From positions 1-64,000 of the IMG/VR virus record IMGVR_UViG_3300037189_010507: a stretch of 64,000 bases of DNA, one strand, 5' to 3'. Each line of letters opens with the position of its first letter. Position 1 is the first letter of the stretch. Origin of the DNA: a virus. Below are positions 1 to 64,000 of this stretch, piece by piece. A program made the translations under genes and the position numbers. The notes beneath the pieces are model-generated. The model did no database searches and was not told where the DNA came from. It worked only from the letters and a program-made list of their open reading frames with translations.

Positions 1-1
1 A

Positions 2-472
2 TTCGATGTATATCCTTCAGCCTATGCGAATGCATGGCTTGTTCGTGAATATAAAAAAAGAGGAGGAGGTTACAAAGTGACAAAAGAAAATGTGGAAAAA
101 GTTGCAGAAGATCTTGCAGAAGAAGAAGCAGCACTTGCTGATGCTTTAATAACAATTGCATCCAATTACGGTAAGTTTAACGAAGATGAAACCGGTATTT
201 GGGCTGGCTATGATGAGCCAGAAGAAAATGAAGTTAAAGATATCGGTGTTAAGTGCGCAAACTGTGTTCTATATGAAGGTGATGGTGTTTGTAAAATTAT
301 CGCCCAAAAAGTAGAAGATGAAGGAAAGTGCAGATTCGCTGTAATTCCAGACGGACTCGTAAAACCAGAAATGGAAGATGAATACGAAGAAGAAGAGGAT
401 GACGATGAAGAAGATTCAATGTCTACCCTTGTCTCTATACTTAGAGATTTATTACTTAATAAGGAGAAATAA
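2..472 (+). CDS. 5'-truncated acidic phage protein with a Cys motif
   Basis: The frame is open to the window edge, so the gene starts upstream and 156 residues are visible. The visible N-terminus has a YPSAYANAW...REYKKRGGGY stretch, a pattern I recall in phage structural-region proteins. A four-cysteine segment follows (CANC, then VCK and KCRF), and then a run of acidic residues. A GTG at 77 behind an AGGAGG-like stretch could be an internal start, but the same bases encode the RGGG of the longer frame. Function is not established; the next genes follow at 1-3 nt spacing. Confidence 0.75.
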   Translation, partial: FDVYPSAYANAWLVREYKKRGGGYKVTKENVEKVAEDLAEEEAALADALITIASNYGKFNEDETGIWAGYDEPEENEVKDIGVKCANCVLYEGDGVCKIIAQKVEDEGKCRFAVIPDGLVKPEMEDEYEEEEDDDEEDSMSTLVSILRDLLLNKEK

Positions 473-473
473 A

Positions 474-854
474 ATGAAATACAATGTTGATAAAATGATT
501 CAAGATCATGATTCAATGAAGTCTTGGCATGAAGAAATGGCAAAGTCTGCCGCTGAATCTATGCAAGACCATATCAAGGCTGCCGCATGGCACAGTTCAC
601 AGGGCGATATCATCAAGGCTATGATGAATGAAGTCCCATTGGACCCAGAAAAGAAGGTTACGAGCATTCCAGCAGCTGGCTCTGCTCAGACACCAACTTC
701 TGGTGCTGGCAAGACTGCCCCTACAAAGCAGGTTCCTCTTGACCCAGAAGTTAAGAAGTCTGATCTAGTTGCCATTCTTTCTGAGCATGCAGCAGAATAT
801 GGTGATTTCGACATGGATGTTGAAGCCATTGCTAAATTTTTATTGAATGACTAA
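474..854 (+). CDS. Hypothetical protein with repeated VPLDPE motif
   Basis: A 126-residue protein whose ATG lies 1 nt after the previous stop, behind AAGGAGAAAT, a good ribosome site. It has a helical N-terminus with His and Met, a central Pro/Ala/Thr linker flanked by two VPLDPE copies, and a C-terminal helical domain. The linker suggests two small domains. I do not recognise the family. An upstream in-frame ATG at 378 overlaps the preceding gene heavily and is less likely. Confidence 0.7.
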   Translation: MKYNVDKMIQDHDSMKSWHEEMAKSAAESMQDHIKAAAWHSSQGDIIKAMMNEVPLDPEKKVTSIPAAGSAQTPTSGAGKTAPTKQVPLDPEVKKSDLVAILSEHAAEYGDFDMDVEAIAKFLLND

Positions 855-857
855 ACT

Positions 858-1058
858 ATGGATGCCAGCATTGCAAGTCTCATAGGTGTCGTGATTGCAG
901 GTGTTTTTTCTGTTCTTGTTTCTCTAATTCAGAAAACAAGAAAAGAGAATAAAGAAGATCACAACCTCGTCTACGAAAGTCTTCAGAATCTTCATGAAGA
1001 TGTTCGCAGTGTCGGAGACAAATTAGATAATCATATTGATTGGCATTTAAAAAAATAA
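858..1058 (+). CDS. Small membrane protein, possibly holin-like
   Basis: A 66-residue protein with one N-terminal hydrophobic helix (about residues 4-24), a basic stretch (KTRKENK), and then an amphipathic helix with heptad-like hydrophobics ending in KK. One helix plus a charged tail resembles small phage holins and DUF2746-type proteins, but no lysin lies beside it, so the role is inferred. It is the last gene before a terminator. Confidence 0.6.
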   Translation: MDASIASLIGVVIAGVFSVLVSLIQKTRKENKEDHNLVYESLQNLHEDVRSVGDKLDNHIDWHLKK

Positions 1059-1063
1059 GTTTG

Positions 1064-1132
1064 TGGAGCGCCTTTTGGCTGTGATATTTCGCAAGATTAT
1101 CACGGTATTCAGAAGGCGCTTCACTTTTTTTA
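1064..1132 (+). terminator. Rho-independent terminator
   Basis: A long imperfect stem pairs GAGCGCCTTTTGG with the AGAAGGCGCTTC arm, and a run of T follows at about 1124-1131. It ends the first plus-strand operon. Confidence 0.8.
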
Positions 1133-1197
1133 AAAAATAACAACTTTCTTTAAAAACTTGTGGTATGCTGTCACAAAGAGCGTAGAAAGGAAAAAGA

Positions 1198-1620
1198 ATG
1201 CTCACAAAACAACAAGAACAGCAATTAATCAACCTTATTCCAGAGGGCACAAATGGCGAAGACCGCAGGGTTGCCTATTCTGTTATTACTGGGATACGAG
1301 AGGACAAGACTCCATCTCAAATTGCTGGTTATTACACAGCAGATCAAGATTTGGTAAATAAGTGGTACGACTTCTTTGGCTTCTCCAAGCCCAGCTCACC
1401 ACAAAAGGCTGGTAGAGGTCGTAAGAGTAAGGACTTGGCTGGCTTTATTAAGAGCAATACAGGGCGTGTTGTAACTCCAAAAATCGTATCAGATGAACTT
1501 GGAATTTCTTTGCCTACTTTTTATAATTATTATAACGCTAATCGTCATCTTTTTAAGAAAGTAAGACGAGGAGAATTTGAAATTATCAATCCAGAAAAAG
1601 AAAGAAATTCTTCAAAATGA
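1198..1620 (+). CDS. Putative DNA-binding protein with two helix-turn-helix segments
   Basis: 140 residues. Residues 1-60 look like a Trp/Phe-rich helical domain. A basic RGRKSKD linker follows, then a likely helix-turn-helix (IVSDELGISLPTFYNYY) and basic residues. The ATG follows AGAAAGGAAAAAG, a good ribosome site, after the 1064-1132 terminator, so it opens a new transcription unit. RGRKS also occurs in the FEFIDE-family proteins at 10550 and 11793. The role is probably regulatory, but the target is unknown. Confidence 0.65.
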   Translation: MLTKQQEQQLINLIPEGTNGEDRRVAYSVITGIREDKTPSQIAGYYTADQDLVNKWYDFFGFSKPSSPQKAGRGRKSKDLAGFIKSNTGRVVTPKIVSDELGISLPTFYNYYNANRHLFKKVRRGEFEIINPEKERNSSK

Positions 1621-2327
1621 AAAGTTCTTTTGAAAAAGAATTAGAAGTACAAGATAATTATTTTATTTGCTGGGATGATGCAGCAAAGCATTATGTCCAA
1701 AAAATCTTTTCTTTTTCTGAACAGTGCGGAAATAAAAGAATTATTGAAATAATAAATGACATATATACACATAATGGTACAGGTACAACTTTTATTCCAT
1801 TTACATTTATAAACTTTACTGGACACTCAGAATATATTGAATACTTAAAGAACTTAATTAATTCATATATTGAACAAGAGATGAATAAGATAGATCCTCA
1901 AAGATCCGAGGATTTTACAAGTTCTGAAGAATTTTTTGACTCAATCAGAGTTCATCAAGCATTCTTTCTATTAGCATCGCATTGTGCAATCTCCTTGTTT
2001 AAGTATCTATCAGAACATCCAGATTATTCTGGTTTCGTTAATACAATACTTAATCCAAGCATGATTGCATCAACTGTCATTAGAAAACAGAATGACTATG
2101 GCCCAGAAAATATTGCAAAATTTGGTATGTGGGGACTGATTGTAAGACTGCATGACAAGATTGCAAGATTTGAAAATCTTATGTCTAAGAAGAGACAAGG
2201 CGTTAATGCCGTTTCAGATGAAACTGTTTACGATACGTTATTAGATATTGTTGGGTATTCAACAGTTGCTCTTCTTTGGATAAATGGAGACTTTCTTTTG
2301 CCATTGCAAAAGGATCTTGTTGGCTAA
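1617..2327 (+). CDS. DUF1599-like protein
   Basis: 236 residues. The C-terminal half carries NDYGPENIAKFG, GLIVRLHDKIARFENL and DTLLDIVGYSTVALL, the pattern of DUF1599, a family seen in phages and linked by some authors to nucleotide or base metabolism. The N-terminal 120 residues are not recognised. It overlaps the previous gene by 4 nt (ATGA) and the hydrolase gene by 1 nt (TAATG), so it is translationally coupled to both. Confidence 0.65.
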   Translation: MKSSFEKELEVQDNYFICWDDAAKHYVQKIFSFSEQCGNKRIIEIINDIYTHNGTGTTFIPFTFINFTGHSEYIEYLKNLINSYIEQEMNKIDPQRSEDFTSSEEFFDSIRVHQAFFLLASHCAISLFKYLSEHPDYSGFVNTILNPSMIASTVIRKQNDYGPENIAKFGMWGLIVRLHDKIARFENLMSKKRQGVNAVSDETVYDTLLDIVGYSTVALLWINGDFLLPLQKDLVG

Positions 2328-2935
2328 TGACTACAATTGTTGCAATTCAGGGTGATGATTATTGTGTAGTAGGCACAGATTCTAGAGTTTCATCTTTTGA
2401 TGAAAGTGGTCTTGCATATCAAATAACAACACTTGGTACTGGTTCGTGTAAAATTTCTCAAAAGGGAAGATATTTACTAGGAGCTGCTGGAGATGTTAGA
2501 GCAATTAACATTCTTCATCATGCCTTTACTCCACCAGTACCACCATTTAAAACTGGCGGAGAGCAACTTGATGAGTTTATAACCACAAAGTTTATACCAC
2601 AACTTCAAGTTTGCTTTGAGAATACTGGATACGCTATGCCAGATCAAGCAGATGATAAAACACATATGTCAGAACATTCATCTACAATTCTAGTAGCAGT
2701 TAATGGAGTTGTGTATATCATTGATGGTGACTATTCTTGGACCTCAGATAGAACTGGCATCTATGCAATTGGAACTGGTTCTTCATATGCTCTTGGAGCA
2801 ATTTATGCCATCACTGGCGGAAAACAGATATCAATCCAGAAAGCAAAGCTTGCCATTAATAAAGCGCTTTCAATAACATCAAAGTTTGATCCATATACAG
2901 GAGCGCCTTTTCAAACTTTTGCACAGGAGCAATAA
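2327..2935 (+). CDS. Proteasome beta / HslV-like Ntn hydrolase
   Basis: 202 residues beginning MTTIVAIQGDDYCVVGTDSR. After Met removal, Thr1, Asp17 and Arg19 fall exactly where proteasome beta and HslV subunits have the nucleophile and its partners. A CKI with a following GAAGDVRA (residues 40-56) fits the catalytic Lys strand, displaced by about 8 residues through a loop. AIGTGSSYALG matches the conserved GSG-type segment. The family are self-compartmentalising threonine peptidases. No ATPase partner is nearby, and no N-terminal propeptide is present. The ATG at 2327 overlaps the previous stop; an earlier in-frame start at 2276 would bury the Thr. Confidence 0.8.
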   Translation: MTTIVAIQGDDYCVVGTDSRVSSFDESGLAYQITTLGTGSCKISQKGRYLLGAAGDVRAINILHHAFTPPVPPFKTGGEQLDEFITTKFIPQLQVCFENTGYAMPDQADDKTHMSEHSSTILVAVNGVVYIIDGDYSWTSDRTGIYAIGTGSSYALGAIYAITGGKQISIQKAKLAINKALSITSKFDPYTGAPFQTFAQEQ

Positions 2936-3108
2936 TGCCAACTTATCAATATAAATGCCTTAGTGGTCATGAGGTAGAAGAAACAAGAAAAATTAATGAA
3001 GATCAAAAAATGATCTGTTGTCCAATATGCGGAGATGCTTTAAAACCTGTATACTCATCACCGGGTGTCCAATTAAAAGGCGGAGGCTTCTATCGGAATA
3101 GCCGATAG
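2935..3108 (+). CDS. FmdB-type zinc ribbon protein
   Basis: 57 residues, too short for many gene callers. It opens MPTYQYKCLSGHEVEE, has a CCPICG knuckle, and ends with VQLKGGGFYRNSR. This is the pattern of FmdB-family zinc ribbon proteins, which are common in actinobacteria and their phages. The ATG overlaps the hydrolase stop by 1 nt (TAATG), so the two are coupled. Whether it regulates transcription or binds the hydrolase is unknown. Confidence 0.8.
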   Translation: MPTYQYKCLSGHEVEETRKINEDQKMICCPICGDALKPVYSSPGVQLKGGGFYRNSR

Positions 3109-3121
3109 TGTATAATTATTA

Positions 3122-3140
3122 CAACACCTCTGGTGTTTGT
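3122..3140 (+). other. Small hairpin after the zinc-ribbon gene
   Basis: ACAACACC and GGTGTTTGT form a short stem around TCT. No T-run follows, so it is an RNA stem or operator rather than a clear terminator. Confidence 0.3.
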
Positions 3141-3185
3141 TACGCAAGTGCAGGCTACCTTGGGGATCGTTATAGTTACGCCATC

Positions 3186-3218
3186 GCCCTATGTGAAAAC
3201 ATGGGGCTTTGGTTTTTA
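3186..3218 (+). terminator. Probable terminator
   Basis: GCCCTATGT pairs with ACATGGGGC around a GAAA-like loop, followed by TTTGGTTTTT. It lies just before the next gene's ribosome site. Confidence 0.6.
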
Positions 3219-3232
3219 CAAGAAAGAAAAAT

Positions 3233-3520
3233 ATGTGTAATGAAAATTATGCTGTAATACGAGACATGCAGCAAAGTGTACAGGATTGTGAGAGACAAAT
3301 CACTATATGGATGAAAACTGCTGAGCAAACGACAATCCAATCTTTCTATGCAAATGCAGAAAGAGATGCTTATAAAAAGATTATAAGAGAGATTATTGAG
3401 GCTATTGAAAACGAAGGGCCAGTACCTCACTATCACCATCATGTTATGAGAAAGCATCGCAGTGAATGGCCGACTTTATGGAAGGCTATTGATAAGGCAA
3501 TTGAGAAAATAAATGATTGA
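3233..3520 (+). CDS. Hypothetical helical protein
   Basis: 95 residues. The ATG at 3233 follows AAGAAAGAAAA; an upstream start at 3209 lies inside the terminator. The protein is rich in charged helices (MKTAEQTTIQSFYANAERDA) and has a PHYHHH patch that could bind metal. It overlaps the oxygenase gene by 8 nt, so the two are co-translated. Family not recognised. Confidence 0.65.
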   Translation: MCNENYAVIRDMQQSVQDCERQITIWMKTAEQTTIQSFYANAERDAYKKIIREIIEAIENEGPVPHYHHHVMRKHRSEWPTLWKAIDKAIEKIND

Positions 3521-4076
3521 TTATATTGAAGACCTAATTCCAAAAGAAAAGCAGAATCTTATTGAAGACTATGTAAAGGATTCGAGTTTCCCATATAGAT
3601 TTCATAAAACTCATATCTATGAGCAAGGAGCAACTGGCAATTCTCCACTGCAGTTGACACATCATTTAATGATGTACGGAGAAGAGCGTGTTTCTCCACA
3701 CTTTCCGATAATAACATCCGTTTATGATAGCTTGATCAAACTTTATGGGAATATCACACTATTTCGTGCAAAGGTAAACTGCACCTTCCCTGACCCTACG
3801 AGGACTGGATACGAGCCTCAGGAGCCTCATACTGATTTAAAATACGATGATGGTCGTAAGATTCCACATCTCGTATGTTTATATTACATAAATGATTCTG
3901 ACGGACCAACATACTTCTATGATAAAGATAAAATTTCTTTGGCAATCCCCCCAAAAAAAGGTTCTGCCGTAGTTTTTGATGGTAGTATCATTCATGCGGG
4001 TAGTAACCCCATTCATAACCCTTTTAGATTTGCTTTAAATATCAATTTTAGAAAAGGTTTAAATCAAATTTTATAG
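3513..4076 (+). CDS. 2-oxoglutarate/Fe(II)-dependent oxygenase
   Basis: 187 residues with the double-stranded beta-helix signature. HTD at 106-108 and His161 in DGSIIHAGS give the HxD...H iron triad, and Arg172 in PFRFALNINFR fits the 2-oxoglutarate-binding Arg. The layout resembles prolyl-4-hydroxylase-like enzymes, which are common in aquatic phages. The substrate is unknown: protein, nucleobase and sugar are all possible. Confidence 0.8.
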   Translation: MIDYIEDLIPKEKQNLIEDYVKDSSFPYRFHKTHIYEQGATGNSPLQLTHHLMMYGEERVSPHFPIITSVYDSLIKLYGNITLFRAKVNCTFPDPTRTGYEPQEPHTDLKYDDGRKIPHLVCLYYINDSDGPTYFYDKDKISLAIPPKKGSAVVFDGSIIHAGSNPIHNPFRFALNINFRKGLNQIL

Positions 4077-4085
4077 GAAAGAACA

Positions 4086-4727
4086 ATGCCAGAGTTAAAC
4101 GCAAATATACCACCAATTGAATGTTATGTAAGAGGTAATTATCTTCGTGATCAAAAGGATTCACACGATAAATACTTCCCATGTATGATTTTTGGGGTCG
4201 CTTCAATTCAAGGAAGAAGCCCTCTATTTCATTTTCTAATGGAAGATGGCGGTGTTTGGTGGAGAATGCCAATTAGTGCGTTCTGTGCAGAGCCTGATAC
4301 CCCCGAAGTGGACATTCACGACCTTGTGTTGTGGAATTCTTTCAGTCCTCATGTGACGGTAACCGAGTTTCAGGCTATGAGAAACATGAGAATGACATAT
4401 GTAAGCCGCTCAGGAGAGTTTGTAAAGGGTAAATACCTCTTTACGCTTGACTGGCATGCCCCAGATGACAATACTACCAACCTTGGATTCAGTACAAATC
4501 CCGGTCAACATAAGTGTGGTCATGTAATATTGCGGGATGATGGTAATTTTGCCATTCAGCCAAATAATCGGGTCCGTCTTTTTGATCCTTCATACACGAC
4601 AAAAGATGGTAACCTTATTGATAGATTCATTAATACAAGAAAATGGGATGTGGAAGATGCTTCCAAGTGGAGAACTTCCGATGATGACCATTACTATTAT
4701 GAAATCAATAATAAATTACAAGGATAA
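4086..4727 (+). CDS. Conserved phage hypothetical protein (MPELNANIPPIE type)
   Basis: 213 residues opening with MPELNANIPPIECYVRGNYL, a start I recall from many uncultured aquatic phages and T4-like phages. It has a VWWRMPISAFCAEP core and a MTYVSRSGEFVKGKYLFTLDW segment. The family is soluble and of unknown role. The ATG lies 9 nt after the oxygenase stop with AGGAAAG as ribosome site. Confidence 0.7.
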   Translation: MPELNANIPPIECYVRGNYLRDQKDSHDKYFPCMIFGVASIQGRSPLFHFLMEDGGVWWRMPISAFCAEPDTPEVDIHDLVLWNSFSPHVTVTEFQAMRNMRMTYVSRSGEFVKGKYLFTLDWHAPDDNTTNLGFSTNPGQHKCGHVILRDDGNFAIQPNNRVRLFDPSYTTKDGNLIDRFINTRKWDVEDASKWRTSDDDHYYYEINNKLQG

Positions 4728-4731
4728 ATAA

Positions 4732-4827
4732 ATGGATACAATATATTTAATTGCAGTTGTTGCGGTTTGGTGGACAGTCGGGTTTCTATGTGGAATTCTT
4801 AGTGAAAGAAGAAAAAGAGGGCGGTAA
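4732..4827 (+). CDS. Tiny membrane peptide
   Basis: 31 residues: a single hydrophobic helix (IYLIAVVAVWWTVGFLCGI) and a basic tail ending RRKRGR. The ATG is behind AAGGATAAATA and 4 nt after the upstream stop. The positive-inside pattern implies a cytoplasmic C-terminus. Function unknown. Confidence 0.6.
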   Translation: MDTIYLIAVVAVWWTVGFLCGILSERRKRGR

Positions 4828-4830
4828 AAG

Positions 4831-4908
4831 GTGAGCAAATCTCATTCGGGTGGCCCCCGAAAAAGACTAATTGACACCATTGACCCCCTTGCCCTTTATC
4901 CGTCATGA
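4831..4908 (+). CDS. Possible 25-residue peptide
   Basis: A GTG start 3 nt after the previous stop, with AGAGGGCGG just upstream. The peptide is basic at its N-terminus (SKSHSGGPRKR). Size makes the call uncertain; position within the overlapping gene series is the only support. Confidence 0.3.
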   Translation: MSKSHSGGPRKRLIDTIDPLALYPS

Positions 4909-4926
4909 TTGTGGGGATTCCGTGAT

Positions 4927-5016
4927 ATGATATATTCCGATATGCTATACATCATCGGATACTTTGTAACAGTGAGCGTTTTTGCCACCGTAATATTTAA
5001 ATCATTTAAGGATTAG
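4927..5016 (+). CDS. Possible 29-residue membrane peptide
   Basis: The frame encodes one hydrophobic helix (MLYIIGYFVTVSVFATVIF) with a short basic tail. GTGGGGA lies upstream of the ATG. The composition supports a membrane peptide. Confidence 0.45.
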   Translation: MIYSDMLYIIGYFVTVSVFATVIFKSFKD

Positions 5017-5020
5017 AGAT

Positions 5021-5191
5021 ATGGAAAATGAAATAAGAAGATATAGACCCCTATCATTGGGGAGTTCTAAGAAGCTGAAGCCTATTGAATTGAAATCCCG
5101 TTCCCCCATTGTAAGAGATAATAGATCTTTGATTAAGGGATTCTCAGAAAGAACCCAAACCCGATTTTATATTAAAAAGAAAGAGATATAA
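5021..5191 (+). CDS. Small basic hypothetical protein
   Basis: 56 residues, strongly basic (RRYRPLSLGSSKKLKP, SERTQTRFYIKKKEI). The ATG is 4 nt after the previous stop with AAGGATTAGAG upstream. The stop overlaps the next ATG (TAATG). Nucleic-acid binding is possible from charge alone; no motif is seen. Confidence 0.55.
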   Translation: MENEIRRYRPLSLGSSKKLKPIELKSRSPIVRDNRSLIKGFSERTQTRFYIKKKEI

Positions 5192-5601
5192 TGCTAACCA
5201 AGTTAATTAAAAAACTAAATCAGATTCTCTCACGAAGGAATCAGGCAACCGTAACAGAGACTGCCTTCTATGATAGAGACAAGATTGAAGAGATTCAAGC
5301 CTTTGTTTATAAAGACCTTGATCTTATCAAGAAGAAAACTGCTCGAACCGCCTATATCAAGAATCTCCCCCAACCGCTTTCTGAAGAAGCAATCAAGAAG
5401 ATTAAAGATAATAAGATGGAGTTATCCCGTGAAATTGATCGCATGCTGCGAGAGAAGCAACTGAGAGACAAAAAGATTGCCGAGATCCAATTTAACAAGC
5501 TCTCCGATCTGCAAAACAAGATTAAGAAGCAGTACTCCGATATTTCCCCGATTCCTCGTCACCCTTCTACCCCGAAAGACAATGAGACAGATACTCCGTA
5601 A
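5191..5601 (+). CDS. Helical/coiled-coil hypothetical protein
   Basis: 136 residues, mostly charged helix with heptad-like spacing (EAIKKIKDNKMELSREIDRM, KIAEIQFNKLSDLQNKI) and a Pro-rich tail. It is the last gene of the first plus-strand region, coupled to the preceding gene by a 1-nt overlap. Family not recognised. Confidence 0.65.
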   Translation: MLTKLIKKLNQILSRRNQATVTETAFYDRDKIEEIQAFVYKDLDLIKKKTARTAYIKNLPQPLSEEAIKKIKDNKMELSREIDRMLREKQLRDKKIAEIQFNKLSDLQNKIKKQYSDISPIPRHPSTPKDNETDTP

Positions 5602-5894
5602 AAATTTAATACAAATTTTTGACGGTAAACTCCCGATCTCAATTGTGATGAAACTCAACCGAACCCGTTTTTTCTAAAATTTTAGTATGCAGTTGTGGAA
5701 GGCTATGCATGCATACGATCGTGGATAGTCTTTGTCTGTTTGCGGGGTCAATGCCATTGGCATACCCCTTGGGGTACCCCTGCCCAATGAGATCCTGCAT
5801 ATTATGAAAGTTCGCGCCCTGCCCGCCCTGTAAATAAAGGGGTCGGGTGCATAAATATACGGCGGGGTGCATAAAAAAAATGTGTGCGGGGTAG
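5602..5894. other. Non-coding stretch at the GC boundary
   Basis: No gene is supported here. It holds a palindrome (TACCCCTTGGGGTA at 5763-5776), two GGGTGCATAAA copies 20 bp apart (5845 and 5865), and a TTTAGTATGC element at 5681 like those ahead of later array promoters. GC content rises here and stays high to about 12200. Confidence 0.6.
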
Positions 5895-5923
5895 TTGTGT
5901 TGGGTCGCCTATTGGGATAATAT
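5895..5923 (+). promoter_or_regulatory. Promoter, array unit 1
   Basis: -35 TTGTGT (5895-5900), 17-nt spacer, -10 TAATAT (5918-5923). It is the first of a repeated promoter type. Confidence 0.75.
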
Positions 5924-5929
5924 TTACTT

Positions 5930-5954
5930 ATCGGGCGGGGCGGTCTCGCCCGAT
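5930..5954 (+). promoter_or_regulatory. 5'-leader hairpin next to ribosome site
   Basis: ATCGGGCG pairs perfectly with CGCCCGAT, and the GGAAAGG ribosome site begins at the next base. The stem could affect initiation or protect the mRNA. Confidence 0.5.
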
Positions 5955-5966
5955 GGAAAGGTAAAT

Positions 5967-6272
5967 ATGCAGGTTGTAGATATGACCCAGAAAACGGCAG
6001 TAGAGTACATTCTCTTCACTGTCGGGCACGAGTCGGGTAATGGCCGTGACGTTGTTCACTTTATGAACAGAAAAGATGTGGAAAATTATATCCATACCGT
6101 ACTTGTCCCATTGCACCTAGAGGATGACGGCTTCAGCCCCGATGACATTCAGCAGATTTACACAACTACCACAGTCTATGGCGACTGCGATGTGTCTCTG
6201 GAAATTGACGGTCAAGCGTGGAGTCAGTGTTTCAAGGTAACTCGCACCGAGCGTTTCATTCGCTACGAGTAG
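5967..6272 (+). CDS. Array gene 1, hypothetical
   Basis: 101 residues, acidic, beginning MQVVDMTQKTAVEYILFTVG. The ATG at 5967 lies 5 nt after GGAAAGG; the in-frame ATG at 5895 coincides with the -35 box and is excluded. It contains VHFMNRKDVENYIHTVLVPL and an YGDCDVSLEID strand. The small alpha/beta composition resembles anti-host early proteins, but no family is recognised. Confidence 0.65.
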   Translation: MQVVDMTQKTAVEYILFTVGHESGNGRDVVHFMNRKDVENYIHTVLVPLHLEDDGFSPDDIQQIYTTTTVYGDCDVSLEIDGQAWSQCFKVTRTERFIRYE

Positions 6273-6280
6273 CCCCCTGC

Positions 6281-6338
6281 CCCGCTCGCAATGCGGGGTA
6301 TCTCACGAGACCCCGCTCGCAATGCGAGCGGGGTCTTC
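6281..6338 (+). terminator. Terminator preceded by an alternative hairpin
   Basis: AGACCCCGCTCGC (6308-6320) pairs with GCGAGCGGGGTCT. The 16-base CCCCGCTCGCAATGCG occurs twice, 30 bp apart (6281 and 6311), so an upstream hairpin can compete with the terminator stem. Confidence 0.7.
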
Positions 6339-6500
6339 CAATTCCCGCCCCATTCCCGCCTGCCCCCGCAAACGGCTGCATCGATCGAGCCGGGGCGGAG
6401 CTTCACGCCCTGCTATCTAACTGTATGCATTTATGGGAATTGAGTATACATCAAATTATGGGAAACGCTGGCCTTTCAAATTATGGTAGCCTATTTTTTC

Positions 6501-6541
6501 GAGGGTGTAGGGAACAAAGGTACGACTTTCTTACACCCTTT
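6501..6541 (+). repeat. Long-hairpin family member H0
   Basis: GGGTGTAGGGAA pairs imperfectly with TTCTTACACCC. It is a diverged first member of the array hairpin family. Upstream, AAATTATGG occurs twice. Confidence 0.5.
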
Positions 6542-6591
6542 CGTCTGACGGTGTATGTCCGAGAAATTTCAACACAAATTCTGAACAATAC

Positions 6592-6620
6592 TTGTATTTC
6601 CCGATAGTTTCCTGTAATCT
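6592..6620 (+). promoter_or_regulatory. Promoter, array unit 2 (leaderless)
   Basis: -35 TTGTAT, 17-nt spacer, -10 TAATCT, then only 6 nt to the ATG at 6627. No ribosome site can fit, so a leaderless mRNA is implied. Confidence 0.75.
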
Positions 6621-6626
6621 AACCTT

Positions 6627-7136
6627 ATGACAAAGCGTCAAGCCAAAGCAGGTAATGGTCGCGTGGTGACCAATACCCCCAATAGTGCGAAGGGTCAAAG
6701 CACAGTTACCAAGTCCGCTGTATTGCGTCACATTGCGACAGCACGAGCAGTGAACATTAGCCGTGGAGTAAAGGCACACTATGACAACGAAGGCACACAG
6801 CGTCTGGCTGAAGCCATTGCTAAGTCATTCCGTATGCCAACACTCACGGAAGCGAAACTTACCGAGAAAGGCAAGGACATGCCCAAGAATGCACAAGATG
6901 GCGCAATGCGTAGAGAGTTTGCAATAGCACACAAGGCTATCGCCATAGACATCTCTACTATTCTCGGAGAGAGAAAGGGTGGAAAGATTATCCACAACCG
7001 CCCTGAGAACAACCTACACCTGAAACTCGCAGGTATTGCTGTAGCAATGGGGCTACCTGCTAAGACTTTCTACCCCGTTCGTTCTCAGGCCGTTCGTGAC
7101 GGTGAAGTACCTACGGTGTACATAGTACGCCGATAG
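6627..7136 (+). CDS. Array gene 2, paralogue of array gene 6
   Basis: 169 residues. It shares with the 9157 protein a basic disordered N-terminus, HYDNEG, RREFA...HKA, ILGE...GGKIIHNRPEN and AMGLPAKTFYPVR. The charge and the conserved basic/aromatic C-terminal segment suggest nucleic-acid binding. The family was not recognised from memory. The start is fixed by the promoter 6 nt upstream. A strong terminator follows, so it is a single-gene unit. Confidence 0.75.
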   Translation: MTKRQAKAGNGRVVTNTPNSAKGQSTVTKSAVLRHIATARAVNISRGVKAHYDNEGTQRLAEAIAKSFRMPTLTEAKLTEKGKDMPKNAQDGAMRREFAIAHKAIAIDISTILGERKGGKIIHNRPENNLHLKLAGIAVAMGLPAKTFYPVRSQAVRDGEVPTVYIVRR

Positions 7137-7160
7137 AGCGTTCGCAACCCCCGACATTGG

Positions 7161-7190
7161 AGAGCCTACCCGAAAGGGTAGGCTCTCTCT
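7161..7190 (+). terminator. Terminator of array gene 2
   Basis: An 11-bp stem AGAGCCTACCC / GGGTAGGCTCT with a GAAA tetraloop, followed by CTCTATGT. Confidence 0.85.
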
Positions 7191-7207
7191 ATGTGTTATG
7201 GGCTTGG

Positions 7208-7245
7208 GTGGTGTGACAATGATCCCCAGATCATTGTCACACCAC
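7208..7245. repeat. Perfect 17-bp hairpin
   Basis: GTGGTGTGACAATGATC and its exact complement flank a 4-nt loop. It sits where other units have the GGTGTAAG-type hairpin, but its sequence differs. Confidence 0.85.
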
Positions 7246-7307
7246 TTCGTATGAGCGTGTCTCTATGAATAAATTTAGTGCAAATTCCAAAAATGATTAG
7301 AGAATGG

Positions 7308-7336
7308 TTGTGTTTGCTACCTTTCCGTGTTACATT
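7308..7336 (+). promoter_or_regulatory. Promoter, array unit 3 (leaderless)
   Basis: -35 TTGTGT, 17-nt spacer, -10 TACATT, 6 nt to the ATG at 7343. A TTTAGTGCAAATTC element lies upstream at about 7274. Confidence 0.75.
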
Positions 7337-7342
7337 CAGGGT

Positions 7343-7567
7343 ATGAGAAATCATTCATACATCACCCCAACACTTGATCACAACCTATTCCTAATTTCAT
7401 TCGCCCGCCCGCTTCGCATTCAGCGTAAGTATGTTGAATGCATTGTGCGTAAGCGTTTCAATGACACAATGTTGCGACACTACTCAGGTACTGTCATCAT
7501 TTTCAATGTGTCTCAAATTGACAAGCGCAATTTCCGTGTTCTCTGTCTCGTTACGCCAAAAGCGTAG
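7343..7567 (+). CDS. Array gene 3, small basic hypothetical
   Basis: 74 residues, basic and beta-rich (LFLISFARPLRIQRKYVECI, TVIIFNVSQIDKRNFRVLCL). The ATG at 7343 lies 6 nt after the -10 box; an earlier in-frame start at 7304 would lie in the -35 region. No family is recognised. The next hairpin starts 16 nt after the stop. Confidence 0.65.
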   Translation: MRNHSYITPTLDHNLFLISFARPLRIQRKYVECIVRKRFNDTMLRHYSGTVIIFNVSQIDKRNFRVLCLVTPKA

Positions 7568-7583
7568 CGAGATAGAGAGCTGG

Positions 7584-7622
7584 GCAGGTGTAACGCCTTG
7601 GCATAGCCAGCGTTACACCTGC
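7584..7622. repeat. Long-hairpin family member H2
   Basis: A perfect 13-bp stem, GCAGGTGTAACGC / GCGTTACACCTGC, around a 13-nt loop containing TTGGCATAGCCA. It may double as terminator for array gene 3, which has no other. Confidence 0.85.
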
Positions 7623-7683
7623 GTCTATGTAGTCACTCACTCAGGCAAATTTAGTGCAAATTCTGGAAATGTTTCTAGAAAGA

Positions 7684-7711
7684 TTGCTTTCCCAATTTTT
7701 TCAGTTATACT
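7684..7711 (+). promoter_or_regulatory. Promoter, array unit 4 (leaderless)
   Basis: -35 TTGCTT, 16-nt spacer, -10 TATACT, 7 nt to the ATG at 7719. TTTAGTGCAAATTC precedes it at about 7650, as in unit 3. Confidence 0.7.
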
Positions 7712-7718
7712 CTTACCT

Positions 7719-8003
7719 ATGAAGAAATACAACTCATTCCAAATGACACTGCTACCAACTCGTGAAAGCGAAGCAGGTCGTGACATTTACACCGTCTATG
7801 TAAGCATTCCCAACTATGAATTGGGTGATGATGTGCATTTTCTTGGACTTACCGCTCGTCAGGCGTTCTCTAGCGCAATGGAATTTATAAACGAAATTGT
7901 CGGGCGTATGTGCGCACATTGTAGCAACGTTACTCCTGCAAGTGATGAGACCTACCGCAACGCTGGAATTTGCCACTCTTGCTACGAAAAAATCTCGCTC
8001 TAA
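7719..8003 (+). CDS. Array gene 4, small protein with C-terminal zinc ribbon
   Basis: 94 residues. The N-terminal two thirds are beta-rich (DIYTVYVSIPNYELGDDVHF). The C-terminus has MCAHCSNV...GICHSCYEKI, a CxxC...CxxC knuckle likely to bind zinc. The ATG at 7719 is set by the promoter 7 nt upstream; longer in-frame readings cross hairpin H2. Interaction with host RNA polymerase or DNA is possible but not shown. Confidence 0.7.
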   Translation: MKKYNSFQMTLLPTRESEAGRDIYTVYVSIPNYELGDDVHFLGLTARQAFSSAMEFINEIVGRMCAHCSNVTPASDETYRNAGICHSCYEKISL

Positions 8004-8024
8004 GAAAAAGGACAGCACACAGGG

Positions 8025-8050
8025 GAGCGGGTCGCAAGACCCGCTCTTTT
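8025..8050 (+). terminator. Terminator of array gene 4
   Basis: GAGCGGGTC-GCAA-GACCCGCTC followed by TTTTCCTTTT. The same hairpin recurs at 8487, evidence of a duplicated unit end. Confidence 0.9.
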
Positions 8051-8060
8051 CCTTTTCCTG

Positions 8061-8099
8061 GCAGGTGTAAGAGTTCGGCATAGCCGTTCTTACACCTGC
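8061..8099. repeat. Long-hairpin family member H3
   Basis: A 12-bp stem GCAGGTGTAAGA / TCTTACACCTGC, with GGCATAGCC in the loop, very similar to H2. Confidence 0.85.
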
Positions 8100-8188
8100 T
8101 TGTCTAAACACAACATAGATTGAGCTTTTAGTGCAAAAAATTAGTTGTAGTGTACAAATACTTTTTTCAAGTTTTTTTGGAATTGGGG

Positions 8189-8216
8189 TTGTGTTTGCCT
8201 TTGCATTTGTTATACT
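8189..8216 (+). promoter_or_regulatory. Promoter, array unit 5
   Basis: -35 TTGTGT, 16-nt spacer, -10 TATACT. The upstream block TTTTTTTGGAATTGGGG is nearly repeated ahead of unit 7 (about 9814). Confidence 0.8.
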
Positions 8217-8222
8217 GTGTGT

Positions 8223-8243
8223 ATGGCAATAGCGCCAGAGTGA
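8223..8243 (+). CDS. Possible leaderless upstream peptide (6 residues)
   Basis: An ATG 6 nt after the -10 box encodes MAIAPE and stops 11 nt before the main gene. Spacing matches the leaderless starts of other units, so it may be a relic start or a regulatory upstream reading frame. Confidence 0.3.
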   Translation: MAIAPE

Positions 8244-8254
8244 AAGGAACTCCA

Positions 8255-8461
8255 ATGCGAGTCTTTGATAGCCCCGACAACAAACTGTCCGACATTCTTG
8301 ACCAAATGCAGGCAGAAGCCTGTTCTTGGGATGGCGTATTCTCAGCACAGTACATTGCAGGAGTGATTTACGCCTGCGAGTGGTTGCGTAACAGCGCAAG
8401 CAACCTGAGCGACAACGGCGTTCTCTTGAGCGAAGCAATCCTAGTTCCCCCAAAAAAATAG
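8255..8461 (+). CDS. Array gene 5, small acidic hypothetical
   Basis: 68 residues, helical and acidic (DNKLSDILDQMQAEACSWDG, IAGVIYACEWLRNSASNLSD). The ATG at 8255 follows GAAAGGA at proper spacing, so this unit uses a normal ribosome site. A longer in-frame reading from 8150 crosses the promoter and is rejected. No family is recognised. Confidence 0.65.
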   Translation: MRVFDSPDNKLSDILDQMQAEACSWDGVFSAQYIAGVIYACEWLRNSASNLSDNGVLLSEAILVPPKK

Positions 8462-8486
8462 AAAGGAGAGTTTTTCTTCTGCGGGA

Positions 8487-8514
8487 AGAGCGGGTCGCAA
8501 GACCCGCTCTTTTG
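8487..8514 (+). terminator. Terminator of array gene 5
   Basis: Same GAGCGGGTC-GCAA-GACCCGCTC stem as at 8025, followed by TTTTGCTTTT. Confidence 0.9.
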
Positions 8515-8522
8515 CTTTTCTG

Positions 8523-8562
8523 GCGGGTGTAAATCTTATTGGCTCCGCCGATTTACACCCGC
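8523..8562. repeat. Long-hairpin family member H4
   Basis: A 12-bp stem GCGGGTGTAAAT / ATTTACACCCGC around a loop with GGCTCCGCC. Confidence 0.85.
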
Positions 8563-8601
8563 AGGTACGAAATAACAACACATAAAGATTTGAGTATGTG
8601 C

Positions 8602-8630
8602 TTGTAATTGTGTTTGGTAACTGATAAGGT
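8602..8630 (+). promoter_or_regulatory. Promoter, array unit 6a (leaderless)
   Basis: -35 TTGTAA, 17-nt spacer, -10 TAAGGT, 6 nt to the GTG at 8637. The spacer itself contains TTGTGTTTG. The -10 is weak but the spacing fits the array rule. Confidence 0.55.
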
Positions 8631-8636
8631 GAAGCC

Positions 8637-8849
8637 GTGACAAACACAAACAAGCCGACTGAAATTACAGAGGCACAATCAGCACCCCGTTTCTACCAAG
8701 AGTTAGTCAAGGACTTGACTGAGACCCTTGCCCTCGGAGACTTTCAGGAACTGTTCCTGGACTTCTTGGCTTACTACGAGGACAACCTTGAGGTTCTCAA
8801 GATGGCTCGTCTGTGCTACGCAGACCTCATAACCGAAATCTACGGCTAA
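8637..8849 (+). CDS. Array gene, acidic helical hypothetical
   Basis: 70 residues with a GTG start fixed by the promoter. Acidic and helical (FYQELVKDLTETLALGDFQE, LVKDL, YYEDNLEVLKMA). Acidic small early proteins often mimic DNA or bind host enzymes, but that is speculation here. Family not recognised. Confidence 0.65.
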   Translation: MTNTNKPTEITEAQSAPRFYQELVKDLTETLALGDFQELFLDFLAYYEDNLEVLKMARLCYADLITEIYG

Positions 8850-8870
8850 GACCCCCCAGCCCCCCCAGCG

Positions 8871-8900
8871 GACCCCCTCTCGGAGCGAGAGGGGGTCTTG
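8871..8900 (+). terminator. Terminator
   Basis: A 12-bp stem GACCCCCTCTCG / CGAGAGGGGGTC with a 3-nt loop, then TTG. Confidence 0.85.
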
Positions 8901-8906
8901 CTATGT

Positions 8907-8945
8907 GCGGGTGTAGACGCTCGGCTCCGCTCGCTCCCACACCCG
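8907..8945. repeat. Long-hairpin family member H5 (imperfect)
   Basis: GCGGGTGT pairs with ACACCCGT around an inner GACGCTCGGCTCCGC-type loop, and GTGTAATAA follows at once. Confidence 0.6.
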
Positions 8946-9121
8946 TGTAATAAAAGTAAATATACCTTTATGTAGAGTATACAAATTCCAATTGATATTG
9001 ACTTTCCTGCAGGCGGGTGTGGTGCAAAGCAAACGCAGTGATCCACACCCGCAAGCTTGATACGATCGTTCCGAGCGTTTTTAGTAGAAAAATGTAATCA
9101 AAAAAAAAATTGTGTTAGTGG
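8946..9121. other. Non-coding inter-unit region with extra hairpin
   Basis: No gene seen. It contains ACCTTTATG at 8964, AGTATACAAATTCCAATTG, hairpin H6 and TTTAGTAGAAAAATG ahead of the next promoter. It is the only inter-unit gap with two family hairpins, so a cassette may have been lost between them. Confidence 0.5.
9013..9052. repeat. Long-hairpin family member H6
   Basis: A 10-bp stem GCGGGTGTGG / CCACACCCGC. Its whole sequence is almost the reverse complement of H11 at 12211, including the loop. Confidence 0.85.
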
Positions 9122-9150
9122 TTGTATTTACCAATGGAGTGCCTTAGTAT
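9122..9150 (+). promoter_or_regulatory. Promoter, array unit 6b (leaderless)
   Basis: -35 TTGTAT, 17-nt spacer, -10 TAGTAT, 6 nt (GTCCTT) to the ATG at 9157. Confidence 0.8.
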
Positions 9151-9156
9151 GTCCTT

Positions 9157-9639
9157 ATGGCATCAACACCTAAGACTACTGCTAAGCAGGGTCGCAATAC
9201 CAAGTCCACCCCGACCGCAAAGGTCACCTACACGGCAGTAATGGCGCACATCTCTAGTGCTCGTAGTTTCCGTCTAGCACAAGGCGCAAAGGCTAACTAC
9301 GACAATGAAGGCGCACAACTACTTGCAAAGGCTGTCGTGAGAGCGTCTGCTATGCCAACAATGGCGAGCGAAGGTATCACTACCGACAAGGCTCGCCCAA
9401 TGGCTCAAGCTCGCCGTGAGTTTGCTCGCACTCGTAAGGCTCATCTGCTCAATGTTTCCGACATTCTCGGTGAAGGTAAGAATGGCGAGATTATCCACGA
9501 CCGCCCCGAAAACACCATTCGCATTCGCCTTGCGTCTATCGCTAAGGCTATGGGACTTCCAGCAGACACCTACTACGCCGTGAGAGCGAATGAATACGCC
9601 GTAGGCGACATTCCGCAAGTGTTCATCGTTCGCAAATAG
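9157..9639 (+). CDS. Array gene 6, paralogue of array gene 2
   Basis: 160 residues with the blocks listed for the 6627 gene: ANYDNEGAQLLAKA, RREFARTRKAHLLN, ILGEGKNGEIIHDRPEN and AMGLPADTYYAVR, ending in PQVFIVRK. The N-terminal 25 residues are a basic Ser/Thr/Lys tail, as in many nucleoid-type proteins. The two paralogues are separated by four unrelated genes, which implies duplication within the array. Leaderless start. Nucleic-acid binding is inferred. Confidence 0.75.
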   Translation: MASTPKTTAKQGRNTKSTPTAKVTYTAVMAHISSARSFRLAQGAKANYDNEGAQLLAKAVVRASAMPTMASEGITTDKARPMAQARREFARTRKAHLLNVSDILGEGKNGEIIHDRPENTIRIRLASIAKAMGLPADTYYAVRANEYAVGDIPQVFIVRK

Positions 9640-9662
9640 CGAACGCCTAACCGCCCCCCAAT

Positions 9663-9692
9663 GAAGCCCGCCCTAAGGGGCGGGCTTCACCT
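9663..9692 (+). terminator. Terminator of array gene 6
   Basis: An 11-bp stem GAAGCCCGCCC / GGGCGGGCTTC, then ACCTTG. Confidence 0.85.
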
Positions 9693-9699
9693 TGTACGG

Positions 9700-9738
9700 G
9701 CGGGCGTAAGATCTGCGCAAGCTTGATCTTACGCCCGC
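9700..9738. repeat. Long-hairpin family member H7
   Basis: A perfect 14-bp stem GCGGGCGTAAGATC / GATCTTACGCCCGC. One base later an exact TGTAATATTACA begins (9740), then ACCTTTATG (9757). Confidence 0.9.
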
Positions 9739-9827
9739 GTGTAATATTACATTGAGACCTTTATGTTTAGTACATAATTTCAAATTATGATTACCTAGAA
9801 AAAATAGAAACATTTTTGGAATTGGGG

Positions 9828-9856
9828 TTGTGTTTCTGTATTCGTTTAGTTAGTAT
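9828..9856 (+). promoter_or_regulatory. Promoter, array unit 7
   Basis: -35 TTGTGT, 17-nt spacer, -10 TAGTAT, with a leader of about 30 nt before the gene. Confidence 0.8.
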
Positions 9857-9894
9857 GTACATACAAGGCGCAAGCCCCTAACGAAAGAAAGAAA

Positions 9895-10185
9895 ATGAAA
9901 GTTCCAGAATTTGCAACTCATTCAGTTATCCGTTTAGAAATGCCATACGAAATGTATCGTTGGGTTCTGTATTGCTTGGCTACCTACGACAACCCCAGAG
10001 ACCACGACGCAGTTGAGTTGCATAAAAATGCTTTTGAGTTTGCAGAATCTTTGGGTGCAGAATCTCCTCACCATTTCATTTCAGAAAATCTTCCGTTTAT
10101 GCAATGCTACTACACCCAATTAGTAAAACTATCGCAGACTGCGACAGAGCAGGCAAGAATCGTTTTAGAAGCGCTTGAGGGTTAG
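9895..10185 (+). CDS. Array gene 7, helical hypothetical
   Basis: 96 residues, acidic and helical, with an aromatic-rich centre (EMPYEMYRWVLYCLATYD) and ISENLPFMQCYYTQLVKL. The ATG follows CGAAAGAAAGAAA. Single-gene unit with its own promoter and terminator. Family not recognised. Confidence 0.65.
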   Translation: MKVPEFATHSVIRLEMPYEMYRWVLYCLATYDNPRDHDAVELHKNAFEFAESLGAESPHHFISENLPFMQCYYTQLVKLSQTATEQARIVLEALEG

Positions 10186-10189
10186 TCCG

Positions 10190-10215
10190 TTGGGGGCAGG
10201 TAACACTGCCCCCAT
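10190..10215 (+). terminator. Terminator of array gene 7
   Basis: GGGGGCA / TGCCCCC stem around GGTAACAC. The T-run is weak. Confidence 0.65.
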
Positions 10216-10221
10216 AAGCGG

Positions 10222-10260
10222 GCAGGTGTAAGACTCTTGCTTTGCGAGTCTTACACCTGC
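10222..10260. repeat. Long-hairpin family member H8
   Basis: A perfect 15-bp stem GCAGGTGTAAGACTC / GAGTCTTACACCTGC around TTGCTTTGC. TGTAATGTTACA follows 5 nt later. Confidence 0.9.
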
Positions 10261-10453
10261 GTCTGTAATGTTACACGATAATAAAAATTGAGTGTGTATA
10301 TGTAATATTACTTAGACTATCTTTATGGATGTAATATTACAATCTTGAACTTTATGGAGCTGTGTAATATAAGAGATCCTGTGTAATATAAGCTGTAATT
10401 TTAGAAAAACCCGTGTAATACTAGAAAAAATCTGAAAAAATGTGGAAAAGTGC
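10261..10453. repeat. TGTAAT-type palindrome and half-site cluster
   Basis: No gene. It contains TGTAATGTTACA, an exact TGTAATATTACA (10330), two GTGTAATATAAG half-sites (10362, 10381), GTGTAATACTAG and two CTTTATGGA motifs. Probably protein-binding DNA. Confidence 0.65.
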
Positions 10454-10482
10454 TTGTGTTCTCTGGGTATCTCCTGTATCTT
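10454..10482 (+). promoter_or_regulatory. Promoter, array unit 8
   Basis: -35 TTGTGT, 17-nt spacer, -10 TATCTT. Leader of about 60 nt before the gene. Confidence 0.7.
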
Positions 10483-10549
10483 TATAAATACCAAAGGGAA
10501 ACGCCCCGATGGTGCGGAAAGTATCCGTTACACACAGTTAGGAAAAACA

Positions 10550-10840
10550 ATGGAGTTTGAGTTCATTGATGAAAATGAAATTCAGGCAGTGCGCCGTGGA
10601 CGTAAGTCCACCGCCCCCCCTGAATTGGTAGAAGCCCTTGCGAAAATGCCAAAGGGTCAGGCAGTCCGTATCAAGGGAATGAAGTTAGACCCAAGTTCCC
10701 CCGACTACAAGAATGACAAGGCTTCCGTATCGGCAAGCATTCGCAGTGCTGGCAAGTTGGCAGGGGTGAAGGTTGCTATCTCGTGGTCACCTGATGGTGT
10801 TCCACAGGTAAAGACCAAGGTGGTCAGGGCTAAAAAGTAG
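10550..10840 (+). CDS. Array gene 8, FEFIDE-family protein
   Basis: 96 residues. It starts MEFEFIDENEI, has an RRGRKSTAPPEL basic patch, then PKGQAVRIKG and ASIRSAGKLAGVKVAISW. The 11793 and 12446 proteins share this order throughout. The basic patch and the paired small alpha/beta segments suggest a DNA-binding domain. The ATG at 10550 follows AGGAAAAACA; an upstream reading from 10442 crosses the promoter. Function inferred only. Confidence 0.75.
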   Translation: MEFEFIDENEIQAVRRGRKSTAPPELVEALAKMPKGQAVRIKGMKLDPSSPDYKNDKASVSASIRSAGKLAGVKVAISWSPDGVPQVKTKVVRAKK

Positions 10841-10881
10841 TACCCCCCTACTGCTTTCGCAGTCCTACCTAGCCCCCGTTA

Positions 10882-10909
10882 CCCCGCCCGCCCTAATCAG
10901 GCGGGCGGG
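10882..10909 (+). terminator. Terminator overlapping hairpin H9
   Basis: CCCGCCCGCC / GGCGGGCGGG stem. Its right arm is also the left arm of H9, so only one can form at a time. Confidence 0.65.
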
Positions 10910-10944
10910 CGTAATGAAGTCGTTCCTTTGTTCATTACGCCCGC
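10905..10944. repeat. Long-hairpin family member H9
   Basis: A 14-bp stem GCGGGCGTAATGAA / TTCATTACGCCCGC followed by TTTTCT, which could itself terminate transcription. Confidence 0.9.
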
Positions 10945-10984
10945 TTTTCTAATCGTAACATTACACACAAATTTAGTATGAAAT

Positions 10985-11013
10985 TGTAATATTACACACC
11001 TTGTAATATTACA
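10985..11013. repeat. Two exact TGTAATATTACA palindromes, 17 bp apart
   Basis: Exact copies at 10985 and 11002. A TTTAGTATGAAATTG element lies immediately upstream. Confidence 0.9.
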
Positions 11014-11066
11014 TAGATGTCCGGAAAATGCAGTAAATAATTTTTTGCTGTAATATTAGGAAATGG

Positions 11067-11095
11067 TTGTTTTGGCCTTGGCTATCTGGTAGTCT
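11067..11095 (+). promoter_or_regulatory. Promoter, array unit 9
   Basis: -35 TTGTTT, 17-nt spacer, -10 TAGTCT, 7 nt to an ATG at 11103. Confidence 0.7.
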
Positions 11096-11120
11096 TTCAT
11101 TTATGAAAGGAGGTAGCCAT

Positions 11121-11246
11121 ATGAAGCTTGCAGTACTTTACCCGAACGGGCACAAGTCTCCAATTTCGGAGGAGCAAGTCGCAAAGTACGGGCTGCGAGT
11201 AGGAATGCTCACACCGTTCACGCGCTTGCCAATCGTGGAACTCTAG
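11121..11246 (+). CDS. Array gene 9, 41-residue peptide
   Basis: Encodes MKLAVLYPNGHKSP... ending RLPIVEL, a small compact protein missed by length cutoffs. The ATG at 11121 has a perfect AAAGGAGG ribosome site. A second in-frame ATG at 11103 lies 7 nt after the -10 box and would give a leaderless product with MKGGSH added; in that reading the ribosome site is coding. Family unknown. Confidence 0.7.
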   Translation: MKLAVLYPNGHKSPISEEQVAKYGLRVGMLTPFTRLPIVEL

Positions 11247-11264
11247 AGTTACACGGTGAGAACG

Positions 11265-11292
11265 GGGGAGGGTCTAATGACCCTCCCCTATT
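11265..11292 (+). terminator. Terminator of array gene 9
   Basis: A 10-bp stem GGGGAGGGTC / GACCCTCCCC with a TAAT loop, then TATTCTT. Confidence 0.85.
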
Positions 11293-11322
11293 CTTACAGA
11301 GCACTGTGTAACATTACAGAGG

Positions 11323-11361
11323 GCGGGCGTAAGGTTCACACTCTTGTAACCTTACGCCCGC
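11323..11361. repeat. Long-hairpin family member H10
   Basis: A perfect 14-bp stem GCGGGCGTAAGGTT / AACCTTACGCCCGC, directly followed by TGTAAGATTACA. Confidence 0.9.
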
Positions 11362-11432
11362 ATGTAAGATTACACCATGCGAGTAGATTTTAGTATGAAA
11401 TTGCAATATTACACGGTAATGGAGATCCGATC

Positions 11433-11530
11433 GTGTAATATAAGCGATCGTGTAATATAAGACCGTGTAATAATAAATCGTGTAACTTTATGTCAAGCTG
11501 TGTAACATAAGAGATCTCGTGTAACATAAG
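11433..11530. repeat. Six tandem GTGTAAYATAAG half-sites
   Basis: Copies or near copies begin at 11433, 11450, 11465, 11480, 11500 and 11519, with 15-20 bp spacing. They are a half-site version of TGTAATATTACA and lie upstream of the unit 10 promoter, so cooperative repressor or activator binding is plausible. Confidence 0.8.
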
Positions 11531-11577
11531 AAACTGAGATACTTGCACACTACAAGTATTATTTTTTCTGTTTGACG

Positions 11578-11606
11578 TTGTGTTTGCCGATTAGTTCGGT
11601 TAGAGT
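11578..11606 (+). promoter_or_regulatory. Promoter, array unit 10
   Basis: -35 TTGTGT, 17-nt spacer, -10 TAGAGT. Confidence 0.75.
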
Positions 11607-11792
11607 TCTACTTGTCAGATTGACACTCGGTTACGGGGTCGGTTAGGCAGGGATTTTTCCCTAGCATTTTCCGCCCGTTTCGGTTCTGACCTAGCAAGAG
11701 TGAAGGGTCGTAGTAGGCGCACCATAATTCCCTACAAGTCACCATTGGCAACGGTGATTATTCACAAAAAACTTTCAAGAAAGGCTTTCATA
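11607..11792 (+). other. Unusually long 5' leader of array gene 10
   Basis: About 180 nt between promoter and start codon, against 6-60 nt in the other units. It can fold small stems (AGGGA/TCCCT near 11653, CACC/GGTG near 11742). A reading frame open from 11700 has no ribosome site. Post-transcriptional control is possible. Confidence 0.45.
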
Positions 11793-12095
11793 ATGGATTT
11801 TGAATTTATTGATGAAGGCGACATTGAAGGCGTCAAGCGTGGTCGCAAGTCGCAAGTTCCGCAAGAGCTCATTGACTTGTTCAAGGCTATCCCAGCAGGC
11901 AAGGCAGTCCGACTGTCTGAGTTTGCAGGAGACCCAACAGACCCCGATTACAAGACACACAAGCAGAACGCAGGTTCTACTATCCGTCAGGCTAGTAAGC
12001 AGGCAGGCATTGAAATTCGCATTTCATGGTCTCCTGCAGGCGTTCCGCAGGTGTCTCGTAAAGCGCCTAAGAAGTCTGCCAAGTCTGCCAAGTAA
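11793..12095 (+). CDS. Array gene 10, FEFIDE-family protein
   Basis: 100 residues. MDFEFIDEGDI, KRGRKSQVPQEL, PAGKAVRLSEFAGDPTDPDY and STIRQASKQAGIEIRISWS align with the 10550 protein over the whole length. It ends in a Lys/Ser tail (KKSAKSAK) typical of DNA-binding proteins. The ATG follows AAGAAAGG. This is the last gene of the plus-strand array. Confidence 0.75.
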   Translation: MDFEFIDEGDIEGVKRGRKSQVPQELIDLFKAIPAGKAVRLSEFAGDPTDPDYKTHKQNAGSTIRQASKQAGIEIRISWSPAGVPQVSRKAPKKSAKSAK

Positions 12096-12112
12096 TTAGG
12101 CAGGCGTAGCGC

Positions 12113-12200
12113 ACATACCGCCAAGAGTGCCGAAGCACTGCAACGGTATGGGAAATGTAACCCCGACACACTCGCCAAGTGTGTCGGGGTTCTTTTTTTT
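12113..12200 (+). terminator. Structured end of array gene 10
   Basis: A nested hairpin (CATACCG...CGGTATG enclosing AGTGC-CGAA-GCACT) is followed by a strong terminator: CCCCGACACACT / AGTGTGTCGGGG and a TTCTTTTTTTT tail. Confidence 0.9.
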
Positions 12201-12210
12201 CTGCTTACGG

Positions 12211-12249
12211 GCGGGTGTGGATCACTGCGTTTGCTACGCACCACACCCG
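12211..12249. repeat. Long-hairpin family member H11
   Basis: CGGGTGTGG / CCACACCCG stem followed by TGTAATGTTACA. The loop is in the opposite orientation to H6. Confidence 0.85.
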
Positions 12250-12373
12250 TGTAATGTTACACATCTTTATCATAAATTATAATACATATTTGTAATCACA
12301 TTATAGATAATATATTTTATTACCTTTATGTAATCTTTATGGGGGTATGTAATATTACATTAGATCGCGCAAA
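12250..12373. other. Non-coding, AT-rich convergent region
   Basis: No gene. It holds TGTAATGTTACA, ACCTTTATG (12322) and an exact TGTAATATTACA (12348), lying between the end of the array and the minus-strand gene's terminator. Confidence 0.6.
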
Positions 12374-12413
12374 TAAAAAAAAGAGAAAGGGTAGCATTTC
12401 TGCTACCCTTTCC
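12374..12413 (-). terminator. Minus-strand terminator
   Basis: Read on the minus strand, AAAGGGTAGCA / TGCTACCCTTT is followed by CTCTTTTTTTTATTT. It ends the 12446-12760 gene. Confidence 0.9.
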
Positions 12414-12445
12414 CGGACTCTTAGTGAACTATTTGGTTTCTTTAT

Positions 12446-12760
12446 TTAGGAAACTTTTTTCGCGTATGGAACATTCTTTATGTCCCAAGTAATGCGAACC
12501 TTTTTCCAACCCGCAATTTTTGCCTGATTGCGGATAATTGCTGAGTTTGCAGCCTTAGCAGTTTTCTTATCTTCTGCCGTAACAAAATCGTTACCCAATG
12601 CCAAGTTTCCTACCTTGACAATTTGACCAACTTTTGCCTTAGCAAAAAACTCAACCATCTCAGGAATAACGACAGCCTTACGCCCACGTTTTACTGAGTC
12701 AATTTCTGATTCGTCAATGAACTCAAATGAGAATCCATTATTTTCGTCTTTTGGAGCCAT
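12446..12760 (-). CDS. FEFIDE-family protein, minus-strand copy
   Basis: 104 residues. GFSFEFIDESEIDSVKRGRK, a KVGQIVKVG strand and IIRNQAKIAGWKKVRITWD align it with the 10550 and 11793 proteins, with a short N-terminal extension. It is the most AT-rich copy, on the opposite strand, as if adapted to the rest of the genome. Upstream on the minus strand TTGTTTGCC resembles the array promoter. DNA binding is inferred. Confidence 0.75.
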   Translation of the reverse strand: MAPKDENNGFSFEFIDESEIDSVKRGRKAVVIPEMVEFFAKAKVGQIVKVGNLALGNDFVTAEDKKTAKAANSAIIRNQAKIAGWKKVRITWDIKNVPYAKKVS

Positions 12761-12893
12761 TTTTATCTCTTTTCTTTTAGTTATTTGGCTATTTATTTGA
12801 CACGTTCACCGAGTCAATTATCACGATAGCGGGTGGAATGGCAAACAACTACCGATAAATAAAAAAATATAAAAAAGATCCATTTCTGAATAG

Positions 12894-12931
12894 AATACGC
12901 GATCTAAAGATCAGCTCAATACGCGATCTAA
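12894..12931. repeat. Direct repeat AATACGCGATCTAA x2
   Basis: Two exact 14-base copies, 24 bp apart (12894 and 12918), each containing GATC. Confidence 0.85.
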
Positions 12932-12938
12932 TCCAAGA

Positions 12939-13055
12939 TGTAATATTACAGGGGTTGTAATATTACACAGATGGGTGTAAGAGCGTCTATTGCCGAACTT
13001 ACACCCATTTGTAATATTACATAGTGCTAAAGAAATTGTAGTGTGTAATATTACA
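12939..13055. repeat. Cluster of four exact TGTAATATTACA palindromes
   Basis: Copies at 12939, 12956, 13010 and 13044. The first pair is 17 bp apart and the last pair 34 bp (2 x 17). Hairpin H12 lies between the pairs. Confidence 0.9.
12971..13008. repeat. Long-hairpin family member H12
   Basis: An 11-bp stem ATGGGTGTAAG / CTTACACCCAT, immediately followed by a TGTAATATTACA copy. It is the only member with A-T replacing the outer G-C pair. Confidence 0.85.
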
Positions 13056-13072
13056 GGGGCTATCCTTTTCTA

Positions 13073-13110
13073 AATCTAATCCTAAATTCTAATCCAAATC
13101 CAAATCCTAA
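13073..13110. repeat. Short tandem AATCCTAA/AATCCAA repeat
   Basis: Five to six degenerate units of 6-9 bp (AATCTAATCCTAAATTC, AATCCAAATCCAAATCC). Confidence 0.7.
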
Positions 13111-13376
13111 CATCCCGGCACCTTTATGGCGGGGCAATAGGGTTACTAATACTACGTCTGATACCTGATCTATTCTTAGAAGGTATTAACTACCTATAGA
13201 TAGGTATTACAGCATTGTAATTTGCACATTTATAGCCTCAAAACGCACACTAAAATTCTCACAAATAAAAACCGCCTAATTTATGAGCATTTTACTGTCT
13301 TTTTGATTGATTTTATAAACAATTAGTTTGTTTTTTTATATAATTAGTAACATTTTTTCACCTTTATGGGGGGTAC

Positions 13377-13397
13377 TTATCCACAATATTATCCACA
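13377..13397 (+). promoter_or_regulatory. Two perfect DnaA boxes
   Basis: TTATCCACA at 13377-13385 and again at 13389-13397, same orientation, 12 bp apart. Confidence 0.75.
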
Positions 13398-13421
13398 ATT
13401 CGGGGGATAAGTCTTATTCTG

Positions 13422-13445
13422 TATATAGATAGAGATAGATAGAGT
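13422..13445. repeat. GATA-type simple repeat
   Basis: TATAGATAGAGATAGATAGAG, a short run of 4- and 6-bp units. Confidence 0.75.
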
Positions 13446-13523
13446 ATTCAATGTCTGATCACACACCAGTTTATCTAATATATTTCTACCTTTATGTAGC
13501 ACGCTAAACAAGACCATTATAGG

Positions 13524-13581
13524 TATTTAGAAATATTCCATCACTATTTAGAAATATTTCATAGGTATTTAGAAATATTCC
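13524..13581. repeat. Three iteron-like repeats at 21-bp spacing
   Basis: TATTTAGAAATATTYC occurs at 13524, 13545 and 13566, exactly two helical turns apart. Each contains AAATATT, so each is partly palindromic. Confidence 0.9.
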
Positions 13582-13685
13582 CCTAGTATTTCTTATATAG
13601 GTATTTGGGGGTAAATTGGAAGTAATTCCTTAGCAGATCTCAGTATGCCTTAAAGGAATCTATTCTTCAGAATACCCTTATCTAT

Positions 13686-13874
13686 CTATTCTTCTTCATA
13701 GCTCAATTCAGTAAAAAGGTATCCTATTATCCTTACTGTTCTTTGGAACTGTTCCCTATCCTTATCCTCTAGAGAAGTATCAGTCAAAACCGAATTTTCT
13801 ATGAATTCCAGATAAACCTCTAAAGCTTCATAGATAATGTCTTTCTCTATATCATTCAAATCTACAGCACTCAT
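13686..13874 (-). CDS. Small acidic helical protein
   Basis: 62 residues, acidic and helical (LNDIEKDIIYEALEVYLEFI). It is the first gene of the minus-strand block next to the putative origin. The start MSAVDL has AGGATATAAATG context. Not recognised. Confidence 0.55.
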   Translation of the reverse strand: MSAVDLNDIEKDIIYEALEVYLEFIENSVLTDTSLEDKDREQFQRTVRIIGYLFTELSYEEE

Positions 13875-13968
13875 TTATATCCTATCCTTTACTCCGGATT
13901 CTTCAGAATCCATTCTCTACTCTATTCCCTATCTATCTCTATCTAGGAGAAATACCTAATAACTAGAA

Positions 13969-14145
13969 CTACCCCAAAATCATAAAAATAAGGTCGAATA
14001 TTATCCAACATATAGAAGCTGCCATAAGGCAAGGAATAAGAAAGGCTGTTACATTATCCCTATCCCTACCATCTCTTACCAGCTCTTTCTCTATCTTCCA
14101 AATAATATAAAGGATTAGCACCCCCATAATATTAAGAAAAATCAT
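13969..14145 (-). CDS. Two-helix membrane protein
   Basis: 58 residues: helix 1 (IFLNIMGVLILYIIW), a charged loop (KIEKELVRDGRDRD) and helix 2 (LMAASICWIIFDLIFMIL). AAAGGATAG lies upstream of the ATG. It may act at the host membrane; not recognised. Confidence 0.6.
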   Translation of the reverse strand: MIFLNIMGVLILYIIWKIEKELVRDGRDRDNVTAFLIPCLMAASICWIIFDLIFMILG

Positions 14146-14200
14146 TTGTCTATCCTTTCTCGATATTTTGTATAGTATCTTTTGGCCACTTTTGCTGCCC

Positions 14201-14449
14201 TTAACCTAAGTTAATAATCCGCTCAAATTCAAAGTCATCCCGAATGTCTTCAAGAATGTCATACATAAGGTTATAGTCCCCCATTGGTAAAGCGATTCCC
14301 TGACCTTCAAGCTCCTGAAAAACGCAATGAATATAGTTGAGCTTTTCCACATATGAATCCACAGTCTTTCCACAACTATGTGTGGATATCTCTTCTAATG
14401 AAATCCAAGATCCACATTCTTTACATTTAGTCATTCCCATTGCCATCAT
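14201..14449 (-). CDS. Small zinc-ribbon protein
   Basis: 82 residues or slightly fewer, since the start among MMAMGM is ambiguous. TKCKECGSW and THSCG give a CxxC...HxC zinc site in the first 30 residues, followed by an acidic helical tail. Confidence 0.6.
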   Translation of the reverse strand: MMAMGMTKCKECGSWISLEEISTHSCGKTVDSYVEKLNYIHCVFQELEGQGIALPMGDYNLMYDILEDIRDDFEFERIINLG

Positions 14450-14612
14450 TTTCCCCTTGTAAATAGGAAGCCAAAACCCCCTCCTAATCTCTTCTCATTC
14501 GCAAGCCATTTGCCGTGTCTGCTTTTTAAAGATTAGAAAGGGGCAATGACCGACCTTTTTAATTTCTTTACAATTATATCCCTGTGTATTATATACCTAA
14601 GGATATTTACAT

Positions 14613-14795
14613 TTAAGTGTTAGGGTTATTTTTTGCCTGATTATAATCTTCAAGCGCTTCCATTAGTCCACAATCTGAACAAATTTCTGTCTTATTATCA
14701 ACCCTAGACAAAGCCCCAGGATATTGCCCAGCAAATTCATTATTTGGAATATAACTTACTTTGCAACGTGGACACTTCTTCAATTCCTCACTCAT
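14613..14795 (-). CDS. Zinc-ribbon protein, actinophage type
   Basis: 60 residues: KKCPRCK...ALSRVDNKTEICSDCG, then a short acidic helix. The ALSR-DN-T-ICS-CG-EAL pattern is one I recall in small actinobacteriophage proteins of unknown function. It overlaps the upstream gene by 4 nt. Confidence 0.7.
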   Translation of the reverse strand: MSEELKKCPRCKVSYIPNNEFAGQYPGALSRVDNKTEICSDCGLMEALEDYNQAKNNPNT

Positions 14796-15064
14796 GCTGT
14801 TCTACCTTCTTCAATCATTTCATCAGTTAATGGGGAAATAATAATTGCCTCATTATCCTTAGTCATACCGAAAAGACATCCAGCATCATTTCCTTCAGGA
14901 TCAGATGAAGCATAAATTTTACCTCCATCTTCAAGTTCTAGTACAACAGGAAATCCACCAAAACTCATATCCCAGCCTTCAGCTTCAAGTTCAAGTTTTG
15001 TCATCATTCTTATGTTTACTATTTTCAACCCTATTGGGTATGCTACTTTTTGTTCAATAGCCAT
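14792..15064 (-). CDS. Hypothetical beta-rich protein
   Basis: 90 residues: GLKIVNIRMMTKLELEAEGW, then GFPVVLELEDGGKIYASSDP, a compact beta domain. It overlaps its upstream neighbour by 11 nt and its downstream neighbour by 4, so all are co-translated. Confidence 0.65.
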   Translation of the reverse strand: MAIEQKVAYPIGLKIVNIRMMTKLELEAEGWDMSFGGFPVVLELEDGGKIYASSDPEGNDAGCLFGMTKDNEAIIISPLTDEMIEEGRTA

Positions 15065-15566
15065 TTTGTCTCTCCTCTTCTATTTCTGAAAGAAAATCGT
15101 TGTACGCATCAAAATAACCATCTAAATTATTTAAATGAGTTTCCCAGTTTTTTACTTCTTTAGCGTCATGAATACTTTGTAAAACTTTCAACATTCTATA
15201 TGATTTTTCTGTTATTTTCCAAACTGGATTTGATTTCCGGACAGCATCCATAATGCCATTTTCAAGTTCAATAACTGTCCCCTCCAAATTCTGATCATAA
15301 AATTGATCTAAAATCAGACAACCAACCGCACAAGATGCATCAGGCTTAATTTCAGCCAAAAGGTCATAAAAAAGGTCATATGCTTTATCATTATAATCAG
15401 AATCGTAATCATAAAAACCAGAGTTTTCTCTGAGCATCTCCATAGTCTCTTCTTTATAACCTCGGTATTGACAATCTTCTCCTGGATTCATAGCCTTTTC
15501 CCCTTGATTTAGAAGATGGTTTTTAATAAAGAGATATGCCTCATAATCATTTGTTATAACTGACAT
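15054..15566 (-). CDS. Conserved phage protein of unknown function
   Basis: 170 residues. AYLFIKNHLLNQGEKAM, CQYRG and CAVGCLILDQFYD follow a pattern common in actinophage hypotheticals (K-HLL-Q...C-YRG...CA-G-LI-D--YD). The ATG at 15566 follows GAGGATTAAA. Confidence 0.7.
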   Translation of the reverse strand: MSVITNDYEAYLFIKNHLLNQGEKAMNPGEDCQYRGYKEETMEMLRENSGFYDYDSDYNDKAYDLFYDLLAEIKPDASCAVGCLILDQFYDQNLEGTVIELENGIMDAVRKSNPVWKITEKSYRMLKVLQSIHDAKEVKNWETHLNNLDGYFDAYNDFLSEIEEERQNGY

Positions 15567-15567
15567 T

Positions 15568-15765
15568 TTAATCCTCATCATCCATATCTACTTCAACTTC
15601 TTCACCCTCTATGACAGAAAAGAAGCTATCCAAAAATGTTTTTAATGAATTAGCACTTGTTCCTTTCAAATCAGCCTCCAATTGGGCAAGAATAAATTCA
15701 CTAATATTCTTGTCCTTAGGAATTTGGGCAATATAATTACCTACTACGAAGTATTGCTTGATCAT
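15568..15765 (-). CDS. Small acidic hypothetical protein
   Basis: 65 residues ending in an acidic tail (EVEVDMDDED). Good ribosome site (AAAGATAAAA). Lies 1 nt before the next gene. Not recognised. Confidence 0.6.
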   Translation of the reverse strand: MIKQYFVVGNYIAQIPKDKNISEFILAQLEADLKGTSANSLKTFLDSFFSVIEGEEVEVDMDDED

Positions 15766-15779
15766 TTTTATCTTTCTTT

Positions 15780-15989
15780 TTATTGTGGTTTAGGGATACA
15801 GACACGCGAACAATATGCGGAACTATTTTCTTCATAAATAATTCCTTTAATTAGTTCTCTTTTACAAGTTGGGCAAACAAAAGGAGCAGCATTTTTTAAG
15901 CCAAAAAACTTAACAGTTTTTCCTGGCAATGCCTTGCTCATATCTTTACTTTGTCCAGCAATTGGTTTTGCTGGCTTTTTACCTGCCAT
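15780..15989 (-). CDS. Zinc-binding protein with basic N-terminus
   Basis: 69 residues: basic tail (AGKKPAKPIAGQSKD), then FVCPTCKRELIKG and AYCSRVC, a CxxC...CxxxC zinc knuckle. Nucleic-acid binding is plausible. Confidence 0.65.
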   Translation of the reverse strand: MAGKKPAKPIAGQSKDMSKALPGKTVKFFGLKNAAPFVCPTCKRELIKGIIYEENSSAYCSRVCIPKPQ

Positions 15990-15990
15990 A

Positions 15991-16482
15991 TTATTCTCCT
16001 ATTTTTTCTGTTAATGTGAATGAAGTCTCGAACTCAATTTTTGATTCTCTGAGAAACGCTCTGATTTCTTTTTCAGTAACTAAATTGTCTCTATAGCCCT
16101 TAGTATGTTCTTGAGAATAATTCTTAGCAATTCTTTTAGCCCAAACGCTCTCTGATTCAGTAGAGACATTTGTAGTCAATCCAAAATGCTTTAGAACAAT
16201 CTTAGGAGTGAGATATTCTTTAGTTGATTTCTCACCATCCCAAATGCTGTACAGATAGAAATTGTCATACTTTTCAAAAAACTTCCAGCGAGCATAAAAG
16301 TCAGGTGCATTCTTATAATTAATGCATCCAATACCTAAAGCCATAGTACCAAAGATCAATGCTTTTGTTTCAGCATTTACATCTTCATATTCTTCTACTG
16401 TACCTTCTCTATACTTAATCCAAAGTGCATCTGGATTATTAATAAAATACTTTACATTTTCTGTTGACCAATTAAGTGACAT
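15991..16482 (-). CDS. Conserved phage hypothetical protein
   Basis: 163 residues: MSLNWSTENVKYF, ALIFGTMALGIGCINYKN, FYARWKFFEKYD, LKHFGLTTNVSTES. I recall this W-x-T-x-G-I-G...TNVS arrangement from several actinophages, without assigned function. Coupled to the zinc-binding gene downstream. Confidence 0.7.
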   Translation of the reverse strand: MSLNWSTENVKYFINNPDALWIKYREGTVEEYEDVNAETKALIFGTMALGIGCINYKNAPDFYARWKFFEKYDNFYLYSIWDGEKSTKEYLTPKIVLKHFGLTTNVSTESESVWAKRIAKNYSQEHTKGYRDNLVTEKEIRAFLRESKIEFETSFTLTEKIGE

Positions 16483-16495
16483 TGTTATTCCTTTT

Positions 16496-16639
16496 CTATT
16501 GTTTTTCTGCTTGTGTGAAGAAATCTCTGTTTTTGATTTCTCCGTGTATTAACATATCTCTAGCAATTTCTTGTGCTACAAGTTCTTCTTCTGCTTCAAC
16601 ATCTACTGTTGTCCAAATCGTTACCCTGTAAGTGTTCAT
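16496..16639 (-). CDS. 47-residue hypothetical protein
   Basis: Encodes MNTYRVTIWTTVDVEAEEEL..., a short strand followed by an acidic helix, resembling small Y-V-I-x-T-V-EAES-EEA phage proteins. Starts 2 nt after the upstream stop. Confidence 0.6.
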   Translation of the reverse strand: MNTYRVTIWTTVDVEAEEELVAQEIARDMLIHGEIKNRDFFTQAEKQ

Positions 16640-16641
16640 AA

Positions 16642-16986
16642 TTATAAAGCCATTCTTTTAATCTTGTTTATTTCTTCCATTAATGAATCAGGAACATCTG
16701 TATCATTTCCTTCATCATCAACACCACCAAAAAATACAACACTTCCAGCAATATAATCTCCAAGCAAAATTACTTGCCCTGAGTTATACCACAATTCAGT
16801 AGCAAACTTATTTTCATCTAACCCAACAAGTTTACTCTCTTCATTGCAATAACAAAAGTATGGCTTATCACCAAAGCTAACTGCTTCAATATATCCATCT
16901 ACAATTGCACACAATTTTTGATAATTGCCTTCATAATTGAATTCTTCAATTTCACCATCTGTATGTAGCACTAATCCCTTAGTCAT
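16642..16986 (-). CDS. DUF3846-like protein
   Basis: 114 residues: MTKGLVLHTDGEI, LCAIVDGYIEAVSFGD, YFCYCNEESKLVGLDENKFA and LLGDYIAGSVVFFGG. This order matches the phage/plasmid DUF3846 family, of unknown role. It overlaps the upstream gene by 8 nt. Confidence 0.7.
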   Translation of the reverse strand: MTKGLVLHTDGEIEEFNYEGNYQKLCAIVDGYIEAVSFGDKPYFCYCNEESKLVGLDENKFATELWYNSGQVILLGDYIAGSVVFFGGVDDEGNDTDVPDSLMEEINKIKRMAL

Positions 16987-17416
16987 TTACTTCTCTTGTC
17001 TCTATGTATTTAACAACTTGATCAATGATATCTAATAAGTTTCCTTCAACAAAATCGAGATGGTCATATGTATCTTCACCTAATGTTGGATCATAATTAT
17101 GAGTTACATCATAAGCAGTAAACCAAGGATTATAATCCCATTCAAAACGAGCTAAATTATTATTGTAATCCTTATCCGTTTCAATTCCAAGGTCCATAAA
17201 ATCCCATAATTCAGTAATGATATGTTCTTTACCAGTTCTGTCGTTATATCTAAGTTTCATTTCTCCATCACAAGAAATTAAAACTTTCTTTCCATTACCA
17301 GTTATATGACAAACTGGGCTATGTCCATAGCCTTCACAATAGAAAAAATCTGACATTTGATTTGGCAACACATCTTGTAGCCATTCAACATCATATTTAA
17401 AATTTGGAATCTTCAT
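16979..17416 (-). CDS. Hypothetical protein
   Basis: 145 residues, acidic and Trp/Tyr-rich (WLQDVLPNQMSDFFYCEGYG, ARFEWDYNPWFTAYD). The MKIPNF start lies 1 nt after the previous stop. No motif recognised. Confidence 0.6.
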   Translation of the reverse strand: MKIPNFKYDVEWLQDVLPNQMSDFFYCEGYGHSPVCHITGNGKKVLISCDGEMKLRYNDRTGKEHIITELWDFMDLGIETDKDYNNNLARFEWDYNPWFTAYDVTHNYDPTLGEDTYDHLDFVEGNLLDIIDQVVKYIETREVND

Positions 17417-17417
17417 G

Positions 17418-17825
17418 TTAGTATAATCCTAACTCTTCTCGTTGTTCTTCTGTAACAATTGTTAATGTTGTATTGCTGCCCATTGGGGCATCGTGATGTG
17501 AAAGTGAATAATTAATGTAATCATTAAATACTTCTCCAGACATCATCCATTCACTATTCACTGTCATACCTTTAATTAATTCTTTTACATTATCTGCAAA
17601 GAAATAACCACTGCTTTCTCCATCCCATAAACGAATGTTAGAAACTTTCCACCAATTTGTTTCATTTTCATAAAACAAATCTTTAGTTATTTCTTTAAAG
17701 TCATCAAGAACATATTCCCAACAATCACCCCAGCAATCAGGTGATGGAATTGATTCTTCTGTTTCTTCATCATAATATTCACAAGTACAATTATTTGTGT
17801 ACTCAAACTTAATTCCTGTTTTCAT
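17418..17825 (-). CDS. Hypothetical protein with Cys-rich N-terminus
   Basis: 135 residues: NNCTCEYYDEE...PDCWGDCWEY, possibly a metal site, then a domain with EMTW-type aromatics. It overlaps the upstream zinc-ribbon gene by 17 nt. Not recognised. Confidence 0.6.
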   Translation of the reverse strand: MKTGIKFEYTNNCTCEYYDEETEESIPSPDCWGDCWEYVLDDFKEITKDLFYENETNWWKVSNIRLWDGESSGYFFADNVKELIKGMTVNSEWMMSGEVFNDYINYSLSHHDAPMGSNTTLTIVTEEQREELGLY

Positions 17826-17988
17826 ACTTCTCCATTTTAATTTTACAAGGCTGACAAGTCATTGGATGAACAATATGTCCATTCTGATATCCAATATAAC
17901 CAAGATCTTGATACATAGGCAATTCGCAAAAATAGCATATAAAAAAATCAGGTTGCATTTCTTCGTAAATAAGTTCGTCTGTTTTCAT
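17809..17988 (-). CDS. 59-residue zinc-ribbon protein
   Basis: Visible from an ATG at 17988: ICYFCELP...MTCQPCKIK, a CxxC...CxxC pair with a His between. It overlaps genes on both sides, by 17 nt downstream and by an ATGA upstream. Confidence 0.6.
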   Translation of the reverse strand: MKTDELIYEEMQPDFFICYFCELPMYQDLGYIGYQNGHIVHPMTCQPCKIKMEKYENRN

Positions 17989-18197
17989 TTCATTTCCCCT
18001 ACTGGTTCATTAATATATATTTCTACCCATTCACCATCTAATGGCAAATTTGATTCTTTGTTTTCAAAAACAGTTGCAGTTGATTTATGACCCCAACCAT
18101 TATCATTATTCCAATATTCAGATTCCCAATAACTTGGATGATTTGGAAAAGCTAATTTTGGAGTTCCAATTCTATGAATTGTATATTTGACTAACAT
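17985..18197 (-). CDS. Hypothetical protein
   Basis: 70 residues: LVKYTIHRIGTPKLAF, a Trp-rich middle (SYWESEYWNNDNGWG) and EWVEIYINEPVGEMK. The aromatic loop might bind a ligand. ATGA overlap with the next gene. Confidence 0.6.
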   Translation of the reverse strand: MLVKYTIHRIGTPKLAFPNHPSYWESEYWNNDNGWGHKSTATVFENKESNLPLDGEWVEIYINEPVGEMK

Positions 18198-18198
18198 A

Positions 18199-18339
18199 TT
18201 ACTTACTTGCTTTCAACATTTCGCTTAACTTTTTATAAATAACTAACCATGAGTCATTATCATGATCATCATTTTCAATTGATCTCATTATCAATTTTAT
18301 TTGTTCAGCAGTAAGATAAACACTAAATACTTTTTGCAT
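18199..18339 (-). CDS. 46-residue helical protein
   Basis: MQKVFSVYLTAEQIKLIMRS... and an acidic loop. This shape (strand-TAEQ-helix) is common in small phage proteins. Its ATG overlaps the upstream stop. Confidence 0.55.
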   Translation of the reverse strand: MQKVFSVYLTAEQIKLIMRSIENDDHDNDSWLVIYKKLSEMLKASK

Positions 18340-18590
18340 TAGTAGTTCTCTCCATTTTCATCTTCTATAATTAAATCGTGAATATCTACTTGATGACCCC
18401 AACCACAACCAAAATCTTCTTTTGCCTGATTAGTAATCTTTTCAAGAATGTCATCAAATTCAATGTTTAATTCGCCATCGTTAGCGCGATTATCTTCTAA
18501 AAGCTGCTCATAGGCAATTTCAGTATCATATGTAATAACTTTAATCACATTGATACGCTTAGGCCATTCTTCATTAAATTCATTTGCCAT
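18339..18590 (-). CDS. Acidic hypothetical protein
   Basis: 83 residues from the ATG at 18590, preferred over an upstream GTG at 18599. RINVIKVITYDTEIAYEQLL and DFGCGWGHQVDIHDLIIE. It overlaps the upstream gene by 11 nt. Confidence 0.55.
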   Translation of the reverse strand: MANEFNEEWPKRINVIKVITYDTEIAYEQLLEDNRANDGELNIEFDDILEKITNQAKEDFGCGWGHQVDIHDLIIEDENGENY

Positions 18591-19026
18591 TTTGTGCACT
18601 CTTATAAAGCCAATCTAATCTGCTATCCCAATCTGAATTAGCTAAATCAAGTTTTTCTTGCTCTTTGTGACTTACCTGATTGTAAATATGAGAAGCTTCC
18701 TTAAGATTAGCCAAGTCTTTCTCTGTTAGATTCAACTTTGACAAATCAGAAATCAATTTGTCAACTTGATTTTGACCTCTAGACCAAACTGAATGGTCAT
18801 CACTGTAATGATAATACCAATCAATTCTTCTCATTCTTCCAATTAATTCCATTGCATCATCCATTTCTTTATCGATGACATTATAATAGTCAAAGTCTTC
18901 AACAATGTCATCAGGTTCTAAATCCCAATTTCTTTCAACAAAGTCTTTTGGATCTTCACCTTCTTCACACTCGACAATATAAATTTCTACTTTGTTATAG
19001 TGTTTTTCTACTCTGTACTTTTTCAT
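18580..19026 (-). CDS. Hypothetical protein, paralogue of the next gene
   Basis: 148 residues. YRVEKHYNKVEIYIVECEEG...EPDDIVEDFDYYNV resembles the 19035 protein; a further helical domain follows (QVDKLISDLSKLNLTEKDLA). The pair looks like a domain duplication with fusion. Confidence 0.6.
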   Translation of the reverse strand: MKKYRVEKHYNKVEIYIVECEEGEDPKDFVERNWDLEPDDIVEDFDYYNVIDKEMDDAMELIGRMRRIDWYYHYSDDHSVWSRGQNQVDKLISDLSKLNLTEKDLANLKEASHIYNQVSHKEQEKLDLANSDWDSRLDWLYKSAQNGK

Positions 19027-19034
19027 TGCTTTCT

Positions 19035-19235
19035 CTAATCTTTTCTGTCAGTATCCATATTATTCAACATCCTTACTTTGGATGCATCATAATGATCAAA
19101 TTCTTTAATAATGTTATCTGGTTCTTGACCAAATTCAATATCATCTACCATCTCAATTGCGGCTCTTTCACTTACTGCATTCACGTAGTAAATTTCAGAG
19201 TAATGATAATGTTTAAATACAGCATATTCGCTCAT
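19035..19235 (-). CDS. Short paralogue of the 18580 protein
   Basis: 66 residues: YAVFKHYHYSEIYYVNA...EPDNIIKEFDHYD matches the N-terminal domain of the neighbour. The ATG at 19235 follows GGGGATATCG; ATGA overlap with the next gene. Confidence 0.6.
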   Translation of the reverse strand: MSEYAVFKHYHYSEIYYVNAVSERAAIEMVDDIEFGQEPDNIIKEFDHYDASKVRMLNNMDTDRKD

Positions 19236-19369
19236 CGATATCCCCAATCTATTTTATATCCTGTTTCTATTACTTGTACAATTTGATCAATACATTCACC
19301 ATCACTAAGGTCTTCACCCGGCGTTTGTAGAATCTCAATAATTCTTTCAATAATAACTCTATCTTCCAT
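19232..19369 (-). CDS. 45-residue helical protein
   Basis: MEDRVIIERIIEILQTPGED...LSDGECIDQIVQVIETGYK. The helix-SDGEC-helix pattern recurs in small actinophage proteins. A longer in-frame reading from 19468 overlaps the neighbour and lacks a ribosome site. Confidence 0.6.
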   Translation of the reverse strand: MEDRVIIERIIEILQTPGEDLSDGECIDQIVQVIETGYKIDWGYR

Positions 19370-19370
19370 T

Positions 19371-19607
19371 TTATTTATTCTCCTTATGTAGAATTGCAAA
19401 TGTTGTAGATAACTGTGCGTGAATTTGTGCTTCAACCAATGTGAAAGGCGTTGTGTTATAAAATACACCTTTCTGTGGTTTCATTGAAAGCATTAACTGA
19501 CTTGCACAATCAGCGTGAAAGTTAGCCAATGCCTCATAATTTCCTGTTTCTAAATAGTGATCATGAACTTCAATATCTTCTTCTGACCAACTCATTAATG
19601 TTCTCAT
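19371..19607 (-). CDS. Hypothetical protein
   Basis: 78 residues, helical: WSEEDIEVHDHYLETGNYEA, then FTLVEAQIHAQLSTTFAIL. AGAAAGAAATAAAA precedes the start. Not recognised. Confidence 0.55.
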   Translation of the reverse strand: MRTLMSWSEEDIEVHDHYLETGNYEALANFHADCASQLMLSMKPQKGVFYNTTPFTLVEAQIHAQLSTTFAILHKENK

Positions 19608-19622
19608 TTTTATTTCTTTCTA

Positions 19623-20039
19623 TTAAAATTGACGGGTATCAAAGTCATCTTTTGTATGGAATGCTAAAGTAAAACTTCCATTGTCTTCATCTGGTAGTTG
19701 AACTTCAATAATATTCAACCACCAATCATTAGCTTTATCACTTACAACAATTTGAATATCATCATTAACTAATGACAAGATTTCTTTTAATTCTTTTACT
19801 GTAATTGTTGGTTTAAAATCCTCTGTTTTAGTTAGAAACTTTTCTTCTAGTTTATTAAACCATTCAGCGTATTCATAAATCCATTCATCAAATGAACCAT
19901 TAAAAGGATAATTATCTGCTGTCTCTTCATTATCTTTGTGTTCTAATTTTTCCCAAGCATGAGTCAAATTCATAATTGGTTCCCAAAGAGAACCAGCAGC
20001 TTTTATAAATTCTTTTCTTGAATTATATCTGTCTGTCAT
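19623..20039 (-). CDS. Hypothetical protein
   Basis: 138 residues. The C-terminal domain (TITVKELKEILSLVNDDIQI...) resembles the generic T-V-x-ELKE-L-...DD-V-V phage module. The N-terminus is helical with WEPIMNL. It follows the tRNA-Arg gene and its terminator on the minus strand. Confidence 0.6.
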   Translation of the reverse strand: MTDRYNSRKEFIKAAGSLWEPIMNLTHAWEKLEHKDNEETADNYPFNGSFDEWIYEYAEWFNKLEEKFLTKTEDFKPTITVKELKEILSLVNDDIQIVVSDKANDWWLNIIEVQLPDEDNGSFTLAFHTKDDFDTRQF

Positions 20040-20065
20040 TTGTTTCCTTTATTTGTTTTGGGGAT

Positions 20066-20123
20066 ATAAAAAGAGACTGGCTACCGTTAGTAGTATCCAA
20101 TGCCTAACGATAACCAGTCTCTT
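20066..20123 (-). terminator. Terminator after tRNA-Arg
   Basis: AGAGACTGG...CCAGTCTCT, extended by GTTAG/CTAAC. Read on the minus strand it ends in CTCTTTTTATATCCCC. Confidence 0.75.
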
Positions 20124-20125
20124 AG

Positions 20126-20198
20126 CGCTTTCAGTAAGATTCGAACTTACAACCTACTGATTAGAAGTCAGTTGCTCTATCCATTGAGCTATGAAAGC
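20126..20198 (-). tRNA. tRNA-Arg (anticodon UCU)
   Basis: On the minus strand the acceptor GCTTTCA pairs with TGAAAGC, a D-arm with AATGGATAGAG follows, the anticodon stem ACTGA/TCAGT encloses CTTCTAA, and the T-arm has GTTCGAATC. The 3' CCA is not encoded. It reads AGA, a frequent Arg codon in this AT-rich sequence. Confidence 0.9.
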
Positions 20199-20344
20199 AT
20201 AAAGGTATATAAGTTATTTTTACCCGCATATATACCAGATACGGGGTTATTAGGTAATAACTTAACCTATTTTAATATAATGATTATTTTTCGGCGCATT
20301 TATATTAGACACGCTTTTCTGTGGTAATAACCTAACCACTATAT

Positions 20345-20866
20345 TCACACTTTGAAACCCCAGTTACCAAATCCACCACCATAATACAGAAGATATTTAG
20401 CAACTTTAATATTACATCTTGATTTTAGGAGAACTGTCATATCCCCCCAACGCTTTCCACAAACTATTTGTGTTACCGTTGTCCAAGATGAATTGATTTG
20501 CAATAAACCAGAGTCATAAGAACTAATTGCATTACACTTCTTGTAGGTATTAGCTGGGGCTAATATACAATTCTTATGTGACTTACCTTTCTTATAATTC
20601 CAACCAATTGCCTTAGGTTGACACCTAGATTCTCTCCACATAATATATGAAAAGATTTGTACAGGCAATCCTTCATCTTTAATCATTTGATGATATTTAG
20701 GACACCTATATTTTTGATCTTTTGGTATTTGTCTTTTTACCAAAGATATTTGTTGTTTTAATTCCTGTTCACTTATTTGTTCAGCCTGAACAGAATGGGC
20801 AGCAATACTGCTACCTAAGCTGATTATCAAAGTAATTGATAATAATCGTTTTATAAACCTAGACAT
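20345..20866 (-). CDS. Secreted lytic transglycosylase (SLT/lysozyme-like)
   Basis: 173 residues. Residues 1-28 form a signal peptide (basic MSRFIKR, hydrophobic core, AHSVQAE). The catalytic domain has Glu79 in IMWRESRCQP and the GLLQIN block at 120-125, both hallmarks of SLT-type muramidases. Six cysteines suggest an extracytoplasmic disulphide-bonded fold. It would cut peptidoglycan for lysis or DNA entry. RBS TAAAGGAGCG. It lies between two tRNA genes, away from the tail genes. Confidence 0.85.
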   Translation of the reverse strand: MSRFIKRLLSITLIISLGSSIAAHSVQAEQISEQELKQQISLVKRQIPKDQKYRCPKYHQMIKDEGLPVQIFSYIMWRESRCQPKAIGWNYKKGKSHKNCILAPANTYKKCNAISSYDSGLLQINSSWTTVTQIVCGKRWGDMTVLLKSRCNIKVAKYLLYYGGGFGNWGFKV

Positions 20867-21065
20867 ATTTCGCTCCTTTAGTTGTTGGGTTTACGATTCT
20901 GTTATACACAGATAACGCATTAGCATAAGCTAAGGTTGCGAAACGAGGTCATAGCATATTTATCTACAATTCAATGCTCACTCGCTTCACTTGCATTTAT
21001 TCATAGGCATCACCTTTCCTTAAAAAAACAGATAAATACAATTATATCACTTAATGCAATATAGT

Positions 21066-21138
21066 GCCGAATATAGGAATTGAACCTATTCAAAAAACTT
21101 ATAAGGTTTTCTCCGTCAAACCGTTCGGACCATTCGGC
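21066..21138 (-). tRNA. tRNA-Ile-like (anticodon UAU)
   Basis: On the minus strand: acceptor GCCGAAT/ATTCGGC, D-stem TCCG/CGGA, anticodon stem AAAAC/GTTTT around CTTATAA, T-arm ATAGG-TTCAATT-CCTAT. A UAU anticodon reads AUA directly, which is rare in bacteria. Position 8 is G rather than the usual U. CCA is not encoded. Confidence 0.75.
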
Positions 21139-21153
21139 TAATTAATCTACATA

Positions 21154-21531
21154 TTAATCATCTTCATAATTTTCAAACATTTCGTCAATCTCTTTCATTG
21201 CTTCTAACATTTGATTTAACACTTCTCTTGCTTTATGAACATTTAGCAATGGATTATCGAGAAGATCTTCTCTAGCAATAGCATAATCCATAGCATAGTC
21301 TGAAAACAATTTGTCAACAGGAGTATCAGTTGCGTGTGAAACTAATCTCATAATAGTTGCCATATGATACATTAATCCATAGATCAAACCCGGCATAAAC
21401 ATATCATCAATATTCTTTTCATCATCTTTGAATGACTCCAATATTTTTTCCATTGAATTCATATCTTCCGATATGTAAGAAGAAAATATCTGCAATGCGT
21501 AATCAGTATATAGATCATTTTTATCAGCCAT
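21154..21531 (-). CDS. Hypothetical helical protein
   Basis: 125 residues, acidic, Met-rich helices (DDMFMPGLIYGLMYHMATIM, EVLNQMLEAMKEIDEMFENY). Lies 16 nt after the tRNA-Ile gene on the map. Not recognised. Confidence 0.6.
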   Translation of the reverse strand: MADKNDLYTDYALQIFSSYISEDMNSMEKILESFKDDEKNIDDMFMPGLIYGLMYHMATIMRLVSHATDTPVDKLFSDYAMDYAIAREDLLDNPLLNVHKAREVLNQMLEAMKEIDEMFENYEDD

Positions 21532-21598
21532 CTCTAACCCCTAATAAAATAATTATCATAAAAGTTATAACAATAGCGATACTAAAAATACGAAACAT
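21524..21598 (-). CDS. Possible 24-residue membrane peptide
   Basis: One hydrophobic helix (FSIAIVITFMIIILLGV) with a basic start (MFR). It overlaps the next gene by 8 nt. Confidence 0.45.
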   Translation of the reverse strand: MFRIFSIAIVITFMIIILLGVRDG

Positions 21599-21599
21599 T

Positions 21600-22166
21600 T
21601 TATATTTGTTCCTTTTTGGCAGCTAAGTGCTTTCTAAATTCTTCCATAGCTATCTTTGATGCAATGTCTGATTCTGTTGGTTTACCAAAATCATACACTT
21701 CTGCTGGCTCCCAAGTAATTTTTAAATCTCCATGCCATCTTGACATTTTATCTTCAAAAAATACAAATCGGAAATAGTCATCACTCTCTTCACCTTTGAA
21801 GGAAATATAATCTCCATCTCTTGTATACCCAGCAAAACATTGCAAGAAGTATTCTTCATTGCCGACCTTACTGCAATAAGAAAGATTGATCAAATTACCA
21901 TCTTCATCTAGTTCCCATTCAAAACCCAACTGTTGCAAAATATCAAACATATTCTTACAAGTTTCTGGATAGTTATGTTCCATCCAAGAGAACCACTTAT
22001 CTCTTGGATATCTTTCACCTTCAACATTATCATTATTTCCGCCAAATGAACCACCACGCTTCAATTCGTGAAAATCATTTAGTTCACACATTTTTTTATA
22101 AATAGCATCAAAATGCTTTTTATCTACAAAAATGTCAACTTCTTCTGTGTTTACATAGTATCCCAT
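21600..22166 (-). CDS. Conserved phage hypothetical protein
   Basis: 188 residues: MGYYVNTEEVDIFVDKKHFD, KMCELNDFHELKRGGSFGG, WFSWMEHNYPETCKNM, FLQCFAGYTRDGDYISFKGE. I recall this type in many phages; function unknown. Confidence 0.7.
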   Translation of the reverse strand: MGYYVNTEEVDIFVDKKHFDAIYKKMCELNDFHELKRGGSFGGNNDNVEGERYPRDKWFSWMEHNYPETCKNMFDILQQLGFEWELDEDGNLINLSYCSKVGNEEYFLQCFAGYTRDGDYISFKGEESDDYFRFVFFEDKMSRWHGDLKITWEPAEVYDFGKPTESDIASKIAMEEFRKHLAAKKEQI

Positions 22167-22304
22167 TTTTATTTCTTTTCCTTTTTTTTTATTTTGATAA
22201 CCCTTTATGGGCTAGCAATTTAGTCACCTAATGCTACACCACCATTTTTTTTGCTAAATGCAAATGAAAATTGAGTATGTGCTAGAACAACCATTGCTTA
22301 GTTT

Positions 22305-22745
22305 TTAAATTTTTTGACTTACTATTTCAGTTGTGTATTTATTAAATTTGTCCACATATTTGTCCCATCCATTTTGATGAACAGAAACATGACAGTTATG
22401 ACATAGCAAAATAAGATTCGTATAATCATCTTCACCACCATTTGATACTGGAACAATATGATGAACTTGAGCACGAATTGTTTCTACTTCTTTGTTGCAT
22501 AGACGACATACTAAGTCATCCCTATTTCTAATATAATTTCTTAATTCTTCATTTACTCCGTGTCTAAAAGTTCCTTTTTCAATCTTCTTTTGTGTTTTTT
22601 TATAATTATGATGCTTTACTTTTTCATCAATAACTTCTTTACACAAGTTATCTCCACACCATCTTTTTCTTCTATGAAAAGTTGTTTGTGGAATATAAAA
22701 TGAATTCAGACAGCCAGCGCAAATAACCTTTCTATTGTTACTCAC
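22305..22745 (-). CDS. HNH endonuclease
   Basis: 146 residues. N-terminal CAGCLNSF and WCGDNLCKE cysteines, basic linker, then C-RLC, VHHIVPVSNGGEDDYTNLIL and LCHNCHVSVH, the His-Asn-His metal site with zinc-binding Cys pairs. A free-standing HNH among small early genes may be a homing or DNA-processing nuclease. Confidence 0.85.
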   Translation of the reverse strand: MSNNRKVICAGCLNSFYIPQTTFHRRKRWCGDNLCKEVIDEKVKHHNYKKTQKKIEKGTFRHGVNEELRNYIRNRDDLVCRLCNKEVETIRAQVHHIVPVSNGGEDDYTNLILLCHNCHVSVHQNGWDKYVDKFNKYTTEIVSQKI

Positions 22746-23029
22746 AATTCTATTCCAATTTTCTCAAGTGGAGAACCACTCTTAATTTCTCCAATATTTT
22801 TGTATGGATACCTTAATTTAATTTCTTTTGAAAAAGCTGATCCAACAGAATCAGCTTTTAAAACACTTAAAATATCAAACATTGACACATCGTTATAAAT
22901 ACACGATTGATCATTATCAAAAATGACTCCAAGTAAACTCTTATCACCATCATTGTGATAATGCATATACTTAATCATAGATGAATCAATATCTGACCAA
23001 ATGATGTTTACAACACCACTCTTATTCAA
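22742..23029 (-). CDS. KTSC-domain protein
   Basis: 95 residues: DIDSSMIKYMHYHNDGDKSL..., VIFDNDQSCIYNDVS, LKADSVGSAFSKEIKLRYPY. The SS-I...Y-V...S-G-FF---I match the KTSC domain also found at the end of some lysyl-tRNA synthetases. Its role is unclear. ATGA overlap with the HNH gene. Confidence 0.7.
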   Translation of the reverse strand: MNKSGVVNIIWSDIDSSMIKYMHYHNDGDKSLLGVIFDNDQSCIYNDVSMFDILSVLKADSVGSAFSKEIKLRYPYKNIGEIKSGSPLEKIGIEL

Positions 23030-23339
23030 TGTCCTTTCCTTTCTCTATATCTTCTGGCGTTAGCCCTTTTGCAACCAAATCTGTATGATAAGCAATATTC
23101 TTTGTTATCTCTCTAGATGTTGCTGAATTTGGATTGTAAAAGAATTCTTTTACATACCCCGATGAATTTGAATCAGTTGAATATAAGAATATTCGCGCAT
23201 TCCAATTGTCAGGTTTAAAACCAAACTGATTTTGAAATACTTGTCCCGCCATTGAAACCGCTTCTTGAACAGAACCTACAGAATCAATTTTAATTGGGAA
23301 CCTATATTCAACAATGAAATATTCATTATGCTTAGGCAA
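23022..23339 (-). CDS. Hypothetical protein
   Basis: 105 residues: MPKHNEYFIVEYRFPIKIDS..., helix with VQEAVSMAGQVFQNQFG, then NARIFLYST. Overlaps the KTSC gene by 8 nt. Not recognised. Confidence 0.6.
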   Translation of the reverse strand: MPKHNEYFIVEYRFPIKIDSVGSVQEAVSMAGQVFQNQFGFKPDNWNARIFLYSTDSNSSGYVKEFFYNPNSATSREITKNIAYHTDLVAKGLTPEDIEKGKDIE

Positions 23340-23457
23340 TTAATACTCCTATCATTATTATTGCGTATGCAATAAGCATAAAAAACAAAATGGGTAATGC
23401 AATGATAAATAAAAAGATACATATCATTGCTAAAGCTGAACAGTACAAAAAATGCAT
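23332..23457 (-). CDS. Small membrane protein
   Basis: 41 residues, almost wholly hydrophobic: ICIFLFIIALPILFFMLIAY then AIIMIGVLIA. One long or two short helices. The ATG at 23457 is followed by a stop inside the next gene's start (8-nt overlap). Confidence 0.55.
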   Translation of the reverse strand: MHFLYCSALAMICIFLFIIALPILFFMLIAYAIIMIGVLIA

Positions 23458-23463
23458 AAAGCA

Positions 23464-23488
23464 ACTTTCTTCTAGGCTAGAAGAAAGT
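23464..23488 (-). terminator. Perfect 11-bp hairpin, probable terminator
   Basis: ACTTTCTTCTA-GGC-TAGAAGAAAGT downstream of the 23517-24950 gene. The minus-strand T-run is weak (TGCTTTATGCATTTTTT). Confidence 0.55.
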
Positions 23489-23516
23489 CTATACCGAACT
23501 CAACCAAAATGTCTTG

Positions 23517-24950
23517 TTACTTATTCGTTAGTTTATAAATTTTGCAGATTAGTTTAGCGATTTTGTCATCTGCTACGTCCCTAAACATTCTACCGACCAT
23601 ATCTCCATCACTAATTCCAGTAGAATAGTGATCCCATTCGTGAACAATAGTACCAATCATTTTTTCAATACTTGTTTTGAATACTGTCTCTTCGTTAATA
23701 AGAATGATTTTCTTCTTATCTCCATCCTCATTAATATCTACAGTCATTGCTAAGACCATATCTTCTTCATCAAATGGCGTATAAAATCCAACCTTATCCT
23801 TGATTTCAACTACTTCTGGAAATACAGATATTACCATATCTAAAGCTTGAGCTACCATAGGATAATTTTCAATATTAAAATGGTAATTATATTTTAGAGA
23901 TTCCCCAAAAATATCATCAACACAAGAAATACCTAATCTTCTCATAAAAGAATAAACACCTTCGTGGTCTACTTTTAGAGATAGGAAACCTTTTGCTTCA
24001 ATTGTTGTTAGAGCATTAATGGTAGCAAAATGTTCCATAATCATTACACTATTTGAATATTCACTATTAAACACTTCTCCCCAAAGGCTATTTTTTGTGT
24101 TTATATTTTGATAAGTATAATCAGTAATAGATTCTTTTTCGTAAAGTCTATCGCCTTCATTTTCAAAGAAATATTGAAGAATTGTACTGATCACTTCTCT
24201 ATCTTTAACACTTGATAATGATGTAAGAATTTTATAATTCATAGAGAAATTCCCATCGACAGTTCTATCTTCATTCAAATCAAGATTGCTAATATCATAA
24301 TCAAACATACCTGGAAGATTTTCTCCACCATAATTATTAACTGATTTTTCTGAAGTAAAGACAAGAATACCCTTGCAATAAACTCTAAACGAATCATCAA
24401 TAGGTTCGTAAAGTTTAAACCAACTATCTGAATAGATTGGCTCCCTGTTTACACAAAAATACTTATTAAAGTTTTTATGAATTTCTAGCAGCTCATCAGT
24501 AGCAGTAATATAAACAGAAAACTCACCGGGAACTGGAACAAATTCATCAACATCTACTATTTCAATATCCCAACCATTGCCATTAAGAGTATCTTCATCA
24601 ATGGCATTAGATACTACTTCACGATAAATTTGAAACTCATCTTTCCAAGAAAGCACACCTGCATCTGCAGAAAAAGATGAAGGCTTTTCATAATCTTGAT
24701 ACTTATAAAATACGGAAGGAATTCCTTCATCATCTTTAATGATGTATTCTAAGACATAATTGCCCTTACTATCCTCTCCTGTAAATGCCCACCTCATTCC
24801 TTTGCGAATTGCAGCAATTGGAGCAAACTTAATTCCAGAACCAAACTGACCAATTGTCTGATCATTATCCCGTTTTGTTGACATACCTAATTTCTCAAGT
24901 GATAGTCTGTTTACATTGCTTACATAATTTGTTACTTTAATGTATTTCAT
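23517..24950 (-). CDS. GHKL-like ATPase with C-terminal HExxH-type motif
   Basis: 477 residues. The N-terminus has GMSTKRDNDQTIGQFGSGIK, like the ATP-lid Gly loop of HSP90/gyrase-type (GHKL) ATPases, followed at about 110-118 by YREVVSNAIDED, like the GHKL N-box. That order is the reverse of the classic one. Near the C-terminus, IGTIVHEWDHYSTG supplies an HEWDH zinc-protease-type motif. Phage proteins with this pairing exist, but their role is unknown. It stands alone, with hairpins on both sides. Confidence 0.65.
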   Translation of the reverse strand: MKYIKVTNYVSNVNRLSLEKLGMSTKRDNDQTIGQFGSGIKFAPIAAIRKGMRWAFTGEDSKGNYVLEYIIKDDEGIPSVFYKYQDYEKPSSFSADAGVLSWKDEFQIYREVVSNAIDEDTLNGNGWDIEIVDVDEFVPVPGEFSVYITATDELLEIHKNFNKYFCVNREPIYSDSWFKLYEPIDDSFRVYCKGILVFTSEKSVNNYGGENLPGMFDYDISNLDLNEDRTVDGNFSMNYKILTSLSSVKDREVISTILQYFFENEGDRLYEKESITDYTYQNINTKNSLWGEVFNSEYSNSVMIMEHFATINALTTIEAKGFLSLKVDHEGVYSFMRRLGISCVDDIFGESLKYNYHFNIENYPMVAQALDMVISVFPEVVEIKDKVGFYTPFDEEDMVLAMTVDINEDGDKKKIILINEETVFKTSIEKMIGTIVHEWDHYSTGISDGDMVGRMFRDVADDKIAKLICKIYKLTNK

Positions 24951-24979
24951 AATATTTTTCTCTCTTTATGGGCAACATA

Positions 24980-25004
24980 TGGGGATAGAATTACTCTATC
25001 CCCA
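24980..25004. other. 10-bp hairpin between genes
   Basis: TGGGGATAGA-ATTAC-TCTATCCCCA. No clear T-run on the minus strand; it may be an RNA stem that separates transcripts. Confidence 0.5.
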
Positions 25005-25028
25005 CACGTCATTTTTTCTATTGAATAA

Positions 25029-25613
25029 TTAAACAGTCCAAGAACTTGTTTGATTGTTTAGATTAATGATTTCTTCTGCTTTTTTGACAGCATTATTGTA
25101 TTCATTAAGTTCATTAATAAACTCTTGACGTAGACTTTCGCGCATAATATCTTTTGTTTGTTCAACAATTGCATCATGAATTTCTGCTTCCATCTTTCGC
25201 TTTTCACGGCGTTCTAAAGCTTTGGCAATGTCATCTACAATTTCAGTATCTTTAAGCAAGAAATATCTCAATGCATCACGCATAACTTCAGTTGCAGCTT
25301 CAGCAGTTGTGCAAGTTGAAAGTGGACTGTAATTGTGAAGCAATGTTTGAATTTCATCTTCAACATTTGGCATTTCAACATATGAACTCAAATCTACATG
25401 CTGTAGATAATCATCAATGTCAAACCAATCTGACATATAGGATCTAATATCATCTGTAATGTCGAGTTCTTGCACAATGTCATTTTTAAGATCATCTTTG
25501 AACTCATCAGTGATTGAATCTTTGATATTATCTTTGATTGCATCAGCAACCGTATCAATAATTTCTGATACTGAAGTTTGTGAAAGCTTAATGCTTACAT
25601 TTTCTAATTCCAT
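25029..25613 (-). CDS. Coiled-coil/helical hypothetical protein
   Basis: 194 residues. The N-terminal part repeats a D-I-x-D pattern (ADAIKDNIKDSITDEFKDDL), which suggests an amphipathic helix bundle; the C-terminal half is charged helix (DIAKALERREKRKMEAEIHD). Not recognised. Confidence 0.65.
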   Translation of the reverse strand: MELENVSIKLSQTSVSEIIDTVADAIKDNIKDSITDEFKDDLKNDIVQELDITDDIRSYMSDWFDIDDYLQHVDLSSYVEMPNVEDEIQTLLHNYSPLSTCTTAEAATEVMRDALRYFLLKDTEIVDDIAKALERREKRKMEAEIHDAIVEQTKDIMRESLRQEFINELNEYNNAVKKAEEIINLNNQTSSWTV

Positions 25614-25631
25614 TTTATTTACTCTTTCTTG

Positions 25632-25991
25632 TTAGTAACTGTCAATGATATTTGTTGCGTAGTCCCAAAGATATGAATTACTTGGAACATTTACTTCTGC
25701 GTGGTCAAACCAATCAGAATAATGATAAGTCAATTGCAAAAGATCACCATCATCATCAAGTTTTGCTTCAAGCCAATCGGCAGGACCACCTGTTGAGAAA
25801 AGAATTTTAATAACCTTAAAAGAACTAATCTCCAATGCGAGATTATTAAGTTCTTCTACTGCTTCTTCAACCTTTTCACCATAAGATTCAACGTCAGAAA
25901 TAATGTCATTGATTTCTTCAATCTGAACACTACGGTCTAACATTTTCTCATAGACTAACTCAGCGCAAGTCTTTTTATCTACTGTACTCAT
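25632..25991 (-). CDS. Hypothetical protein
   Basis: 119 residues: helical N-terminus, then ILFSTGGPADWLEAKLDDDG..LLQLTYHYSDWFDHAEV. The STGGP-W segment recurs in actinophage hypotheticals. ATGA overlap with the next gene. Confidence 0.65.
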   Translation of the reverse strand: MSTVDKKTCAELVYEKMLDRSVQIEEINDIISDVESYGEKVEEAVEELNNLALEISSFKVIKILFSTGGPADWLEAKLDDDGDLLQLTYHYSDWFDHAEVNVPSNSYLWDYATNIIDSY

Positions 25992-26425
25992 AGGTTTTCA
26001 TACCCTTCTATTAGTTCATTGAATTGCTCAATGTTTTTGGATTTTTCCAAAATCTGTTTAATGTTGTTAAATTGTTCTTTTACTAACTCAAACATAGAGT
26101 TAATTTTTATTTGAGAAACATATTCCTCAAATGTAATGTATTCATCATCTGGATATTTAATTTTATTGTATTGTATATCAATTGGTTTTAACCATCCGGA
26201 ACTTCTTCCGTCAAGAGAATAACCTGCGAAACCATAACTTAAAATTATATGTTCAGCTTGTATAAAAAATAATTCTTCGGCTTTCTCGAAAGCAATTTCA
26301 AAATCTTCATTGCTCATATCGTAGTACCTAGAATAATATTTAATATTTAAAGCATAATGTCCACTATGACTTTGAACACTATATTGATTTCTATAGCCTA
26401 TTACTGCTAAATAGGTATCAGCCAT
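25988..26425 (-). CDS. Hypothetical protein
   Basis: 145 residues: YLAVIGYRNQYSVQSHSGHY..., central helix, GFAGYSLDGRSSGWLKP. Not recognised. Its start overlaps the stop of the preceding Lys-rich gene. Confidence 0.6.
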   Translation of the reverse strand: MADTYLAVIGYRNQYSVQSHSGHYALNIKYYSRYYDMSNEDFEIAFEKAEELFFIQAEHIILSYGFAGYSLDGRSSGWLKPIDIQYNKIKYPDDEYITFEEYVSQIKINSMFELVKEQFNNIKQILEKSKNIEQFNELIEGYENL

Positions 26426-26540
26426 CTTTTTTCTTCTTTCTCTTCAGCTGCTTTTTCTTTTTAGAAAGAAAAGGCACAGCCAAATGTTTTTTAATTTCTG
26501 AAACTTTGACTCTTACATCAAAGTTAAGATTTTCATCCAT
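26418..26540 (-). CDS. 40-residue Lys-rich protein
   Basis: MDENLNFDVRVKVSEIKKHL... ending in a long Lys/Arg tail (KKKKQLKRKKKKDG). The tail suggests binding to nucleic acid. Overlapping starts and stops on both sides support it. Confidence 0.55.
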   Translation of the reverse strand: MDENLNFDVRVKVSEIKKHLAVPFLSKKKKQLKRKKKKDG

Positions 26541-26706
26541 TTTCAAACTTTTCAATTTCACTATAAGTGTAAGAGATATTTCCAATAAAATTAGAAATAC
26601 TGTTTCTTTCTTCTAGCAAGTCAGCAATTTGCCTTGCTTCACTTAATGATTCAAGTTCGAGAATAGTTTCATTAATAACTTTAATTTTAAATTTTGTTGT
26701 TATCAT
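26533..26706 (-). CDS. 57-residue hypothetical protein
   Basis: MITTKFKIKVINETILELES then LSEARQIADLLEERNSISN: a strand-helix unit. Its start lies in the end of the WhiB gene (20-nt overlap). Confidence 0.55.
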   Translation of the reverse strand: MITTKFKIKVINETILELESLSEARQIADLLEERNSISNFIGNISYTYSEIEKFENG

Positions 26707-26983
26707 TAGTTTTTACTACCTTAATAGAAACATCTTTGGCAATAACGCTACGTTGTGCAAGAATTTTACTTCTTTCTTTTGGAGTTGTGCCTCCCCAAAT
26801 GCCAAAAGCTTCTTCATTTTTTAAAGCATATTCCAGACATTCCGCTCTTACAGAGCAAATCTTGCAAAAAGCTTTAATTTCAGCAGATTGCTTTGCTGAA
26901 CCTTTTACCCCAGGTTCAGGGTAAAATAACTCTGTATCTTGACCAAAACATGCAGCGTTATTACGCCAAGTTTCATTATTCAT
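26687..26983 (-). CDS. WhiB-type Fe-S transcriptional regulator
   Basis: 98 residues with the four Wbl cysteines C12, C40, C43 and C49 (CxxCx5C), plus NEEAFGIWGGTTPKER, the conserved G-[IV]-W-G-G turn and basic segment. Wbl proteins bind a 4Fe-4S cluster and contact the main sigma factor. They are confined to actinobacteria and their phages. This copy may redirect host transcription or mimic a host regulator. Confidence 0.9.
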   Translation of the reverse strand: MNNETWRNNAACFGQDTELFYPEPGVKGSAKQSAEIKAFCKICSVRAECLEYALKNEEAFGIWGGTTPKERSKILAQRSVIAKDVSIKVVKTNDNNKI

Positions 26984-27368
26984 TTATCTCCCAATATGGT
27001 AATGATTTTGATTCTTCTCTCATAACAGGCAAAACCTCAGACATAAGAAAAGAGTAATAGTCTTCAATATTAAAACCATCAGCGATTAGATTGCTAATGA
27101 TATTAGAATAGTTAAAACACAAGGCCAGGATTACTCCAAATACATTGTCTTCAACTAAAATATCTTCACTATTTTCTCCATCTTCATAGCATAGATTAAT
27201 ACACTGCATCATAAATGTCATTCTATCTTCATCAGATGTAAAATCTGTTGTAGACATAATATTTACAATTTTTTCAAGAATAAAATGTGAATCTGAACCG
27301 TCAGTCATACCGTCTGCCATTTCAGTTCTCATTTTTTCAATATGATCAAAGTCTTCTTTCTTAAACAT
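26976..27368 (-). CDS. Acidic hypothetical protein
   Basis: 130 residues, Met-rich and acidic (DGSDSHFILEKIVNIMSTTD, DRMTFMMQCINLCYEDGENS). It overlaps the WhiB start by 8 nt, so it is expressed with it. Not recognised. Confidence 0.6.
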   Translation of the reverse strand: MFKKEDFDHIEKMRTEMADGMTDGSDSHFILEKIVNIMSTTDFTSDEDRMTFMMQCINLCYEDGENSEDILVEDNVFGVILALCFNYSNIISNLIADGFNIEDYYSFLMSEVLPVMREESKSLPYWEINE

Positions 27369-27382
27369 TTAAAACTTTCTAC

Positions 27383-27814
27383 TCAGAACAATTCGTTAAT
27401 TGCTTCGGCAAGTGAACCTGTAGCATTGTTGAAATCGTATACCTTTTCATCAGCATCATCAAATTTAATAACGCTACCAAAGATATTTTTATTTGCAATG
27501 TTAACAGCAATAGCAAGAGCAACTCTACGCCTATCTGGATGCTTACTTGGAGCTCCATCTACTTCTCCATCATCATTCAAAGGTGCAGCCCAACCTGTTG
27601 TTACAAGGCTTACATATTCGAATAGCAAATGCTTGTTTTGATTTCTAATCTCTTCAATAAGATCATATACATCTGGATTGAAATCAATAAGTACGGACTT
27701 AAGTTCTCCTTTTTCATTAGTAGAAATTCCATATGCTTTGGCATCTGTAATCTCAGGGTGAATAGCAGAGATATCAAAAATCTCATCCAATAGTGTTTCG
27801 TTTTTGTCTTTCAT
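27383..27814 (-). CDS. Conserved phage hypothetical protein
   Basis: 143 residues with VSLVTTGWAAPLNDDGEVDG then PSKHPDRRRVALAIAV. The TTGWAAPL...PS-HP-RRRV block is one I recall from several actinophages. Function unknown. Confidence 0.65.
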   Translation of the reverse strand: MKDKNETLLDEIFDISAIHPEITDAKAYGISTNEKGELKSVLIDFNPDVYDLIEEIRNQNKHLLFEYVSLVTTGWAAPLNDDGEVDGAPSKHPDRRRVALAIAVNIANKNIFGSVIKFDDADEKVYDFNNATGSLAEAINELF

Positions 27815-27835
27815 TTTGTTTTCCTTTTTTTGTTG

Positions 27836-28423
27836 TTATTTTTTGTTTGAATCGAAAAGATACTCTGTATCAAATTCGTTTTCGATTAGGTCAGCTTGAT
27901 ATGATTCTACACATTCGCCATTAATCCAAATGTTCTTTCCACAGAAACCCATTCCTTCTTCTTGATAATAAAGACAGAATAAAAGGTTTGGGTAATCAAT
28001 TGCAATTTTTTCAAATGCTTCAATAGGTGGAGACCAAGCAGTTGAAAAATCAAAATCAATTTCAATACGCCCTCTTGAAAGAATAGGAGTATTGAAAAAC
28101 AAATCACTTTCTGGCCATTTAGTTCCCCATTTCTCAACTCGCCATTGATACCAATCAGGATAACCAAATTTTTCAATATTAACTTTTTGAGTATCGTTAT
28201 GCACAATAGGAGCATCACCAATTAACAAATCTGTAGGTGTTGGATAAAGATTTTCCAAAAGAGTAATATCAATTTTCCCGTGTTGAAATTCTTCAAGAAC
28301 AACTTTTGTTGTTTCTACTACATTATTGTTTTGATCAAGTTTACGAGAAATGATACTAAGAAATTGCATCATATCTTTCTCTTCACCATAAACATATAAA
28401 TTATTTGAGCACCAATTAGGCAT
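27836..28423 (-). CDS. DUF1281/Api92-like protein
   Basis: 195 residues starting MPNWCSNNLYVYGEEKDM, the hallmark opening of the phage Api92/YubB-type family (ferredoxin-like fold). It continues with WRVEKWGTKWPESD, DFSTAWSPPIEAF and FCLYYQEEGMGFCGK, also typical. Probably plays a role early in infection; the mechanism is unknown. Confidence 0.8.
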   Translation of the reverse strand: MPNWCSNNLYVYGEEKDMMQFLSIISRKLDQNNNVVETTKVVLEEFQHGKIDITLLENLYPTPTDLLIGDAPIVHNDTQKVNIEKFGYPDWYQWRVEKWGTKWPESDLFFNTPILSRGRIEIDFDFSTAWSPPIEAFEKIAIDYPNLLFCLYYQEEGMGFCGKNIWINGECVESYQADLIENEFDTEYLFDSNKK

Positions 28424-28565
28424 CTTGTTCTACTTTCTTATTGTTGTTTTTATTTGCACATTCATAACAGATGTTTGTGATATCATCAAGGCAACCCAAA
28501 ATCCAAGCATCAATGCCTGACCAAACGATATTTTCTTTGGTATCACATTCTTTACATTTACTCAC
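28416..28565 (-). CDS. 49-residue zinc-ribbon protein
   Basis: A GTG start; SKCKECDT...NICYECANK gives CxxC...CxxC. It overlaps the DUF1281-like gene by 8 nt and the next gene by 8 nt. Confidence 0.55.
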   Translation of the reverse strand: MSKCKECDTKENIVWSGIDAWILGCLDDITNICYECANKNNNKKVEQDA

Positions 28566-28695
28566 TATCTTCTTCTTTCTTAAATAAATCATCCCAAGAT
28601 GATTTTACATACTTGACATTTCCTTTTTCATCAACATATGCTGTAAGCACCATTGTTGCACTAAAAAGTGCTGTATCGTTATTTTGTTCTTCCAT
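28558..28695 (-). CDS. 45-residue hypothetical protein
   Basis: MEEQNNDTALFSATMVLTAY...KKEEDSE. Starts after GGAAAAATAAA. Not recognised; kept on the basis of the overlapping gene order. Confidence 0.5.
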   Translation of the reverse strand: MEEQNNDTALFSATMVLTAYVDEKGNVKYVKSSWDDLFKKEEDSE

Positions 28696-28696
28696 T

Positions 28697-28873
28697 TTAT
28701 TTTTCCTTGTTTAGTTGTTTAAGAATCCAAACCGCTTTTAAAAAGTTTGGGTGATCTTGATTATTAATTGCTAGATTACGATTGAGCCATCCAATATCCT
28801 TTTTTCTTTGGTTTGGAACATCCATACCAATAAGGACATTTTGAAGTTCATCTATTAATTGTTCTTTATCCAT
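28697..28873 (-). CDS. 58-residue hypothetical protein
   Basis: MDKEQLIDELQNVLIGMDVP... DIGWLNRNLAINNQDHPNF. I recall similar short D-GWL-RNL-I--QDHP phage proteins. The ATG overlaps the upstream stop (TAATG). Confidence 0.6.
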   Translation of the reverse strand: MDKEQLIDELQNVLIGMDVPNQRKKDIGWLNRNLAINNQDHPNFLKAVWILKQLNKEK

Positions 28874-29157
28874 TAAAATTCATCATCCTCATCTATATCC
28901 ATAGGATCATCTCCCATTTCACATTTACCACATAAAATATCTGACCCCCACCAAGATCCAATAAAAGTTCCATGAATACAATATTGTGAACGGTCATTTC
29001 TATCCCAATCCCATTCATCACCGTATTCATAATCATCATCTATTGGCTTAGATAGATCATTAATATTTCTTGTTAAAGAATCAAAAGCAGCATCAATTTC
29101 TTCATACTTACTTTGATTATTTTCAACATACTTCATGTATTCTTCATAGTTATTCAT
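28873..29157 (-). CDS. Acidic protein with C-terminal zinc-type motif
   Basis: 94 residues from the ATG at 29157 (AAAAGGATAAA upstream). Acidic middle (DDDYEYGDEWDWDRND), then YCIHGTFIGSWWGSDILCGK and a following C, a C-H-GT...G-D-LC--CE pattern common in actinophage hypotheticals. Confidence 0.65.
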   Translation of the reverse strand: MNNYEEYMKYVENNQSKYEEIDAAFDSLTRNINDLSKPIDDDYEYGDEWDWDRNDRSQYCIHGTFIGSWWGSDILCGKCEMGDDPMDIDEDDEF

Positions 29158-29159
29158 TT

Positions 29160-29411
29160 TTATCCTTTTATATTGCTTTCCCAATTTGTTGTAAAACGGA
29201 ACACTATTTTAGTTTCAAGACCAGTAATCTTTTTAACCGTAATGTATCCATTTTCTACGTCTAATAACAAATCACAGTTCTGACATTCATATTCTTCCCA
29301 TTCTGCCATTTCAGACTTAATTTCTGAAGAAGGATATATAATATTTTCACTGCTATCTATAAAAGTTAAATCTTCTAATTTACAAATTGGGCATTTATTA
29401 ATCATTAACAT
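29160..29411 (-). CDS. Zinc-ribbon protein
   Basis: 83 residues: INKCPICKLEDL...YECQNCDLLLDV, a CxxC...CxxC ribbon with strands between. Start after GAGGATTAAA. Confidence 0.65.
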   Translation of the reverse strand: MLMINKCPICKLEDLTFIDSSENIIYPSSEIKSEMAEWEEYECQNCDLLLDVENGYITVKKITGLETKIVFRFTTNWESNIKG

Positions 29412-29412
29412 T

Positions 29413-30102
29413 TTAATCCTCAAATAAATTTAATTGATTAGGGTTATATTGTCTTGTAGGAATTGGCTCAAGATCATTACGTTCAATAAACTCAGTCCAA
29501 CCATCAATGTTTTCTTTGTTCCAATATTGAATGTTATAGACAGCCATTAGAATATCTTCATCTTTTGGATAAATTCCAGCATCTGGACATAACTCCACAT
29601 TCATATTCATCGCTAATTCGTTATAGATAAAATCAGCCCAATTAGAATCAGAAGTATCAATTAAATCTAAAAGATAACTTGGGAGTTCCTTTATGGATTC
29701 AATTACATTTTCATATTCTTTGTCAAAGTAATCACTCTCATTAGCAACTGAATCTTCCATTAATTTTTCTTGCCATTCCATAGCAGCAATAAAAGCAGGA
29801 CTAATATTGCTTTCTGTAACGTCACTTTCTGATAAAAGAATACGGCAAACTAAACGATCAATTGAGCCTACAACCCAATGCCTATAAGTTTCAATTCTAA
29901 AATCACCAGGAAATCTTTTCATTAAATCTTTGCTGATAACTTCAAAGTTTGACTTTTCGAGAATACTTTGAGCAGTATCATCAATTCCAGAAAAACCCCA
30001 AGTTTTAAACATATCTTCAGGCCCCCAATAACCAAAATCTTCTGGTTTTTTCAAAGCCATAGTTGCAAGTTCTTCAATATTGTAATGCGAAATATCAATC
30101 AT
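29413..30102 (-). CDS. Hypothetical protein with C-terminal QLNLF motif
   Basis: 229 residues, helical and acidic: ALKKPEDFGYWGPEDMFKTW, RHWVVGSIDRLVCRIL, ADFIYNELAMNMNVELCPDA. It ends NPNQLNLFED; QLxLF at a C-terminus resembles the bacterial beta-clamp-binding peptide. The middle resembles phage proteins with R-W-G...D-L conserved blocks, but the family is not known to me. Confidence 0.65.
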   Translation of the reverse strand: MIDISHYNIEELATMALKKPEDFGYWGPEDMFKTWGFSGIDDTAQSILEKSNFEVISKDLMKRFPGDFRIETYRHWVVGSIDRLVCRILLSESDVTESNISPAFIAAMEWQEKLMEDSVANESDYFDKEYENVIESIKELPSYLLDLIDTSDSNWADFIYNELAMNMNVELCPDAGIYPKDEDILMAVYNIQYWNKENIDGWTEFIERNDLEPIPTRQYNPNQLNLFED

Positions 30103-30421
30103 TTTGTTTTCCCAATTCTTTCAATGCTTCCTCATCCCAATGACTAGGAAGACTTCTTTCAATTTCGTAAGCGTAATCGTCAGCGTCTGAATTATCGAGA
30201 TCCCAATAGATACAAACTTCTCCATACCTACCAAAATCATGATTGAACCATTTAATTTTAAATGATACACCTCTTGAATTGGCATCTGGAAACATTCTAT
30301 AAAGCTGATTCACATACTCATCCATTTCCTTTTTAGCAAGAGCAGGGTAATTCAAATCTCCAATTTGAATACAATCTTCTTCATAAGGAGTTGGACCAAT
30401 TTCCATATATTCAATATTCAT
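30095..30421 (-). CDS. Hypothetical protein
   Basis: 108 residues: MEIGPTPYEEDCIQIGD..., KKEMDEYVNQLYRMFPD, WFNHDFGRYGEVCIYWD. The PTPYEE-C-Q-G start is widespread in phage hypotheticals. Overlaps the QLNLF gene by 8 nt. Confidence 0.65.
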   Translation of the reverse strand: MNIEYMEIGPTPYEEDCIQIGDLNYPALAKKEMDEYVNQLYRMFPDANSRGVSFKIKWFNHDFGRYGEVCIYWDLDNSDADDYAYEIERSLPSHWDEEALKELGKQND

Positions 30422-30534
30422 TACATATACCTTTCATCTCTATTTTTTACTACTTCTTGTTCCATACATTGAGTGCAAACTGAATCATCAGGTAATTCTT
30501 CATAAACAGCCTCACAGTTTTTACAAATATACAT
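30421..30534 (-). CDS. 37-residue zinc ribbon
   Basis: MYICKNCEAVYEELPDDSVC then TQC: Cys at 4, 7, 20 and 23, rubredoxin-like spacing. The stop overlaps the next ATG (TAATG). Confidence 0.6.
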   Translation of the reverse strand: MYICKNCEAVYEELPDDSVCTQCMEQEVVKNRDERYM

Positions 30535-30542
30535 TGCTACCC

Positions 30543-30848
30543 CTATTCGTATTTTGTTTCAATACAATGAACACAAGGTTGACCTTGTTCCATTTCTTCA
30601 CATTCGCACTCATCTTCATCAATAGCAGAAAACATTTCTTCCCAGCAATTTGGATGAGTTCCTGAAATCATAACTTCTCGAAGTTCTTTTGACAAAAAAG
30701 GAAATACATCTTGAATGTATTCATTATTTAGAATCAGTCTTTCATATTCATCAAAAGACAAATAAAATTCACTCTCTTCTCCGCAATGAAAACACTTTCT
30801 GGTAAAACCATAAACATTTTCATTAATCATATAAACATTTGCTCTCAT
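30543..30848 (-). CDS. Cys-rich hypothetical protein
   Basis: 101 residues: TRKCFHCGEESEFYLSFDEY..., HPNCWEEMF, DECECEEME, PCVHCIE. The CxxC pair plus a Cys/Glu tail suggest zinc. The FHCG-E family is common in phages. Confidence 0.65.
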   Translation of the reverse strand: MRANVYMINENVYGFTRKCFHCGEESEFYLSFDEYERLILNNEYIQDVFPFLSKELREVMISGTHPNCWEEMFSAIDEDECECEEMEQGQPCVHCIETKYE

Positions 30849-30849
30849 T

Positions 30850-31134
30850 TTAATTGTTCCCTTCAGGATAAATAGTTAATAATGCTTGATACCTTTTTAC
30901 AAAGGTTGGATTTTCCCAAGCCAAAGAGCCAGGTTTTGCGTTAGGCAAATCTGGAAGTTCTTCGCGATGAATATGGATTGACATTCCATTAATAATAACG
31001 GAAAGTCTATAACCAAGATAAGAAGCAAAGTCTTCTAAAGCTTCTTCAATTGTTTGAAAATATTTAATTTCTCCATCTTGATTTCGAGTTGAATAATTAG
31101 TTTCTTCTTGAAACATCATTTCATCTTCATTCAT
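30850..31134 (-). CDS. Hypothetical protein
   Basis: 94 residues from the ATG at 31134, which sits behind GGAGAATGGAA; earlier in-frame starts lie within the neighbouring gene. EIKYFQTIEEALEDFASYLG is a typical strand-helix unit. Not recognised. Confidence 0.6.
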   Translation of the reverse strand: MNEDEMMFQEETNYSTRNQDGEIKYFQTIEEALEDFASYLGYRLSVIINGMSIHIHREELPDLPNAKPGSLAWENPTFVKRYQALLTIYPEGNN

Positions 31135-31399
31135 TTCCATTCTCCATTGTGTAATCATTACTTACATCTTCATTAATCATAAAGACTCTTTCTTCCATTT
31201 TTTTATCAATGCAATCATCACAGATCCAAATTACCATTTCAGTTAAGTCATATCTTGAACCATAACTACCTTGTAGGGTAACTTCAATTGCAAAATCTAA
31301 TTCAAATAGAACTCTTATTGATCCATCTCTAAGACTAATTAAATCTATTTTATGTTCTATTTGTTTTCCACAAGAAAAACAAGGACAGGGTGTATACAT
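31127..31399 (-). CDS. Zinc-binding hypothetical protein
   Basis: 90 residues: MYTPCPCFSCGKQIEH...VIWICDDCIDKK, two CxxC units separated by a beta domain. Stop overlaps the next gene. A similar layout occurs in other small phage proteins here. Confidence 0.65.
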   Translation of the reverse strand: MYTPCPCFSCGKQIEHKIDLISLRDGSIRVLFELDFAIEVTLQGSYGSRYDLTEMVIWICDDCIDKKMEERVFMINEDVSNDYTMENGNE

Positions 31400-31734
31400 T
31401 ATCTCATCTCCAAAAATTGAGGGTATTGCTTATAAAATAAAAATGTTTTGATTTGATAATTAACCATTTGATGAACATAGTTAGATGCAATATGAATTCT
31501 TAACTCATCTCCCATCTTGGCTTTACTACCAAGATTTTTCATAACTTGATTTTTAACTCTTGAATGGAAAAAACATTCGCGTCCTTTTTTAATTTCAAAA
31601 GTATTGATCACTTTAACTATCTCTCTACCAATTTTTTTATTAGTAGCAACATCACCAGTGCCGTAATCAGCATTGATAAATATTTTTTTCTCTACGTCAT
31701 TTATAGAAAAACTAACCATTTCTTCAGTCTTCAT
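31399..31734 (-). CDS. Hypothetical protein
   Basis: 111 residues from the ATG at 31734: MVSFSINDVEKKIFINADYG, FFHSRVKNQVMKNLGS, then helical. Basic; may bind nucleic acid. Not recognised. Confidence 0.55.
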   Translation of the reverse strand: MKTEEMVSFSINDVEKKIFINADYGTGDVATNKKIGREIVKVINTFEIKKGRECFFHSRVKNQVMKNLGSKAKMGDELRIHIASNYVHQMVNYQIKTFLFYKQYPQFLEMR

Positions 31735-31834
31735 TTTCTTTACTCCTATATTCGTAAATACATTCAATAACGGCTACATAACCGAAACAAATAAAAGGTG
31801 TCATTGCGACACCAAATATCAACCAATCAATCAT
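31724..31834 (-). CDS. Small membrane protein, copy A
   Basis: 36 residues: MIDWLIFGVAMTPFICFGYV, then IECIYEYRSKENED. One transmembrane helix. It is a paralogue of the peptide at 32012; each overlaps the following gene's start. Confidence 0.6.
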   Translation of the reverse strand: MIDWLIFGVAMTPFICFGYVAVIECIYEYRSKENED

Positions 31835-32010
31835 TTGGTTTCCTTATCTTTAACTTCTTCATAATAAGCTGCCCAAGACAAATCATCTTGAACAGCTTTT
31901 AACTTCATTAACACTTTTATATATTCATTTGGAAAAGCAAACTTACTTTCGCTTTTTGCAAACTCATCTACAAGTTTTGTTACAGTGTCATACATTTCAT
32001 TAAAGTTCAT
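31831..32010 (-). CDS. 59-residue helical protein
   Basis: From the ATG at 32010: MNFNEMYDTVTKLVDEFAKS..., KAVQDDLSWAAYYEEV. Acidic, helical. ATGA overlap with the membrane peptide. Confidence 0.55.
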   Translation of the reverse strand: MNFNEMYDTVTKLVDEFAKSESKFAFPNEYIKVLMKLKAVQDDLSWAAYYEEVKDKETK

Positions 32011-32011
32011 T

Positions 32012-32107
32012 TCAACTCCTATATTCATCAATGCATTCAATTATTAATGCAATACTAACTGCAATAAAAGGTATCATTACGACACCAAATACTAACCATT
32101 CAATCAT
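32012..32107 (-). CDS. Small membrane protein, copy B
   Basis: 31 residues: MIEWLVFGVVMIPFIAVSIA then ECIDEYRS. Aligned with copy A along its whole length, and the flanking DNA is also alike, so a local duplication is likely. Confidence 0.6.
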   Translation of the reverse strand: MIEWLVFGVVMIPFIAVSIALIIECIDEYRS

Positions 32108-32262
32108 TTTTTATTTTCCTTTTTGTTTCTAACTCTTTTGCAAGCTTTACATTCTTTTCCAATACATACCATTTTATGTTGATGACATACAATACATATT
32201 TTTTCTTCAGGAAAAAACTTTTCAAAAGCTTCACCACATTCAATGCATCTAACCAACTTCAT
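32104..32262 (-). CDS. 52-residue zinc-finger protein
   Basis: MKLVRCIECGEAFEKFFPEE...CIVCHQHK...CIGKECKACKR, three CxxC-type pairs with His, ending in a basic tail. AAGAAATG context. Confidence 0.6.
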   Translation of the reverse strand: MKLVRCIECGEAFEKFFPEEKICIVCHQHKMVCIGKECKACKRVRNKKENKK

Positions 32263-32300
32263 TTCTTACTTTCCTTTTTCTTTTTGGTCTATCTATTATT

Positions 32301-32543
32301 TCAACCATTTTGATCTCCATAACCATCTATAATGTCTGCTCTTGTATTTAGACTTTTCAATTCGTCTTTACGAACCCAAAAGTAATTACATTTGTGAAGT
32401 AAAGCCGGAGTATAAATCTTACGAAATTCTCTTTCTCTTTCGTCAAGCCCCATCCGATTACATACTTCATCTAAGCAATAATCGTAACCAGCTTCAAATC
32501 TTTCTTCAATAAATTCTTGTTCACAGAATTTACAAATTGCCAT
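32301..32543 (-). CDS. Zinc-binding hypothetical protein
   Basis: 80 residues: MAICKFCEQEFIEERFEAGY, DYCLDEVCNR, LLHKCNYFWVRKDELK. The CxxC...CxxxxC plus C-NYFWV-K-EL pattern is one I recall from actinophage proteins. Confidence 0.65.
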   Translation of the reverse strand: MAICKFCEQEFIEERFEAGYDYCLDEVCNRMGLDEREREFRKIYTPALLHKCNYFWVRKDELKSLNTRADIIDGYGDQNG

Positions 32544-32743
32544 TATTCATCTCCATTGTGATTTCTCCAACCATTGCTGAATTCTTCTTTTGCTTGTTTC
32601 TTTGTTTCAATGACTAAACTAACTAAAATTAGAAGTCGATGATTTTCAAATTGTTTTTGATTGATTAATCCTTTTGCCAAATCATTTTGGATTTTATCCA
32701 AACGATTAGTTGCTCTTTTGATTTTGTTTTCTTCTTGTTCCAT
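32543..32743 (-). CDS. Helical hypothetical protein
   Basis: 66 residues, charged helix (KIKRATNRLDKIQNDLAKGL...). Its stop overlaps the next ATG. Overlaps the coiled-coil gene by 38 nt. Confidence 0.5.
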   Translation of the reverse strand: MEQEENKIKRATNRLDKIQNDLAKGLINQKQFENHRLLILVSLVIETKKQAKEEFSNGWRNHNGDE

Positions 32744-32891
32744 TTTCTTTTTCCTTTTGATTTTGTATTATTCCAAATAACACATCATTTATTTTTTTCA
32801 TCTCATCATTCTTCTTTTGAAGAAGTTTGATTTTATTTTCCAAGTTTTCTATCATCATTAATAGAATTGTTTCATTTGAATTTGGATGCAT
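32706..32891 (-). CDS. Small coiled-coil protein
   Basis: 61 residues: MIENLENKIKLLQKKNDEMK with clear heptads, then a basic tail (GTRRKQNQK). The unusually long overlap with the next gene lowers confidence. Confidence 0.5.
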   Translation of the reverse strand: MHPNSNETILLMMIENLENKIKLLQKKNDEMKKINDVLFGIIQNQKEKENGTRRKQNQKSN

Positions 32892-33191
32892 TTATATACC
32901 TTCAATGATTAGAGTAATTTTTTTCTTATCTTTTGACCAACGATGATGTACTTCTATGTTGTTATACAAACAAGATTTTTTAACAGCTTTAAGAATTAAT
33001 TTTCTATCTTCTTCTTTTGTTCCGTCAATTTCAATGTCAATCTTTTCTCCAACTCGCATAGTTGAAATCTTTTTATGAAACATTTTTTCAAGTTCTGTTA
33101 CAAACTTTAGACCAACTTTTTTGTGGTTATAAGCTTCAACTTTGTTTACTTTTTCTATCACTTTTATTCTTTCTTTTTTGTGCCTACTCAA
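32892..33191 (-). CDS. Basic alpha/beta protein, possibly DNA-binding
   Basis: 99 residues: basic N-terminus (SRHKKERIKVIEKVNKVEAY), MRVGEKIDIEID, KAVKKSCLYNNIEVHHRWSK. Order and lengths (strand, helix pair, strand with RW) recall the FEFIDE-family C-terminal domain. That link is only inference. Confidence 0.6.
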   Translation of the reverse strand: MSRHKKERIKVIEKVNKVEAYNHKKVGLKFVTELEKMFHKKISTMRVGEKIDIEIDGTKEEDRKLILKAVKKSCLYNNIEVHHRWSKDKKKITLIIEGI

Positions 33192-33192
33192 T

Positions 33193-33220
33193 GAAAAATG
33201 GGATAGTAAACACTATCCCA
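33193..33220 (-). terminator. Minus-strand terminator
   Basis: TGGGATAGT-GTTT-ACTATCCCA followed by TTTTTC on the minus strand, downstream of the 33261 gene. Confidence 0.85.
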
Positions 33221-33260
33221 TTTCCCATCTTTTTCTTATCTTTATGACGTAAGTAATTAC

Positions 33261-33662
33261 TTACTCAGAATCAATTGTTGTATACAGTTCTTCAACATTT
33301 TGATAATGAGGAAGAATAACAATTTCACAATCACCATAATCAAGCTGACGAATTGTGTAACTATCTTGCGTAATCAAAACTTGAAGCATTTCTAATTGGT
33401 AAATGCGTAACTCATCTCGATGTTCTTTACTCAATCTTGCAGCATAATCATAATGCTCAATATTGATCAAACGCAAATTCTTAATACTTTTACGAATTTC
33501 CATTCGAGCAAAAATCATAAGTATTTCTGAACCAGCATCATTACCCCAATAAGTTCTATCTTCCAAAGGAGTATCAAAAATAGAAGGTGTTTTTTCTACT
33601 TTTTCTCCACCAAAACCTCTTGATGGAACAATTTCACTTTCGTCAATAAATTCAAATTCCAT
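33261..33662 (-). CDS. Protein with FEFIDE N-terminal tag
   Basis: 133 residues starting MEFEFIDESEIVPSRGFGGE. The first 11 residues match the tag of the 10550, 11793 and 12446 proteins, but the rest is unrelated (SKEHRDELRIYQLEMLQVLI, YGDCEIVILPHYQNVEELYT). The ATG at 33662 has GGAG at 7-nt spacing, better than the ATG at 33668. Confidence 0.65.
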   Translation of the reverse strand: MEFEFIDESEIVPSRGFGGEKVEKTPSIFDTPLEDRTYWGNDAGSEILMIFARMEIRKSIKNLRLINIEHYDYAARLSKEHRDELRIYQLEMLQVLITQDSYTIRQLDYGDCEIVILPHYQNVEELYTTIDSE

Positions 33663-33664
33663 TG

Positions 33665-34186
33665 TCATTCTCCGTCACTTTCTTCATTCTTATTAGCAAA
33701 GTATTCATTGACGCTAAGATTAGCACGTTCTAAAATCTCATCAATTGTCAAACCGTTAGGATTTGTCTTACCTTTAGGAGAAATAAATTCTTCAGGAAAA
33801 GCACCAGCAGAAGTTACAGTTGATGTAATATCAATACTTTCATCATTACTCACTTTTGCAGCAGTATGTATTTGTCCACTTGTAAGTGAACGCATACCTG
33901 AACGCCTAACTCGCATTTGACGATTACGCAATACCTTATCTGTACCGTCAGGATAAACAATAGCAGGTCTATTTTCTAACGTGCGGCGATAGTTATTCAT
34001 AAAACGCATAGCAGAACCTGAATCAATTTTCCTACCTGTATCTGTTACAAATACATATCTAACAGCCATATTTTCTGTAATCTTGATGTAATCCACAATC
34101 TTACCGAAATCTTTTACGCCATTAGATAACTGAGTATTTACCATAGCAATTACCCTAGCTTCATAATCATCATTTAGAGAAGTCAT
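33665..34186 (-). CDS. Hypothetical basic protein
   Basis: 173 residues: helical N-terminus, AVRYVFVTDTGRKI, strongly basic centre (KVLRNRQMRVRRSGMRSL), acidic C-terminus. Overlaps the FEFIDE-tag gene. Likely nucleic-acid binding by charge; family unknown. Confidence 0.6.
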   Translation of the reverse strand: MTSLNDDYEARVIAMVNTQLSNGVKDFGKIVDYIKITENMAVRYVFVTDTGRKIDSGSAMRFMNNYRRTLENRPAIVYPDGTDKVLRNRQMRVRRSGMRSLTSGQIHTAAKVSNDESIDITSTVTSAGAFPEEFISPKGKTNPNGLTIDEILERANLSVNEYFANKNEESDGE

Positions 34187-34578
34187 ACCTGAACCTTATC
34201 TTTTATGCAATACAATGCCACGTGTAATTCGTAACTCAATTGTTGCGCTATTTGTGGCATAAAGTTAGTCTATCAGTTGGGAATTGAGTTGACACGCTGG
34301 AAATTAGATTTCTTTTATATTTCTTTTAGATCAAAGAAAGGCGCGATTAATTGATCAGAATAGGATCGTAAAAATATTTTTTATAATATATTGAATTACA
34401 TTGGCTAGGATCTAAAAGATCAGCTTATTGACGATCTATATTGCCCGTGTAATTTTAGGGAATTTTCTCACCTAATTCACACCCCGCAATATTTTAGCAA
34501 ATAATGCAAAAATTTTAATATATTTTTTTGGGCCTACTACGTTATTCTTATAAAACCCAAAAAGGTAAACACTTTGAC
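34187..34578. other. 392-bp non-coding region
   Basis: No gene seen on either strand. It has GATC-bearing motifs (GGATCTAAAAGATCAGC, GACGATCTAT) like those at 12890-12935, a CGTGTAATT half-site, a TTGACA on the plus strand (34289) and long A/T runs. It likely holds promoters for the minus-strand block. Confidence 0.5.
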
Positions 34579-35391
34579 TTATTCTGCTGGCTTAGCATTA
34601 TCTATAAGGAACTGCATAAGAGTTCCTGTGTATTTCATTCTACCTAGATGCGTAAGTTCAATAGTTGGGTCTGTCCAAATATCGCCATTCATCTTTTGCC
34701 AATAGCGACAGAAACCGTAATCCTCAGATAAGAATCTATTATCTTCGTCTACATAAGAATTAAATAAGGCATAAGAATAGTTTCTTTCATCTTCATTAAG
34801 CAGCCCGGTATCATCATCATATTTTAATTCCGGATACTGAGCAAACATTTTCTCAAATGCGCTACGCTTAATCATCATAAAACCAGTACCAGCATCGTGA
34901 ACAGAAATGGCACCATTTTCTACAACAATTTGATCACTACCAAAACGAACTGGATTTACAACAAATCTTGTACTCAATGATAAAAGTCTATCTGGATCCA
35001 CACCTTTTTCTACTGCTTTAGAAATTTTTTCCCAATTTATATCCTTTATGGGATAAGCACCAGTTACAATTTCTTTATCGTGCCATAACATCTTCAAAAT
35101 ATCATCAGGGTTAAAACCTAAATCAACATCAATAAATACCAAATGCGTAAACTCAGGATTAGCCATAAACTTAGCTACAAGCTGATTTCTAGCTCTTGAA
35201 ATAAGAGAATCAGATAGTGTACTAATAGAAAATTTTAATCCAATGTCTTTAAACCCAATTGCTGTCTTTATGAAAGACATAAAAAATGGTTCCGTAATTT
35301 GTTGATCATAACAAGGCAAAGCAAAAAATGGATGCCAACCTTTTATTTGATCAGAAGTAATTTCAATTTCTTGTTCTTGTGTTTGAATCAT
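34579..35391 (-). CDS. Glycosyltransferase-like protein (GT-A type)
   Basis: 270 residues: SDSLISRARNQLVAKFM, LVFIDVDLGFNPDDILKML (a DxD-type metal motif), ISVHDAGTGFMMIKRSAFEK, LSEDYGFCRYW. This is the layout of phage Anp1/GT2-type glycosyltransferases. The donor and acceptor are unknown: DNA, virion protein or cell wall. The ATG at 35391 is only 7 nt after TATACT, so this mRNA may be leaderless. Confidence 0.75.
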   Translation of the reverse strand: MIQTQEQEIEITSDQIKGWHPFFALPCYDQQITEPFFMSFIKTAIGFKDIGLKFSISTLSDSLISRARNQLVAKFMANPEFTHLVFIDVDLGFNPDDILKMLWHDKEIVTGAYPIKDINWEKISKAVEKGVDPDRLLSLSTRFVVNPVRFGSDQIVVENGAISVHDAGTGFMMIKRSAFEKMFAQYPELKYDDDTGLLNEDERNYSYALFNSYVDEDNRFLSEDYGFCRYWQKMNGDIWTDPTIELTHLGRMKYTGTLMQFLIDNAKPAE

Positions 35392-35398
35392 AAACAAA

Positions 35399-35404
35399 AG
35401 TATA
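35399..35404 (-). promoter_or_regulatory. -10 box TATACT with leaderless spacing
   Basis: Read on the minus strand, TATACT lies 7 nt before the ATG of the glycosyltransferase-like gene, directly after a terminator. No good -35 is visible. Confidence 0.5.
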
Positions 35405-35408
35405 CACG

Positions 35409-35448
35409 AAAAAAAACCCCCATGTGTTTCCACATGGGGGTCTTTTCC
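35409..35448 (-). terminator. Strong terminator
   Basis: CCCCCATGTG-GAAA-CACATGGGGG followed by eight T on the minus strand. Confidence 0.9.
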
Positions 35449-35465
35449 TAAATATTTTTTAATAT

Positions 35466-35807
35466 TTACTTAGATGCTTTTGTCTTCTCTTTTGCAGTAA
35501 CAGAAGGCACTGCATTTGCAGTAACAGAAGTCATTGCATTTGTGTCTTGTGTTGCCTTAAAGTAAAGCTTGCTATCATCTGCATCAAAGCGAATAACAAT
35601 ATTGAAACCTAACTTCTTAGCCTGAGCACGAATACGCTGTTGCATTGAATTGTATGCCTTACCTTTTTCAATACCAGTAATGCAAAACTTTTCTCCAGTC
35701 TTTACAGACTCATTGAGCGCATCAATAATCATCTGCAATTCTTCAGATACTCTACCTGAGCGAGAGATTTCTGGAAAGTTTTCTACTTTTTGAATGCTAA
35801 TGGACAT
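35466..35807 (-). CDS. Putative DNA-binding protein
   Basis: 113 residues from the ATG at 35807 (AAAGGAAATTAAA). RSGRVSEELQMIIDAL, GEKFCIT, MQQRIRAQAKKLGFNIVIRF, DDSKLYFKA parallel the order of FEFIDE-family bodies (RGRKS, helix, G-x-V-I, helix with A-K-G, I-I-RW). It lacks the FEFIDE tag. Single-gene unit with its own terminator. Confidence 0.65.
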   Translation of the reverse strand: MSISIQKVENFPEISRSGRVSEELQMIIDALNESVKTGEKFCITGIEKGKAYNSMQQRIRAQAKKLGFNIVIRFDADDSKLYFKATQDTNAMTSVTANAVPSVTAKEKTKASK

Positions 35808-35951
35808 TTTAATTTCCTTTGTTCTTGTTGTTTGTAAGTGTTGAAATGGTCTTTCCATTTCGTTGAATGTCATCATAACACCGCCTTTTTCACCGTGTCG
35901 GCAGTTTGCGTATCTTTTTTAAAAAAAGTTTTTGTAACAATTATTTTGTGA

Positions 35952-36149
35952 TCAAAAGTCTTGAGCAATATTTTTAGACTTTACATCGTCAGTTTCTTCA
36001 TAAGTCAAAATGATTTTTTGCAGCTTTTGCACAGCCAATTTGTTTACAGTAAGTTCAAAATTTAAACTACTAATTTGCCGATTCAATTCAGCAATAATTT
36101 CATCAACAGTAACTTGTCCGCTATCTTTATTTAGACTAGATCTATCCAT
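35952..36149 (-). CDS. Small coiled-coil protein
   Basis: 65 residues: VDEIIAELNRQISSLNFELT with heptad spacing, then VNKLAVQKLQKIIL. Overlaps the terL end by 19 nt. It may be a packaging accessory protein; not recognised. Confidence 0.55.
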   Translation of the reverse strand: MDRSSLNKDSGQVTVDEIIAELNRQISSLNFELTVNKLAVQKLQKIILTYEETDDVKSKNIAQDF

Positions 36150-37861
36150 CTCTCAGCCCCTCCAATCTCTTTCTTATCTGTATCTTCAAACATTTGAAGA
36201 TCTCTATTATACATTTTTACAGAAGAGAATTCTTCAAATTCATCATCCATTTCAAATATAGGACTAGGTGCTAATACTTCAATTTCAACTTCTGAATCAA
36301 TGGCAGCCATACTCATAGCATTAAAGACAGACCCGGCTAATGCATCAGCTAAGTCTTTAGAACCAGTAGCAGGGTGATCAATTTTGTTATTACCAAATAA
36401 CTTTAACTTTAATAATTCTTCTTCAACTAATAACTCATTCCAATATCCGCGTAATCTTGTATCGTACATACAAGACATTAATGTGTCATAATCTGTTTTC
36501 TTTACGCTATGAAAGTCAGAATTAATTCCCATATTTCTCAAGCTTTGAATCATCTCGATTGATTGCCAACGGTCAAAGGTAACTAATCCAACATCAAATT
36601 TTCTATGGAGATCAACGATCATTTGCCTAATTGATGCGAAGTTAATTTCATTACCAACAGTAGCTTCCCAAGAATGAACAAGATCAACATTAATAATTGG
36701 CAACTTTTCTATACCCATTGATGTTTTAATTTCTTTAAATCCAGCACAATGCGACATACAAAGTGCAGCCCTATCTCGTTTCAAAGCCAAGTCAACATGA
36801 ATAAATCTTGTATATCCATCTTTATTATTAAACCAAGGTTTAAACATTCCTTCTTCATCTACTGGATTTTCTCTATACATAAATGCTTTTCTAACTAGAT
36901 CAGCATCTCTAAAGTATGCGTCTTCCATATTAGGTGGTTCACATTCAAATCTAGCTCTAGCCTGAATAGGATTACGAATATATTCCGACTCTAATTGCTC
37001 TCTCTTAATCGTAGGATTAACTTCCCAAGTAGCAGCTTTCATTGACCAAGTTTTTGGTTCATTATTATTTCTAGAATCAAAATATCTTTGTTGAATAAAG
37101 TCACCTTTATAACGAGGGAAAGACAGAAGAATAACTTTACCGACTTCCGGGAAACGAGACATAACAGATAACTTACTCATATTATAAATTGCAGATGCAG
37201 AACCTTTTGATCTCGTTTCTCCCTTTAATTCAACATCTGTTTTAAAAGCAGCAATTTCGTCAAGAATAATAGTCATAACTTCATAACCTTCCCAACCTTC
37301 ACTTTCAGAGTGACCAGAGAAACATCTAACAGGTCTACTAAAGAAAAATATTTCTGAAACTCTAGGTTCAAATCCTACTTCATTAAAAAATGGAGAACCA
37401 AGCAGTAAGTTTTTAAAAGGCTCAAAGAAAACTCTTTGTGCTTGCTGAGCGTTTACAGCTAAGTTAAGCAAGTCAATATATACACCATTTGCTTTACCAT
37501 AATAACTTAAAGGATCTCGAAGACAATGCATAAGATAAGCTGTATACGCCATTGAAATTCTTGCACAATGGTCTTTACCAGAGCCTTTACCTAACATGCA
37601 TATGACTTCATTATCTGTATACTTATCGTAATAAGCCGCCCCTTCTTCTTCACCCATCAAATTCATTAACGTATGTTTTTTAAAAATTTGTGTAGAATGT
37701 CGTACAATCTCTAATTGAATAGGAGATAATGGTGGAAGCCCAAGATATTTCCTATCCTCAACAAATACTTCAATAGGAACAGGTTCTTGTACAAATTCTT
37801 CTTTCTTTAGCAATCTTTCAAAGTCTGCTAATTCTAAGTTCATACCGATAAAGTCAGACAT
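36131..37861 (-). CDS. terL: Terminase large subunit
   Basis: 576 residues. The ATPase has Walker A GKGSGKD (91-97) and Walker B VMTIILDEIAAF (about 200). The C-terminal nuclease has FIHVDLALKRDRAAL, VGLVTFDRWQSIEM and KDLADALAGSVFNAM with the expected Asp residues. It packages DNA into proheads with the small subunit directly upstream (1-nt overlap). Full-length for the family. Confidence 0.9.
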   Translation of the reverse strand: MSDFIGMNLELADFERLLKKEEFVQEPVPIEVFVEDRKYLGLPPLSPIQLEIVRHSTQIFKKHTLMNLMGEEEGAAYYDKYTDNEVICMLGKGSGKDHCARISMAYTAYLMHCLRDPLSYYGKANGVYIDLLNLAVNAQQAQRVFFEPFKNLLLGSPFFNEVGFEPRVSEIFFFSRPVRCFSGHSESEGWEGYEVMTIILDEIAAFKTDVELKGETRSKGSASAIYNMSKLSVMSRFPEVGKVILLSFPRYKGDFIQQRYFDSRNNNEPKTWSMKAATWEVNPTIKREQLESEYIRNPIQARARFECEPPNMEDAYFRDADLVRKAFMYRENPVDEEGMFKPWFNNKDGYTRFIHVDLALKRDRAALCMSHCAGFKEIKTSMGIEKLPIINVDLVHSWEATVGNEINFASIRQMIVDLHRKFDVGLVTFDRWQSIEMIQSLRNMGINSDFHSVKKTDYDTLMSCMYDTRLRGYWNELLVEEELLKLKLFGNNKIDHPATGSKDLADALAGSVFNAMSMAAIDSEVEIEVLAPSPIFEMDDEFEEFSSVKMYNRDLQMFEDTDKKEIGGAERWIDLV

Positions 37862-38484
37862 TATTCTGCTCCTTTATGGGGCGAATTTTCCGTTTCAAAT
37901 TGTGGAGTTTCTACAATCTCTGCTTCTTCTATAAATTCTTCTTGCGTATTCATAATGTCAAAAGCAATAGACAGCTCTCTACGGACTTCATCAGCAATCT
38001 CTGGGTACTTTGAAATAACATCTCTGAGGACTCTAGAAAGAATTTGATTAACATTCTCAGCCTTTTGCATTCGGGCAATATAATCAGAATCACCATTTGT
38101 ACCGCCCATAAGCTTATGCAATTGTGCTTTCTTATTCGCAATGTCTGCTGCCAATTTAAGAGCCTGAATTCTTGCTGGAACCATTCCATGATCAGTTGCT
38201 ATGTTAACTGTCTCCCAAGCTTCCTTACTTAATTGATCAAACTCTTGAAGAGCTTTAATAGTATTAAATTGAATTCTCTCAAGGAAGTATGGGTCTTCTT
38301 CTGCTTGACGGTTGAGTATCTTTTTATACTCGTTTATATAATCTTTCGCATCCGCTATCTTTATAGATAATAGCGTTGCTATTTCGTGATAAGAATAACC
38401 TTTAACATATAACTGGCCTGCATCTTCTATAGACCTTAATTTGTCAAAGATATTCTTGTCACCTATTGGTTCAATATTTGACAT
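37861..38484 (-). CDS. terS: Terminase small subunit
   Basis: 207 residues. An N-terminal helix-turn-helix (GQLYVKGYSYHEIATLLSI...AKDYINEYKK), a central helical region (PARIQALKLAADIANKKAQL) for oligomerisation, and an acidic C-terminus. Location immediately before terL supports the call. It would recognise the packaging site. Confidence 0.8.
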   Translation of the reverse strand: MSNIEPIGDKNIFDKLRSIEDAGQLYVKGYSYHEIATLLSIKIADAKDYINEYKKILNRQAEEDPYFLERIQFNTIKALQEFDQLSKEAWETVNIATDHGMVPARIQALKLAADIANKKAQLHKLMGGTNGDSDYIARMQKAENVNQILSRVLRDVISKYPEIADEVRRELSIAFDIMNTQEEFIEEAEIVETPQFETENSPHKGAE

Positions 38485-38519
38485 AATATATAGTTTATCA
38501 TACTAATACAGAAATAAAA

Positions 38520-38545
38520 GCGAAAAGCCCCGCCGAAGCGAGGCA
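38520..38545 (-). terminator. Minus-strand terminator
   Basis: GCCTCGC-TTCG-GCGGGGC followed by TTTTCGCTTTTATTT on the minus strand. It ends the short 38564-38650 unit. Confidence 0.85.
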
Positions 38546-38563
38546 ATTCACTATTTTTACTTA

Positions 38564-38650
38564 TTAGTTAGAGACAACTCTGTAAATAGTAATCTTGTCG
38601 TTTTTTGCAAAAAGGACAAGTTGTTCTTGGACTTTTATTGGTGAATTCAT
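38564..38650 (-). CDS. Possible 28-residue peptide or small RNA unit
   Basis: MNSPIKVQEQLVLFAKNDKI... begins after TAGGAAT; a TATGATACT -10-like element lies about 10 nt upstream and a terminator 20 nt after the stop. It is thus a stand-alone transcript of roughly 130 nt between terS and the YkgJ-like gene. The product could be peptide or RNA. Confidence 0.45.
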   Translation of the reverse strand: MNSPIKVQEQLVLFAKNDKITIYRVVSN

Positions 38651-38713
38651 ATTCCTATAGTATCATATTCTGAATCGTTATTTTGTCGTTTGTTTTTGTT
38701 TGTATAAAAATTA

Positions 38714-39478
38714 TTATTCTTTCACAAAACCAAGTTGGTCGCCATCTTTTTCAGCAAAAGTGTGAAGAGTATCATAATCATAACCATGCATCTTAGTAAA
38801 AACTAATCTATAGTTATACCATCCTCTTACACCTTCCCAAAATTTTTGGTCTGTTTCTGCTGCTAGGTCTACCAATTCTTCACTCGTTAACAAGAATGTT
38901 AGAACTCCCAAAGGCATATAAACAACACTGTTATATGTTGCATCTTTGTCAGATGCATACTCTGCAAGTATGTCTTGATACTGCTTAATGACTCTTGCTA
39001 CACCATCACCGGCATAATAATCAACTTGACCATGTGCATTTCTAATCCTAGGACAGTAATCATCAACAGGAGTAATTGTTCCAAATGTTCTACAAACCAT
39101 CGGTCTATATCCATAGATAGTGCAACCACCCTTGTAGAATACACAATGGCGATCTGTCTCTCCATTCATTTCCCAATTTGGATCATGCATTGCTTCTTTC
39201 AAAGATTCAATCATTGATTCCATCCATTCATTTGCAAACTGCTCACCCTTATCTTCCATCTTCAAATAGAATTCTTGTGTAATTTTGAAAGCAATATTTG
39301 CACATTCTGCAAGAGGAATTCTTAATCCAATCTTGCAACATTTACCTGAACCAAGACACTTGTATTCAGTATTATTCTGCTTTGCTTCAATCACTCTAAC
39401 TTGATTGTAAATCATATCAAGTTTTCCAAATGTTGAAATATCTTTAGCAGTTACGCTTCTTCTCATTTCTTTCTTCAT
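38714..39478 (-). CDS. YkgJ-type Cys-cluster protein
   Basis: 254 residues. YKCLGSGKCCKIGLRIPLAE and HCVFYKGGCTIYGYRPMVCR with a later CPR provide the CxxxxCC...C...C set of the YkgJ (zinc- or iron-chelating) family. The role of this family is not defined. ATGA overlap with the HTH gene upstream. Confidence 0.8.
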   Translation of the reverse strand: MKKEMRRSVTAKDISTFGKLDMIYNQVRVIEAKQNNTEYKCLGSGKCCKIGLRIPLAECANIAFKITQEFYLKMEDKGEQFANEWMESMIESLKEAMHDPNWEMNGETDRHCVFYKGGCTIYGYRPMVCRTFGTITPVDDYCPRIRNAHGQVDYYAGDGVARVIKQYQDILAEYASDKDATYNSVVYMPLGVLTFLLTSEELVDLAAETDQKFWEGVRGWYNYRLVFTKMHGYDYDTLHTFAEKDGDQLGFVKE

Positions 39479-39771
39479 TTTAACTTACCTTTCTTTTTAA
39501 GTTCATTTTGTTTTCTCATTTCTCTTCGTCTTTGCTCTACCATTTTTTGGGCTGGCGATTTAGGAGCTTTCTGTTTACCAGCAGATAAGTTTCTTCCCTT
39601 GCCCCTGTACTTAAGCAGATCATATTTTTTACACCAGTTGTAAACTGTCTGAGGACTTGTTTTAATATTGTAATTCTTATCTAAAAGTTTTACAATATCT
39701 GTCAAGTTCATTCTTTTAGCAACATAATGCTCATATAAAAATGTTTTATCTTTATAAGGCTCAAGGCCCAT
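39475..39771 (-). CDS. Helix-turn-helix protein
   Basis: 98 residues from the ATG at 39771 inside the resolvase stop region. MNLTDIVKLLDKNYNIKTSP followed by QTVYNWCKKYDLL is a transposase/resolvase-like HTH, and the C-terminus is basic (QRRREMRKQNELKKKGKLK). It probably binds DNA with the resolvase. Confidence 0.7.
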   Translation of the reverse strand: MGLEPYKDKTFLYEHYVAKRMNLTDIVKLLDKNYNIKTSPQTVYNWCKKYDLLKYRGKGRNLSAGKQKAPKSPAQKMVEQRRREMRKQNELKKKGKLK

Positions 39772-40342
39772 CTTTACCACCAGTTTTGTAATACCATAAA
39801 GCAATTCCTAATGCGTCAATAATATCATCATCTTCAAGACCTGGGGTTTCATTTCCATAAGCAATTGAAACAATTTCTCTTACTCTAGTTTTTCTTTCGT
39901 TCTTCATTTTAATCTGAATAGACCCTTTGGTGCCATTCTTTTCTAAAGAACTCTTATCTTGCTTAGTAACATTTTTGTAACCGATAGCTGGTTTCCATTG
40001 AAGAGGATTAATATCTCTAGTTTTGATACCTGCTTGATGGAGTATTCCCCATGTAAAACCTATTACATAAGAAATAATTCTACTTGATTGAAAGTTTTGG
40101 ACATACACTGATTGCTCAATAGCAGCAACATCTGGCTTATACATATCTATAACCGATGACATTTCTTTGTATATCTTTGCAAACTTTTCTGATTCTGTTT
40201 TCTCTTTTTTAAGATCTATTTTCCCAGTAGCAATCACATCTTTTTCTTTTGTGACGACTGCCCATGCCAAAGAATGAGATGCTGGGTCAATAGCTATGAC
40301 TTTTTGCCAGTCATTGCTACCGACAATATTCTTTAAACTCAT
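39761..40342 (-). CDS. RuvC-like Holliday junction resolvase
   Basis: 193 residues with an RNase H fold: VIAIDPASHSLAWAVV (Asp19), VAAIEQSVYVQN (Glu76) and GLEDDDIIDALGIALWYY (acidic pair). It would resolve branched DNA before packaging. Overlaps the HTH gene by 11 nt. Confidence 0.85.
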   Translation of the reverse strand: MSLKNIVGSNDWQKVIAIDPASHSLAWAVVTKEKDVIATGKIDLKKEKTESEKFAKIYKEMSSVIDMYKPDVAAIEQSVYVQNFQSSRIISYVIGFTWGILHQAGIKTRDINPLQWKPAIGYKNVTKQDKSSLEKNGTKGSIQIKMKNERKTRVREIVSIAYGNETPGLEDDDIIDALGIALWYYKTGGKDGP

Positions 40343-40363
40343 CTATATATTATAGCGTATAGA

Positions 40364-40675
40364 TTAACGCTGTTCATCCCTAAGCTTCTTTTCATCCCAT
40401 CCCCAACTAATTAATCTTTGTATGTATCGTTCAGTTTTACACTGTTCGCATATTTCTTCTTCATTATAGGATGAAAGAACAGTATCACAATCTTTTGTTT
40501 TACAAATTCTTTTTCGCTTTTTATTCTCTTTTTTTCTGTAGTAGTTTTCAAGCAGTTTTTTATTTGTTACAACTTTTCTACATTCTGGTGAGCAGTATAT
40601 AGTGTTGTAAACTTTTGCTATAAAATCTTTTTTACATTCTTCGTTTTGACATACTCTTTGTTCGCTATCAAACAT
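40364..40675 (-). CDS. Zinc-finger hypothetical protein
   Basis: 103 residues: RVCQNEECKKDF...TIYCSPECRK, then RICKTKDCDTVLS...ICEQC; two zinc knuckles separated by a basic helix. The ATG at 40675 lies inside the Cas4-like stop (8-nt overlap). Confidence 0.65.
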   Translation of the reverse strand: MFDSEQRVCQNEECKKDFIAKVYNTIYCSPECRKVVTNKKLLENYYRKKENKKRKRICKTKDCDTVLSSYNEEEICEQCKTERYIQRLISWGWDEKKLRDEQR

Positions 40676-41387
40676 TCCCCGACCAGCATTTATCAGCCAA
40701 AGCACACTCTGCACATTTAGCAGAACTACGCTTATAAGGCTGAGCGGGGATTTCTCGCTTTAAGAAAGCATCGTAAATTCCCCTATATTTTTTAAACAAT
40801 TTATCTATGAATGTGTCATCTCTTTCAATATAAATTGGAAGAATTTCTTGGTTATTTTTATTCTCGTAAATAACTAAACCAGATGGCAAATCAAGACAGC
40901 GCATATAAATTTGTGCTTGTCTAAAATGATCGTCTTTTGGTTTGTTATATAGCTTTCTATAGTGAAAGCCTTCATTTGATATTGATTTCAACTCTATTAG
41001 TTTATGACCATCAAGATCAATTATACCATCTGCAGTGCCCTCAATTGGGGGATCATCGTGTGTTACTGGAATTTCTTCTGCTACAAGTATGCCAATTTCT
41101 CTCAAATAACTGTAAAGTCTGTCATGGACAGCATGACCATTATCAAAGATTCTATAAGTTTGAGGATGGAATGTAGTTGTCATTTCAGTACCTTCAAATA
41201 GATAATACCAATAACGCGCACATTGGTTTGTATAACTGGGATGGAACCCGCCAACCTTTTTCTCAGTTGGGGTATTACGCTTTTCTAGATGAGCATCAAT
41301 TGTTTTCAACAAATCCCCTACAATATCGTCACCCGATTTCTGTATTTTTTCCTGCTTTGGGAGTTTTAGTGCATTTAATGATTTCAA
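40668..41387 (-). CDS. Cas4/RecB-like PD-(D/E)XK exonuclease
   Basis: 239 residues. GGFHPSYTNQCARYWYYLFE, EGTADGIIDLDGHKLIELKS (the D...ExK site) and C-terminal SAKCAECALADKCW, which with the N-terminal Cys gives the Fe-S cluster ligands of Cas4/AddB-type nucleases. In phages such enzymes process recombination or replication ends. No CRISPR array or other cas gene is present. Confidence 0.85.
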   Translation of the reverse strand: MKSLNALKLPKQEKIQKSGDDIVGDLLKTIDAHLEKRNTPTEKKVGGFHPSYTNQCARYWYYLFEGTEMTTTFHPQTYRIFDNGHAVHDRLYSYLREIGILVAEEIPVTHDDPPIEGTADGIIDLDGHKLIELKSISNEGFHYRKLYNKPKDDHFRQAQIYMRCLDLPSGLVIYENKNNQEILPIYIERDDTFIDKLFKKYRGIYDAFLKREIPAQPYKRSSAKCAECALADKCWSGNV

Positions 41388-41702
41388 TTAATTTCCTTTT
41401 GATGCGATTTTGAGAACATTAATGTTCTCTGCTAGAGCTTCATACATGGTTTTCCATATATCATTTACCATTTTATCTTGTTCACTCATGAGACTAGATC
41501 TTCTCTTAAAAGCCTGAGACTTAATAATCATTTGAGTTCTATATGCTGCCAAAAGGTTTGCATATTTGATAGCCTGCGCTCCAACATAATGATTTGGGTT
41601 GTCAATAATATCTTGTACAATTGCCATACACTCAATAAATTCTTTTGATCTTTCTCCCATATGCTGGGCGATGAAATCAACATCTACAATAATATCAGCC
41701 AT
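41388..41702 (-). CDS. Hypothetical helical protein
   Basis: 104 residues: DVDFIAQHMGERSKEFIECM, KYANLLAAYRTQMIIKSQAF, KMVNDIWKTMYEALAENINV. Lies between the methyltransferase and Cas4-like genes with overlaps. Resembles small actinophage helical proteins; role unknown. Confidence 0.65.
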   Translation of the reverse strand: MADIIVDVDFIAQHMGERSKEFIECMAIVQDIIDNPNHYVGAQAIKYANLLAAYRTQMIIKSQAFKRRSSLMSEQDKMVNDIWKTMYEALAENINVLKIASKGN

Positions 41703-43086
41703 GTATATCTTCTCTTTCTATTAGGTTCTTCAATTGTACACCTATCCAATGCGATACAGGGCTTGCAATAGCATTTCCGCACATTTTATATCTATTGGTA
41801 TCGGCAATCTTTTTACCGTTTCTATCAAATGCCGTGTGATTATCAGGGAACCCCATTAATCTTTCGCATTCAATAGGTGTAAGTCTTCTTAAAATAAATT
41901 TCTTTTCATCTACTGGAATAGCAATGTGGTCAGCGGAGTCAATACCAGTTCTGATTGTTCTATAAGTATCTTCTGTTATTTTATTATTATAGCCATCATA
42001 TGCAAGAACAGGTACTTGACCACCACCTGTCCCCATCCTGTGCTTTAAAGTTGGAACAATTCCATCTTCATAGATTCTAATATCATCAACTCTTGTCCCA
42101 TCAAGCACCATTATATGAGGCATATTATCCCCATTATGATGCTCTGCTCTAAGAGTTGGAACTAAATCTTCACTAACTCCATAACCTTGTCTAACCATTA
42201 CTCCCGGCTGAAAGACAAGGACTGTTGCTCTCGCTTCTCCAGTGTTATCAAATGCATTAAGAGTTGGTGATACGTTACCACTAATCCAAGACTCTGAATC
42301 TTCATTATTCTGCGCCCTCTTTGTCTTAACAAAAGGCTCTAAAATGAAGTTCATATCCGGTCTTTTATGGTCAGAAGAAGATAGACTTACTCCTCCTTCT
42401 TCATATTTGCTAAATCCTGTTTTCCCATACCAGATAGGTCCATCAATGCCTGTCTCAAAGGCTCTGGGATTTGATTTCCCTTTCTTTCTCCTCTTCTTAA
42501 TATCCCCATTGCTGTCTTCGGGGACAGATAATATTTTTCCATTACTTCTTCTAATGGCTGAAGAGTCCCAGCAAGCGATGACAAATATTCTTCTTCTTCG
42601 CTGGGCGACTCCGAACCATTGTGCATCCAAGATATGCCATTCAATTCCCAATGCCCCGATGTTAGCCATTTGGTTGAGGACTTCCCCGAAGTCTTCTCCT
42701 TTATTACTTGTGAGGGCACCTGGGACATTTTCCCAGATTGCCCATTTTGGATATTGTCCATTTGTTGCATCACGCATCTCCTTAATTATTCTAATACCTT
42801 CAAAAAATAATCCTGATCTATCTCCGTCAAGACCAGAACGCTTACCTGCTACTGATAAGTCTTGGCATGGTGAGCCAAAAGAAATCAAATCAACAGGTGT
42901 TAAATCTGCGCCATCAACATCTCGTACATCTGTGTACTTTAATGTATCAGGCCAGTTTCTTTGCAATACTTCTTGGCAATTTTTATCCCATTCAACTTGG
43001 AACTTACATTCCCAGCCAGCAGAATCAAAACCAAGATCAAATCCACCTACTCCTGCGAATAGGCTTCCATAAGTTAAATTACTCAT
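41695..43086 (-). CDS. C5-cytosine DNA methyltransferase
   Basis: 463 residues. SAM loop GSLFAGVGGFDLGF (8-20), catalytic PCQ (73-75, SPCQDLSVAG), ENV (119-121), QRRRRIFVIA, and C-terminal LTPIECERLMGFPD with GNAIASP. All catalytic motifs are present. No matching endonuclease lies nearby, so it probably protects phage DNA from host restriction. Confidence 0.92.
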   Translation of the reverse strand: MSNLTYGSLFAGVGGFDLGFDSAGWECKFQVEWDKNCQEVLQRNWPDTLKYTDVRDVDGADLTPVDLISFGSPCQDLSVAGKRSGLDGDRSGLFFEGIRIIKEMRDATNGQYPKWAIWENVPGALTSNKGEDFGEVLNQMANIGALGIEWHILDAQWFGVAQRRRRIFVIACWDSSAIRRSNGKILSVPEDSNGDIKKRRKKGKSNPRAFETGIDGPIWYGKTGFSKYEEGGVSLSSSDHKRPDMNFILEPFVKTKRAQNNEDSESWISGNVSPTLNAFDNTGEARATVLVFQPGVMVRQGYGVSEDLVPTLRAEHHNGDNMPHIMVLDGTRVDDIRIYEDGIVPTLKHRMGTGGGQVPVLAYDGYNNKITEDTYRTIRTGIDSADHIAIPVDEKKFILRRLTPIECERLMGFPDNHTAFDRNGKKIADTNRYKMCGNAIASPVSHWIGVQLKNLIEREDIHG

Positions 43087-43478
43087 TATTTTCCTTTAAA
43101 CACAACTACGACTGATGGGAAAGGAGCGTTATAAATTGCTCCTTGAAATCTCAGTCTACCTTTAATAAAACGAATTTCATCCGCTTGCATGACATATGTA
43201 TGCCACCATTTTGTGTCAGTACGACTTGGGATTAGAAAAACTGATGTATTGCCCTTCTCCTGCTCTCTCATAGCTTTTTCAAGCCATTTCGCAATCACAT
43301 TGCCATATGGTGGATTAACAAAGTTGCAAGAACCCCATTCAATTTCCAAACCGTCAAAATCGGGATTAGATGGACATGGATCAAAATTAAAATTAAATTC
43401 TTCATTTAATTTTTGATAGAAAACTTCAGGAGTTTTCCACTTTTCATTAACTGACATAAAGTGAACTTGACTACTCAT
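43086..43478 (-). CDS. Phage N6-adenine methyltransferase (Dam-like)
   Basis: 130 residues: WKTPEVFYQKLNEEFNFNFD, CNFVNPPYGNVIAKW (NPPY catalytic motif), SVFLIPSRTDTKWWHTYV. Matches the short phage DNA N-6-adenine methyltransferase family. The ATG at 43478 is preferred to a GTG two codons earlier. It adjoins the cytosine methyltransferase by 1-nt overlap, so the two act together. Confidence 0.85.
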   Translation of the reverse strand: MSSQVHFMSVNEKWKTPEVFYQKLNEEFNFNFDPCPSNPDFDGLEIEWGSCNFVNPPYGNVIAKWLEKAMREQEKGNTSVFLIPSRTDTKWWHTYVMQADEIRFIKGRLRFQGAIYNAPFPSVVVVFKGK

Positions 43479-43770
43479 AATCACTATCCTTGATCAACTC
43501 TTTAAATACATGCCATTCAATAATAGCAACCTTAACATCAGAATCTTCTCCAAGGACAACAGAAATACATGGGTATTTATGATTGGATTTCCATGCATCC
43601 TTACGCATTTTAATCCAAGCAGTTCTTGTCAATGTAAAAGATGCTCCATTGTGTTTGTAATCTAATAAAAACTCATGGAACTCTGCATCGCCCTTCTTAA
43701 ATCCTCTACCTGAATTCTTCACAGCCTTTGCTTTGTCCTTCTTGATTTCTTCTTTTTCAGTTCTTTTCAT
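43471..43770 (-). CDS. Putative nuclease-like protein
   Basis: 99 residues from the ATG at 43770 (ATGA overlap). A basic N-terminus is followed by EFHEFLLDYKHNGASFTLTR, KYPCISVVLGEDSDVKVAII. The D-Y-K-H and V-V-L pattern resembles small restriction-fold (PD-(D/E)XK) nucleases or resolvases of phages. The call is tentative. Confidence 0.5.
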   Translation of the reverse strand: MKRTEKEEIKKDKAKAVKNSGRGFKKGDAEFHEFLLDYKHNGASFTLTRTAWIKMRKDAWKSNHKYPCISVVLGEDSDVKVAIIEWHVFKELIKDSDYE

Positions 43771-44216
43771 AGTAGCGCCCATACATAACTTGGCTCATCA
43801 ACTGGTTTTTCTGTAACATCGTCAAACTTATCACAGTACCAATCCCAGTGTTTCCATGCTAACTTCAAGCGGTGTGATCGGTGAATGTCTTCACGACCAA
43901 ACCAATATGGCATTACTAGCTTATCATAATTTATGACTTCAAGCTTCATTGTATTGTTATAACCACGATTAATCCATTGCTCAACTGATTCATTAAAATA
44001 AAGTTTCAATGCTTCTTCGTAACCTCTCCACATTCTTGTAACAACATGGTTCTCCCAGCCATAATAAAATGTCCCATCCTTTTTCATCTTCGGCTGAACT
44101 CTTTTCAAAAGAACATTCAAGACCTGATGTGTTTCAACACGCTGTTTCCCAAGTCTTTTATAATCAAGAACTTGTAGCGATTCTTTGAAATCTGGATACG
44201 GTAAAAATGTTTGCAT
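43767..44216 (-). CDS. MSMEG_6728-like protein (pyrimidine-dimer glycosylase type)
   Basis: 149 residues: MQTFLPYPDFKESLQVLDYK, RLGKQRVETHQVL, WENHVVTRMWRGYEEAL, HRSHRLKLAWKH. This is the MSMEG_6728 pattern, related to the Pyr_excise DNA-glycosylase family that repairs UV damage. Strong RBS (AGGAGGCATCT). Repair is inferred from the family. Confidence 0.8.
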   Translation of the reverse strand: MQTFLPYPDFKESLQVLDYKRLGKQRVETHQVLNVLLKRVQPKMKKDGTFYYGWENHVVTRMWRGYEEALKLYFNESVEQWINRGYNNTMKLEVINYDKLVMPYWFGREDIHRSHRLKLAWKHWDWYCDKFDDVTEKPVDEPSYVWALL

Positions 44217-44307
44217 AGATGCCTCCTATTTAGACGGTGTGCAGAATATACCACAATGGCAAATGATAATAGGGGGTAAGGAGGATTTTTTATTTTTTAT
44301 TTCTGGG

Positions 44308-44433
44308 TTATTCCCAAAAAATATCTTCATCAAAGTCCTCTTCAACCTTCTTTATTAAAGCAATTGTGCCAACAACGAGAAGTCCAGAGGCTACTAAAAA
44401 TGGTAGTGATACTAATACTAGGAGTCTTTTCAT
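44308..44433 (-). CDS. Small membrane protein
   Basis: 41 residues: LLVLVSLPFLVASGLLVVGT transmembrane helix, then an acidic tail (KKVEEDFDEDIFWE). ATGA overlap with the recombinase gene. Confidence 0.6.
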   Translation of the reverse strand: MKRLLVLVSLPFLVASGLLVVGTIALIKKVEEDFDEDIFWE

Positions 44434-45344
44434 CCTAATATTTTAGCACTAATTTCCTCAATTTGCTTATCAGTAAGCTCAATCTTACCCATACCATTCC
44501 ACTTCTGATCTCCGTAGAAAAACCAAGCACCCCTGCGCTCAATAATATTCATCTCAATTGCAATATCAAGCATTTCACGATATTTATCAATCATACCCTC
44601 TTGAGGGAGAACATAATACTGTCCATGTGTCCCAATGCTTGGGATCTGTTTTGTCTTTTCAATTGTCCATGTTACTTTTTGAGATGTAATCATATTAACT
44701 TCATCTCTTTCCATTTCCTTTGACGACATGGATAGAAATAACTTAACAATATTATGCATATTATGATGAACCGTATTACCCATCTTTGCTTTTGTTATTG
44801 CATACATTCCTGACAAGTCAATCGTCTGGTGAGCAACAAAGATCATCATATTCCTCTCTTTATGGAGATAGTTTACGAGCTTCTGAAGAAGAAAGCCTTG
44901 TGAGCGAGATTGAAGACCCATTGCCTTACCGCCTTCAGGCTTGTCATAAAACTCTTCTTTAATAATATTTGAAAGAGAGTCAAACAAGAAAATATGCTTC
45001 TCTTCTTCGTGAGTAAGATATGGATGGATATTCTTCAGAATGTCTTCAACAACTGTTGATTGAATAACTACAATGTCATCAATATCAATACCACACTTAG
45101 CAGCATACTCTTCGTTAAATGAATACTCTGAGTCAACAATTACTGGTCTAAAACCTCTACTCTGTGCTTCAGCTAAAATTCTAAAACACATTGTTGACTT
45201 ACCTACTGATGGAGTACCCCAGAACAAATGTGTTGCGCCTGTATTTAGACCTCCACCTAATGCGCGATTAAGTCCAACACTAGGGGTTGGAATAACCTCA
45301 TGCACTGGCATTTGGTCGCCTTTTCTTTTATCTACAATTAACAT
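44430..45344 (-). CDS. RecA/UvsX-like recombinase
   Basis: 304 residues. Walker A GTPSVGKS (43-50), Walker B KHIFLFDSL (about 116-124), then MMIFVAHQTIDLSGMY and a GNTVHHNMHNIV DNA-binding-loop region. Shorter than RecA, like phage UvsX/Sak4-type proteins. It would drive strand exchange in replication and repair, with the nearby resolvase and nuclease. Confidence 0.85.
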   Translation of the reverse strand: MLIVDKRKGDQMPVHEVIPTPSVGLNRALGGGLNTGATHLFWGTPSVGKSTMCFRILAEAQSRGFRPVIVDSEYSFNEEYAAKCGIDIDDIVVIQSTVVEDILKNIHPYLTHEEEKHIFLFDSLSNIIKEEFYDKPEGGKAMGLQSRSQGFLLQKLVNYLHKERNMMIFVAHQTIDLSGMYAITKAKMGNTVHHNMHNIVKLFLSMSSKEMERDEVNMITSQKVTWTIEKTKQIPSIGTHGQYYVLPQEGMIDKYREMLDIAIEMNIIERRGAWFFYGDQKWNGMGKIELTDKQIEEISAKILG

Positions 45345-45391
45345 TTACTCTTCTTTCTACTATAGATTTATGCAATAATAACACATGGGAG

Positions 45392-46426
45392 TTACAGAGT
45401 TCCCATCCAGTTATAAACTTTTTCCGCATCGTATGCGAAATCAACATTATTCTTAAATGTTTCATAAGCTTTAACAGACATTGATTCTAAAATCTCAGAA
45501 TCTGTCAATACTTTTCTTATCTTGTTAACAGCATCTTCAACAGAAAGACCGTCAAGGTTTATACTACTTTCTGCGTTAAACAACTCCTGAGCAAGTTGAT
45601 TGTCGTATCCAGATCTTCTTATAATAGTTGGTCTACCACATGCATATGCATTATAAATAATATGACCATAACCATCTCCATGATCTTTAACATGAAAAAT
45701 TAAATCATCATTATTCATAGAATCAGCTAGAACTTCTGCACCGGCAATACTTCCATCACGACATTGACCGCCATAACTTTTGAATGAAAACTCTTGCAAT
45801 GAATTTTCAAGATCTGTAAAATCTCTCCAGCCAATAGTTAGTTCTTGTAATATATTTATATAACTACTTATAGTATTAGATTGAGTATGAGTCTTTGGCT
45901 TGAACAAATTAGTATCAAACTCTTGATGATAGTAAACAACATTAGCATCTTGAATATTACCTGGCTTAACAGAGCCTAAAACATTAAGACCTCTAAAAAT
46001 ATTTGGATTCCAGTTATTTCCAATTTGAATAATCAACTTAGCTTGAGGTTGAAACTCCTGTATTAATTTTTGAAATAGAGGAATATGCTCAGGTATTGAT
46101 GCAATTATGTAATCAAATTTACGACTTTTAAATGATTCCAATGTTATAGCATTATGTATTGTTATATTTCCTGGATCATAGACGCTGTAAATGCCATCTG
46201 ATTGCTCTTTCACAACATTAAGTGGAGGTGTATTGTCAGGCATAATCTGACATTCGAAATCCAAAAATTGTTTAGCAGTACTCAACTGATCATTAATAGC
46301 CCAATAACCTTCATAAAACCACTCTAGCCCGATTGGTCTATAAACTTGCATTCCCAATCGCCCTTCGAAAAGAAGAACCAGAGAGCGAAGAAGTGAGTTA
46401 TGATGAAAATCAGTTAGAACATTCAT
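45392..46426 (-). CDS. Glycosyltransferase (GT4-like)
   Basis: 344 residues with a C-terminal GT-B domain: DGYGHIIYNAYACGRPTIIR, then a D-L-V-A-I-K tail region. The N-terminal half has EFQPQAKLIIQIGNNWNPNI. First in read order of a sugar block with the FkbM and two other glycosyltransferases. The acceptor is unknown. Confidence 0.75.
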   Translation of the reverse strand: MNVLTDFHHNSLLRSLVLLFEGRLGMQVYRPIGLEWFYEGYWAINDQLSTAKQFLDFECQIMPDNTPPLNVVKEQSDGIYSVYDPGNITIHNAITLESFKSRKFDYIIASIPEHIPLFQKLIQEFQPQAKLIIQIGNNWNPNIFRGLNVLGSVKPGNIQDANVVYYHQEFDTNLFKPKTHTQSNTISSYINILQELTIGWRDFTDLENSLQEFSFKSYGGQCRDGSIAGAEVLADSMNNDDLIFHVKDHGDGYGHIIYNAYACGRPTIIRRSGYDNQLAQELFNAESSINLDGLSVEDAVNKIRKVLTDSEILESMSVKAYETFKNNVDFAYDAEKVYNWMGTL

Positions 46427-47175
46427 TACTTTTCAAAATAAGCTAGACCGATAGTTGCATAATTTTGAACATCTTTAAACTGTTCATCAGTTGTGTCGTT
46501 AAAGTCTTTGCCAATTAACTCATGAAATTCTTCATACATTGATTTCGTTGTTGGCAAAGCATGCAGTTCAGCAACAATCTTATCAATCTTTGCAAGAGAC
46601 TCTTCTGAAGCACCTGCAAAAGCGCTCCATTCAGCACCTTCACAGTCAATTTTTAGAATAGTTACGGCTTTTACATTCTTCAATATGTCATCAATACTGA
46701 TTGTATCAACCTTAATTTCACGACCATTTGTCCAAAGATTTTCTTGCCAGTCTGAAGAATCAATTGTATTGCCAATGAAACGATGATGAGAACCACTCTC
46801 TGTTTTTTCATCCCCGTAACGAAGCACAACTTGTTTTCCGGATATCTCATTAATAGCTTTGCTATGAAGAGTAAAGTTTTTTTCCCATCCATTAGCCTTA
46901 ACATTTTTCATAATAAGTTCTGCGTTTTCAGGCAATGGCTCAACAGCAATCACTTTAAAACCACGACTAAGGAGAGCGAGTGAACAACCACCAGCATGAC
47001 CTCCAATATCAACAGCGATAATATCCTTATCCGCAGGAACTTCTAAACTTCCTACTTTATACTCGTCTTCCGTAATACAGGAATATAAAGTATTCCAATC
47101 ATTAGTACCCTCTCTTGTGAATACCGTTAATTCTACACCCCAAGGTGTAGTAAATTTATTTTCTTCATATTGCAT
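46426..47175 (-). CDS. FkbM-family methyltransferase
   Basis: 249 residues: DIIAVDIGGHAGGCSLALLS (SAM loop), VIAVEPLPENAELIMKNVKA, and ILKIDCEGAEWSAF (FkbM signature). Such enzymes O-methylate sugars; here it sits between glycosyltransferase genes, so it likely modifies their product. Confidence 0.88.
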   Translation of the reverse strand: MQYEENKFTTPWGVELTVFTREGTNDWNTLYSCITEDEYKVGSLEVPADKDIIAVDIGGHAGGCSLALLSRGFKVIAVEPLPENAELIMKNVKANGWEKNFTLHSKAINEISGKQVVLRYGDEKTESGSHHRFIGNTIDSSDWQENLWTNGREIKVDTISIDDILKNVKAVTILKIDCEGAEWSAFAGASEESLAKIDKIVAELHALPTTKSMYEEFHELIGKDFNDTTDEQFKDVQNYATIGLAYFEK

Positions 47176-48163
47176 TTAAGAATTCCTCCCATTGTTTAAT
47201 TATTTTCTTTTTACCAAATACATCAATAGCGTAAGCTCTTTGCCTATCGCTAATTTCTTTGGCATATGCATCGTTGTCAAGCAACTCTTGTGTTTGTGAG
47301 ATCATTTCTTCAACGCTTCCACAAACAATTCCACCAAGACTCCTAAGAATCTCCTCAACCTCATAGAAGTCAAAGTTATAAATTATATTAGCCATTTGAT
47401 TATTAATAGCAACAATTGGCAATCCCATCATTAAAGCTTCAATAAATGAAAGAGTGTATGAAGCAGGAGCAGTTCCACCATATGGCATAACCCTTGCCTC
47501 TTGCATTCTCTTTATTTGTGCTTCATACGGAATTGCACCACCATTGTAATGACCTAAATCTTCATTACCAGGGCCATACACAGTTCCATCAAATTTTTCT
47601 ATTACAGCCATTACTTCATCGTAATGACAATGACTTCTTCGCCCCTTTAAAGACTGAGCGAAATTAACAACATTGCGACCATCTCCAGTCCAGCCAGATA
47701 ATTCATCTTCGTCTTTATAGAAACGAATAAGAACATCTTCTCCGATATAGTTAGATAATCTTCTTTCATTTGGAGAATATCTAATAATCTTTAATCCCTC
47801 ATCACGCATTGGCTTTAAAGTTGCCTCAACGCCTTCGGTTGACTGACCGATTGTTCTCCAGATAACTTTCTTATGCTTAATCCTATCCCAGTTATGAACA
47901 ATAACATCAGGAGAATGCATAACTATAAGAACATCAAATGGTTCAATCAATTCATTAGGCAAGTTAGTTTTAGGAAAATTAGTCGCAAAAGGAACATATT
48001 CTTCATAATACTTAGCACCCTTAATTCCGGGTCTTGGGTGTGTTATATGCCCCGCAGGATCAATATACGCACCATTAGAGAATACTTCATGCCCTAAGTC
48101 TGTCAGTAGCTGTACTTCATCATATTCCAGAATAGAATGGCAGCTTAAATAATGTATTTTCAT
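47165..48163 (-). CDS. Glycosyltransferase-like protein
   Basis: 332 residues: IHYLSCHSILEYDEVQLLTD, DVLIVMHSPDVIVHNWDRIK, TLSFIEALMMGLPIVAIN (the donor-site helix of GT-B enzymes), and YAIDVFGKKKIIKQWEEFL. Overlaps the FkbM start by 11 nt. Confidence 0.75.
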   Translation of the reverse strand: MKIHYLSCHSILEYDEVQLLTDLGHEVFSNGAYIDPAGHITHPRPGIKGAKYYEEYVPFATNFPKTNLPNELIEPFDVLIVMHSPDVIVHNWDRIKHKKVIWRTIGQSTEGVEATLKPMRDEGLKIIRYSPNERRLSNYIGEDVLIRFYKDEDELSGWTGDGRNVVNFAQSLKGRRSHCHYDEVMAVIEKFDGTVYGPGNEDLGHYNGGAIPYEAQIKRMQEARVMPYGGTAPASYTLSFIEALMMGLPIVAINNQMANIIYNFDFYEVEEILRSLGGIVCGSVEEMISQTQELLDNDAYAKEISDRQRAYAIDVFGKKKIIKQWEEFLNAI

Positions 48164-49248
48164 CAGCCCTTAACCTCTTGTAAAATCTCTTCTGCTCTTT
48201 TAATGTATGGCTGGGATACTTTCTCCCAAGTCATATTCTCATTAATATAAATAGCGCTCTCATATGTTCTCCGAGCAACTTCTTCGTAGTGCTCAGCAAC
48301 ATATAGCATCTTATCACACAAGTCGTCAAAGATTGGCTCTGCCCATTCACCGCAGTTCTCATACCTTCCAAACATTCTCCATGTCCCCCATCTAAAATCA
48401 AGAGGAACAGACATATGAGCAAACTCTGTACAGGCTAATACATTTGTGCAAATTGTTGGAATACCTTTTGCAATTGCTTGGAATGGAAGGTTACCCCATC
48501 CTTCTCCGCTAGTCGGATACAAGACGCAATCAGCCATGTCGAATATTCTGCCGAGTTCTTCATGAGATACCTCTTCGTCAATAACTTCAATCTGAGGATG
48601 CCTAAGACCATTGACTTCTCCATTGCGATAGATTCTGCCATCAGGATCTCCATTAGATTTATAAATTAAACGGTAGTCATCATTTCCCTCAAACATTCTT
48701 AAAAATGCATCAACCGCCATCTGAGAATTCTTACGACTAGATGGCGAGCCAATAGACAAAAATGTAAATGTAGAATGAGGTGTCCTTAACTTAGGGAAAT
48801 AGATATTAGGGTCAACACCTAACTTAAATTCGTACACAGGCCGCTGAATTCCTGAAGCAATGAAAACCTTTTGCATGTACGAACTGCATGTCCAAATCTC
48901 ATCCATTTGATTACATAGTTTTACCCAATGATCGGGGAGTCTATTTGTTTCCCAGAATGTAAACCCAACCGAATAAATCCGTGACTTTACAAACCCCTCC
49001 GGTACGGAATGATTAATGATGACCTCTCCAGAGCAATCATCCTTTTCCATATATCCAAATCCGATTCCGAGTCCTTGCATTTCAGCAAGTTCGGGTGGCA
49101 CTTGAATCTTCCCAATCTCATCCCAATTTGTGGGCTTACTCCTGCGGATTGGCAATCCGCTTGTGCCGATGAAATCCCATAGACGGTCAGGGGTATAGCC
49201 ATAGCCTTCACTAAATTTCGGTATTTGGTTATCCGACCATACTAGCAT
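48163..49248 (-). CDS. Glycosyltransferase (GT4 family)
   Basis: 361 residues: CSSYMQKVFIASGIQRPVYE, FTFLSIGSPSSRKNSQMAVD, DCVLYPTSGEGWGNLPFQAI (ExxxxxE-type donor motif), with a C-terminal AYxxxxA-like helix. GT4 fold. Overlaps the polymerase start by 20 nt. Confidence 0.85.
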   Translation of the reverse strand: MLVWSDNQIPKFSEGYGYTPDRLWDFIGTSGLPIRRSKPTNWDEIGKIQVPPELAEMQGLGIGFGYMEKDDCSGEVIINHSVPEGFVKSRIYSVGFTFWETNRLPDHWVKLCNQMDEIWTCSSYMQKVFIASGIQRPVYEFKLGVDPNIYFPKLRTPHSTFTFLSIGSPSSRKNSQMAVDAFLRMFEGNDDYRLIYKSNGDPDGRIYRNGEVNGLRHPQIEVIDEEVSHEELGRIFDMADCVLYPTSGEGWGNLPFQAIAKGIPTICTNVLACTEFAHMSVPLDFRWGTWRMFGRYENCGEWAEPIFDDLCDKMLYVAEHYEEVARRTYESAIYINENMTWEKVSQPYIKRAEEILQEVKG

Positions 49249-52200
49249 TCTTTAATCCTTTCATATCTATGTACTGTTCAATTGGAATCATTGATCTCTC
49301 ATTCTCAATCTTGTATGAGTCCAATCTTGTTAGAGTTTTCTTATCTTCAATTTTAGCAAGTTTTGCAGCATACCATGTGTTCTTTTTGATAATACTTTTC
49401 AACTTTCCGAACACCGAAGGGAATAGAACGATCTTAAAGATTTGTTCTCCATCCCAGCAATACAAGTTAGCCATATCCTTACCAGTCTGTGTGGTAAAGA
49501 ATCGTGTGTGGAAGATGTACAACAATGTTTTTTCGTTATTAACGCTCCCCAACCCCGATGGATACAGCCACCCAAAGTCATGCTCCAAGCCTTTGGCTCT
49601 CAATTTGATGAAGTCATGCAATGGTGTATCAATATAGTTAAAAGCGTCACTAAAGGCATGAAGCGTTCGGTCACCGATAAGGGCATAGAGATAGTCTCTG
49701 ACGGCCACCTCGGTATCACGCTCTGCAAACACCGTAGCGGAGCCTGAGGCATCTTCAAATTCAATTCGGAGGTATTGGGGGGTTTTCTTAGTAGAACGCA
49801 CCACAGCCTTAACCAGCGTCAATGGAGAGTTGATTTCGTGGAAGTTTGCTATGTCCTCTACGAATTCATCCATTTCGTTTCTATCCGAAGCCAATGTGAT
49901 GGGGAATCCTAGGATTGGTAGGTAGTATCTTTCGTGCTCATATTGGGATTCAAACCCGATTGATTTGAAAGCACCTACCTTTTCCAAGTTTTCTTTGACA
50001 TTGGATCTTACGGCTCTCTTAGAGCATTTGTTTACGAATTCATCGTAAGAGTTAAATGGTCTCTTTGAAGTAATCTCTTCAATTGCTGTCTTTCCACAAG
50101 CCTGAACATTGCTCAACCCGAAACGGATGCCCTCTACTCCATCTTCACTACCGATAGTGAAGAACTCGTCTGATTCATTAATATCAGGAGGGAGAACCTT
50201 AACCCCAAGTCTTTGTGCTTCCATAAGGTATGCAGTAATCTTATCTGTTGAGTCCTCGTTGCAAAGCAATGCCCAAGTGAACTCAAGAGGATAATAAACT
50301 TTTAACCACATTGTCTGGTATGATAGCATTGAATATGCAACAGCATGAGACTTGTTAAACATGTATAAGGCTGCTAACTCAAAGTCAGCCCAAATCTTTT
50401 CTGCTTTCTCTCTCGTAATGTATTTGTTATTGACGAACTTTTCTCTATACTCATCAAATCCAGCAGCATCACGCTTCTTACCAATGATCTTACGAAGTTT
50501 GTCTGCTTCTGACCAAGTAAAGTCAGCAAGCAATACAGCCATTTGCATTAACTGTTCTTGGAAGATAACTGTTCCATATGTTTCACGGAGAATATCCTCT
50601 ACTAATGGATGAGGATATCTAGGCTTCTTTTCACCCTTCTTGCATTCAATATAAGTTTTACCCTGAGAAAGTAGCGCACCCGGTCTTACAAGAGCGTTGC
50701 TAACAACCAAGTCATTAAAGTCATCAATGCCCATTCGTTCAATGAGATTCCTATAAGCAGCGGCATCAGCTTGGAACACACCAACTGTGTTACCGTTTGC
50801 AATGTTTTGATATACAGACTTGTCATCAAGCCTGAGTGATTCTTCTGTAACATCTACACCTGTTCTTTCTTTAATCTTGGAAATGCAATCTTTAATAACC
50901 GATACTGTTTTTAGACCCAATACGTCAATCTTAATTAGACCAACTGCTTCAGCGTCTTCCATATCAAAAGCAGTTACAACAGATCTAACTCCTGAGTTAA
51001 CATCTTTTCTTGTCTCTACAGGACAGATATCAGTCAATGGAATTGAAGAAACAACCATACCAGCAGCATGAATGCCTGCGTTACGAATTCGGCCTTCTAA
51101 TTGTTTGGATAGTTTTGCAACATCAGGATACTTCTTACAGAAAATTTTACCTTTATCTGATGTTTCAAGTTCTTCTAATGTCTCAAAGTATGGAGTGATT
51201 GCATTAATCTCTTGGAATGGAACTTGATAAACTCTAGATACATCCTTGACAGCAGACTTTGGCTTGTATGTTCCATAAGTTGTGATAGCAGCAACATTGT
51301 CATGCCCCCATCTTTCACGAAGATAGTTTCTAACTTCATGTCTGCGCTTATCTTCAAAGTCTAAGTCAATGTCAGGATAGTCGTTACGGTCTGGGTTAAT
51401 AAAACGCGCAAATAACAAACTATACTTGATTGGATCAACTTTAGAAATGTCCAACAAGAAAGCCAAGATACTTCCACCGACAGAGCCTCGACCTGTACCA
51501 CGACCAATGTTGTTCTGATCTGCCCATTTAACCAAGTCCCATACAATCAGGAAGTAGTCAGCAAAACCTAATTGCTTAATAATTGCCAATTCTTCATCAA
51601 GACGAGTCTTGTATTCTTCACCGTATCCTCTTGATTGCAATTCAAATTCAGTAATCTCACGAAGATAGTCATCGGAATTAAATAACTTTGAATATTTAGG
51701 TAAAAGATTTGCTCTCTTTTGCAGTCTAGCAGTACACTTGTCTGCTACCTCAATAGTATTTTCTAAGAATGATGCATTTGAATAACCCGCATCTTGAAAC
51801 CAGCTAAATACAGTTTCAGCGTCTGCAACATATGGGTTAATCTCATCAAAGCGTAAGAAACGATTTGGGTACATCTTATTAATCTTGTCAACAACTGACG
51901 CACTTGGATCATTAATAATTGAACTATTTTCTTTAGCCAATCTTTCCTCTGCTGCTCCCATACTTGGATACTGTGATACCATGAGAAGAACTTCCTCACA
52001 ACCTCTATCGTCATGAGTTGGGAAATGACAGTCAGCAGTGCCAACTACTTTCTTATTAAAATGCTCTGCTAAGTTAATTAGACCGTCATTAATATTCTTT
52101 GGGTTCCAAGCCTGTACTTCAAAGTAAAAGTCATCCTTAAAGATTTTAATAAATCTTTCAGACAACTGCTCTGCCCTTGCATAGTTCTTATTTTCAATAG

Positions 52201-52633
52201 CCTTAGAGATTGCACTACCCATACATCCCGATAGTGCAATAATGTCATCATCAACTAATGATTCAAGAAGTTCAAAATCCATTCTTGGTTTGTAATAAAA
52301 GTTATTAGTCCAACCGACTCTTGATGCTTTAAATAACTTCTGTAAACCTTCGTTGTTCTTAGCCAAAAGAATTAAGTGATATCTTTCGTGCTTTCCATCA
52401 CCATCACTTCCGACTGATGGGACAAAGTATGCTTCAATGCCAAATATTGGCTTTACATTTTGCTTATCACAAGCTTCTTGAAATTTTAAAACACCACCCA
52501 TTGTTCCATGATCGGTAATAGCAGCAGCATACTGCCCATTCCTACTTGATGTTCTTGCAATTTCTTCTGGTGTTGACATACCATCCAATAGTGAATACTC
52601 TGAATGGCAGTGTAGGTGAACAAAATCAGTCAT
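49229..52633 (-). CDS. dnaE: DNA polymerase III alpha subunit (DnaE-type)
   Basis: 1134 residues, normal length. N-terminal PHP domain (FVHLHCHSEYSLLDGMSTPE) with HxH, catalytic palm PDIDLDFEDKRRHEV with the Asp triad, GRGTGRGSVGGSILAF and VIFQEQLMQMAVLLADF, then an OB-fold-like C-terminus (FEDASGSATVFAERD). Phages with DnaE rather than a family A or B polymerase are a minority. No clamp or clamp loader is visible in the window, so host ones may be used. Confidence 0.95.
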   Translation of the reverse strand: MTDFVHLHCHSEYSLLDGMSTPEEIARTSSRNGQYAAAITDHGTMGGVLKFQEACDKQNVKPIFGIEAYFVPSVGSDGDGKHERYHLILLAKNNEGLQKLFKASRVGWTNNFYYKPRMDFELLESLVDDDIIALSGCMGSAISKAIENKNYARAEQLSERFIKIFKDDFYFEVQAWNPKNINDGLINLAEHFNKKVVGTADCHFPTHDDRGCEEVLLMVSQYPSMGAAEERLAKENSSIINDPSASVVDKINKMYPNRFLRFDEINPYVADAETVFSWFQDAGYSNASFLENTIEVADKCTARLQKRANLLPKYSKLFNSDDYLREITEFELQSRGYGEEYKTRLDEELAIIKQLGFADYFLIVWDLVKWADQNNIGRGTGRGSVGGSILAFLLDISKVDPIKYSLLFARFINPDRNDYPDIDLDFEDKRRHEVRNYLRERWGHDNVAAITTYGTYKPKSAVKDVSRVYQVPFQEINAITPYFETLEELETSDKGKIFCKKYPDVAKLSKQLEGRIRNAGIHAAGMVVSSIPLTDICPVETRKDVNSGVRSVVTAFDMEDAEAVGLIKIDVLGLKTVSVIKDCISKIKERTGVDVTEESLRLDDKSVYQNIANGNTVGVFQADAAAYRNLIERMGIDDFNDLVVSNALVRPGALLSQGKTYIECKKGEKKPRYPHPLVEDILRETYGTVIFQEQLMQMAVLLADFTWSEADKLRKIIGKKRDAAGFDEYREKFVNNKYITREKAEKIWADFELAALYMFNKSHAVAYSMLSYQTMWLKVYYPLEFTWALLCNEDSTDKITAYLMEAQRLGVKVLPPDINESDEFFTIGSEDGVEGIRFGLSNVQACGKTAIEEITSKRPFNSYDEFVNKCSKRAVRSNVKENLEKVGAFKSIGFESQYEHERYYLPILGFPITLASDRNEMDEFVEDIANFHEINSPLTLVKAVVRSTKKTPQYLRIEFEDASGSATVFAERDTEVAVRDYLYALIGDRTLHAFSDAFNYIDTPLHDFIKLRAKGLEHDFGWLYPSGLGSVNNEKTLLYIFHTRFFTTQTGKDMANLYCWDGEQIFKIVLFPSVFGKLKSIIKKNTWYAAKLAKIEDKKTLTRLDSYKIENERSMIPIEQYIDMKGLKNASMVG

Positions 52634-53150
52634 TGATTTCCAATTCTAATAGACCGCCGATTGTCGGCAGTTCGTTCCAATATTTGCGATTGTACCATGC
52701 TTTTCTAAGGAAAGCATTATGACCTTCCTCAAGAAGTGTGATTACTTCATTTGGGTTATCTTCTACAATGAATTCAGGATTTAATTCTTTAATTACATTG
52801 TGCTTTTCACCCATCTTACAGAAGATAGGCTTCATAGTGTTTATCTTCCACTCATCAAGCCATTGCTCTGTTACTTCAATAGATGCAGGAGTCCGTCTAG
52901 CAGTAACAATATATACATCATTTCCGTTAGAAAACCACTTATTAACTTGATGCCATGCATCTTCAAAAGGTTTTAAATTTTTCCAAAATAAAGATGAACT
53001 CATTATTTCATCTGATAATTCGCATTCATGATGCGTAGTTAGCCATTCTGTATAATCATAATCAAAATGGCCTCTTTCTTCAAGTTCTATATTTAACGCT
53101 TCGCCAATGTCTGCGATTACGCCATCTAGGTCTAAGGCTATCTTTTTCAT
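52626..53150 (-). CDS. HAD-superfamily phosphatase
   Basis: 174 residues. KKIALDLDGVIADI gives the DxD nucleophile pair, VYIVTARRTPA the motif II Thr, and EFIVEDNPNEV the motif III acidic pair. Resembles 5'-nucleotidase-like HAD proteins of phages. Overlaps the polymerase start by 8 nt, so it may serve nucleotide turnover. Confidence 0.85.
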   Translation of the reverse strand: MKKIALDLDGVIADIGEALNIELEERGHFDYDYTEWLTTHHECELSDEIMSSSLFWKNLKPFEDAWHQVNKWFSNGNDVYIVTARRTPASIEVTEQWLDEWKINTMKPIFCKMGEKHNVIKELNPEFIVEDNPNEVITLLEEGHNAFLRKAWYNRKYWNELPTIGGLLELEIND

Positions 53151-53162
53151 AAAATGAGGATT

Positions 53163-53188
53163 GGGGAGTGGTTTTTACACCACTCCCC
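53163..53188 (-). terminator. Minus-strand terminator or stem
   Basis: GGGGAGTGGT-GTAAAA-ACCACTCCCC downstream of the 53210 gene. The T-run is poor. Confidence 0.6.
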
Positions 53189-53209
53189 TTTCGCATCATA
53201 CCTTTCTAA

Positions 53210-53857
53210 TTACCACTCTTCTTTGGTGATTTCGCCAGTCGTATAGAAACGCTCTTGCTTATCGTATGGCAATGTCAAATAAGTGTTTTCAAGTTCATGC
53301 ATAGGCAGTTGCTTAATTTCACTTGTCATTTCTGAGACACTCAATGGAATAAGGCTGTAGTTAGTGTCAGATGCTCCTGAGCCTTGACGAGAATACTTGT
53401 AGTCACGATCAGTGATTGTTCCAAATTCCTTTGCGTACTCAATCAAGATTGCACCAATATGACGCTGATTGAAAGTAGTGTCAATGATTCGTGGTTCCCA
53501 AACTCCCGGCTCAACCTCAACTGCAACATTAATAATCAAGTGAGTCTTTGGTCTCCAAGCCTTATCCTTATGAACTTGCTCTGAGGCCCAGCATCTAAAA
53601 CCAAACTTTTCAATCTGGGCAGTAGAAGCTGCTCTCCATTTCCAGTTAATTGGAGAAGTAATAACAGGAACCATGATCCCTGTTCCAAACTTCTCATCGT
53701 AGCCTTTTCCATCCTCAGTTAGTTCCTGACGGAAACGAACTTTAACGGACTCTCCAGCGCCAATTGTTAGATACTTCTTAGTGCCAGTCTTTTGTGCACC
53801 TGCTACTGGTGCTACTGTCTTTTCTAATTCTGATAGTGTTTTTACTGATTTAAACAT
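53210..53857 (-). CDS. Candidate single-stranded-DNA-binding protein
   Basis: 215 residues: KKYLTIGAGESVKVRFRQEL, WKWRAASTAQIEKFGFRCWA with aromatic and basic residues, KTHLIINVAVEVEPG, ending in an acidic/aromatic tail. The GESVKVRF start is typical of phage SSB-type proteins, and it lies between polymerase and primase. The fold is not certain. Confidence 0.6.
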   Translation of the reverse strand: MFKSVKTLSELEKTVAPVAGAQKTGTKKYLTIGAGESVKVRFRQELTEDGKGYDEKFGTGIMVPVITSPINWKWRAASTAQIEKFGFRCWASEQVHKDKAWRPKTHLIINVAVEVEPGVWEPRIIDTTFNQRHIGAILIEYAKEFGTITDRDYKYSRQGSGASDTNYSLIPLSVSEMTSEIKQLPMHELENTYLTLPYDKQERFYTTGEITKEEW

Positions 53858-53872
53858 TTGTTTATACCTTCC

Positions 53873-54817
53873 TTATATGTGTATTTGTTTGTTTGTTAAT
53901 GTAAGTTTAATTTCTGTTTCTGTCATATCACCTGCATCCTTGCGGTCTTCAGGTAATGTGACTGTGTAGAGTTCCTTGCCACTACACGCATCTAGTATAT
54001 CATGCTTCATCTGCTCTCCAGCCTCATCATTATCCGAGAAGATAATTATTTTATCAAAATATCTTCTAAGTAATTTGTATTGATACTCTGAAACTTTTGA
54101 GCCGAGTGTGGCAACAACATTGGGGAAACCAGATTGATGAATGAACATTGCATCAACACTACCTTCCACAACTATGCAAGAATCATACTGTTTTGCATTT
54201 TGGATATTAAACAATACATCGGCTCTTTTAAAGCCTTTGTTGTATAAGTATCTTGGCTCTTGCTCTGTACTGATAGCACGACCAATAAAACCAACTAACT
54301 TATATTGTGCATCCCTTACAGGAATTACAATTCTTTCTTTCTTGGTTGAATAACCAATTTCAAAATATTCAAGTGTTTCAACTAACAGTCCTCTTTCAAT
54401 GAAAGTAAATAGATTATTAATTTCATCTTCATTAGAGTAATCAATCTCAACATCAGAAATATTTAATTGCTCTTTTTCTCCCTCTTCATAATTTAAATCT
54501 CTATCAATAGCATTTTTAAGGGCTAAATGATCTAGCTTTATATCTTTTGTAAAAGGCTTACCAGTAATCTGTTTGTACAGTTGTCTGAAATTACCCTTTT
54601 TACCGCAAGACGGATTAAAGCATTGCCAAAGACCAGTTTTTACATTTATATAAAAAGCAGGACTATGTAGATTTTTATGAAATGGGCAAAAGATTGTTAC
54701 TTCATTCATACCCTCATTATGGATATGAATATTATAATTATCAAATAACTCTCTTATGTTTCTTTCAATATTACTTGAAGAAATGTAACTGGAATTTGAA
54801 GATATTTGATTTCGCAT
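53873..54817 (-). CDS. DnaG-like primase (zinc finger plus TOPRIM)
   Basis: 314 residues. Zinc finger: C44, H47, C66, C71 (CPFHKNLHS...CFNPSCGKKGNF). TOPRIM: CIVVEGSVDAMFIHQSGFPN with its Glu and IIIFSDNDEAG with DxD. It lacks a helicase domain, which is supplied by the gene at 54947. Synthesises primers. Confidence 0.9.
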   Translation of the reverse strand: MRNQISSNSSYISSSNIERNIRELFDNYNIHIHNEGMNEVTIFCPFHKNLHSPAFYINVKTGLWQCFNPSCGKKGNFRQLYKQITGKPFTKDIKLDHLALKNAIDRDLNYEEGEKEQLNISDVEIDYSNEDEINNLFTFIERGLLVETLEYFEIGYSTKKERIVIPVRDAQYKLVGFIGRAISTEQEPRYLYNKGFKRADVLFNIQNAKQYDSCIVVEGSVDAMFIHQSGFPNVVATLGSKVSEYQYKLLRRYFDKIIIFSDNDEAGEQMKHDILDACSGKELYTVTLPEDRKDAGDMTETEIKLTLTNKQIHI

Positions 54818-54959
54818 CGTAGTCTGTTGTTAGCTTAGTCTTCTTAAAATCACCGTATTCGGCCTTCCATTCATCTTCAATCCAAGGTCTCAACCTTACG
54901 ATTGTCTCAATGTCTTGAGCCTCACCAGCAATATACTTCTTTGGAATTATAGTTCCCAT
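54771..54959 (-). CDS. Small protein between helicase and primase
   Basis: 62 residues from the ATG at 54959: MGTIIPKKYIAGEAQDIETI..., then TDYDAKSNIFKFQLHFF. Its start is in the helicase stop and its end overlaps the primase by 47 nt. It may couple the two proteins; not recognised. Confidence 0.6.
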   Translation of the reverse strand: MGTIIPKKYIAGEAQDIETIVRLRPWIEDEWKAEYGDFKKTKLTTDYDAKSNIFKFQLHFFK

Positions 54960-56164
54960 TCTTCTGTCCACTTTCCTGTCTCTAGGTTCCATCTTAGATA
55001 AAAACCAAAATGTGTTGATCTTCTTACTTTTCTTGATACTACTTGAAATACATCTGAATTGTATTCACGATGAATTGCAAGCACTAAGTCTGCATCGTAA
55101 GCAAGTTGCTTACTCCATGCTACCTCTTCCAATTCTGGCGGTCTTTCTGAGTGACCTTCATTCATTGTTACTGCTGCTACGTCAATGATAGGGATTCCAT
55201 TTTTAACAGCAATTCTCTTGAATGCCTTTGAAAGATTTTTTGCCTTCTCTGTCTCATTTTTTGCACCACTGGCATCATCAAATAATCCGTGGTAATCCAA
55301 AATAACCATGTCAGGATGATATTGGTCAATCTTTGCTTGAACCATATTTTGATCTGCTGTTTCAAGACCCTCTGATGTTACAAGATAGATAGGATGCTTA
55401 CCTTCAAAGGTTGCTTCAGCCCATCTCTCATAACTATCCACAATGCCCCTATTCGCTTTTACAAGATCGGTATTAGTAAAGTGACCTTCTCCATTGTTTA
55501 ACAATGTGTCAAGTCTCTGCCCCTCCTGTTGCTTATTCATTTCTAATGAAATAATCAATGGGCGATAACCTGCTCTCCAAGCATTAGCAGCAAATAGTCT
55601 AGCAATAAAACTTTTACCAACTCCTGTCCAACCTAAAAGAACAACAAAGTCTCCCGGTTGCCAACCACCAAAAGATTTATCAAGAACTTTAATACCACTT
55701 GGAATCCCAGGAATATCTCTAGCTTCTTGCAAGGATCTTTCTCTTAAGTTGTCTGCTCTATCTTTCCACTCACTTACTAAGTCAGTATCTTTCAAGCTGC
55801 TAGAGAACTTATACAATTGAGATGTTGATTGCATAAGGTAAGCCATTGATTCTTTTGGCCCCATATCTTTGAGTATATTATGAGCCTTAGAAATAATCTG
55901 TCTTGTCTGATAGGACAGAGATTCCCTCTTTGCTTCATCAATATAATAAGTTAATGGTTCAGGTGTGTTAATAAATTCAAAGTCTGGGTAATGATGTTTT
56001 ACCGTATCTTTTGATGGTGTCTTTTTATATTCATCGTAGTGTTGCACTACGAAATTCCAAATGTCACGGTATTCAACAAATACATTCTCAATACCATCGT
56101 TTACTGCCGTTACATATTCTCCAGAATTAAGTAAGGAGTTTATAACCCTTAACTCATAATTCAT
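54947..56164 (-). CDS. DnaB-like replicative helicase
   Basis: 405 residues. RecA fold: GDFVVLLGWTGVGKSFIARL (Walker A), PLIISLEMNKQQEGQRLDTL (DnaB-type H2 motif), MVILDYHGLFDDAS (Walker B), LAYDADLVLAIHREYNS. The N-terminal domain is short. It would unwind DNA ahead of the DnaE-type polymerase. Confidence 0.88.
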   Translation of the reverse strand: MNYELRVINSLLNSGEYVTAVNDGIENVFVEYRDIWNFVVQHYDEYKKTPSKDTVKHHYPDFEFINTPEPLTYYIDEAKRESLSYQTRQIISKAHNILKDMGPKESMAYLMQSTSQLYKFSSSLKDTDLVSEWKDRADNLRERSLQEARDIPGIPSGIKVLDKSFGGWQPGDFVVLLGWTGVGKSFIARLFAANAWRAGYRPLIISLEMNKQQEGQRLDTLLNNGEGHFTNTDLVKANRGIVDSYERWAEATFEGKHPIYLVTSEGLETADQNMVQAKIDQYHPDMVILDYHGLFDDASGAKNETEKAKNLSKAFKRIAVKNGIPIIDVAAVTMNEGHSERPPELEEVAWSKQLAYDADLVLAIHREYNSDVFQVVSRKVRRSTHFGFYLRWNLETGKWTEEWEL

Positions 56165-56462
56165 CTGTCATTCGCTTTCTTGTTTCTTCTAATATTGCCT
56201 GAAATTTGCTTTCTGATTTATTATCAAATTGCACCTTGTCTATATATGTCTTAGATTCAATTGCAAAATCAAAAACTAAAACTGGCCCTGACTTTGCTTT
56301 GACAAAAGATTCAATTGCCTTAAACAACAGTTCTGATTCATAGAATTCAGAAATCGCTTTGGCTACTGGTTCTTGCCTTGGTGAATCTGGGATAAACAAC
56401 TTACTGTGCTTTTTGCAACAATCTTGAAAGTGTTGAATTGTCTGTTCTCCAGTTACTTTCAT
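56154..56462 (-). CDS. Hypothetical protein
   Basis: 102 residues from the ATG at 56462: MKVTGEQTIQHFQDCCKKHS... EPVAKAISEFYESELLFKAI ... SGPVLVFDFAIESKTYIDKV. The second segment (SGPVLVFDFA) recurs in phage proteins near helicases, in my recollection. Overlaps the WhiB gene by 62 nt, which is unusual. Confidence 0.6.
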   Translation of the reverse strand: MKVTGEQTIQHFQDCCKKHSKLFIPDSPRQEPVAKAISEFYESELLFKAIESFVKAKSGPVLVFDFAIESKTYIDKVQFDNKSESKFQAILEETRKRMTDEL

Positions 56463-56703
56463 CTTCCTTATATGCTCTTTTCCAAATCGTGTTGAGGTAA
56501 TCATACTCTGACATACCCGCAACAACTCCTACAAAATAATCATTTTCTAATGCCATTATTAGGCATTCTTTTTTAACATTACATCTCGCACAGCCAGATT
56601 TTGCATATTTAACATCGTTAAGATCATAAGACAACCATTTGTTGGCAAACTTATCGTTAGCACAAACTGCCTCATCTCTCCAACTACTTTGTTGTTGCAT
56701 CAT
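56401..56703 (-). CDS. Second WhiB-type Fe-S regulator
   Basis: 100 residues. WRDEAVCANDKF (C14) and SGCARCNVKKECL (C38, C41, C47) give the four Wbl ligands. GVVAGMSEYD replaces the GVWGG turn of typical members, and the basic AT-hook-like tail is weak. It is not close in sequence to the 26687 copy. The ATG at 56703 lies in the upstream gene. A partner to the first copy is possible. Confidence 0.85.
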   Translation of the reverse strand: MMQQQSSWRDEAVCANDKFANKWLSYDLNDVKYAKSGCARCNVKKECLIMALENDYFVGVVAGMSEYDYLNTIWKRAYKEDESNWRTDNSTLSRLLQKAQ

Positions 56704-56887
56704 CCAACTCTTTGAGTTTCGCTTCAATTTGCAAATCAATAGAATCCCAAAGCTTTTTCCAAGCTACTTCGTCTTCTAAAGATGATGCCATTGTCTTTGC
56801 ACCTGCATCCAATCTTAGCGACTCATAGTTGCCAAGATTTTTTGTGATGCCAAGTGATGCCCAAATTTCTACTTTTTCTTCTGCCAT
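56684..56887 (-). CDS. Conserved actinophage-type hypothetical
   Basis: 67 residues: VEIWASLGITKNLGNYESLR LDAG. The W-S-G-T-NLGNYES-R pattern is one I recall from actinophage proteins near replication genes. Overlaps the WhiB start by 20 nt. Confidence 0.7.
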   Translation of the reverse strand: MAEEKVEIWASLGITKNLGNYESLRLDAGAKTMASSLEDEVAWKKLWDSIDLQIEAKLKELDDATTK

Positions 56888-56894
56888 AATTACC

Positions 56895-57329
56895 TCAGAA
56901 TTTTAATTTTACTTTCTGTTCAATTGATTTAATTTTTGAATTAACATCAATACTTTTACTTTGCGCTGGTCTTCCCGGAATCCTAGTGTTAAAGAATTCA
57001 ATCATCTCATAAATGTCTGATTCTTCATAATATCTCCAGTTTTCATAGCTTTTATACTTATCCCCAAATTTATTTGGTGAGGGAATAAGATTTTTTTTCT
57101 CATACTTTCTTAGGGTATCAGATCTTTTTTCTACAATCTTTGCAACTTCTCCAACAGTATAAAGTCGTGTTAGAAGAATTTCGCATTGCTCGTATGGTAT
57201 CAGAATAGATTCTCCATTGTCCAGCCTTTCGGCAAGAATCTTATTAGAATTTTTGCTGATTTTTTTTAATTTCACAATAGTATTTGCGTATCTATAAAAC
57301 TTATTTAGAACTGGTTTTCTTGTTATCAT
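56895..57329 (-). CDS. MerR-like helix-turn-helix protein
   Basis: 144 residues. TRLYTVGEVAKIVEKRSDTL RKYEKKNLIPSPN with the wing region (WRYYEESDIYEMIEFF) is the MerR HTH. The N-terminal 60 residues are a basic beta domain. The basic C-terminus lacks effector residues. It may regulate early genes. Confidence 0.8.
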   Translation of the reverse strand: MITRKPVLNKFYRYANTIVKLKKISKNSNKILAERLDNGESILIPYEQCEILLTRLYTVGEVAKIVEKRSDTLRKYEKKNLIPSPNKFGDKYKSYENWRYYEESDIYEMIEFFNTRIPGRPAQSKSIDVNSKIKSIEQKVKLKF

Positions 57330-57513
57330 TTACAACCACTTTCTCATGCTTAAGTTTTTCTAAAAATATATTTAATTTTTCAACCTCAATATCTTTGGTA
57401 TCACTACATATTACACATGTAACATCAACATAGTAAGTTCCATATACATAATATGGTTCACCAATAAACTTAGGTCCACTACATACAGCACACTTAAGTC
57501 TAATTTTATCCAT
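57301..57513 (-). CDS. Zinc-ribbon protein
   Basis: 70 residues: LKCAVCSGPKFIGEPYYVYG..., TCVICSDTKDIEVE. CxxC...CxxC, then a helical/basic end. Overlaps the MerR-like gene by 29 nt. Confidence 0.65.
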   Translation of the reverse strand: MDKIRLKCAVCSGPKFIGEPYYVYGTYYVDVTCVICSDTKDIEVEKLNIFLEKLKHEKVVVNDNKKTSSK

Positions 57514-57514
57514 A

Positions 57515-58681
57515 TTAGTCCAACCAGCAAGTATACTCGGCAGTTACTATTCCCTTTTCTGGGTGGATAAACATCAACGGCTGTGATGCTTTACCAATAG
57601 CAGCAAGACTCTCCATTGCGTATGTATTAGTTGATTCAGGGCTTCCTGAGATGCGACATTGAACACTATTAAATGTCATCTTAGTTGGAGTATGGAAGTG
57701 CCCAAAATAAACATCATCAAAATCCTCCTCAATTGCTCCTACTTTCCATCCATAAATTTTCTTTTGGAATGAGTAGAGAGTTGAAAGACTGCCAAATTGA
57801 TCACCATGAATTAACAATGACTTATAGTTGCCAATTGTGTCAATTGCATACCAGTTTCTTTCACCACGACCATCTGGGATAATAAACTTAATCCTCTTTT
57901 CATTTTCAAACATAAGTTGAACAATGCGATAAAGCATTCTATCTCCGTTTGTTTCGGGATCGTGGTCTCTTCTTGCTCTACCGCCAATTGAACCATGATT
58001 ACCAATTACACCGACAAATGTAACTGTTTCAAAATTCTCAAGCATCTTTGTCAAGAAATTCTTAATAATCCTTGGTCCATCAACAGTGATTTGACGATAC
58101 AAGCCTCCATCAACCAAGAAGCTCTGACCGGGAAAGATTAATTCTCCTTCAACAATATCTCCTAAAGCCCAAACATGTAGGTGCTTAACTGGATGTTCAG
58201 TTCTCTGAATTTCTGTCAGTCTGATTACAGTATCAGCATACTGTTCAATTCTCTTTTCACAAATTTCAGAATTATAAGTAGGAGTTACTTTTGCTAACTG
58301 CCAGTCTGCAATCACAGCAACAGCAACTTCTTCTGAGTGCTTTCTTTTATCTTTTGCAGGTGCTGGTACACGGATAATCTTGTTATCCTTGATATCTTCC
58401 TTGACTGCACGATATACAGCATCTGCAATAGCGTCTTGCTTTGTCTTAATTTTTTCATACTCTTGCAGTAGTTTTGCATATGAAACTTTAAGTTCAGATT
58501 CAGTAGTTGGGGCTTTCCCAATAACTGGATTTACAGGGATTTCTACAAGCCCATTTTCTTTTCTAAACTTGCACAGTCCAAGAGAATCAATTGATTTTCT
58601 ACAACTCGGATCTGCGTATTTTTGGTTTTGTGTATTTGGTTCAAAGGTCTGATTACAACCTTCTGCTCCACATTCTTTCAT
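57515..58681 (-). CDS. Calcineurin-like metallophosphoesterase
   Basis: 388 residues. Metal motifs in order: VAVIADWQLAKVTP, HVWALGDIVEGELI, FVGVIGNHGSIGG, LLIHGDQFGSLS, VYFGHFHTPTKM. N-terminal CNQTFEPNTQNQ Cys pair and coiled coil. Mre11/phosphodiesterase-like; it could be a nuclease or a signalling phosphodiesterase. Confidence 0.88.
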   Translation of the reverse strand: MKECGAEGCNQTFEPNTQNQKYADPSCRKSIDSLGLCKFRKENGLVEIPVNPVIGKAPTTESELKVSYAKLLQEYEKIKTKQDAIADAVYRAVKEDIKDNKIIRVPAPAKDKRKHSEEVAVAVIADWQLAKVTPTYNSEICEKRIEQYADTVIRLTEIQRTEHPVKHLHVWALGDIVEGELIFPGQSFLVDGGLYRQITVDGPRIIKNFLTKMLENFETVTFVGVIGNHGSIGGRARRDHDPETNGDRMLYRIVQLMFENEKRIKFIIPDGRGERNWYAIDTIGNYKSLLIHGDQFGSLSTLYSFQKKIYGWKVGAIEEDFDDVYFGHFHTPTKMTFNSVQCRISGSPESTNTYAMESLAAIGKASQPLMFIHPEKGIVTAEYTCWLD

Positions 58682-58722
58682 AGGGACTCCTTCTCAGTCC
58701 CGAATATCATACCATAGGATAT

Positions 58723-59166
58723 TTAGATGTTTGGTCTTTTTAATCTATTTTCTATTGGTTTATTTTGAGCATGATTTCTTTTCTTTGTATGAGGCTTTGT
58801 TTTCTTTACAGTCTCCCTCATTTTGTCTTTTCGACTTGCAGAAGGTTTATGGCCTTCTTTATGTACAGCACTATGCTCAGAATGTGTACAAAGAAAAAGA
58901 TTATCTAATCTATTATCAACTTTTATTTCATTAATGTGATGAACAGTTTCCCAAGGTTCTAGATATCTACCAAGATATTCTTCCATAACAAGACGGTGTT
59001 CATATGCGTAACCACGAATATTACGCGGGTGATCAGTCTTAAGGACTCTTACATACCCTTTATCGTCAATATATTTTCCGCCGTTATAGTTGGCGCTATC
59101 TTCACCAGATGGAAGACTATCTGACCACTTAACATCTTTTCTTTTAGACGCAAGTTCTCTTGGCAT
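58723..59166 (-). CDS. HNH endonuclease (HNH_3 type)
   Basis: 147 residues: EHRLVMEEYLGRYLEPWETV HHINEIKVDNRLDNLFLCT, the HNH site, with a SEHSAVH repeat and a long basic C-terminal tail. Position between the phosphoesterase and tail genes fits a free-standing homing nuclease. Confidence 0.88.
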   Translation of the reverse strand: MPRELASKRKDVKWSDSLPSGEDSANYNGGKYIDDKGYVRVLKTDHPRNIRGYAYEHRLVMEEYLGRYLEPWETVHHINEIKVDNRLDNLFLCTHSEHSAVHKEGHKPSASRKDKMRETVKKTKPHTKKRNHAQNKPIENRLKRPNI

Positions 59167-59169
59167 ATT

Positions 59170-59841
59170 TTATGCTTGGCCAATCCACTCGCCAATATCT
59201 TCAATATAAAATTGCATTTTACCAGCAGCCCCAAGAACTGTCCAGCCAGATGCATTATTTGAGTTTGATTTGTATCTTTCAAGTTCAACAATATGACTTT
59301 GATTATTAGCATTAGTTCCTTGAAATACATACGAGTATGTCCCAGCTCCAAAAACAATATCACTTCTTAAGGTTATATTATTAGTAGTAGGAGCCTCTGC
59401 ATCTGTGTTAATATATAATCCAGCACCAGATGATAAAACAAATGTGCTAAGAATTGTACCAGTATTGGCAGTATTTCCAGTTCTAAATCTTATATAGTAA
59501 ATACTGTCTTCACCACCAGCATCAGCTTGCACAATACCTGGGCAGATAAAAGTTAATCTATAGTATCTTTGTGAAGATAATGTAACTCTATTGTCATAAG
59601 CAACGTTGCCTTCTGTTTCTTGAGTTAGCGAAATAATTTTAGTATGTTTAAAAATATCACCTGCAACTGAACCATTTGAAACATTCCCAGTTGCCTCTCT
59701 TATTTTTAAGATCCCCTTTGGTTTGCTGTCATTGACAAGTTTTACTTGATCAATATTTGTAGACATTTGGTTAAGTCTTACACTTGTAATGGGGGTAAGG
59801 TCTGACCAAGAGACTGTTGAATAATTTGTATAATCAGGCAT
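59170..59841 (-). CDS. Minor tail/fibre protein
   Basis: 223 residues: TVSWSDLTPITSVRLNQMST start typical of tail-tip accessory proteins, then a beta-rich region rich in Asn/Ser/Thr (NNITLRSDIVFGAGTYSYVF), ending EDIGEWIGQA. It lies downstream of the S74 fibre. A small adhesin or cap is likely. Confidence 0.7.
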   Translation of the reverse strand: MPDYTNYSTVSWSDLTPITSVRLNQMSTNIDQVKLVNDSKPKGILKIREATGNVSNGSVAGDIFKHTKIISLTQETEGNVAYDNRVTLSSQRYYRLTFICPGIVQADAGGEDSIYYIRFRTGNTANTGTILSTFVLSSGAGLYINTDAEAPTTNNITLRSDIVFGAGTYSYVFQGTNANNQSHIVELERYKSNSNNASGWTVLGAAGKMQFYIEDIGEWIGQA

Positions 59842-59849
59842 ACTATCTA

Positions 59850-61145
59850 TTATACACCTTCAAGAGCCTGTAATCTAGCCTCTAAAACCTCTATTTTCTC
59901 CATCAGCATTTTGATTCCAGCAGTCAAAATAGGTGTTAGTTTTGAATAATCAACTTGTTGGTACTGTGGATAGCCATCTTCATTTATTGCATCTTTATCA
60001 CCAGATACTGCATATGGGATAATTTCTTGAAGTTCATGAGCAATAAAACCATGCGACCATTGATCAGGGTCAGATACCCAATTGAATTCAACTGGTTTTA
60101 ACTTATTTAAAATTTCTTCTATATTTGAAATAATTTTAATATTTGTTTTTAATCTATAATCAGAGCCTGAATTATAGCTTGTTCCACCTCCTGTAACTTT
60201 AATATCTCCAACTACTGAACCTCTTCTTCTAAATTCAGCAATTAATACAGGGTCGCTACCGCTTGTTGTTTGATTTAAAACCAAACACCCTCCTGGTCTA
60301 GTAAATGTTGCAAATCCAGAACTTGACAACCAACCACCAGATGCGCCTGTACCACCACTTGATTGGTTGGTATCATTGCCAATTCCAGCACTTGTTGTAA
60401 CCAGTAATTGATCAATACTTCCTTCACCACTAATTGACAGACCAGGAGAGTCAACAGATGTTGATGTAATTTGTGTATTAGTAACAGTTCCACCAATATT
60501 ACTTGAAACAGTCATACCATCAGAGTCAATTAAGATATCATAATAATATGATGGGGTAGCAAAGCCTGCGGGGATATACGAATGTAGATTCATTATTCCA
60601 TTACTATATAATGCCGTATAATTTGCATTTAGCGTTGGGGCTTGTCCTGCATAAATCTTATCTGCACCTAAAGTCCAGCCGCCAATTGTTCCGCTATTTG
60701 ATATGACAGTACCCCTCATTGTCACATTGCTAAACTCAGCGTTACCATTGCTATATATTGCCCAACCAACACTACCGCTTTGGAATCCATTGCTTTTAAT
60801 AATATTATTAACTAAGATTATATTTGATGAAAGTTCATTAGCAGTAATTGTGCCTGCTGCTATCTCATTTGCTGTAATGGCATTTGCCTGAACTCTAATA
60901 CCTCTTGGGTTTAAAACCCTTTCCTCAACTGCACTTACAATAAATGTTTTAAGGCTTATAACATTATTCTCCTCAAATGCTCTTCTTGAAGTGCCAGGAC
61001 TTGCAACTGGATAGGTAATAAAATCAAAAATGGAGTATTTAGTATAATCAATTAAATTAGATGTTAGGCCATCATGTCGGTGACCAATATCTCTTTTAAA
61101 AATAACTTGATTTTCATTTATATTAATTTTTGGGTCAATTGCCAT
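59850..61145 (-). CDS. Tail fibre with C-terminal S74 chaperone domain
   Basis: 431 residues from the ATG at 61145. Repetitive beta region (ITANEIAAGTITANELSSNI, SNVTMRGTVISNSGTIGGWT). The last 110 residues carry SGSDYRLKTNIKIISNIEEI, the S-D cleavage site, and GFIAHELQEIIPYAV of the S74 intramolecular chaperone, which trimerises, folds the fibre and cuts itself off. TAATG overlap with the tail protein. Host recognition. Confidence 0.85.
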   Translation of the reverse strand: MAIDPKININENQVIFKRDIGHRHDGLTSNLIDYTKYSIFDFITYPVASPGTSRRAFEENNVISLKTFIVSAVEERVLNPRGIRVQANAITANEIAAGTITANELSSNIILVNNIIKSNGFQSGSVGWAIYSNGNAEFSNVTMRGTVISNSGTIGGWTLGADKIYAGQAPTLNANYTALYSNGIMNLHSYIPAGFATPSYYYDILIDSDGMTVSSNIGGTVTNTQITSTSVDSPGLSISGEGSIDQLLVTTSAGIGNDTNQSSGGTGASGGWLSSSGFATFTRPGGCLVLNQTTSGSDPVLIAEFRRRGSVVGDIKVTGGGTSYNSGSDYRLKTNIKIISNIEEILNKLKPVEFNWVSDPDQWSHGFIAHELQEIIPYAVSGDKDAINEDGYPQYQQVDYSKLTPILTAGIKMLMEKIEVLEARLQALEGV

Positions 61146-64000
61146 TATGTAACCTTCCTTAATGTAAGAGATTGACTTAAAGATTCGCCATACCCAAATT
61201 CTTGTGATATTACCCAATAATCTTGATTTGTAAGATCAAATGAATTAAATGATGTAATTCTAATTCTATCACCTAATTGAATTTTTGGGACACACATTGT
61301 ATTAATTGTTATAATTGGAACAGGATCGCTTACTTTTTCAATTATAAAATCAGCCAATTTTTGAGCATGCTCTTCTGATGTGATATAAGGACTTTCAATA
61401 GTTAATTCTTTCAAACCATACTTACGAATATTTTCAGAAAGTGAATCTTTTTTTTCAGTAATTTGAGCATTGTTTAAAGTCGCAATAATTGGATTTCCAC
61501 GAATTTCAAAAGAAGATATAATATTTGTTCTTGGGTCTTCTCCCTGTACATATATGTGATTGTCATAATCAACATTTGCCGATGCTGCGAAAATTAATCT
61601 AGATGTATAAGGACCACTTTCAAATTTAATTATATCAACAGTATTCGGCTCATCATAAACAATCCCGGTTGATATAGGATACTTAACCGCAATTGCTGGT
61701 TTCTTATCATATGTAACTTCATATGATCTAGCTTCTCTTATTTTTGTATTAGCAGCAACATTGCCAAGAATTGGAGTCCCGAATTTGCCTCTTTCCACAT
61801 TTAAAAAATAATTATCAGATTTAGAACGATATCGAACAATTTCAGTTTGTCCAGCGCTAGTGAAAGCTAAATACCCAACATTGGGAAATACTGGACTTGT
61901 CGTTGAGGAAACATGGATTCCATCATGCGATGATAATATTGGTGTTATTAATTTAACAACCCCAAGTGTTGTTTTGTCTTCTACTGCCCATAAAACTTCT
62001 GGGAAAAGTGCAACTTTTGTAACTGCTGATATCTTTACAACAACTTTATTTGTTTGCAATTGAACATTCAAACTGCCATCGATAATATTTGTTGTATCGC
62101 TAAAGCTATATTGAATATTTGAATGTTGATCTATTGAAGATTCAAAAAATCTATTATAATGTTCGTACCTAGCAAACCCTTCTTCATCTATATAGAATCT
62201 TCCTAAATCAGCCAGTGTGATTTCATCAATAGCCCCTCGTAGATTTTCCTGTTCTGAATAGATATATGGAAAAATTTCAGTGTAAGCAATTTGTGAAGAT
62301 ATATATCTATTTTTAACTTCTTGTGATGTTAGACACTTTTTATATATTGCAAATTCATCAATAATCAATTCTCTTGTTGTTGATGGAGCTTGCTCTGCAC
62401 CAGATGCAACATTGTAATAAGAACCCCTTCCGCCAACTGTAATATCAGATTGACTTAAGACAACATTCCCATTTACTGTATCTGTATCTTTTAAATCACC
62501 ATTTATATAATACGATAATAAATTACTTGCAGAATCGTAACTTACGAGGATATGGTAAAATTCAGATTGTAAAAGATCAGTTGTATCAGAAACAGATGCT
62601 GTTGTAATTGTTGGTCCTGTTGTTTTAATTTTAAAACCATGACTTGATGTATCATTATAATAAAATTCAAAACCATTATTTGGATTATTATTAGCCCAGC
62701 AAGAAAGATATTCTCCATCACCAGTAGAAAAATGTCCATCATTAAATTTACATATTAATTCAATAGTAAAATCTTCTTCTGTAACCGCAATTGATTCATG
62801 ATTTGGAATTCTTATGTATGCACTATTTGTTAATAATATGCCAGTATTGTCGTTATCAGATACCAATCCAGTTGCATAACTCAATTGAGCATTACTATGA
62901 ATAAAGGCATCATTTTGATGATGATTTAAAGCAATATTATTTATAGCGTATGTAGTTGGCACAATGCCAGTTAAATTTCTTGATCCAAGACCATCTCTTG
63001 CAACAACTGAACGGAATTGCGCTGCGTTCAGCAATGTTTTTGTTGAAGATATATAGGAATGCAAACTCATTGAAAAATTTGCATTTCCTGGACCATGGAA
63101 GAAATCGATTCTTATTTTATAAGGAACGCCAGCAGTTAAGTTTTGACTAATTGTTGTCAAAGATACAGATGAATTTTCCCCATAGGATTCAGCCAATAGA
63201 ATATCGTCTATGTAAATACGACCTCCACCATTTGAAATATCAAGAATAAGACTTTGTGAGCCTGATGTTTTGGGGAAATAATACCCGTCTACGACTCCGT
63301 TAAAATACTTTGTATATGTAACAGAGTTTACATTTCCCAAGAATGAAAAATTAGACAAATTTAGAGCATTTGTATTTGAAACAGATATTTCTGTTGATAT
63401 TCTAGTTGAATCTGGAACTGCATAGACAGCTTCTCCTTTTATTCTTTCTTCAACTGATATATTCTTTTCTAGAATATCTGCTTTTATTGTTTTATAGTCG
63501 GCTTCAAAACCTGGTCTCATGCCCCAGAATCTGCATCTTAATCCTGGATTAAGAGTTGTCAAGACTCCATTTTTATCAATAGCATCTTCACTAAAAGAAT
63601 ATCTGACAACACCGCCAAGTTGGGAAATCCCCTTACTGTACGGAAGATTATGTGAATAGTCTGCTTTTGGGAAGTTTCTTCTCAAAACAAGATTTTGGAC
63701 AGCCTCACTCATTGTTTTGTTTTCAACTAGGAAACCATTTGTTAATTTTGTTTCAGATAAAAATTTTGACCAATCAGATCCTGTTACAGATACGGTCATA
63801 TCACTAGTTGAGGTTGTCCATTCATCTACATAAAATGTACCCATAGATACATATTCATAGGGATCAAATTGAACAATAGAGCCAGCTGTATGAGCATTTG
63901 TGTCAGTTTGCTGAATTCCTCTTTCTGAGAGACTGATTGTATTAGTTGATGTTACAGCATTGCATAATATAATTTCTCTATTTTCTTTATTTGGATTTAG
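61145..64000 (-). CDS. Tail-tip protein with PA14 and LamG-type domains, 5'-truncated
   Basis: The frame is open to the window edge, so more N-terminal sequence lies beyond; about 951 residues are visible. After a tail-hub-like start (SLSERGIQQTDTNAHTAGSI), a PA14-like domain (about 220-315; TYTKYFNGVVDGYYFP), a LamG/ConA-like domain (about 405-535; SEFYHILVSYDSASNLLSYY) and a C-terminal hub domain (VPKIQLGDRIRITSF) follow. PA14 and LamG bind carbohydrate, so it is probably the adhesin of the tail tip. Confidence 0.8.
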   Translation of the reverse strand, partial: LNPNKENREIILCNAVTSTNTISLSERGIQQTDTNAHTAGSIVQFDPYEYVSMGTFYVDEWTTSTSDMTVSVTGSDWSKFLSETKLTNGFLVENKTMSEAVQNLVLRRNFPKADYSHNLPYSKGISQLGGVVRYSFSEDAIDKNGVLTTLNPGLRCRFWGMRPGFEADYKTIKADILEKNISVEERIKGEAVYAVPDSTRISTEISVSNTNALNLSNFSFLGNVNSVTYTKYFNGVVDGYYFPKTSGSQSLILDISNGGGRIYIDDILLAESYGENSSVSLTTISQNLTAGVPYKIRIDFFHGPGNANFSMSLHSYISSTKTLLNAAQFRSVVARDGLGSRNLTGIVPTTYAINNIALNHHQNDAFIHSNAQLSYATGLVSDNDNTGILLTNSAYIRIPNHESIAVTEEDFTIELICKFNDGHFSTGDGEYLSCWANNNPNNGFEFYYNDTSSHGFKIKTTGPTITTASVSDTTDLLQSEFYHILVSYDSASNLLSYYINGDLKDTDTVNGNVVLSQSDITVGGRGSYYNVASGAEQAPSTTRELIIDEFAIYKKCLTSQEVKNRYISSQIAYTEIFPYIYSEQENLRGAIDEITLADLGRFYIDEEGFARYEHYNRFFESSIDQHSNIQYSFSDTTNIIDGSLNVQLQTNKVVVKISAVTKVALFPEVLWAVEDKTTLGVVKLITPILSSHDGIHVSSTTSPVFPNVGYLAFTSAGQTEIVRYRSKSDNYFLNVERGKFGTPILGNVAANTKIREARSYEVTYDKKPAIAVKYPISTGIVYDEPNTVDIIKFESGPYTSRLIFAASANVDYDNHIYVQGEDPRTNIISSFEIRGNPIIATLNNAQITEKKDSLSENIRKYGLKELTIESPYITSEEHAQKLADFIIEKVSDPVPIITINTMCVPKIQLGDRIRITSFNSFDLTNQDYWVISQEFGYGESLSQSLTLRKVT

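Follow-up and report, generated by a model that had tools for sequence, protein, structure and literature searches.

Phage-borne homologs of the proteasome are already known. Fuchs, Alva and Lupas reported PPH and AAH in 2021 but could assign no function to them (PMC8665760), and our search of the later literature found none; further phage members are annotated in GenBank. Both are compact group-I proteasome-like proteins that conserve Thr1, Asp17 and Lys33 and lack a propeptide; the authors found no co-occurring AAA+ partner, and no AAH in Actinobacteria-specific phages (PMC8665760). The bacterial homolog BPH (PDB 5ovs, 5ovt, 5ovu) is heptameric; it has no known unfoldase and its pore loop is long and acidic, whereas that of HslV (ClpQ of HslVU) is short (PMC8665760). 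Here we compare these systems with a peptidase gene in a 64,000-nt window, positions 1 to 64,000 of the 90.6-kb IMG/VR record IMGVR_UViG_3300037189_010507, which an earlier note had read as encoding a phage proteasome beta/HslV-like threonine peptidase. What is new is the size of the actinophage clade and its virus-only nature in a strict-pattern scan, evidence against a capsid role in the window phage type, and a Ubl/E1/JAB/AAA cassette in jumbo relatives.

The peptidase ORF opens ATG-ACT (Met-Thr) and has no propeptide. Each of the 81 relatives inspected has Met or Val immediately before the Thr; the propeptide is therefore absent throughout. A start at TTG 2276 is ruled out, as sequence conservation begins only at Met-Thr. 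The phrog_1040 profile ('peptidase HslV family') matches the product at E = 2.3e-21, and pairwise dN/dS of 0.01-0.10, for pairs with unsaturated dS, indicates purifying selection, confirming that the ORF is real and not a chance frame. One-base TAATG overlaps flank the gene at 2325-2329 on the 5′ side and 2933-2937 on the 3′ side, and the DUF1599-like, peptidase and zinc-ribbon genes are thus likely translationally coupled (Table 1). The earlier note was right on this overlapping order, on the missing propeptide and on the FmdB-type zinc ribbon, which passes its Pfam cut-off (Zn_ribbon_8, 37.3 bits). Its label for the upstream gene stands in part: phrog_1485 matches at 4.5e-11, but the Pfam DUF1599 score falls below the cut-off (17.3 vs 25).

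Table 1. Positions in the window of the peptidase gene, its key residues and neighbours, and the host-marker genes
Feature	Position	Strand	Remarks
HTH-like gene, 140 aa	1198..1620	+	HTH-like by weak matches; conserved neighbour
DUF1599-like / phrog_1485 gene	1617..2327	+	TAATG-coupled, upstream of peptidase
Proteasome-like (Ntn, Thr1) peptidase gene, phrog_1040	2327..2935	+	ATG start, 202 aa; profile, predicted fold, conservation
Thr1 codon	2330..2332	+	Putative N-terminal nucleophile, exposed on Met removal; invariant in 83 distinct relatives
Asp17-Ser18-Arg19 codons	2378..2386	+	Asp invariant, Arg mostly kept
Lys33-equivalent codon (ORF residue 42)	2450..2452	+	Invariant
Loop 100-118, 'pore loop' position	2624..2680	+	Net acidic; low model confidence
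FmdB-type zinc-ribbon gene	2935..3108	+	TAATG-coupled, downstream of peptidase
WhiB gene region	26765..26968	-	WhiB search; Actinobacteria host marker
Second WhiB gene region	56503..56682	-	WhiB search

Residue numbers follow the proteasome, as assigned from the alignment, with the Thr after Met as 1. Thr1, Asp17 and Arg19 are all found in the window ORF, as had been claimed, and the catalytic Lys is in place, separated from Asp17 by 8 additional residues. Thr1, Asp17, Lys33, Ala49, Asp166 and the Arg at the 53-equivalent are invariant in 83 of 83 distinct sequences; positions 129 and 169 hold Ser or Thr in all 83, while Gln replaces Arg19 in a few. The Thr1/Asp17/Lys33/Gly47 catalytic set of the proteasome-like family is present, its last position being Gly in 81 sequences and Ala in 2.

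The AlphaFold2 model of the window protein (pLDDT 85, pTM 0.82) adopts the four-layer alpha-beta-beta-alpha Ntn fold, with helices at 57-66 and 78-99. Foldseek places BPH (5ovt/5ovs) and HslV on top and 20S beta subunits next, all at probability 1.00; TM-scores to BPH and HslV are moderate (about 0.6-0.7) and the rmsd is 5-6 Å. Both features on which the earlier note had made its reading depend, the Ntn fold (as predicted) and the catalytic Lys, are present. Profile searching agrees with Foldseek, BPH and HslV again being the best matches, although a PDB search with the single sequence returned weak matches and a profile was required. Pfam PF00227 (Proteasome) barely clears its cut-off (23.4 vs 22.4 bits) and was not reported by a six-frame search of the record.

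Against each described family, the window protein shows both likenesses and differences. With BPH it shares the long acidic pore loop, but only 18% identity, and it has the extra residues between Asp17 and Lys33. With HslV it shares the Thr1 peptidase fold, a short C-terminus and the lack of a beta-type H5, whereas E. coli HslV has Cys in place of Asp at 166 and a short loop, no HslU partner gene occurs in the 90.6-kb record, and the HslV equivalog TIGR03692 scores 28.1 bits where 157.75 are required. It departs from 20S beta subunits in lacking a propeptide and in being the one homolog in its record, with no partner alpha subunit, and from PPH (about 140 residues, second helix missing) in its 202 residues and in having both helices in the model. 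AAH, compared by description only, was not reported from actinophages (PMC8665760), whereas the window protein comes from one. Phage relatives already annotated are WJZ48484.1 of DSL-LC01, Pitbull gp77 and Pumpernickel gp135, homologous over most of their length at 44%, 29% and 29%; they are annotated as protease or HslV only and lie in other gene surroundings. The profile, the conserved residues and the predicted fold together support the earlier assignment to the proteasome-like threonine peptidases, yet as a protein that is not HslV itself.

Such a fold need not mean a protease, as connectase illustrates (PMC8665760), and the 8-residue insertion falls in the region of connectase's own insertion. 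It is short, however, and partly or wholly absent in two relatives (L002 and L077), and helices 1 and 2 are present in the model, unlike in connectase. We regard a ligase, transpeptidase or amidase as highly improbable.

The earlier note had also found the lack of a partner ATPase striking. The absence itself stands: the 90.6-kb record holds no ClpX/HslU/PAN-type AAA+ gene, just one sub-cut-off RecA-like match. It is, however, usual for phage proteasome homologs (PMC8665760). An AAA_2/AAA unfoldase is missing from all six records (G000-G005) that are of the window type (siblings of ~100 kb) or of similar size; a RecA-like gene comes near the AAA cut-off. One of them, G000, is incomplete, its portal and capsid genes not being found, so an ATPase could lie off the record; the other five, however, also lack one. 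At the pore-loop position, loop 100-118 spans 16-19 residues and is net negative in every aligned relative. In the profile alignment it corresponds to the acidic loop of BPH, which likewise lacks a known unfoldase partner; the E. coli HslV loop is short. By analogy, the long acidic loop supports an action that may be independent of an unfoldase.

We therefore favour, with a probability of roughly 0.5, a portable, unfoldase-independent peptidase for takeover, possibly ring-forming, that would be an accessory rather than a capsid protease. Whereas BPH is bacterial and heptameric, the window protein is viral and known here from its gene and a predicted monomer model; we infer its activity, ring assembly, substrates and role. 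The product would be a group-I threonine peptidase of the proteasome-like family, competent for catalysis, in which, as the intact site suggests, Thr1 would be the nucleophile once the initiator Met is removed. It would probably form a homo-oligomer like those of BPH and HslV, a single or double ring with its pore narrowed by the long acidic loops. Working without a phage-encoded unfoldase, it could cut peptides and proteins that are small or unfolded, or borrow a host chaperone or ATPase. In the window phage type the gene, which lies beside genes of nucleotide metabolism (ThyX, DUF1599-like), may have an accessory part in takeover or proteome turnover. A stronger dependence on the host is conceivable, in which the peptidase, by docking onto AAA+ unfoldases of the host or mixing with its proteasome subunits, would redirect the cell's proteolysis. 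Actinobacterial hosts often possess proteasomes and Mpa/Clp ATPases, and the window record has no phage unfoldase. The long acidic pore loop is nevertheless of the unfoldase-free BPH sort and the protein has little identity to known beta subunits, and we consider such redirection unlikely.

Relatives of the peptidase are numerous among viruses. A scan of viral contigs yielded 90 loci with a relative and an alignment-based scan at least 558 IMG/VR loci; identities among the kept loci run from 43 to 100%. Among about 85,000 cellular genomes, a single contig matches, one binned as Gammaproteobacteria (JAURLY010000091.1). A cellular origin was rejected for it, as it matches type-D phages gene by gene and has WhiB, and it is a mis-binned actinophage-like contig. 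The cellular scan used strict peptide patterns, which a distant cellular AAH would escape, and under such patterns the clade appears to be virus-only. WhiB marks both Actinobacteria and the phages that infect them (PMC6802176, PMC10202952). It occurs in 33 of the 39 records searched, twice in the window's own, and the carriers are thus actinophages, the window phage being a freshwater one. Distant homologs were also found where the earlier note had pointed, in other actinophages: the cultured Planktophila phages E7 and F5 (OX376640/41; host, PMC10202952), Arthrobacter phage Pitbull and Microbacterium phage Pumpernickel. DSL-LC01 has a homolog too. By homology, actinophages do carry proteasome-like genes, whether AAH or otherwise. 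The clade is large, strongly conserved and, in the strict-pattern scan, viral, and with distant homologs in cultured phages its function is directly testable. Two contigs (G010 and G028) hold two peptidase copies each, in different layouts or with their own cassette; these may be real or assembly chimeras, and we did not rely on them.

Gene layouts were defined on 134 loci. Layout A, that of the window, comprises ThyX, DUF5872, a small membrane protein, the HTH-like gene, the DUF1599-like gene, the peptidase and the zinc ribbon, which lies immediately 3′ of the peptidase in 18 loci. The DUF1599-like cluster occurs in further phage layouts too. Layout B runs from terminase through other genes to metallophosphoesterase, peptidase, small membrane protein, portal, scaffold-like and major capsid genes; layout D consists of metallophosphoesterase, peptidase and WhiB; and in layout J, that of jumbo phages, a different zinc-ribbon gene directly follows the peptidase. 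A metallophosphoesterase gene lies immediately 5′ of the peptidase in 54 loci of layouts B and D (for example L034:320-1483). In the peptidase tree the main group of A sequences forms a monophyletic clade (0.999) and J, B and D are intermixed, which indicates movement of the gene between dissimilar phages.

The position of the peptidase in layout B, between the terminase and the portal, scaffold and major capsid genes, raises the question of whether it is a head (scaffold or capsid) maturation protease. In Planktophila phage F5 the distant homolog (L192:17155-17691, minus strand) directly follows portal, and the genes nearby include no other recognisable head protease. In the window-type sibling G003, however, the peptidase is not the protease found between portal and capsid genes: a phrog_9427 head-maturation protease lies there, and the peptidase sits on the other strand, in a separate operon beside ThyX and DUF1599-like genes. 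Layouts A, D and J, as well as Pitbull, Pumpernickel and RpAliso, show no recognisable head gene next to the peptidase. A general role in head maturation, drawn from layout B and F5, was rejected for the window type given the conventional protease of G003; judged by gene content it appears unlikely there, and we hold the reading as a whole to be quite improbable. Separately, a 695-aa ORF of G003 (L199:13727-15814) joins in one frame an N-terminal head-maturation-protease region and a Dps-like region (about residues 320-460).

The jumbo relatives carry, upstream of the peptidase and on the same strand, genes for a JAB protein, a ThiF/E1-like protein, a protein of about 83 residues and a PAN/CDC48-like AAA ATPase. 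This JAB-ThiF-Ubl-AAA order is found in 42 loci (L208-L249; for example L210:7200-11614 in G013). The JAB protein is weakly PRTRC_A-like, and the best match of the ThiF/E1-like protein is PRTRC_ThiF (1e-10). Sequence searches returned no family for the 83-aa protein, which is present in all 42 loci and ends in a conserved EFHRR(A/S)GEKG, followed by two further residues in four. Its AlphaFold2 model has a beta-beta-alpha-beta-beta-beta topology (core pLDDT near 87), which Foldseek matches best to ubiquitin (variants) and to the Ubl domain of parkin. Nothing specific on ubiquitin/proteasome cassettes in phages emerged from our searches of the literature.

The kept gene order, the predicted Ubl fold and the presence of the peptidase, 8-14 kb downstream, at 32 of the 39 testable loci with the cassette are consistent with a ubiquitin-like tagging pathway (E1-like, Ubl, JAB and PAN/CDC48-like AAA) in jumbo actinophages that would end in degradation by the peptidase, the window phage having the peptidase arm alone; G010 has two cassettes and two peptidases. 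If these gene sets act together, one virus would hold both the tagging and the degrading arms of a ubiquitin-proteasome-like pathway. Several genes intervene between cassette and peptidase, however, no HbYX-type C-terminus was found among the AAA ends examined, and the cassette is absent from the window phage and its siblings. Seven of the 39 records, three of them >150 kb, have the cassette without the peptidase. Within one phage lineage the two are thus strongly but not invariably linked, and common descent can account for this. We accordingly rate the pathway as unlikely. An AAA+ partner as a rule was also rejected: the jumbo AAA genes had seemed to be partners, but cassette and peptidase each also occur alone. 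The Clp-like AAA_2 gene of the jumbo relatives is phrog_4871/ClpB-D2-like and distant from the peptidase. In one cassette-bearing jumbo phage, a 121-aa ORF (L235:20129-20494) occupies the syntenic place of the peptidase.

Elsewhere in the window, the ORF at 3513-4076 is a 2OG-Fe(II) oxygenase by Pfam, while its best PHROG, phrog_274, is 'DNA endonuclease V'; one of the labels is probably wrong. The region 5600-15100 is mostly G+C-richer and gene-poor; hairpins (GGCAGGTGTAAG...CTTACACCTGC) recur in it alongside several TGTAATATTACA palindromes, and it contains two paralogous ORF pairs, 6627-7136 with 9157-9639 and 10442-10840 with 11700-12095.
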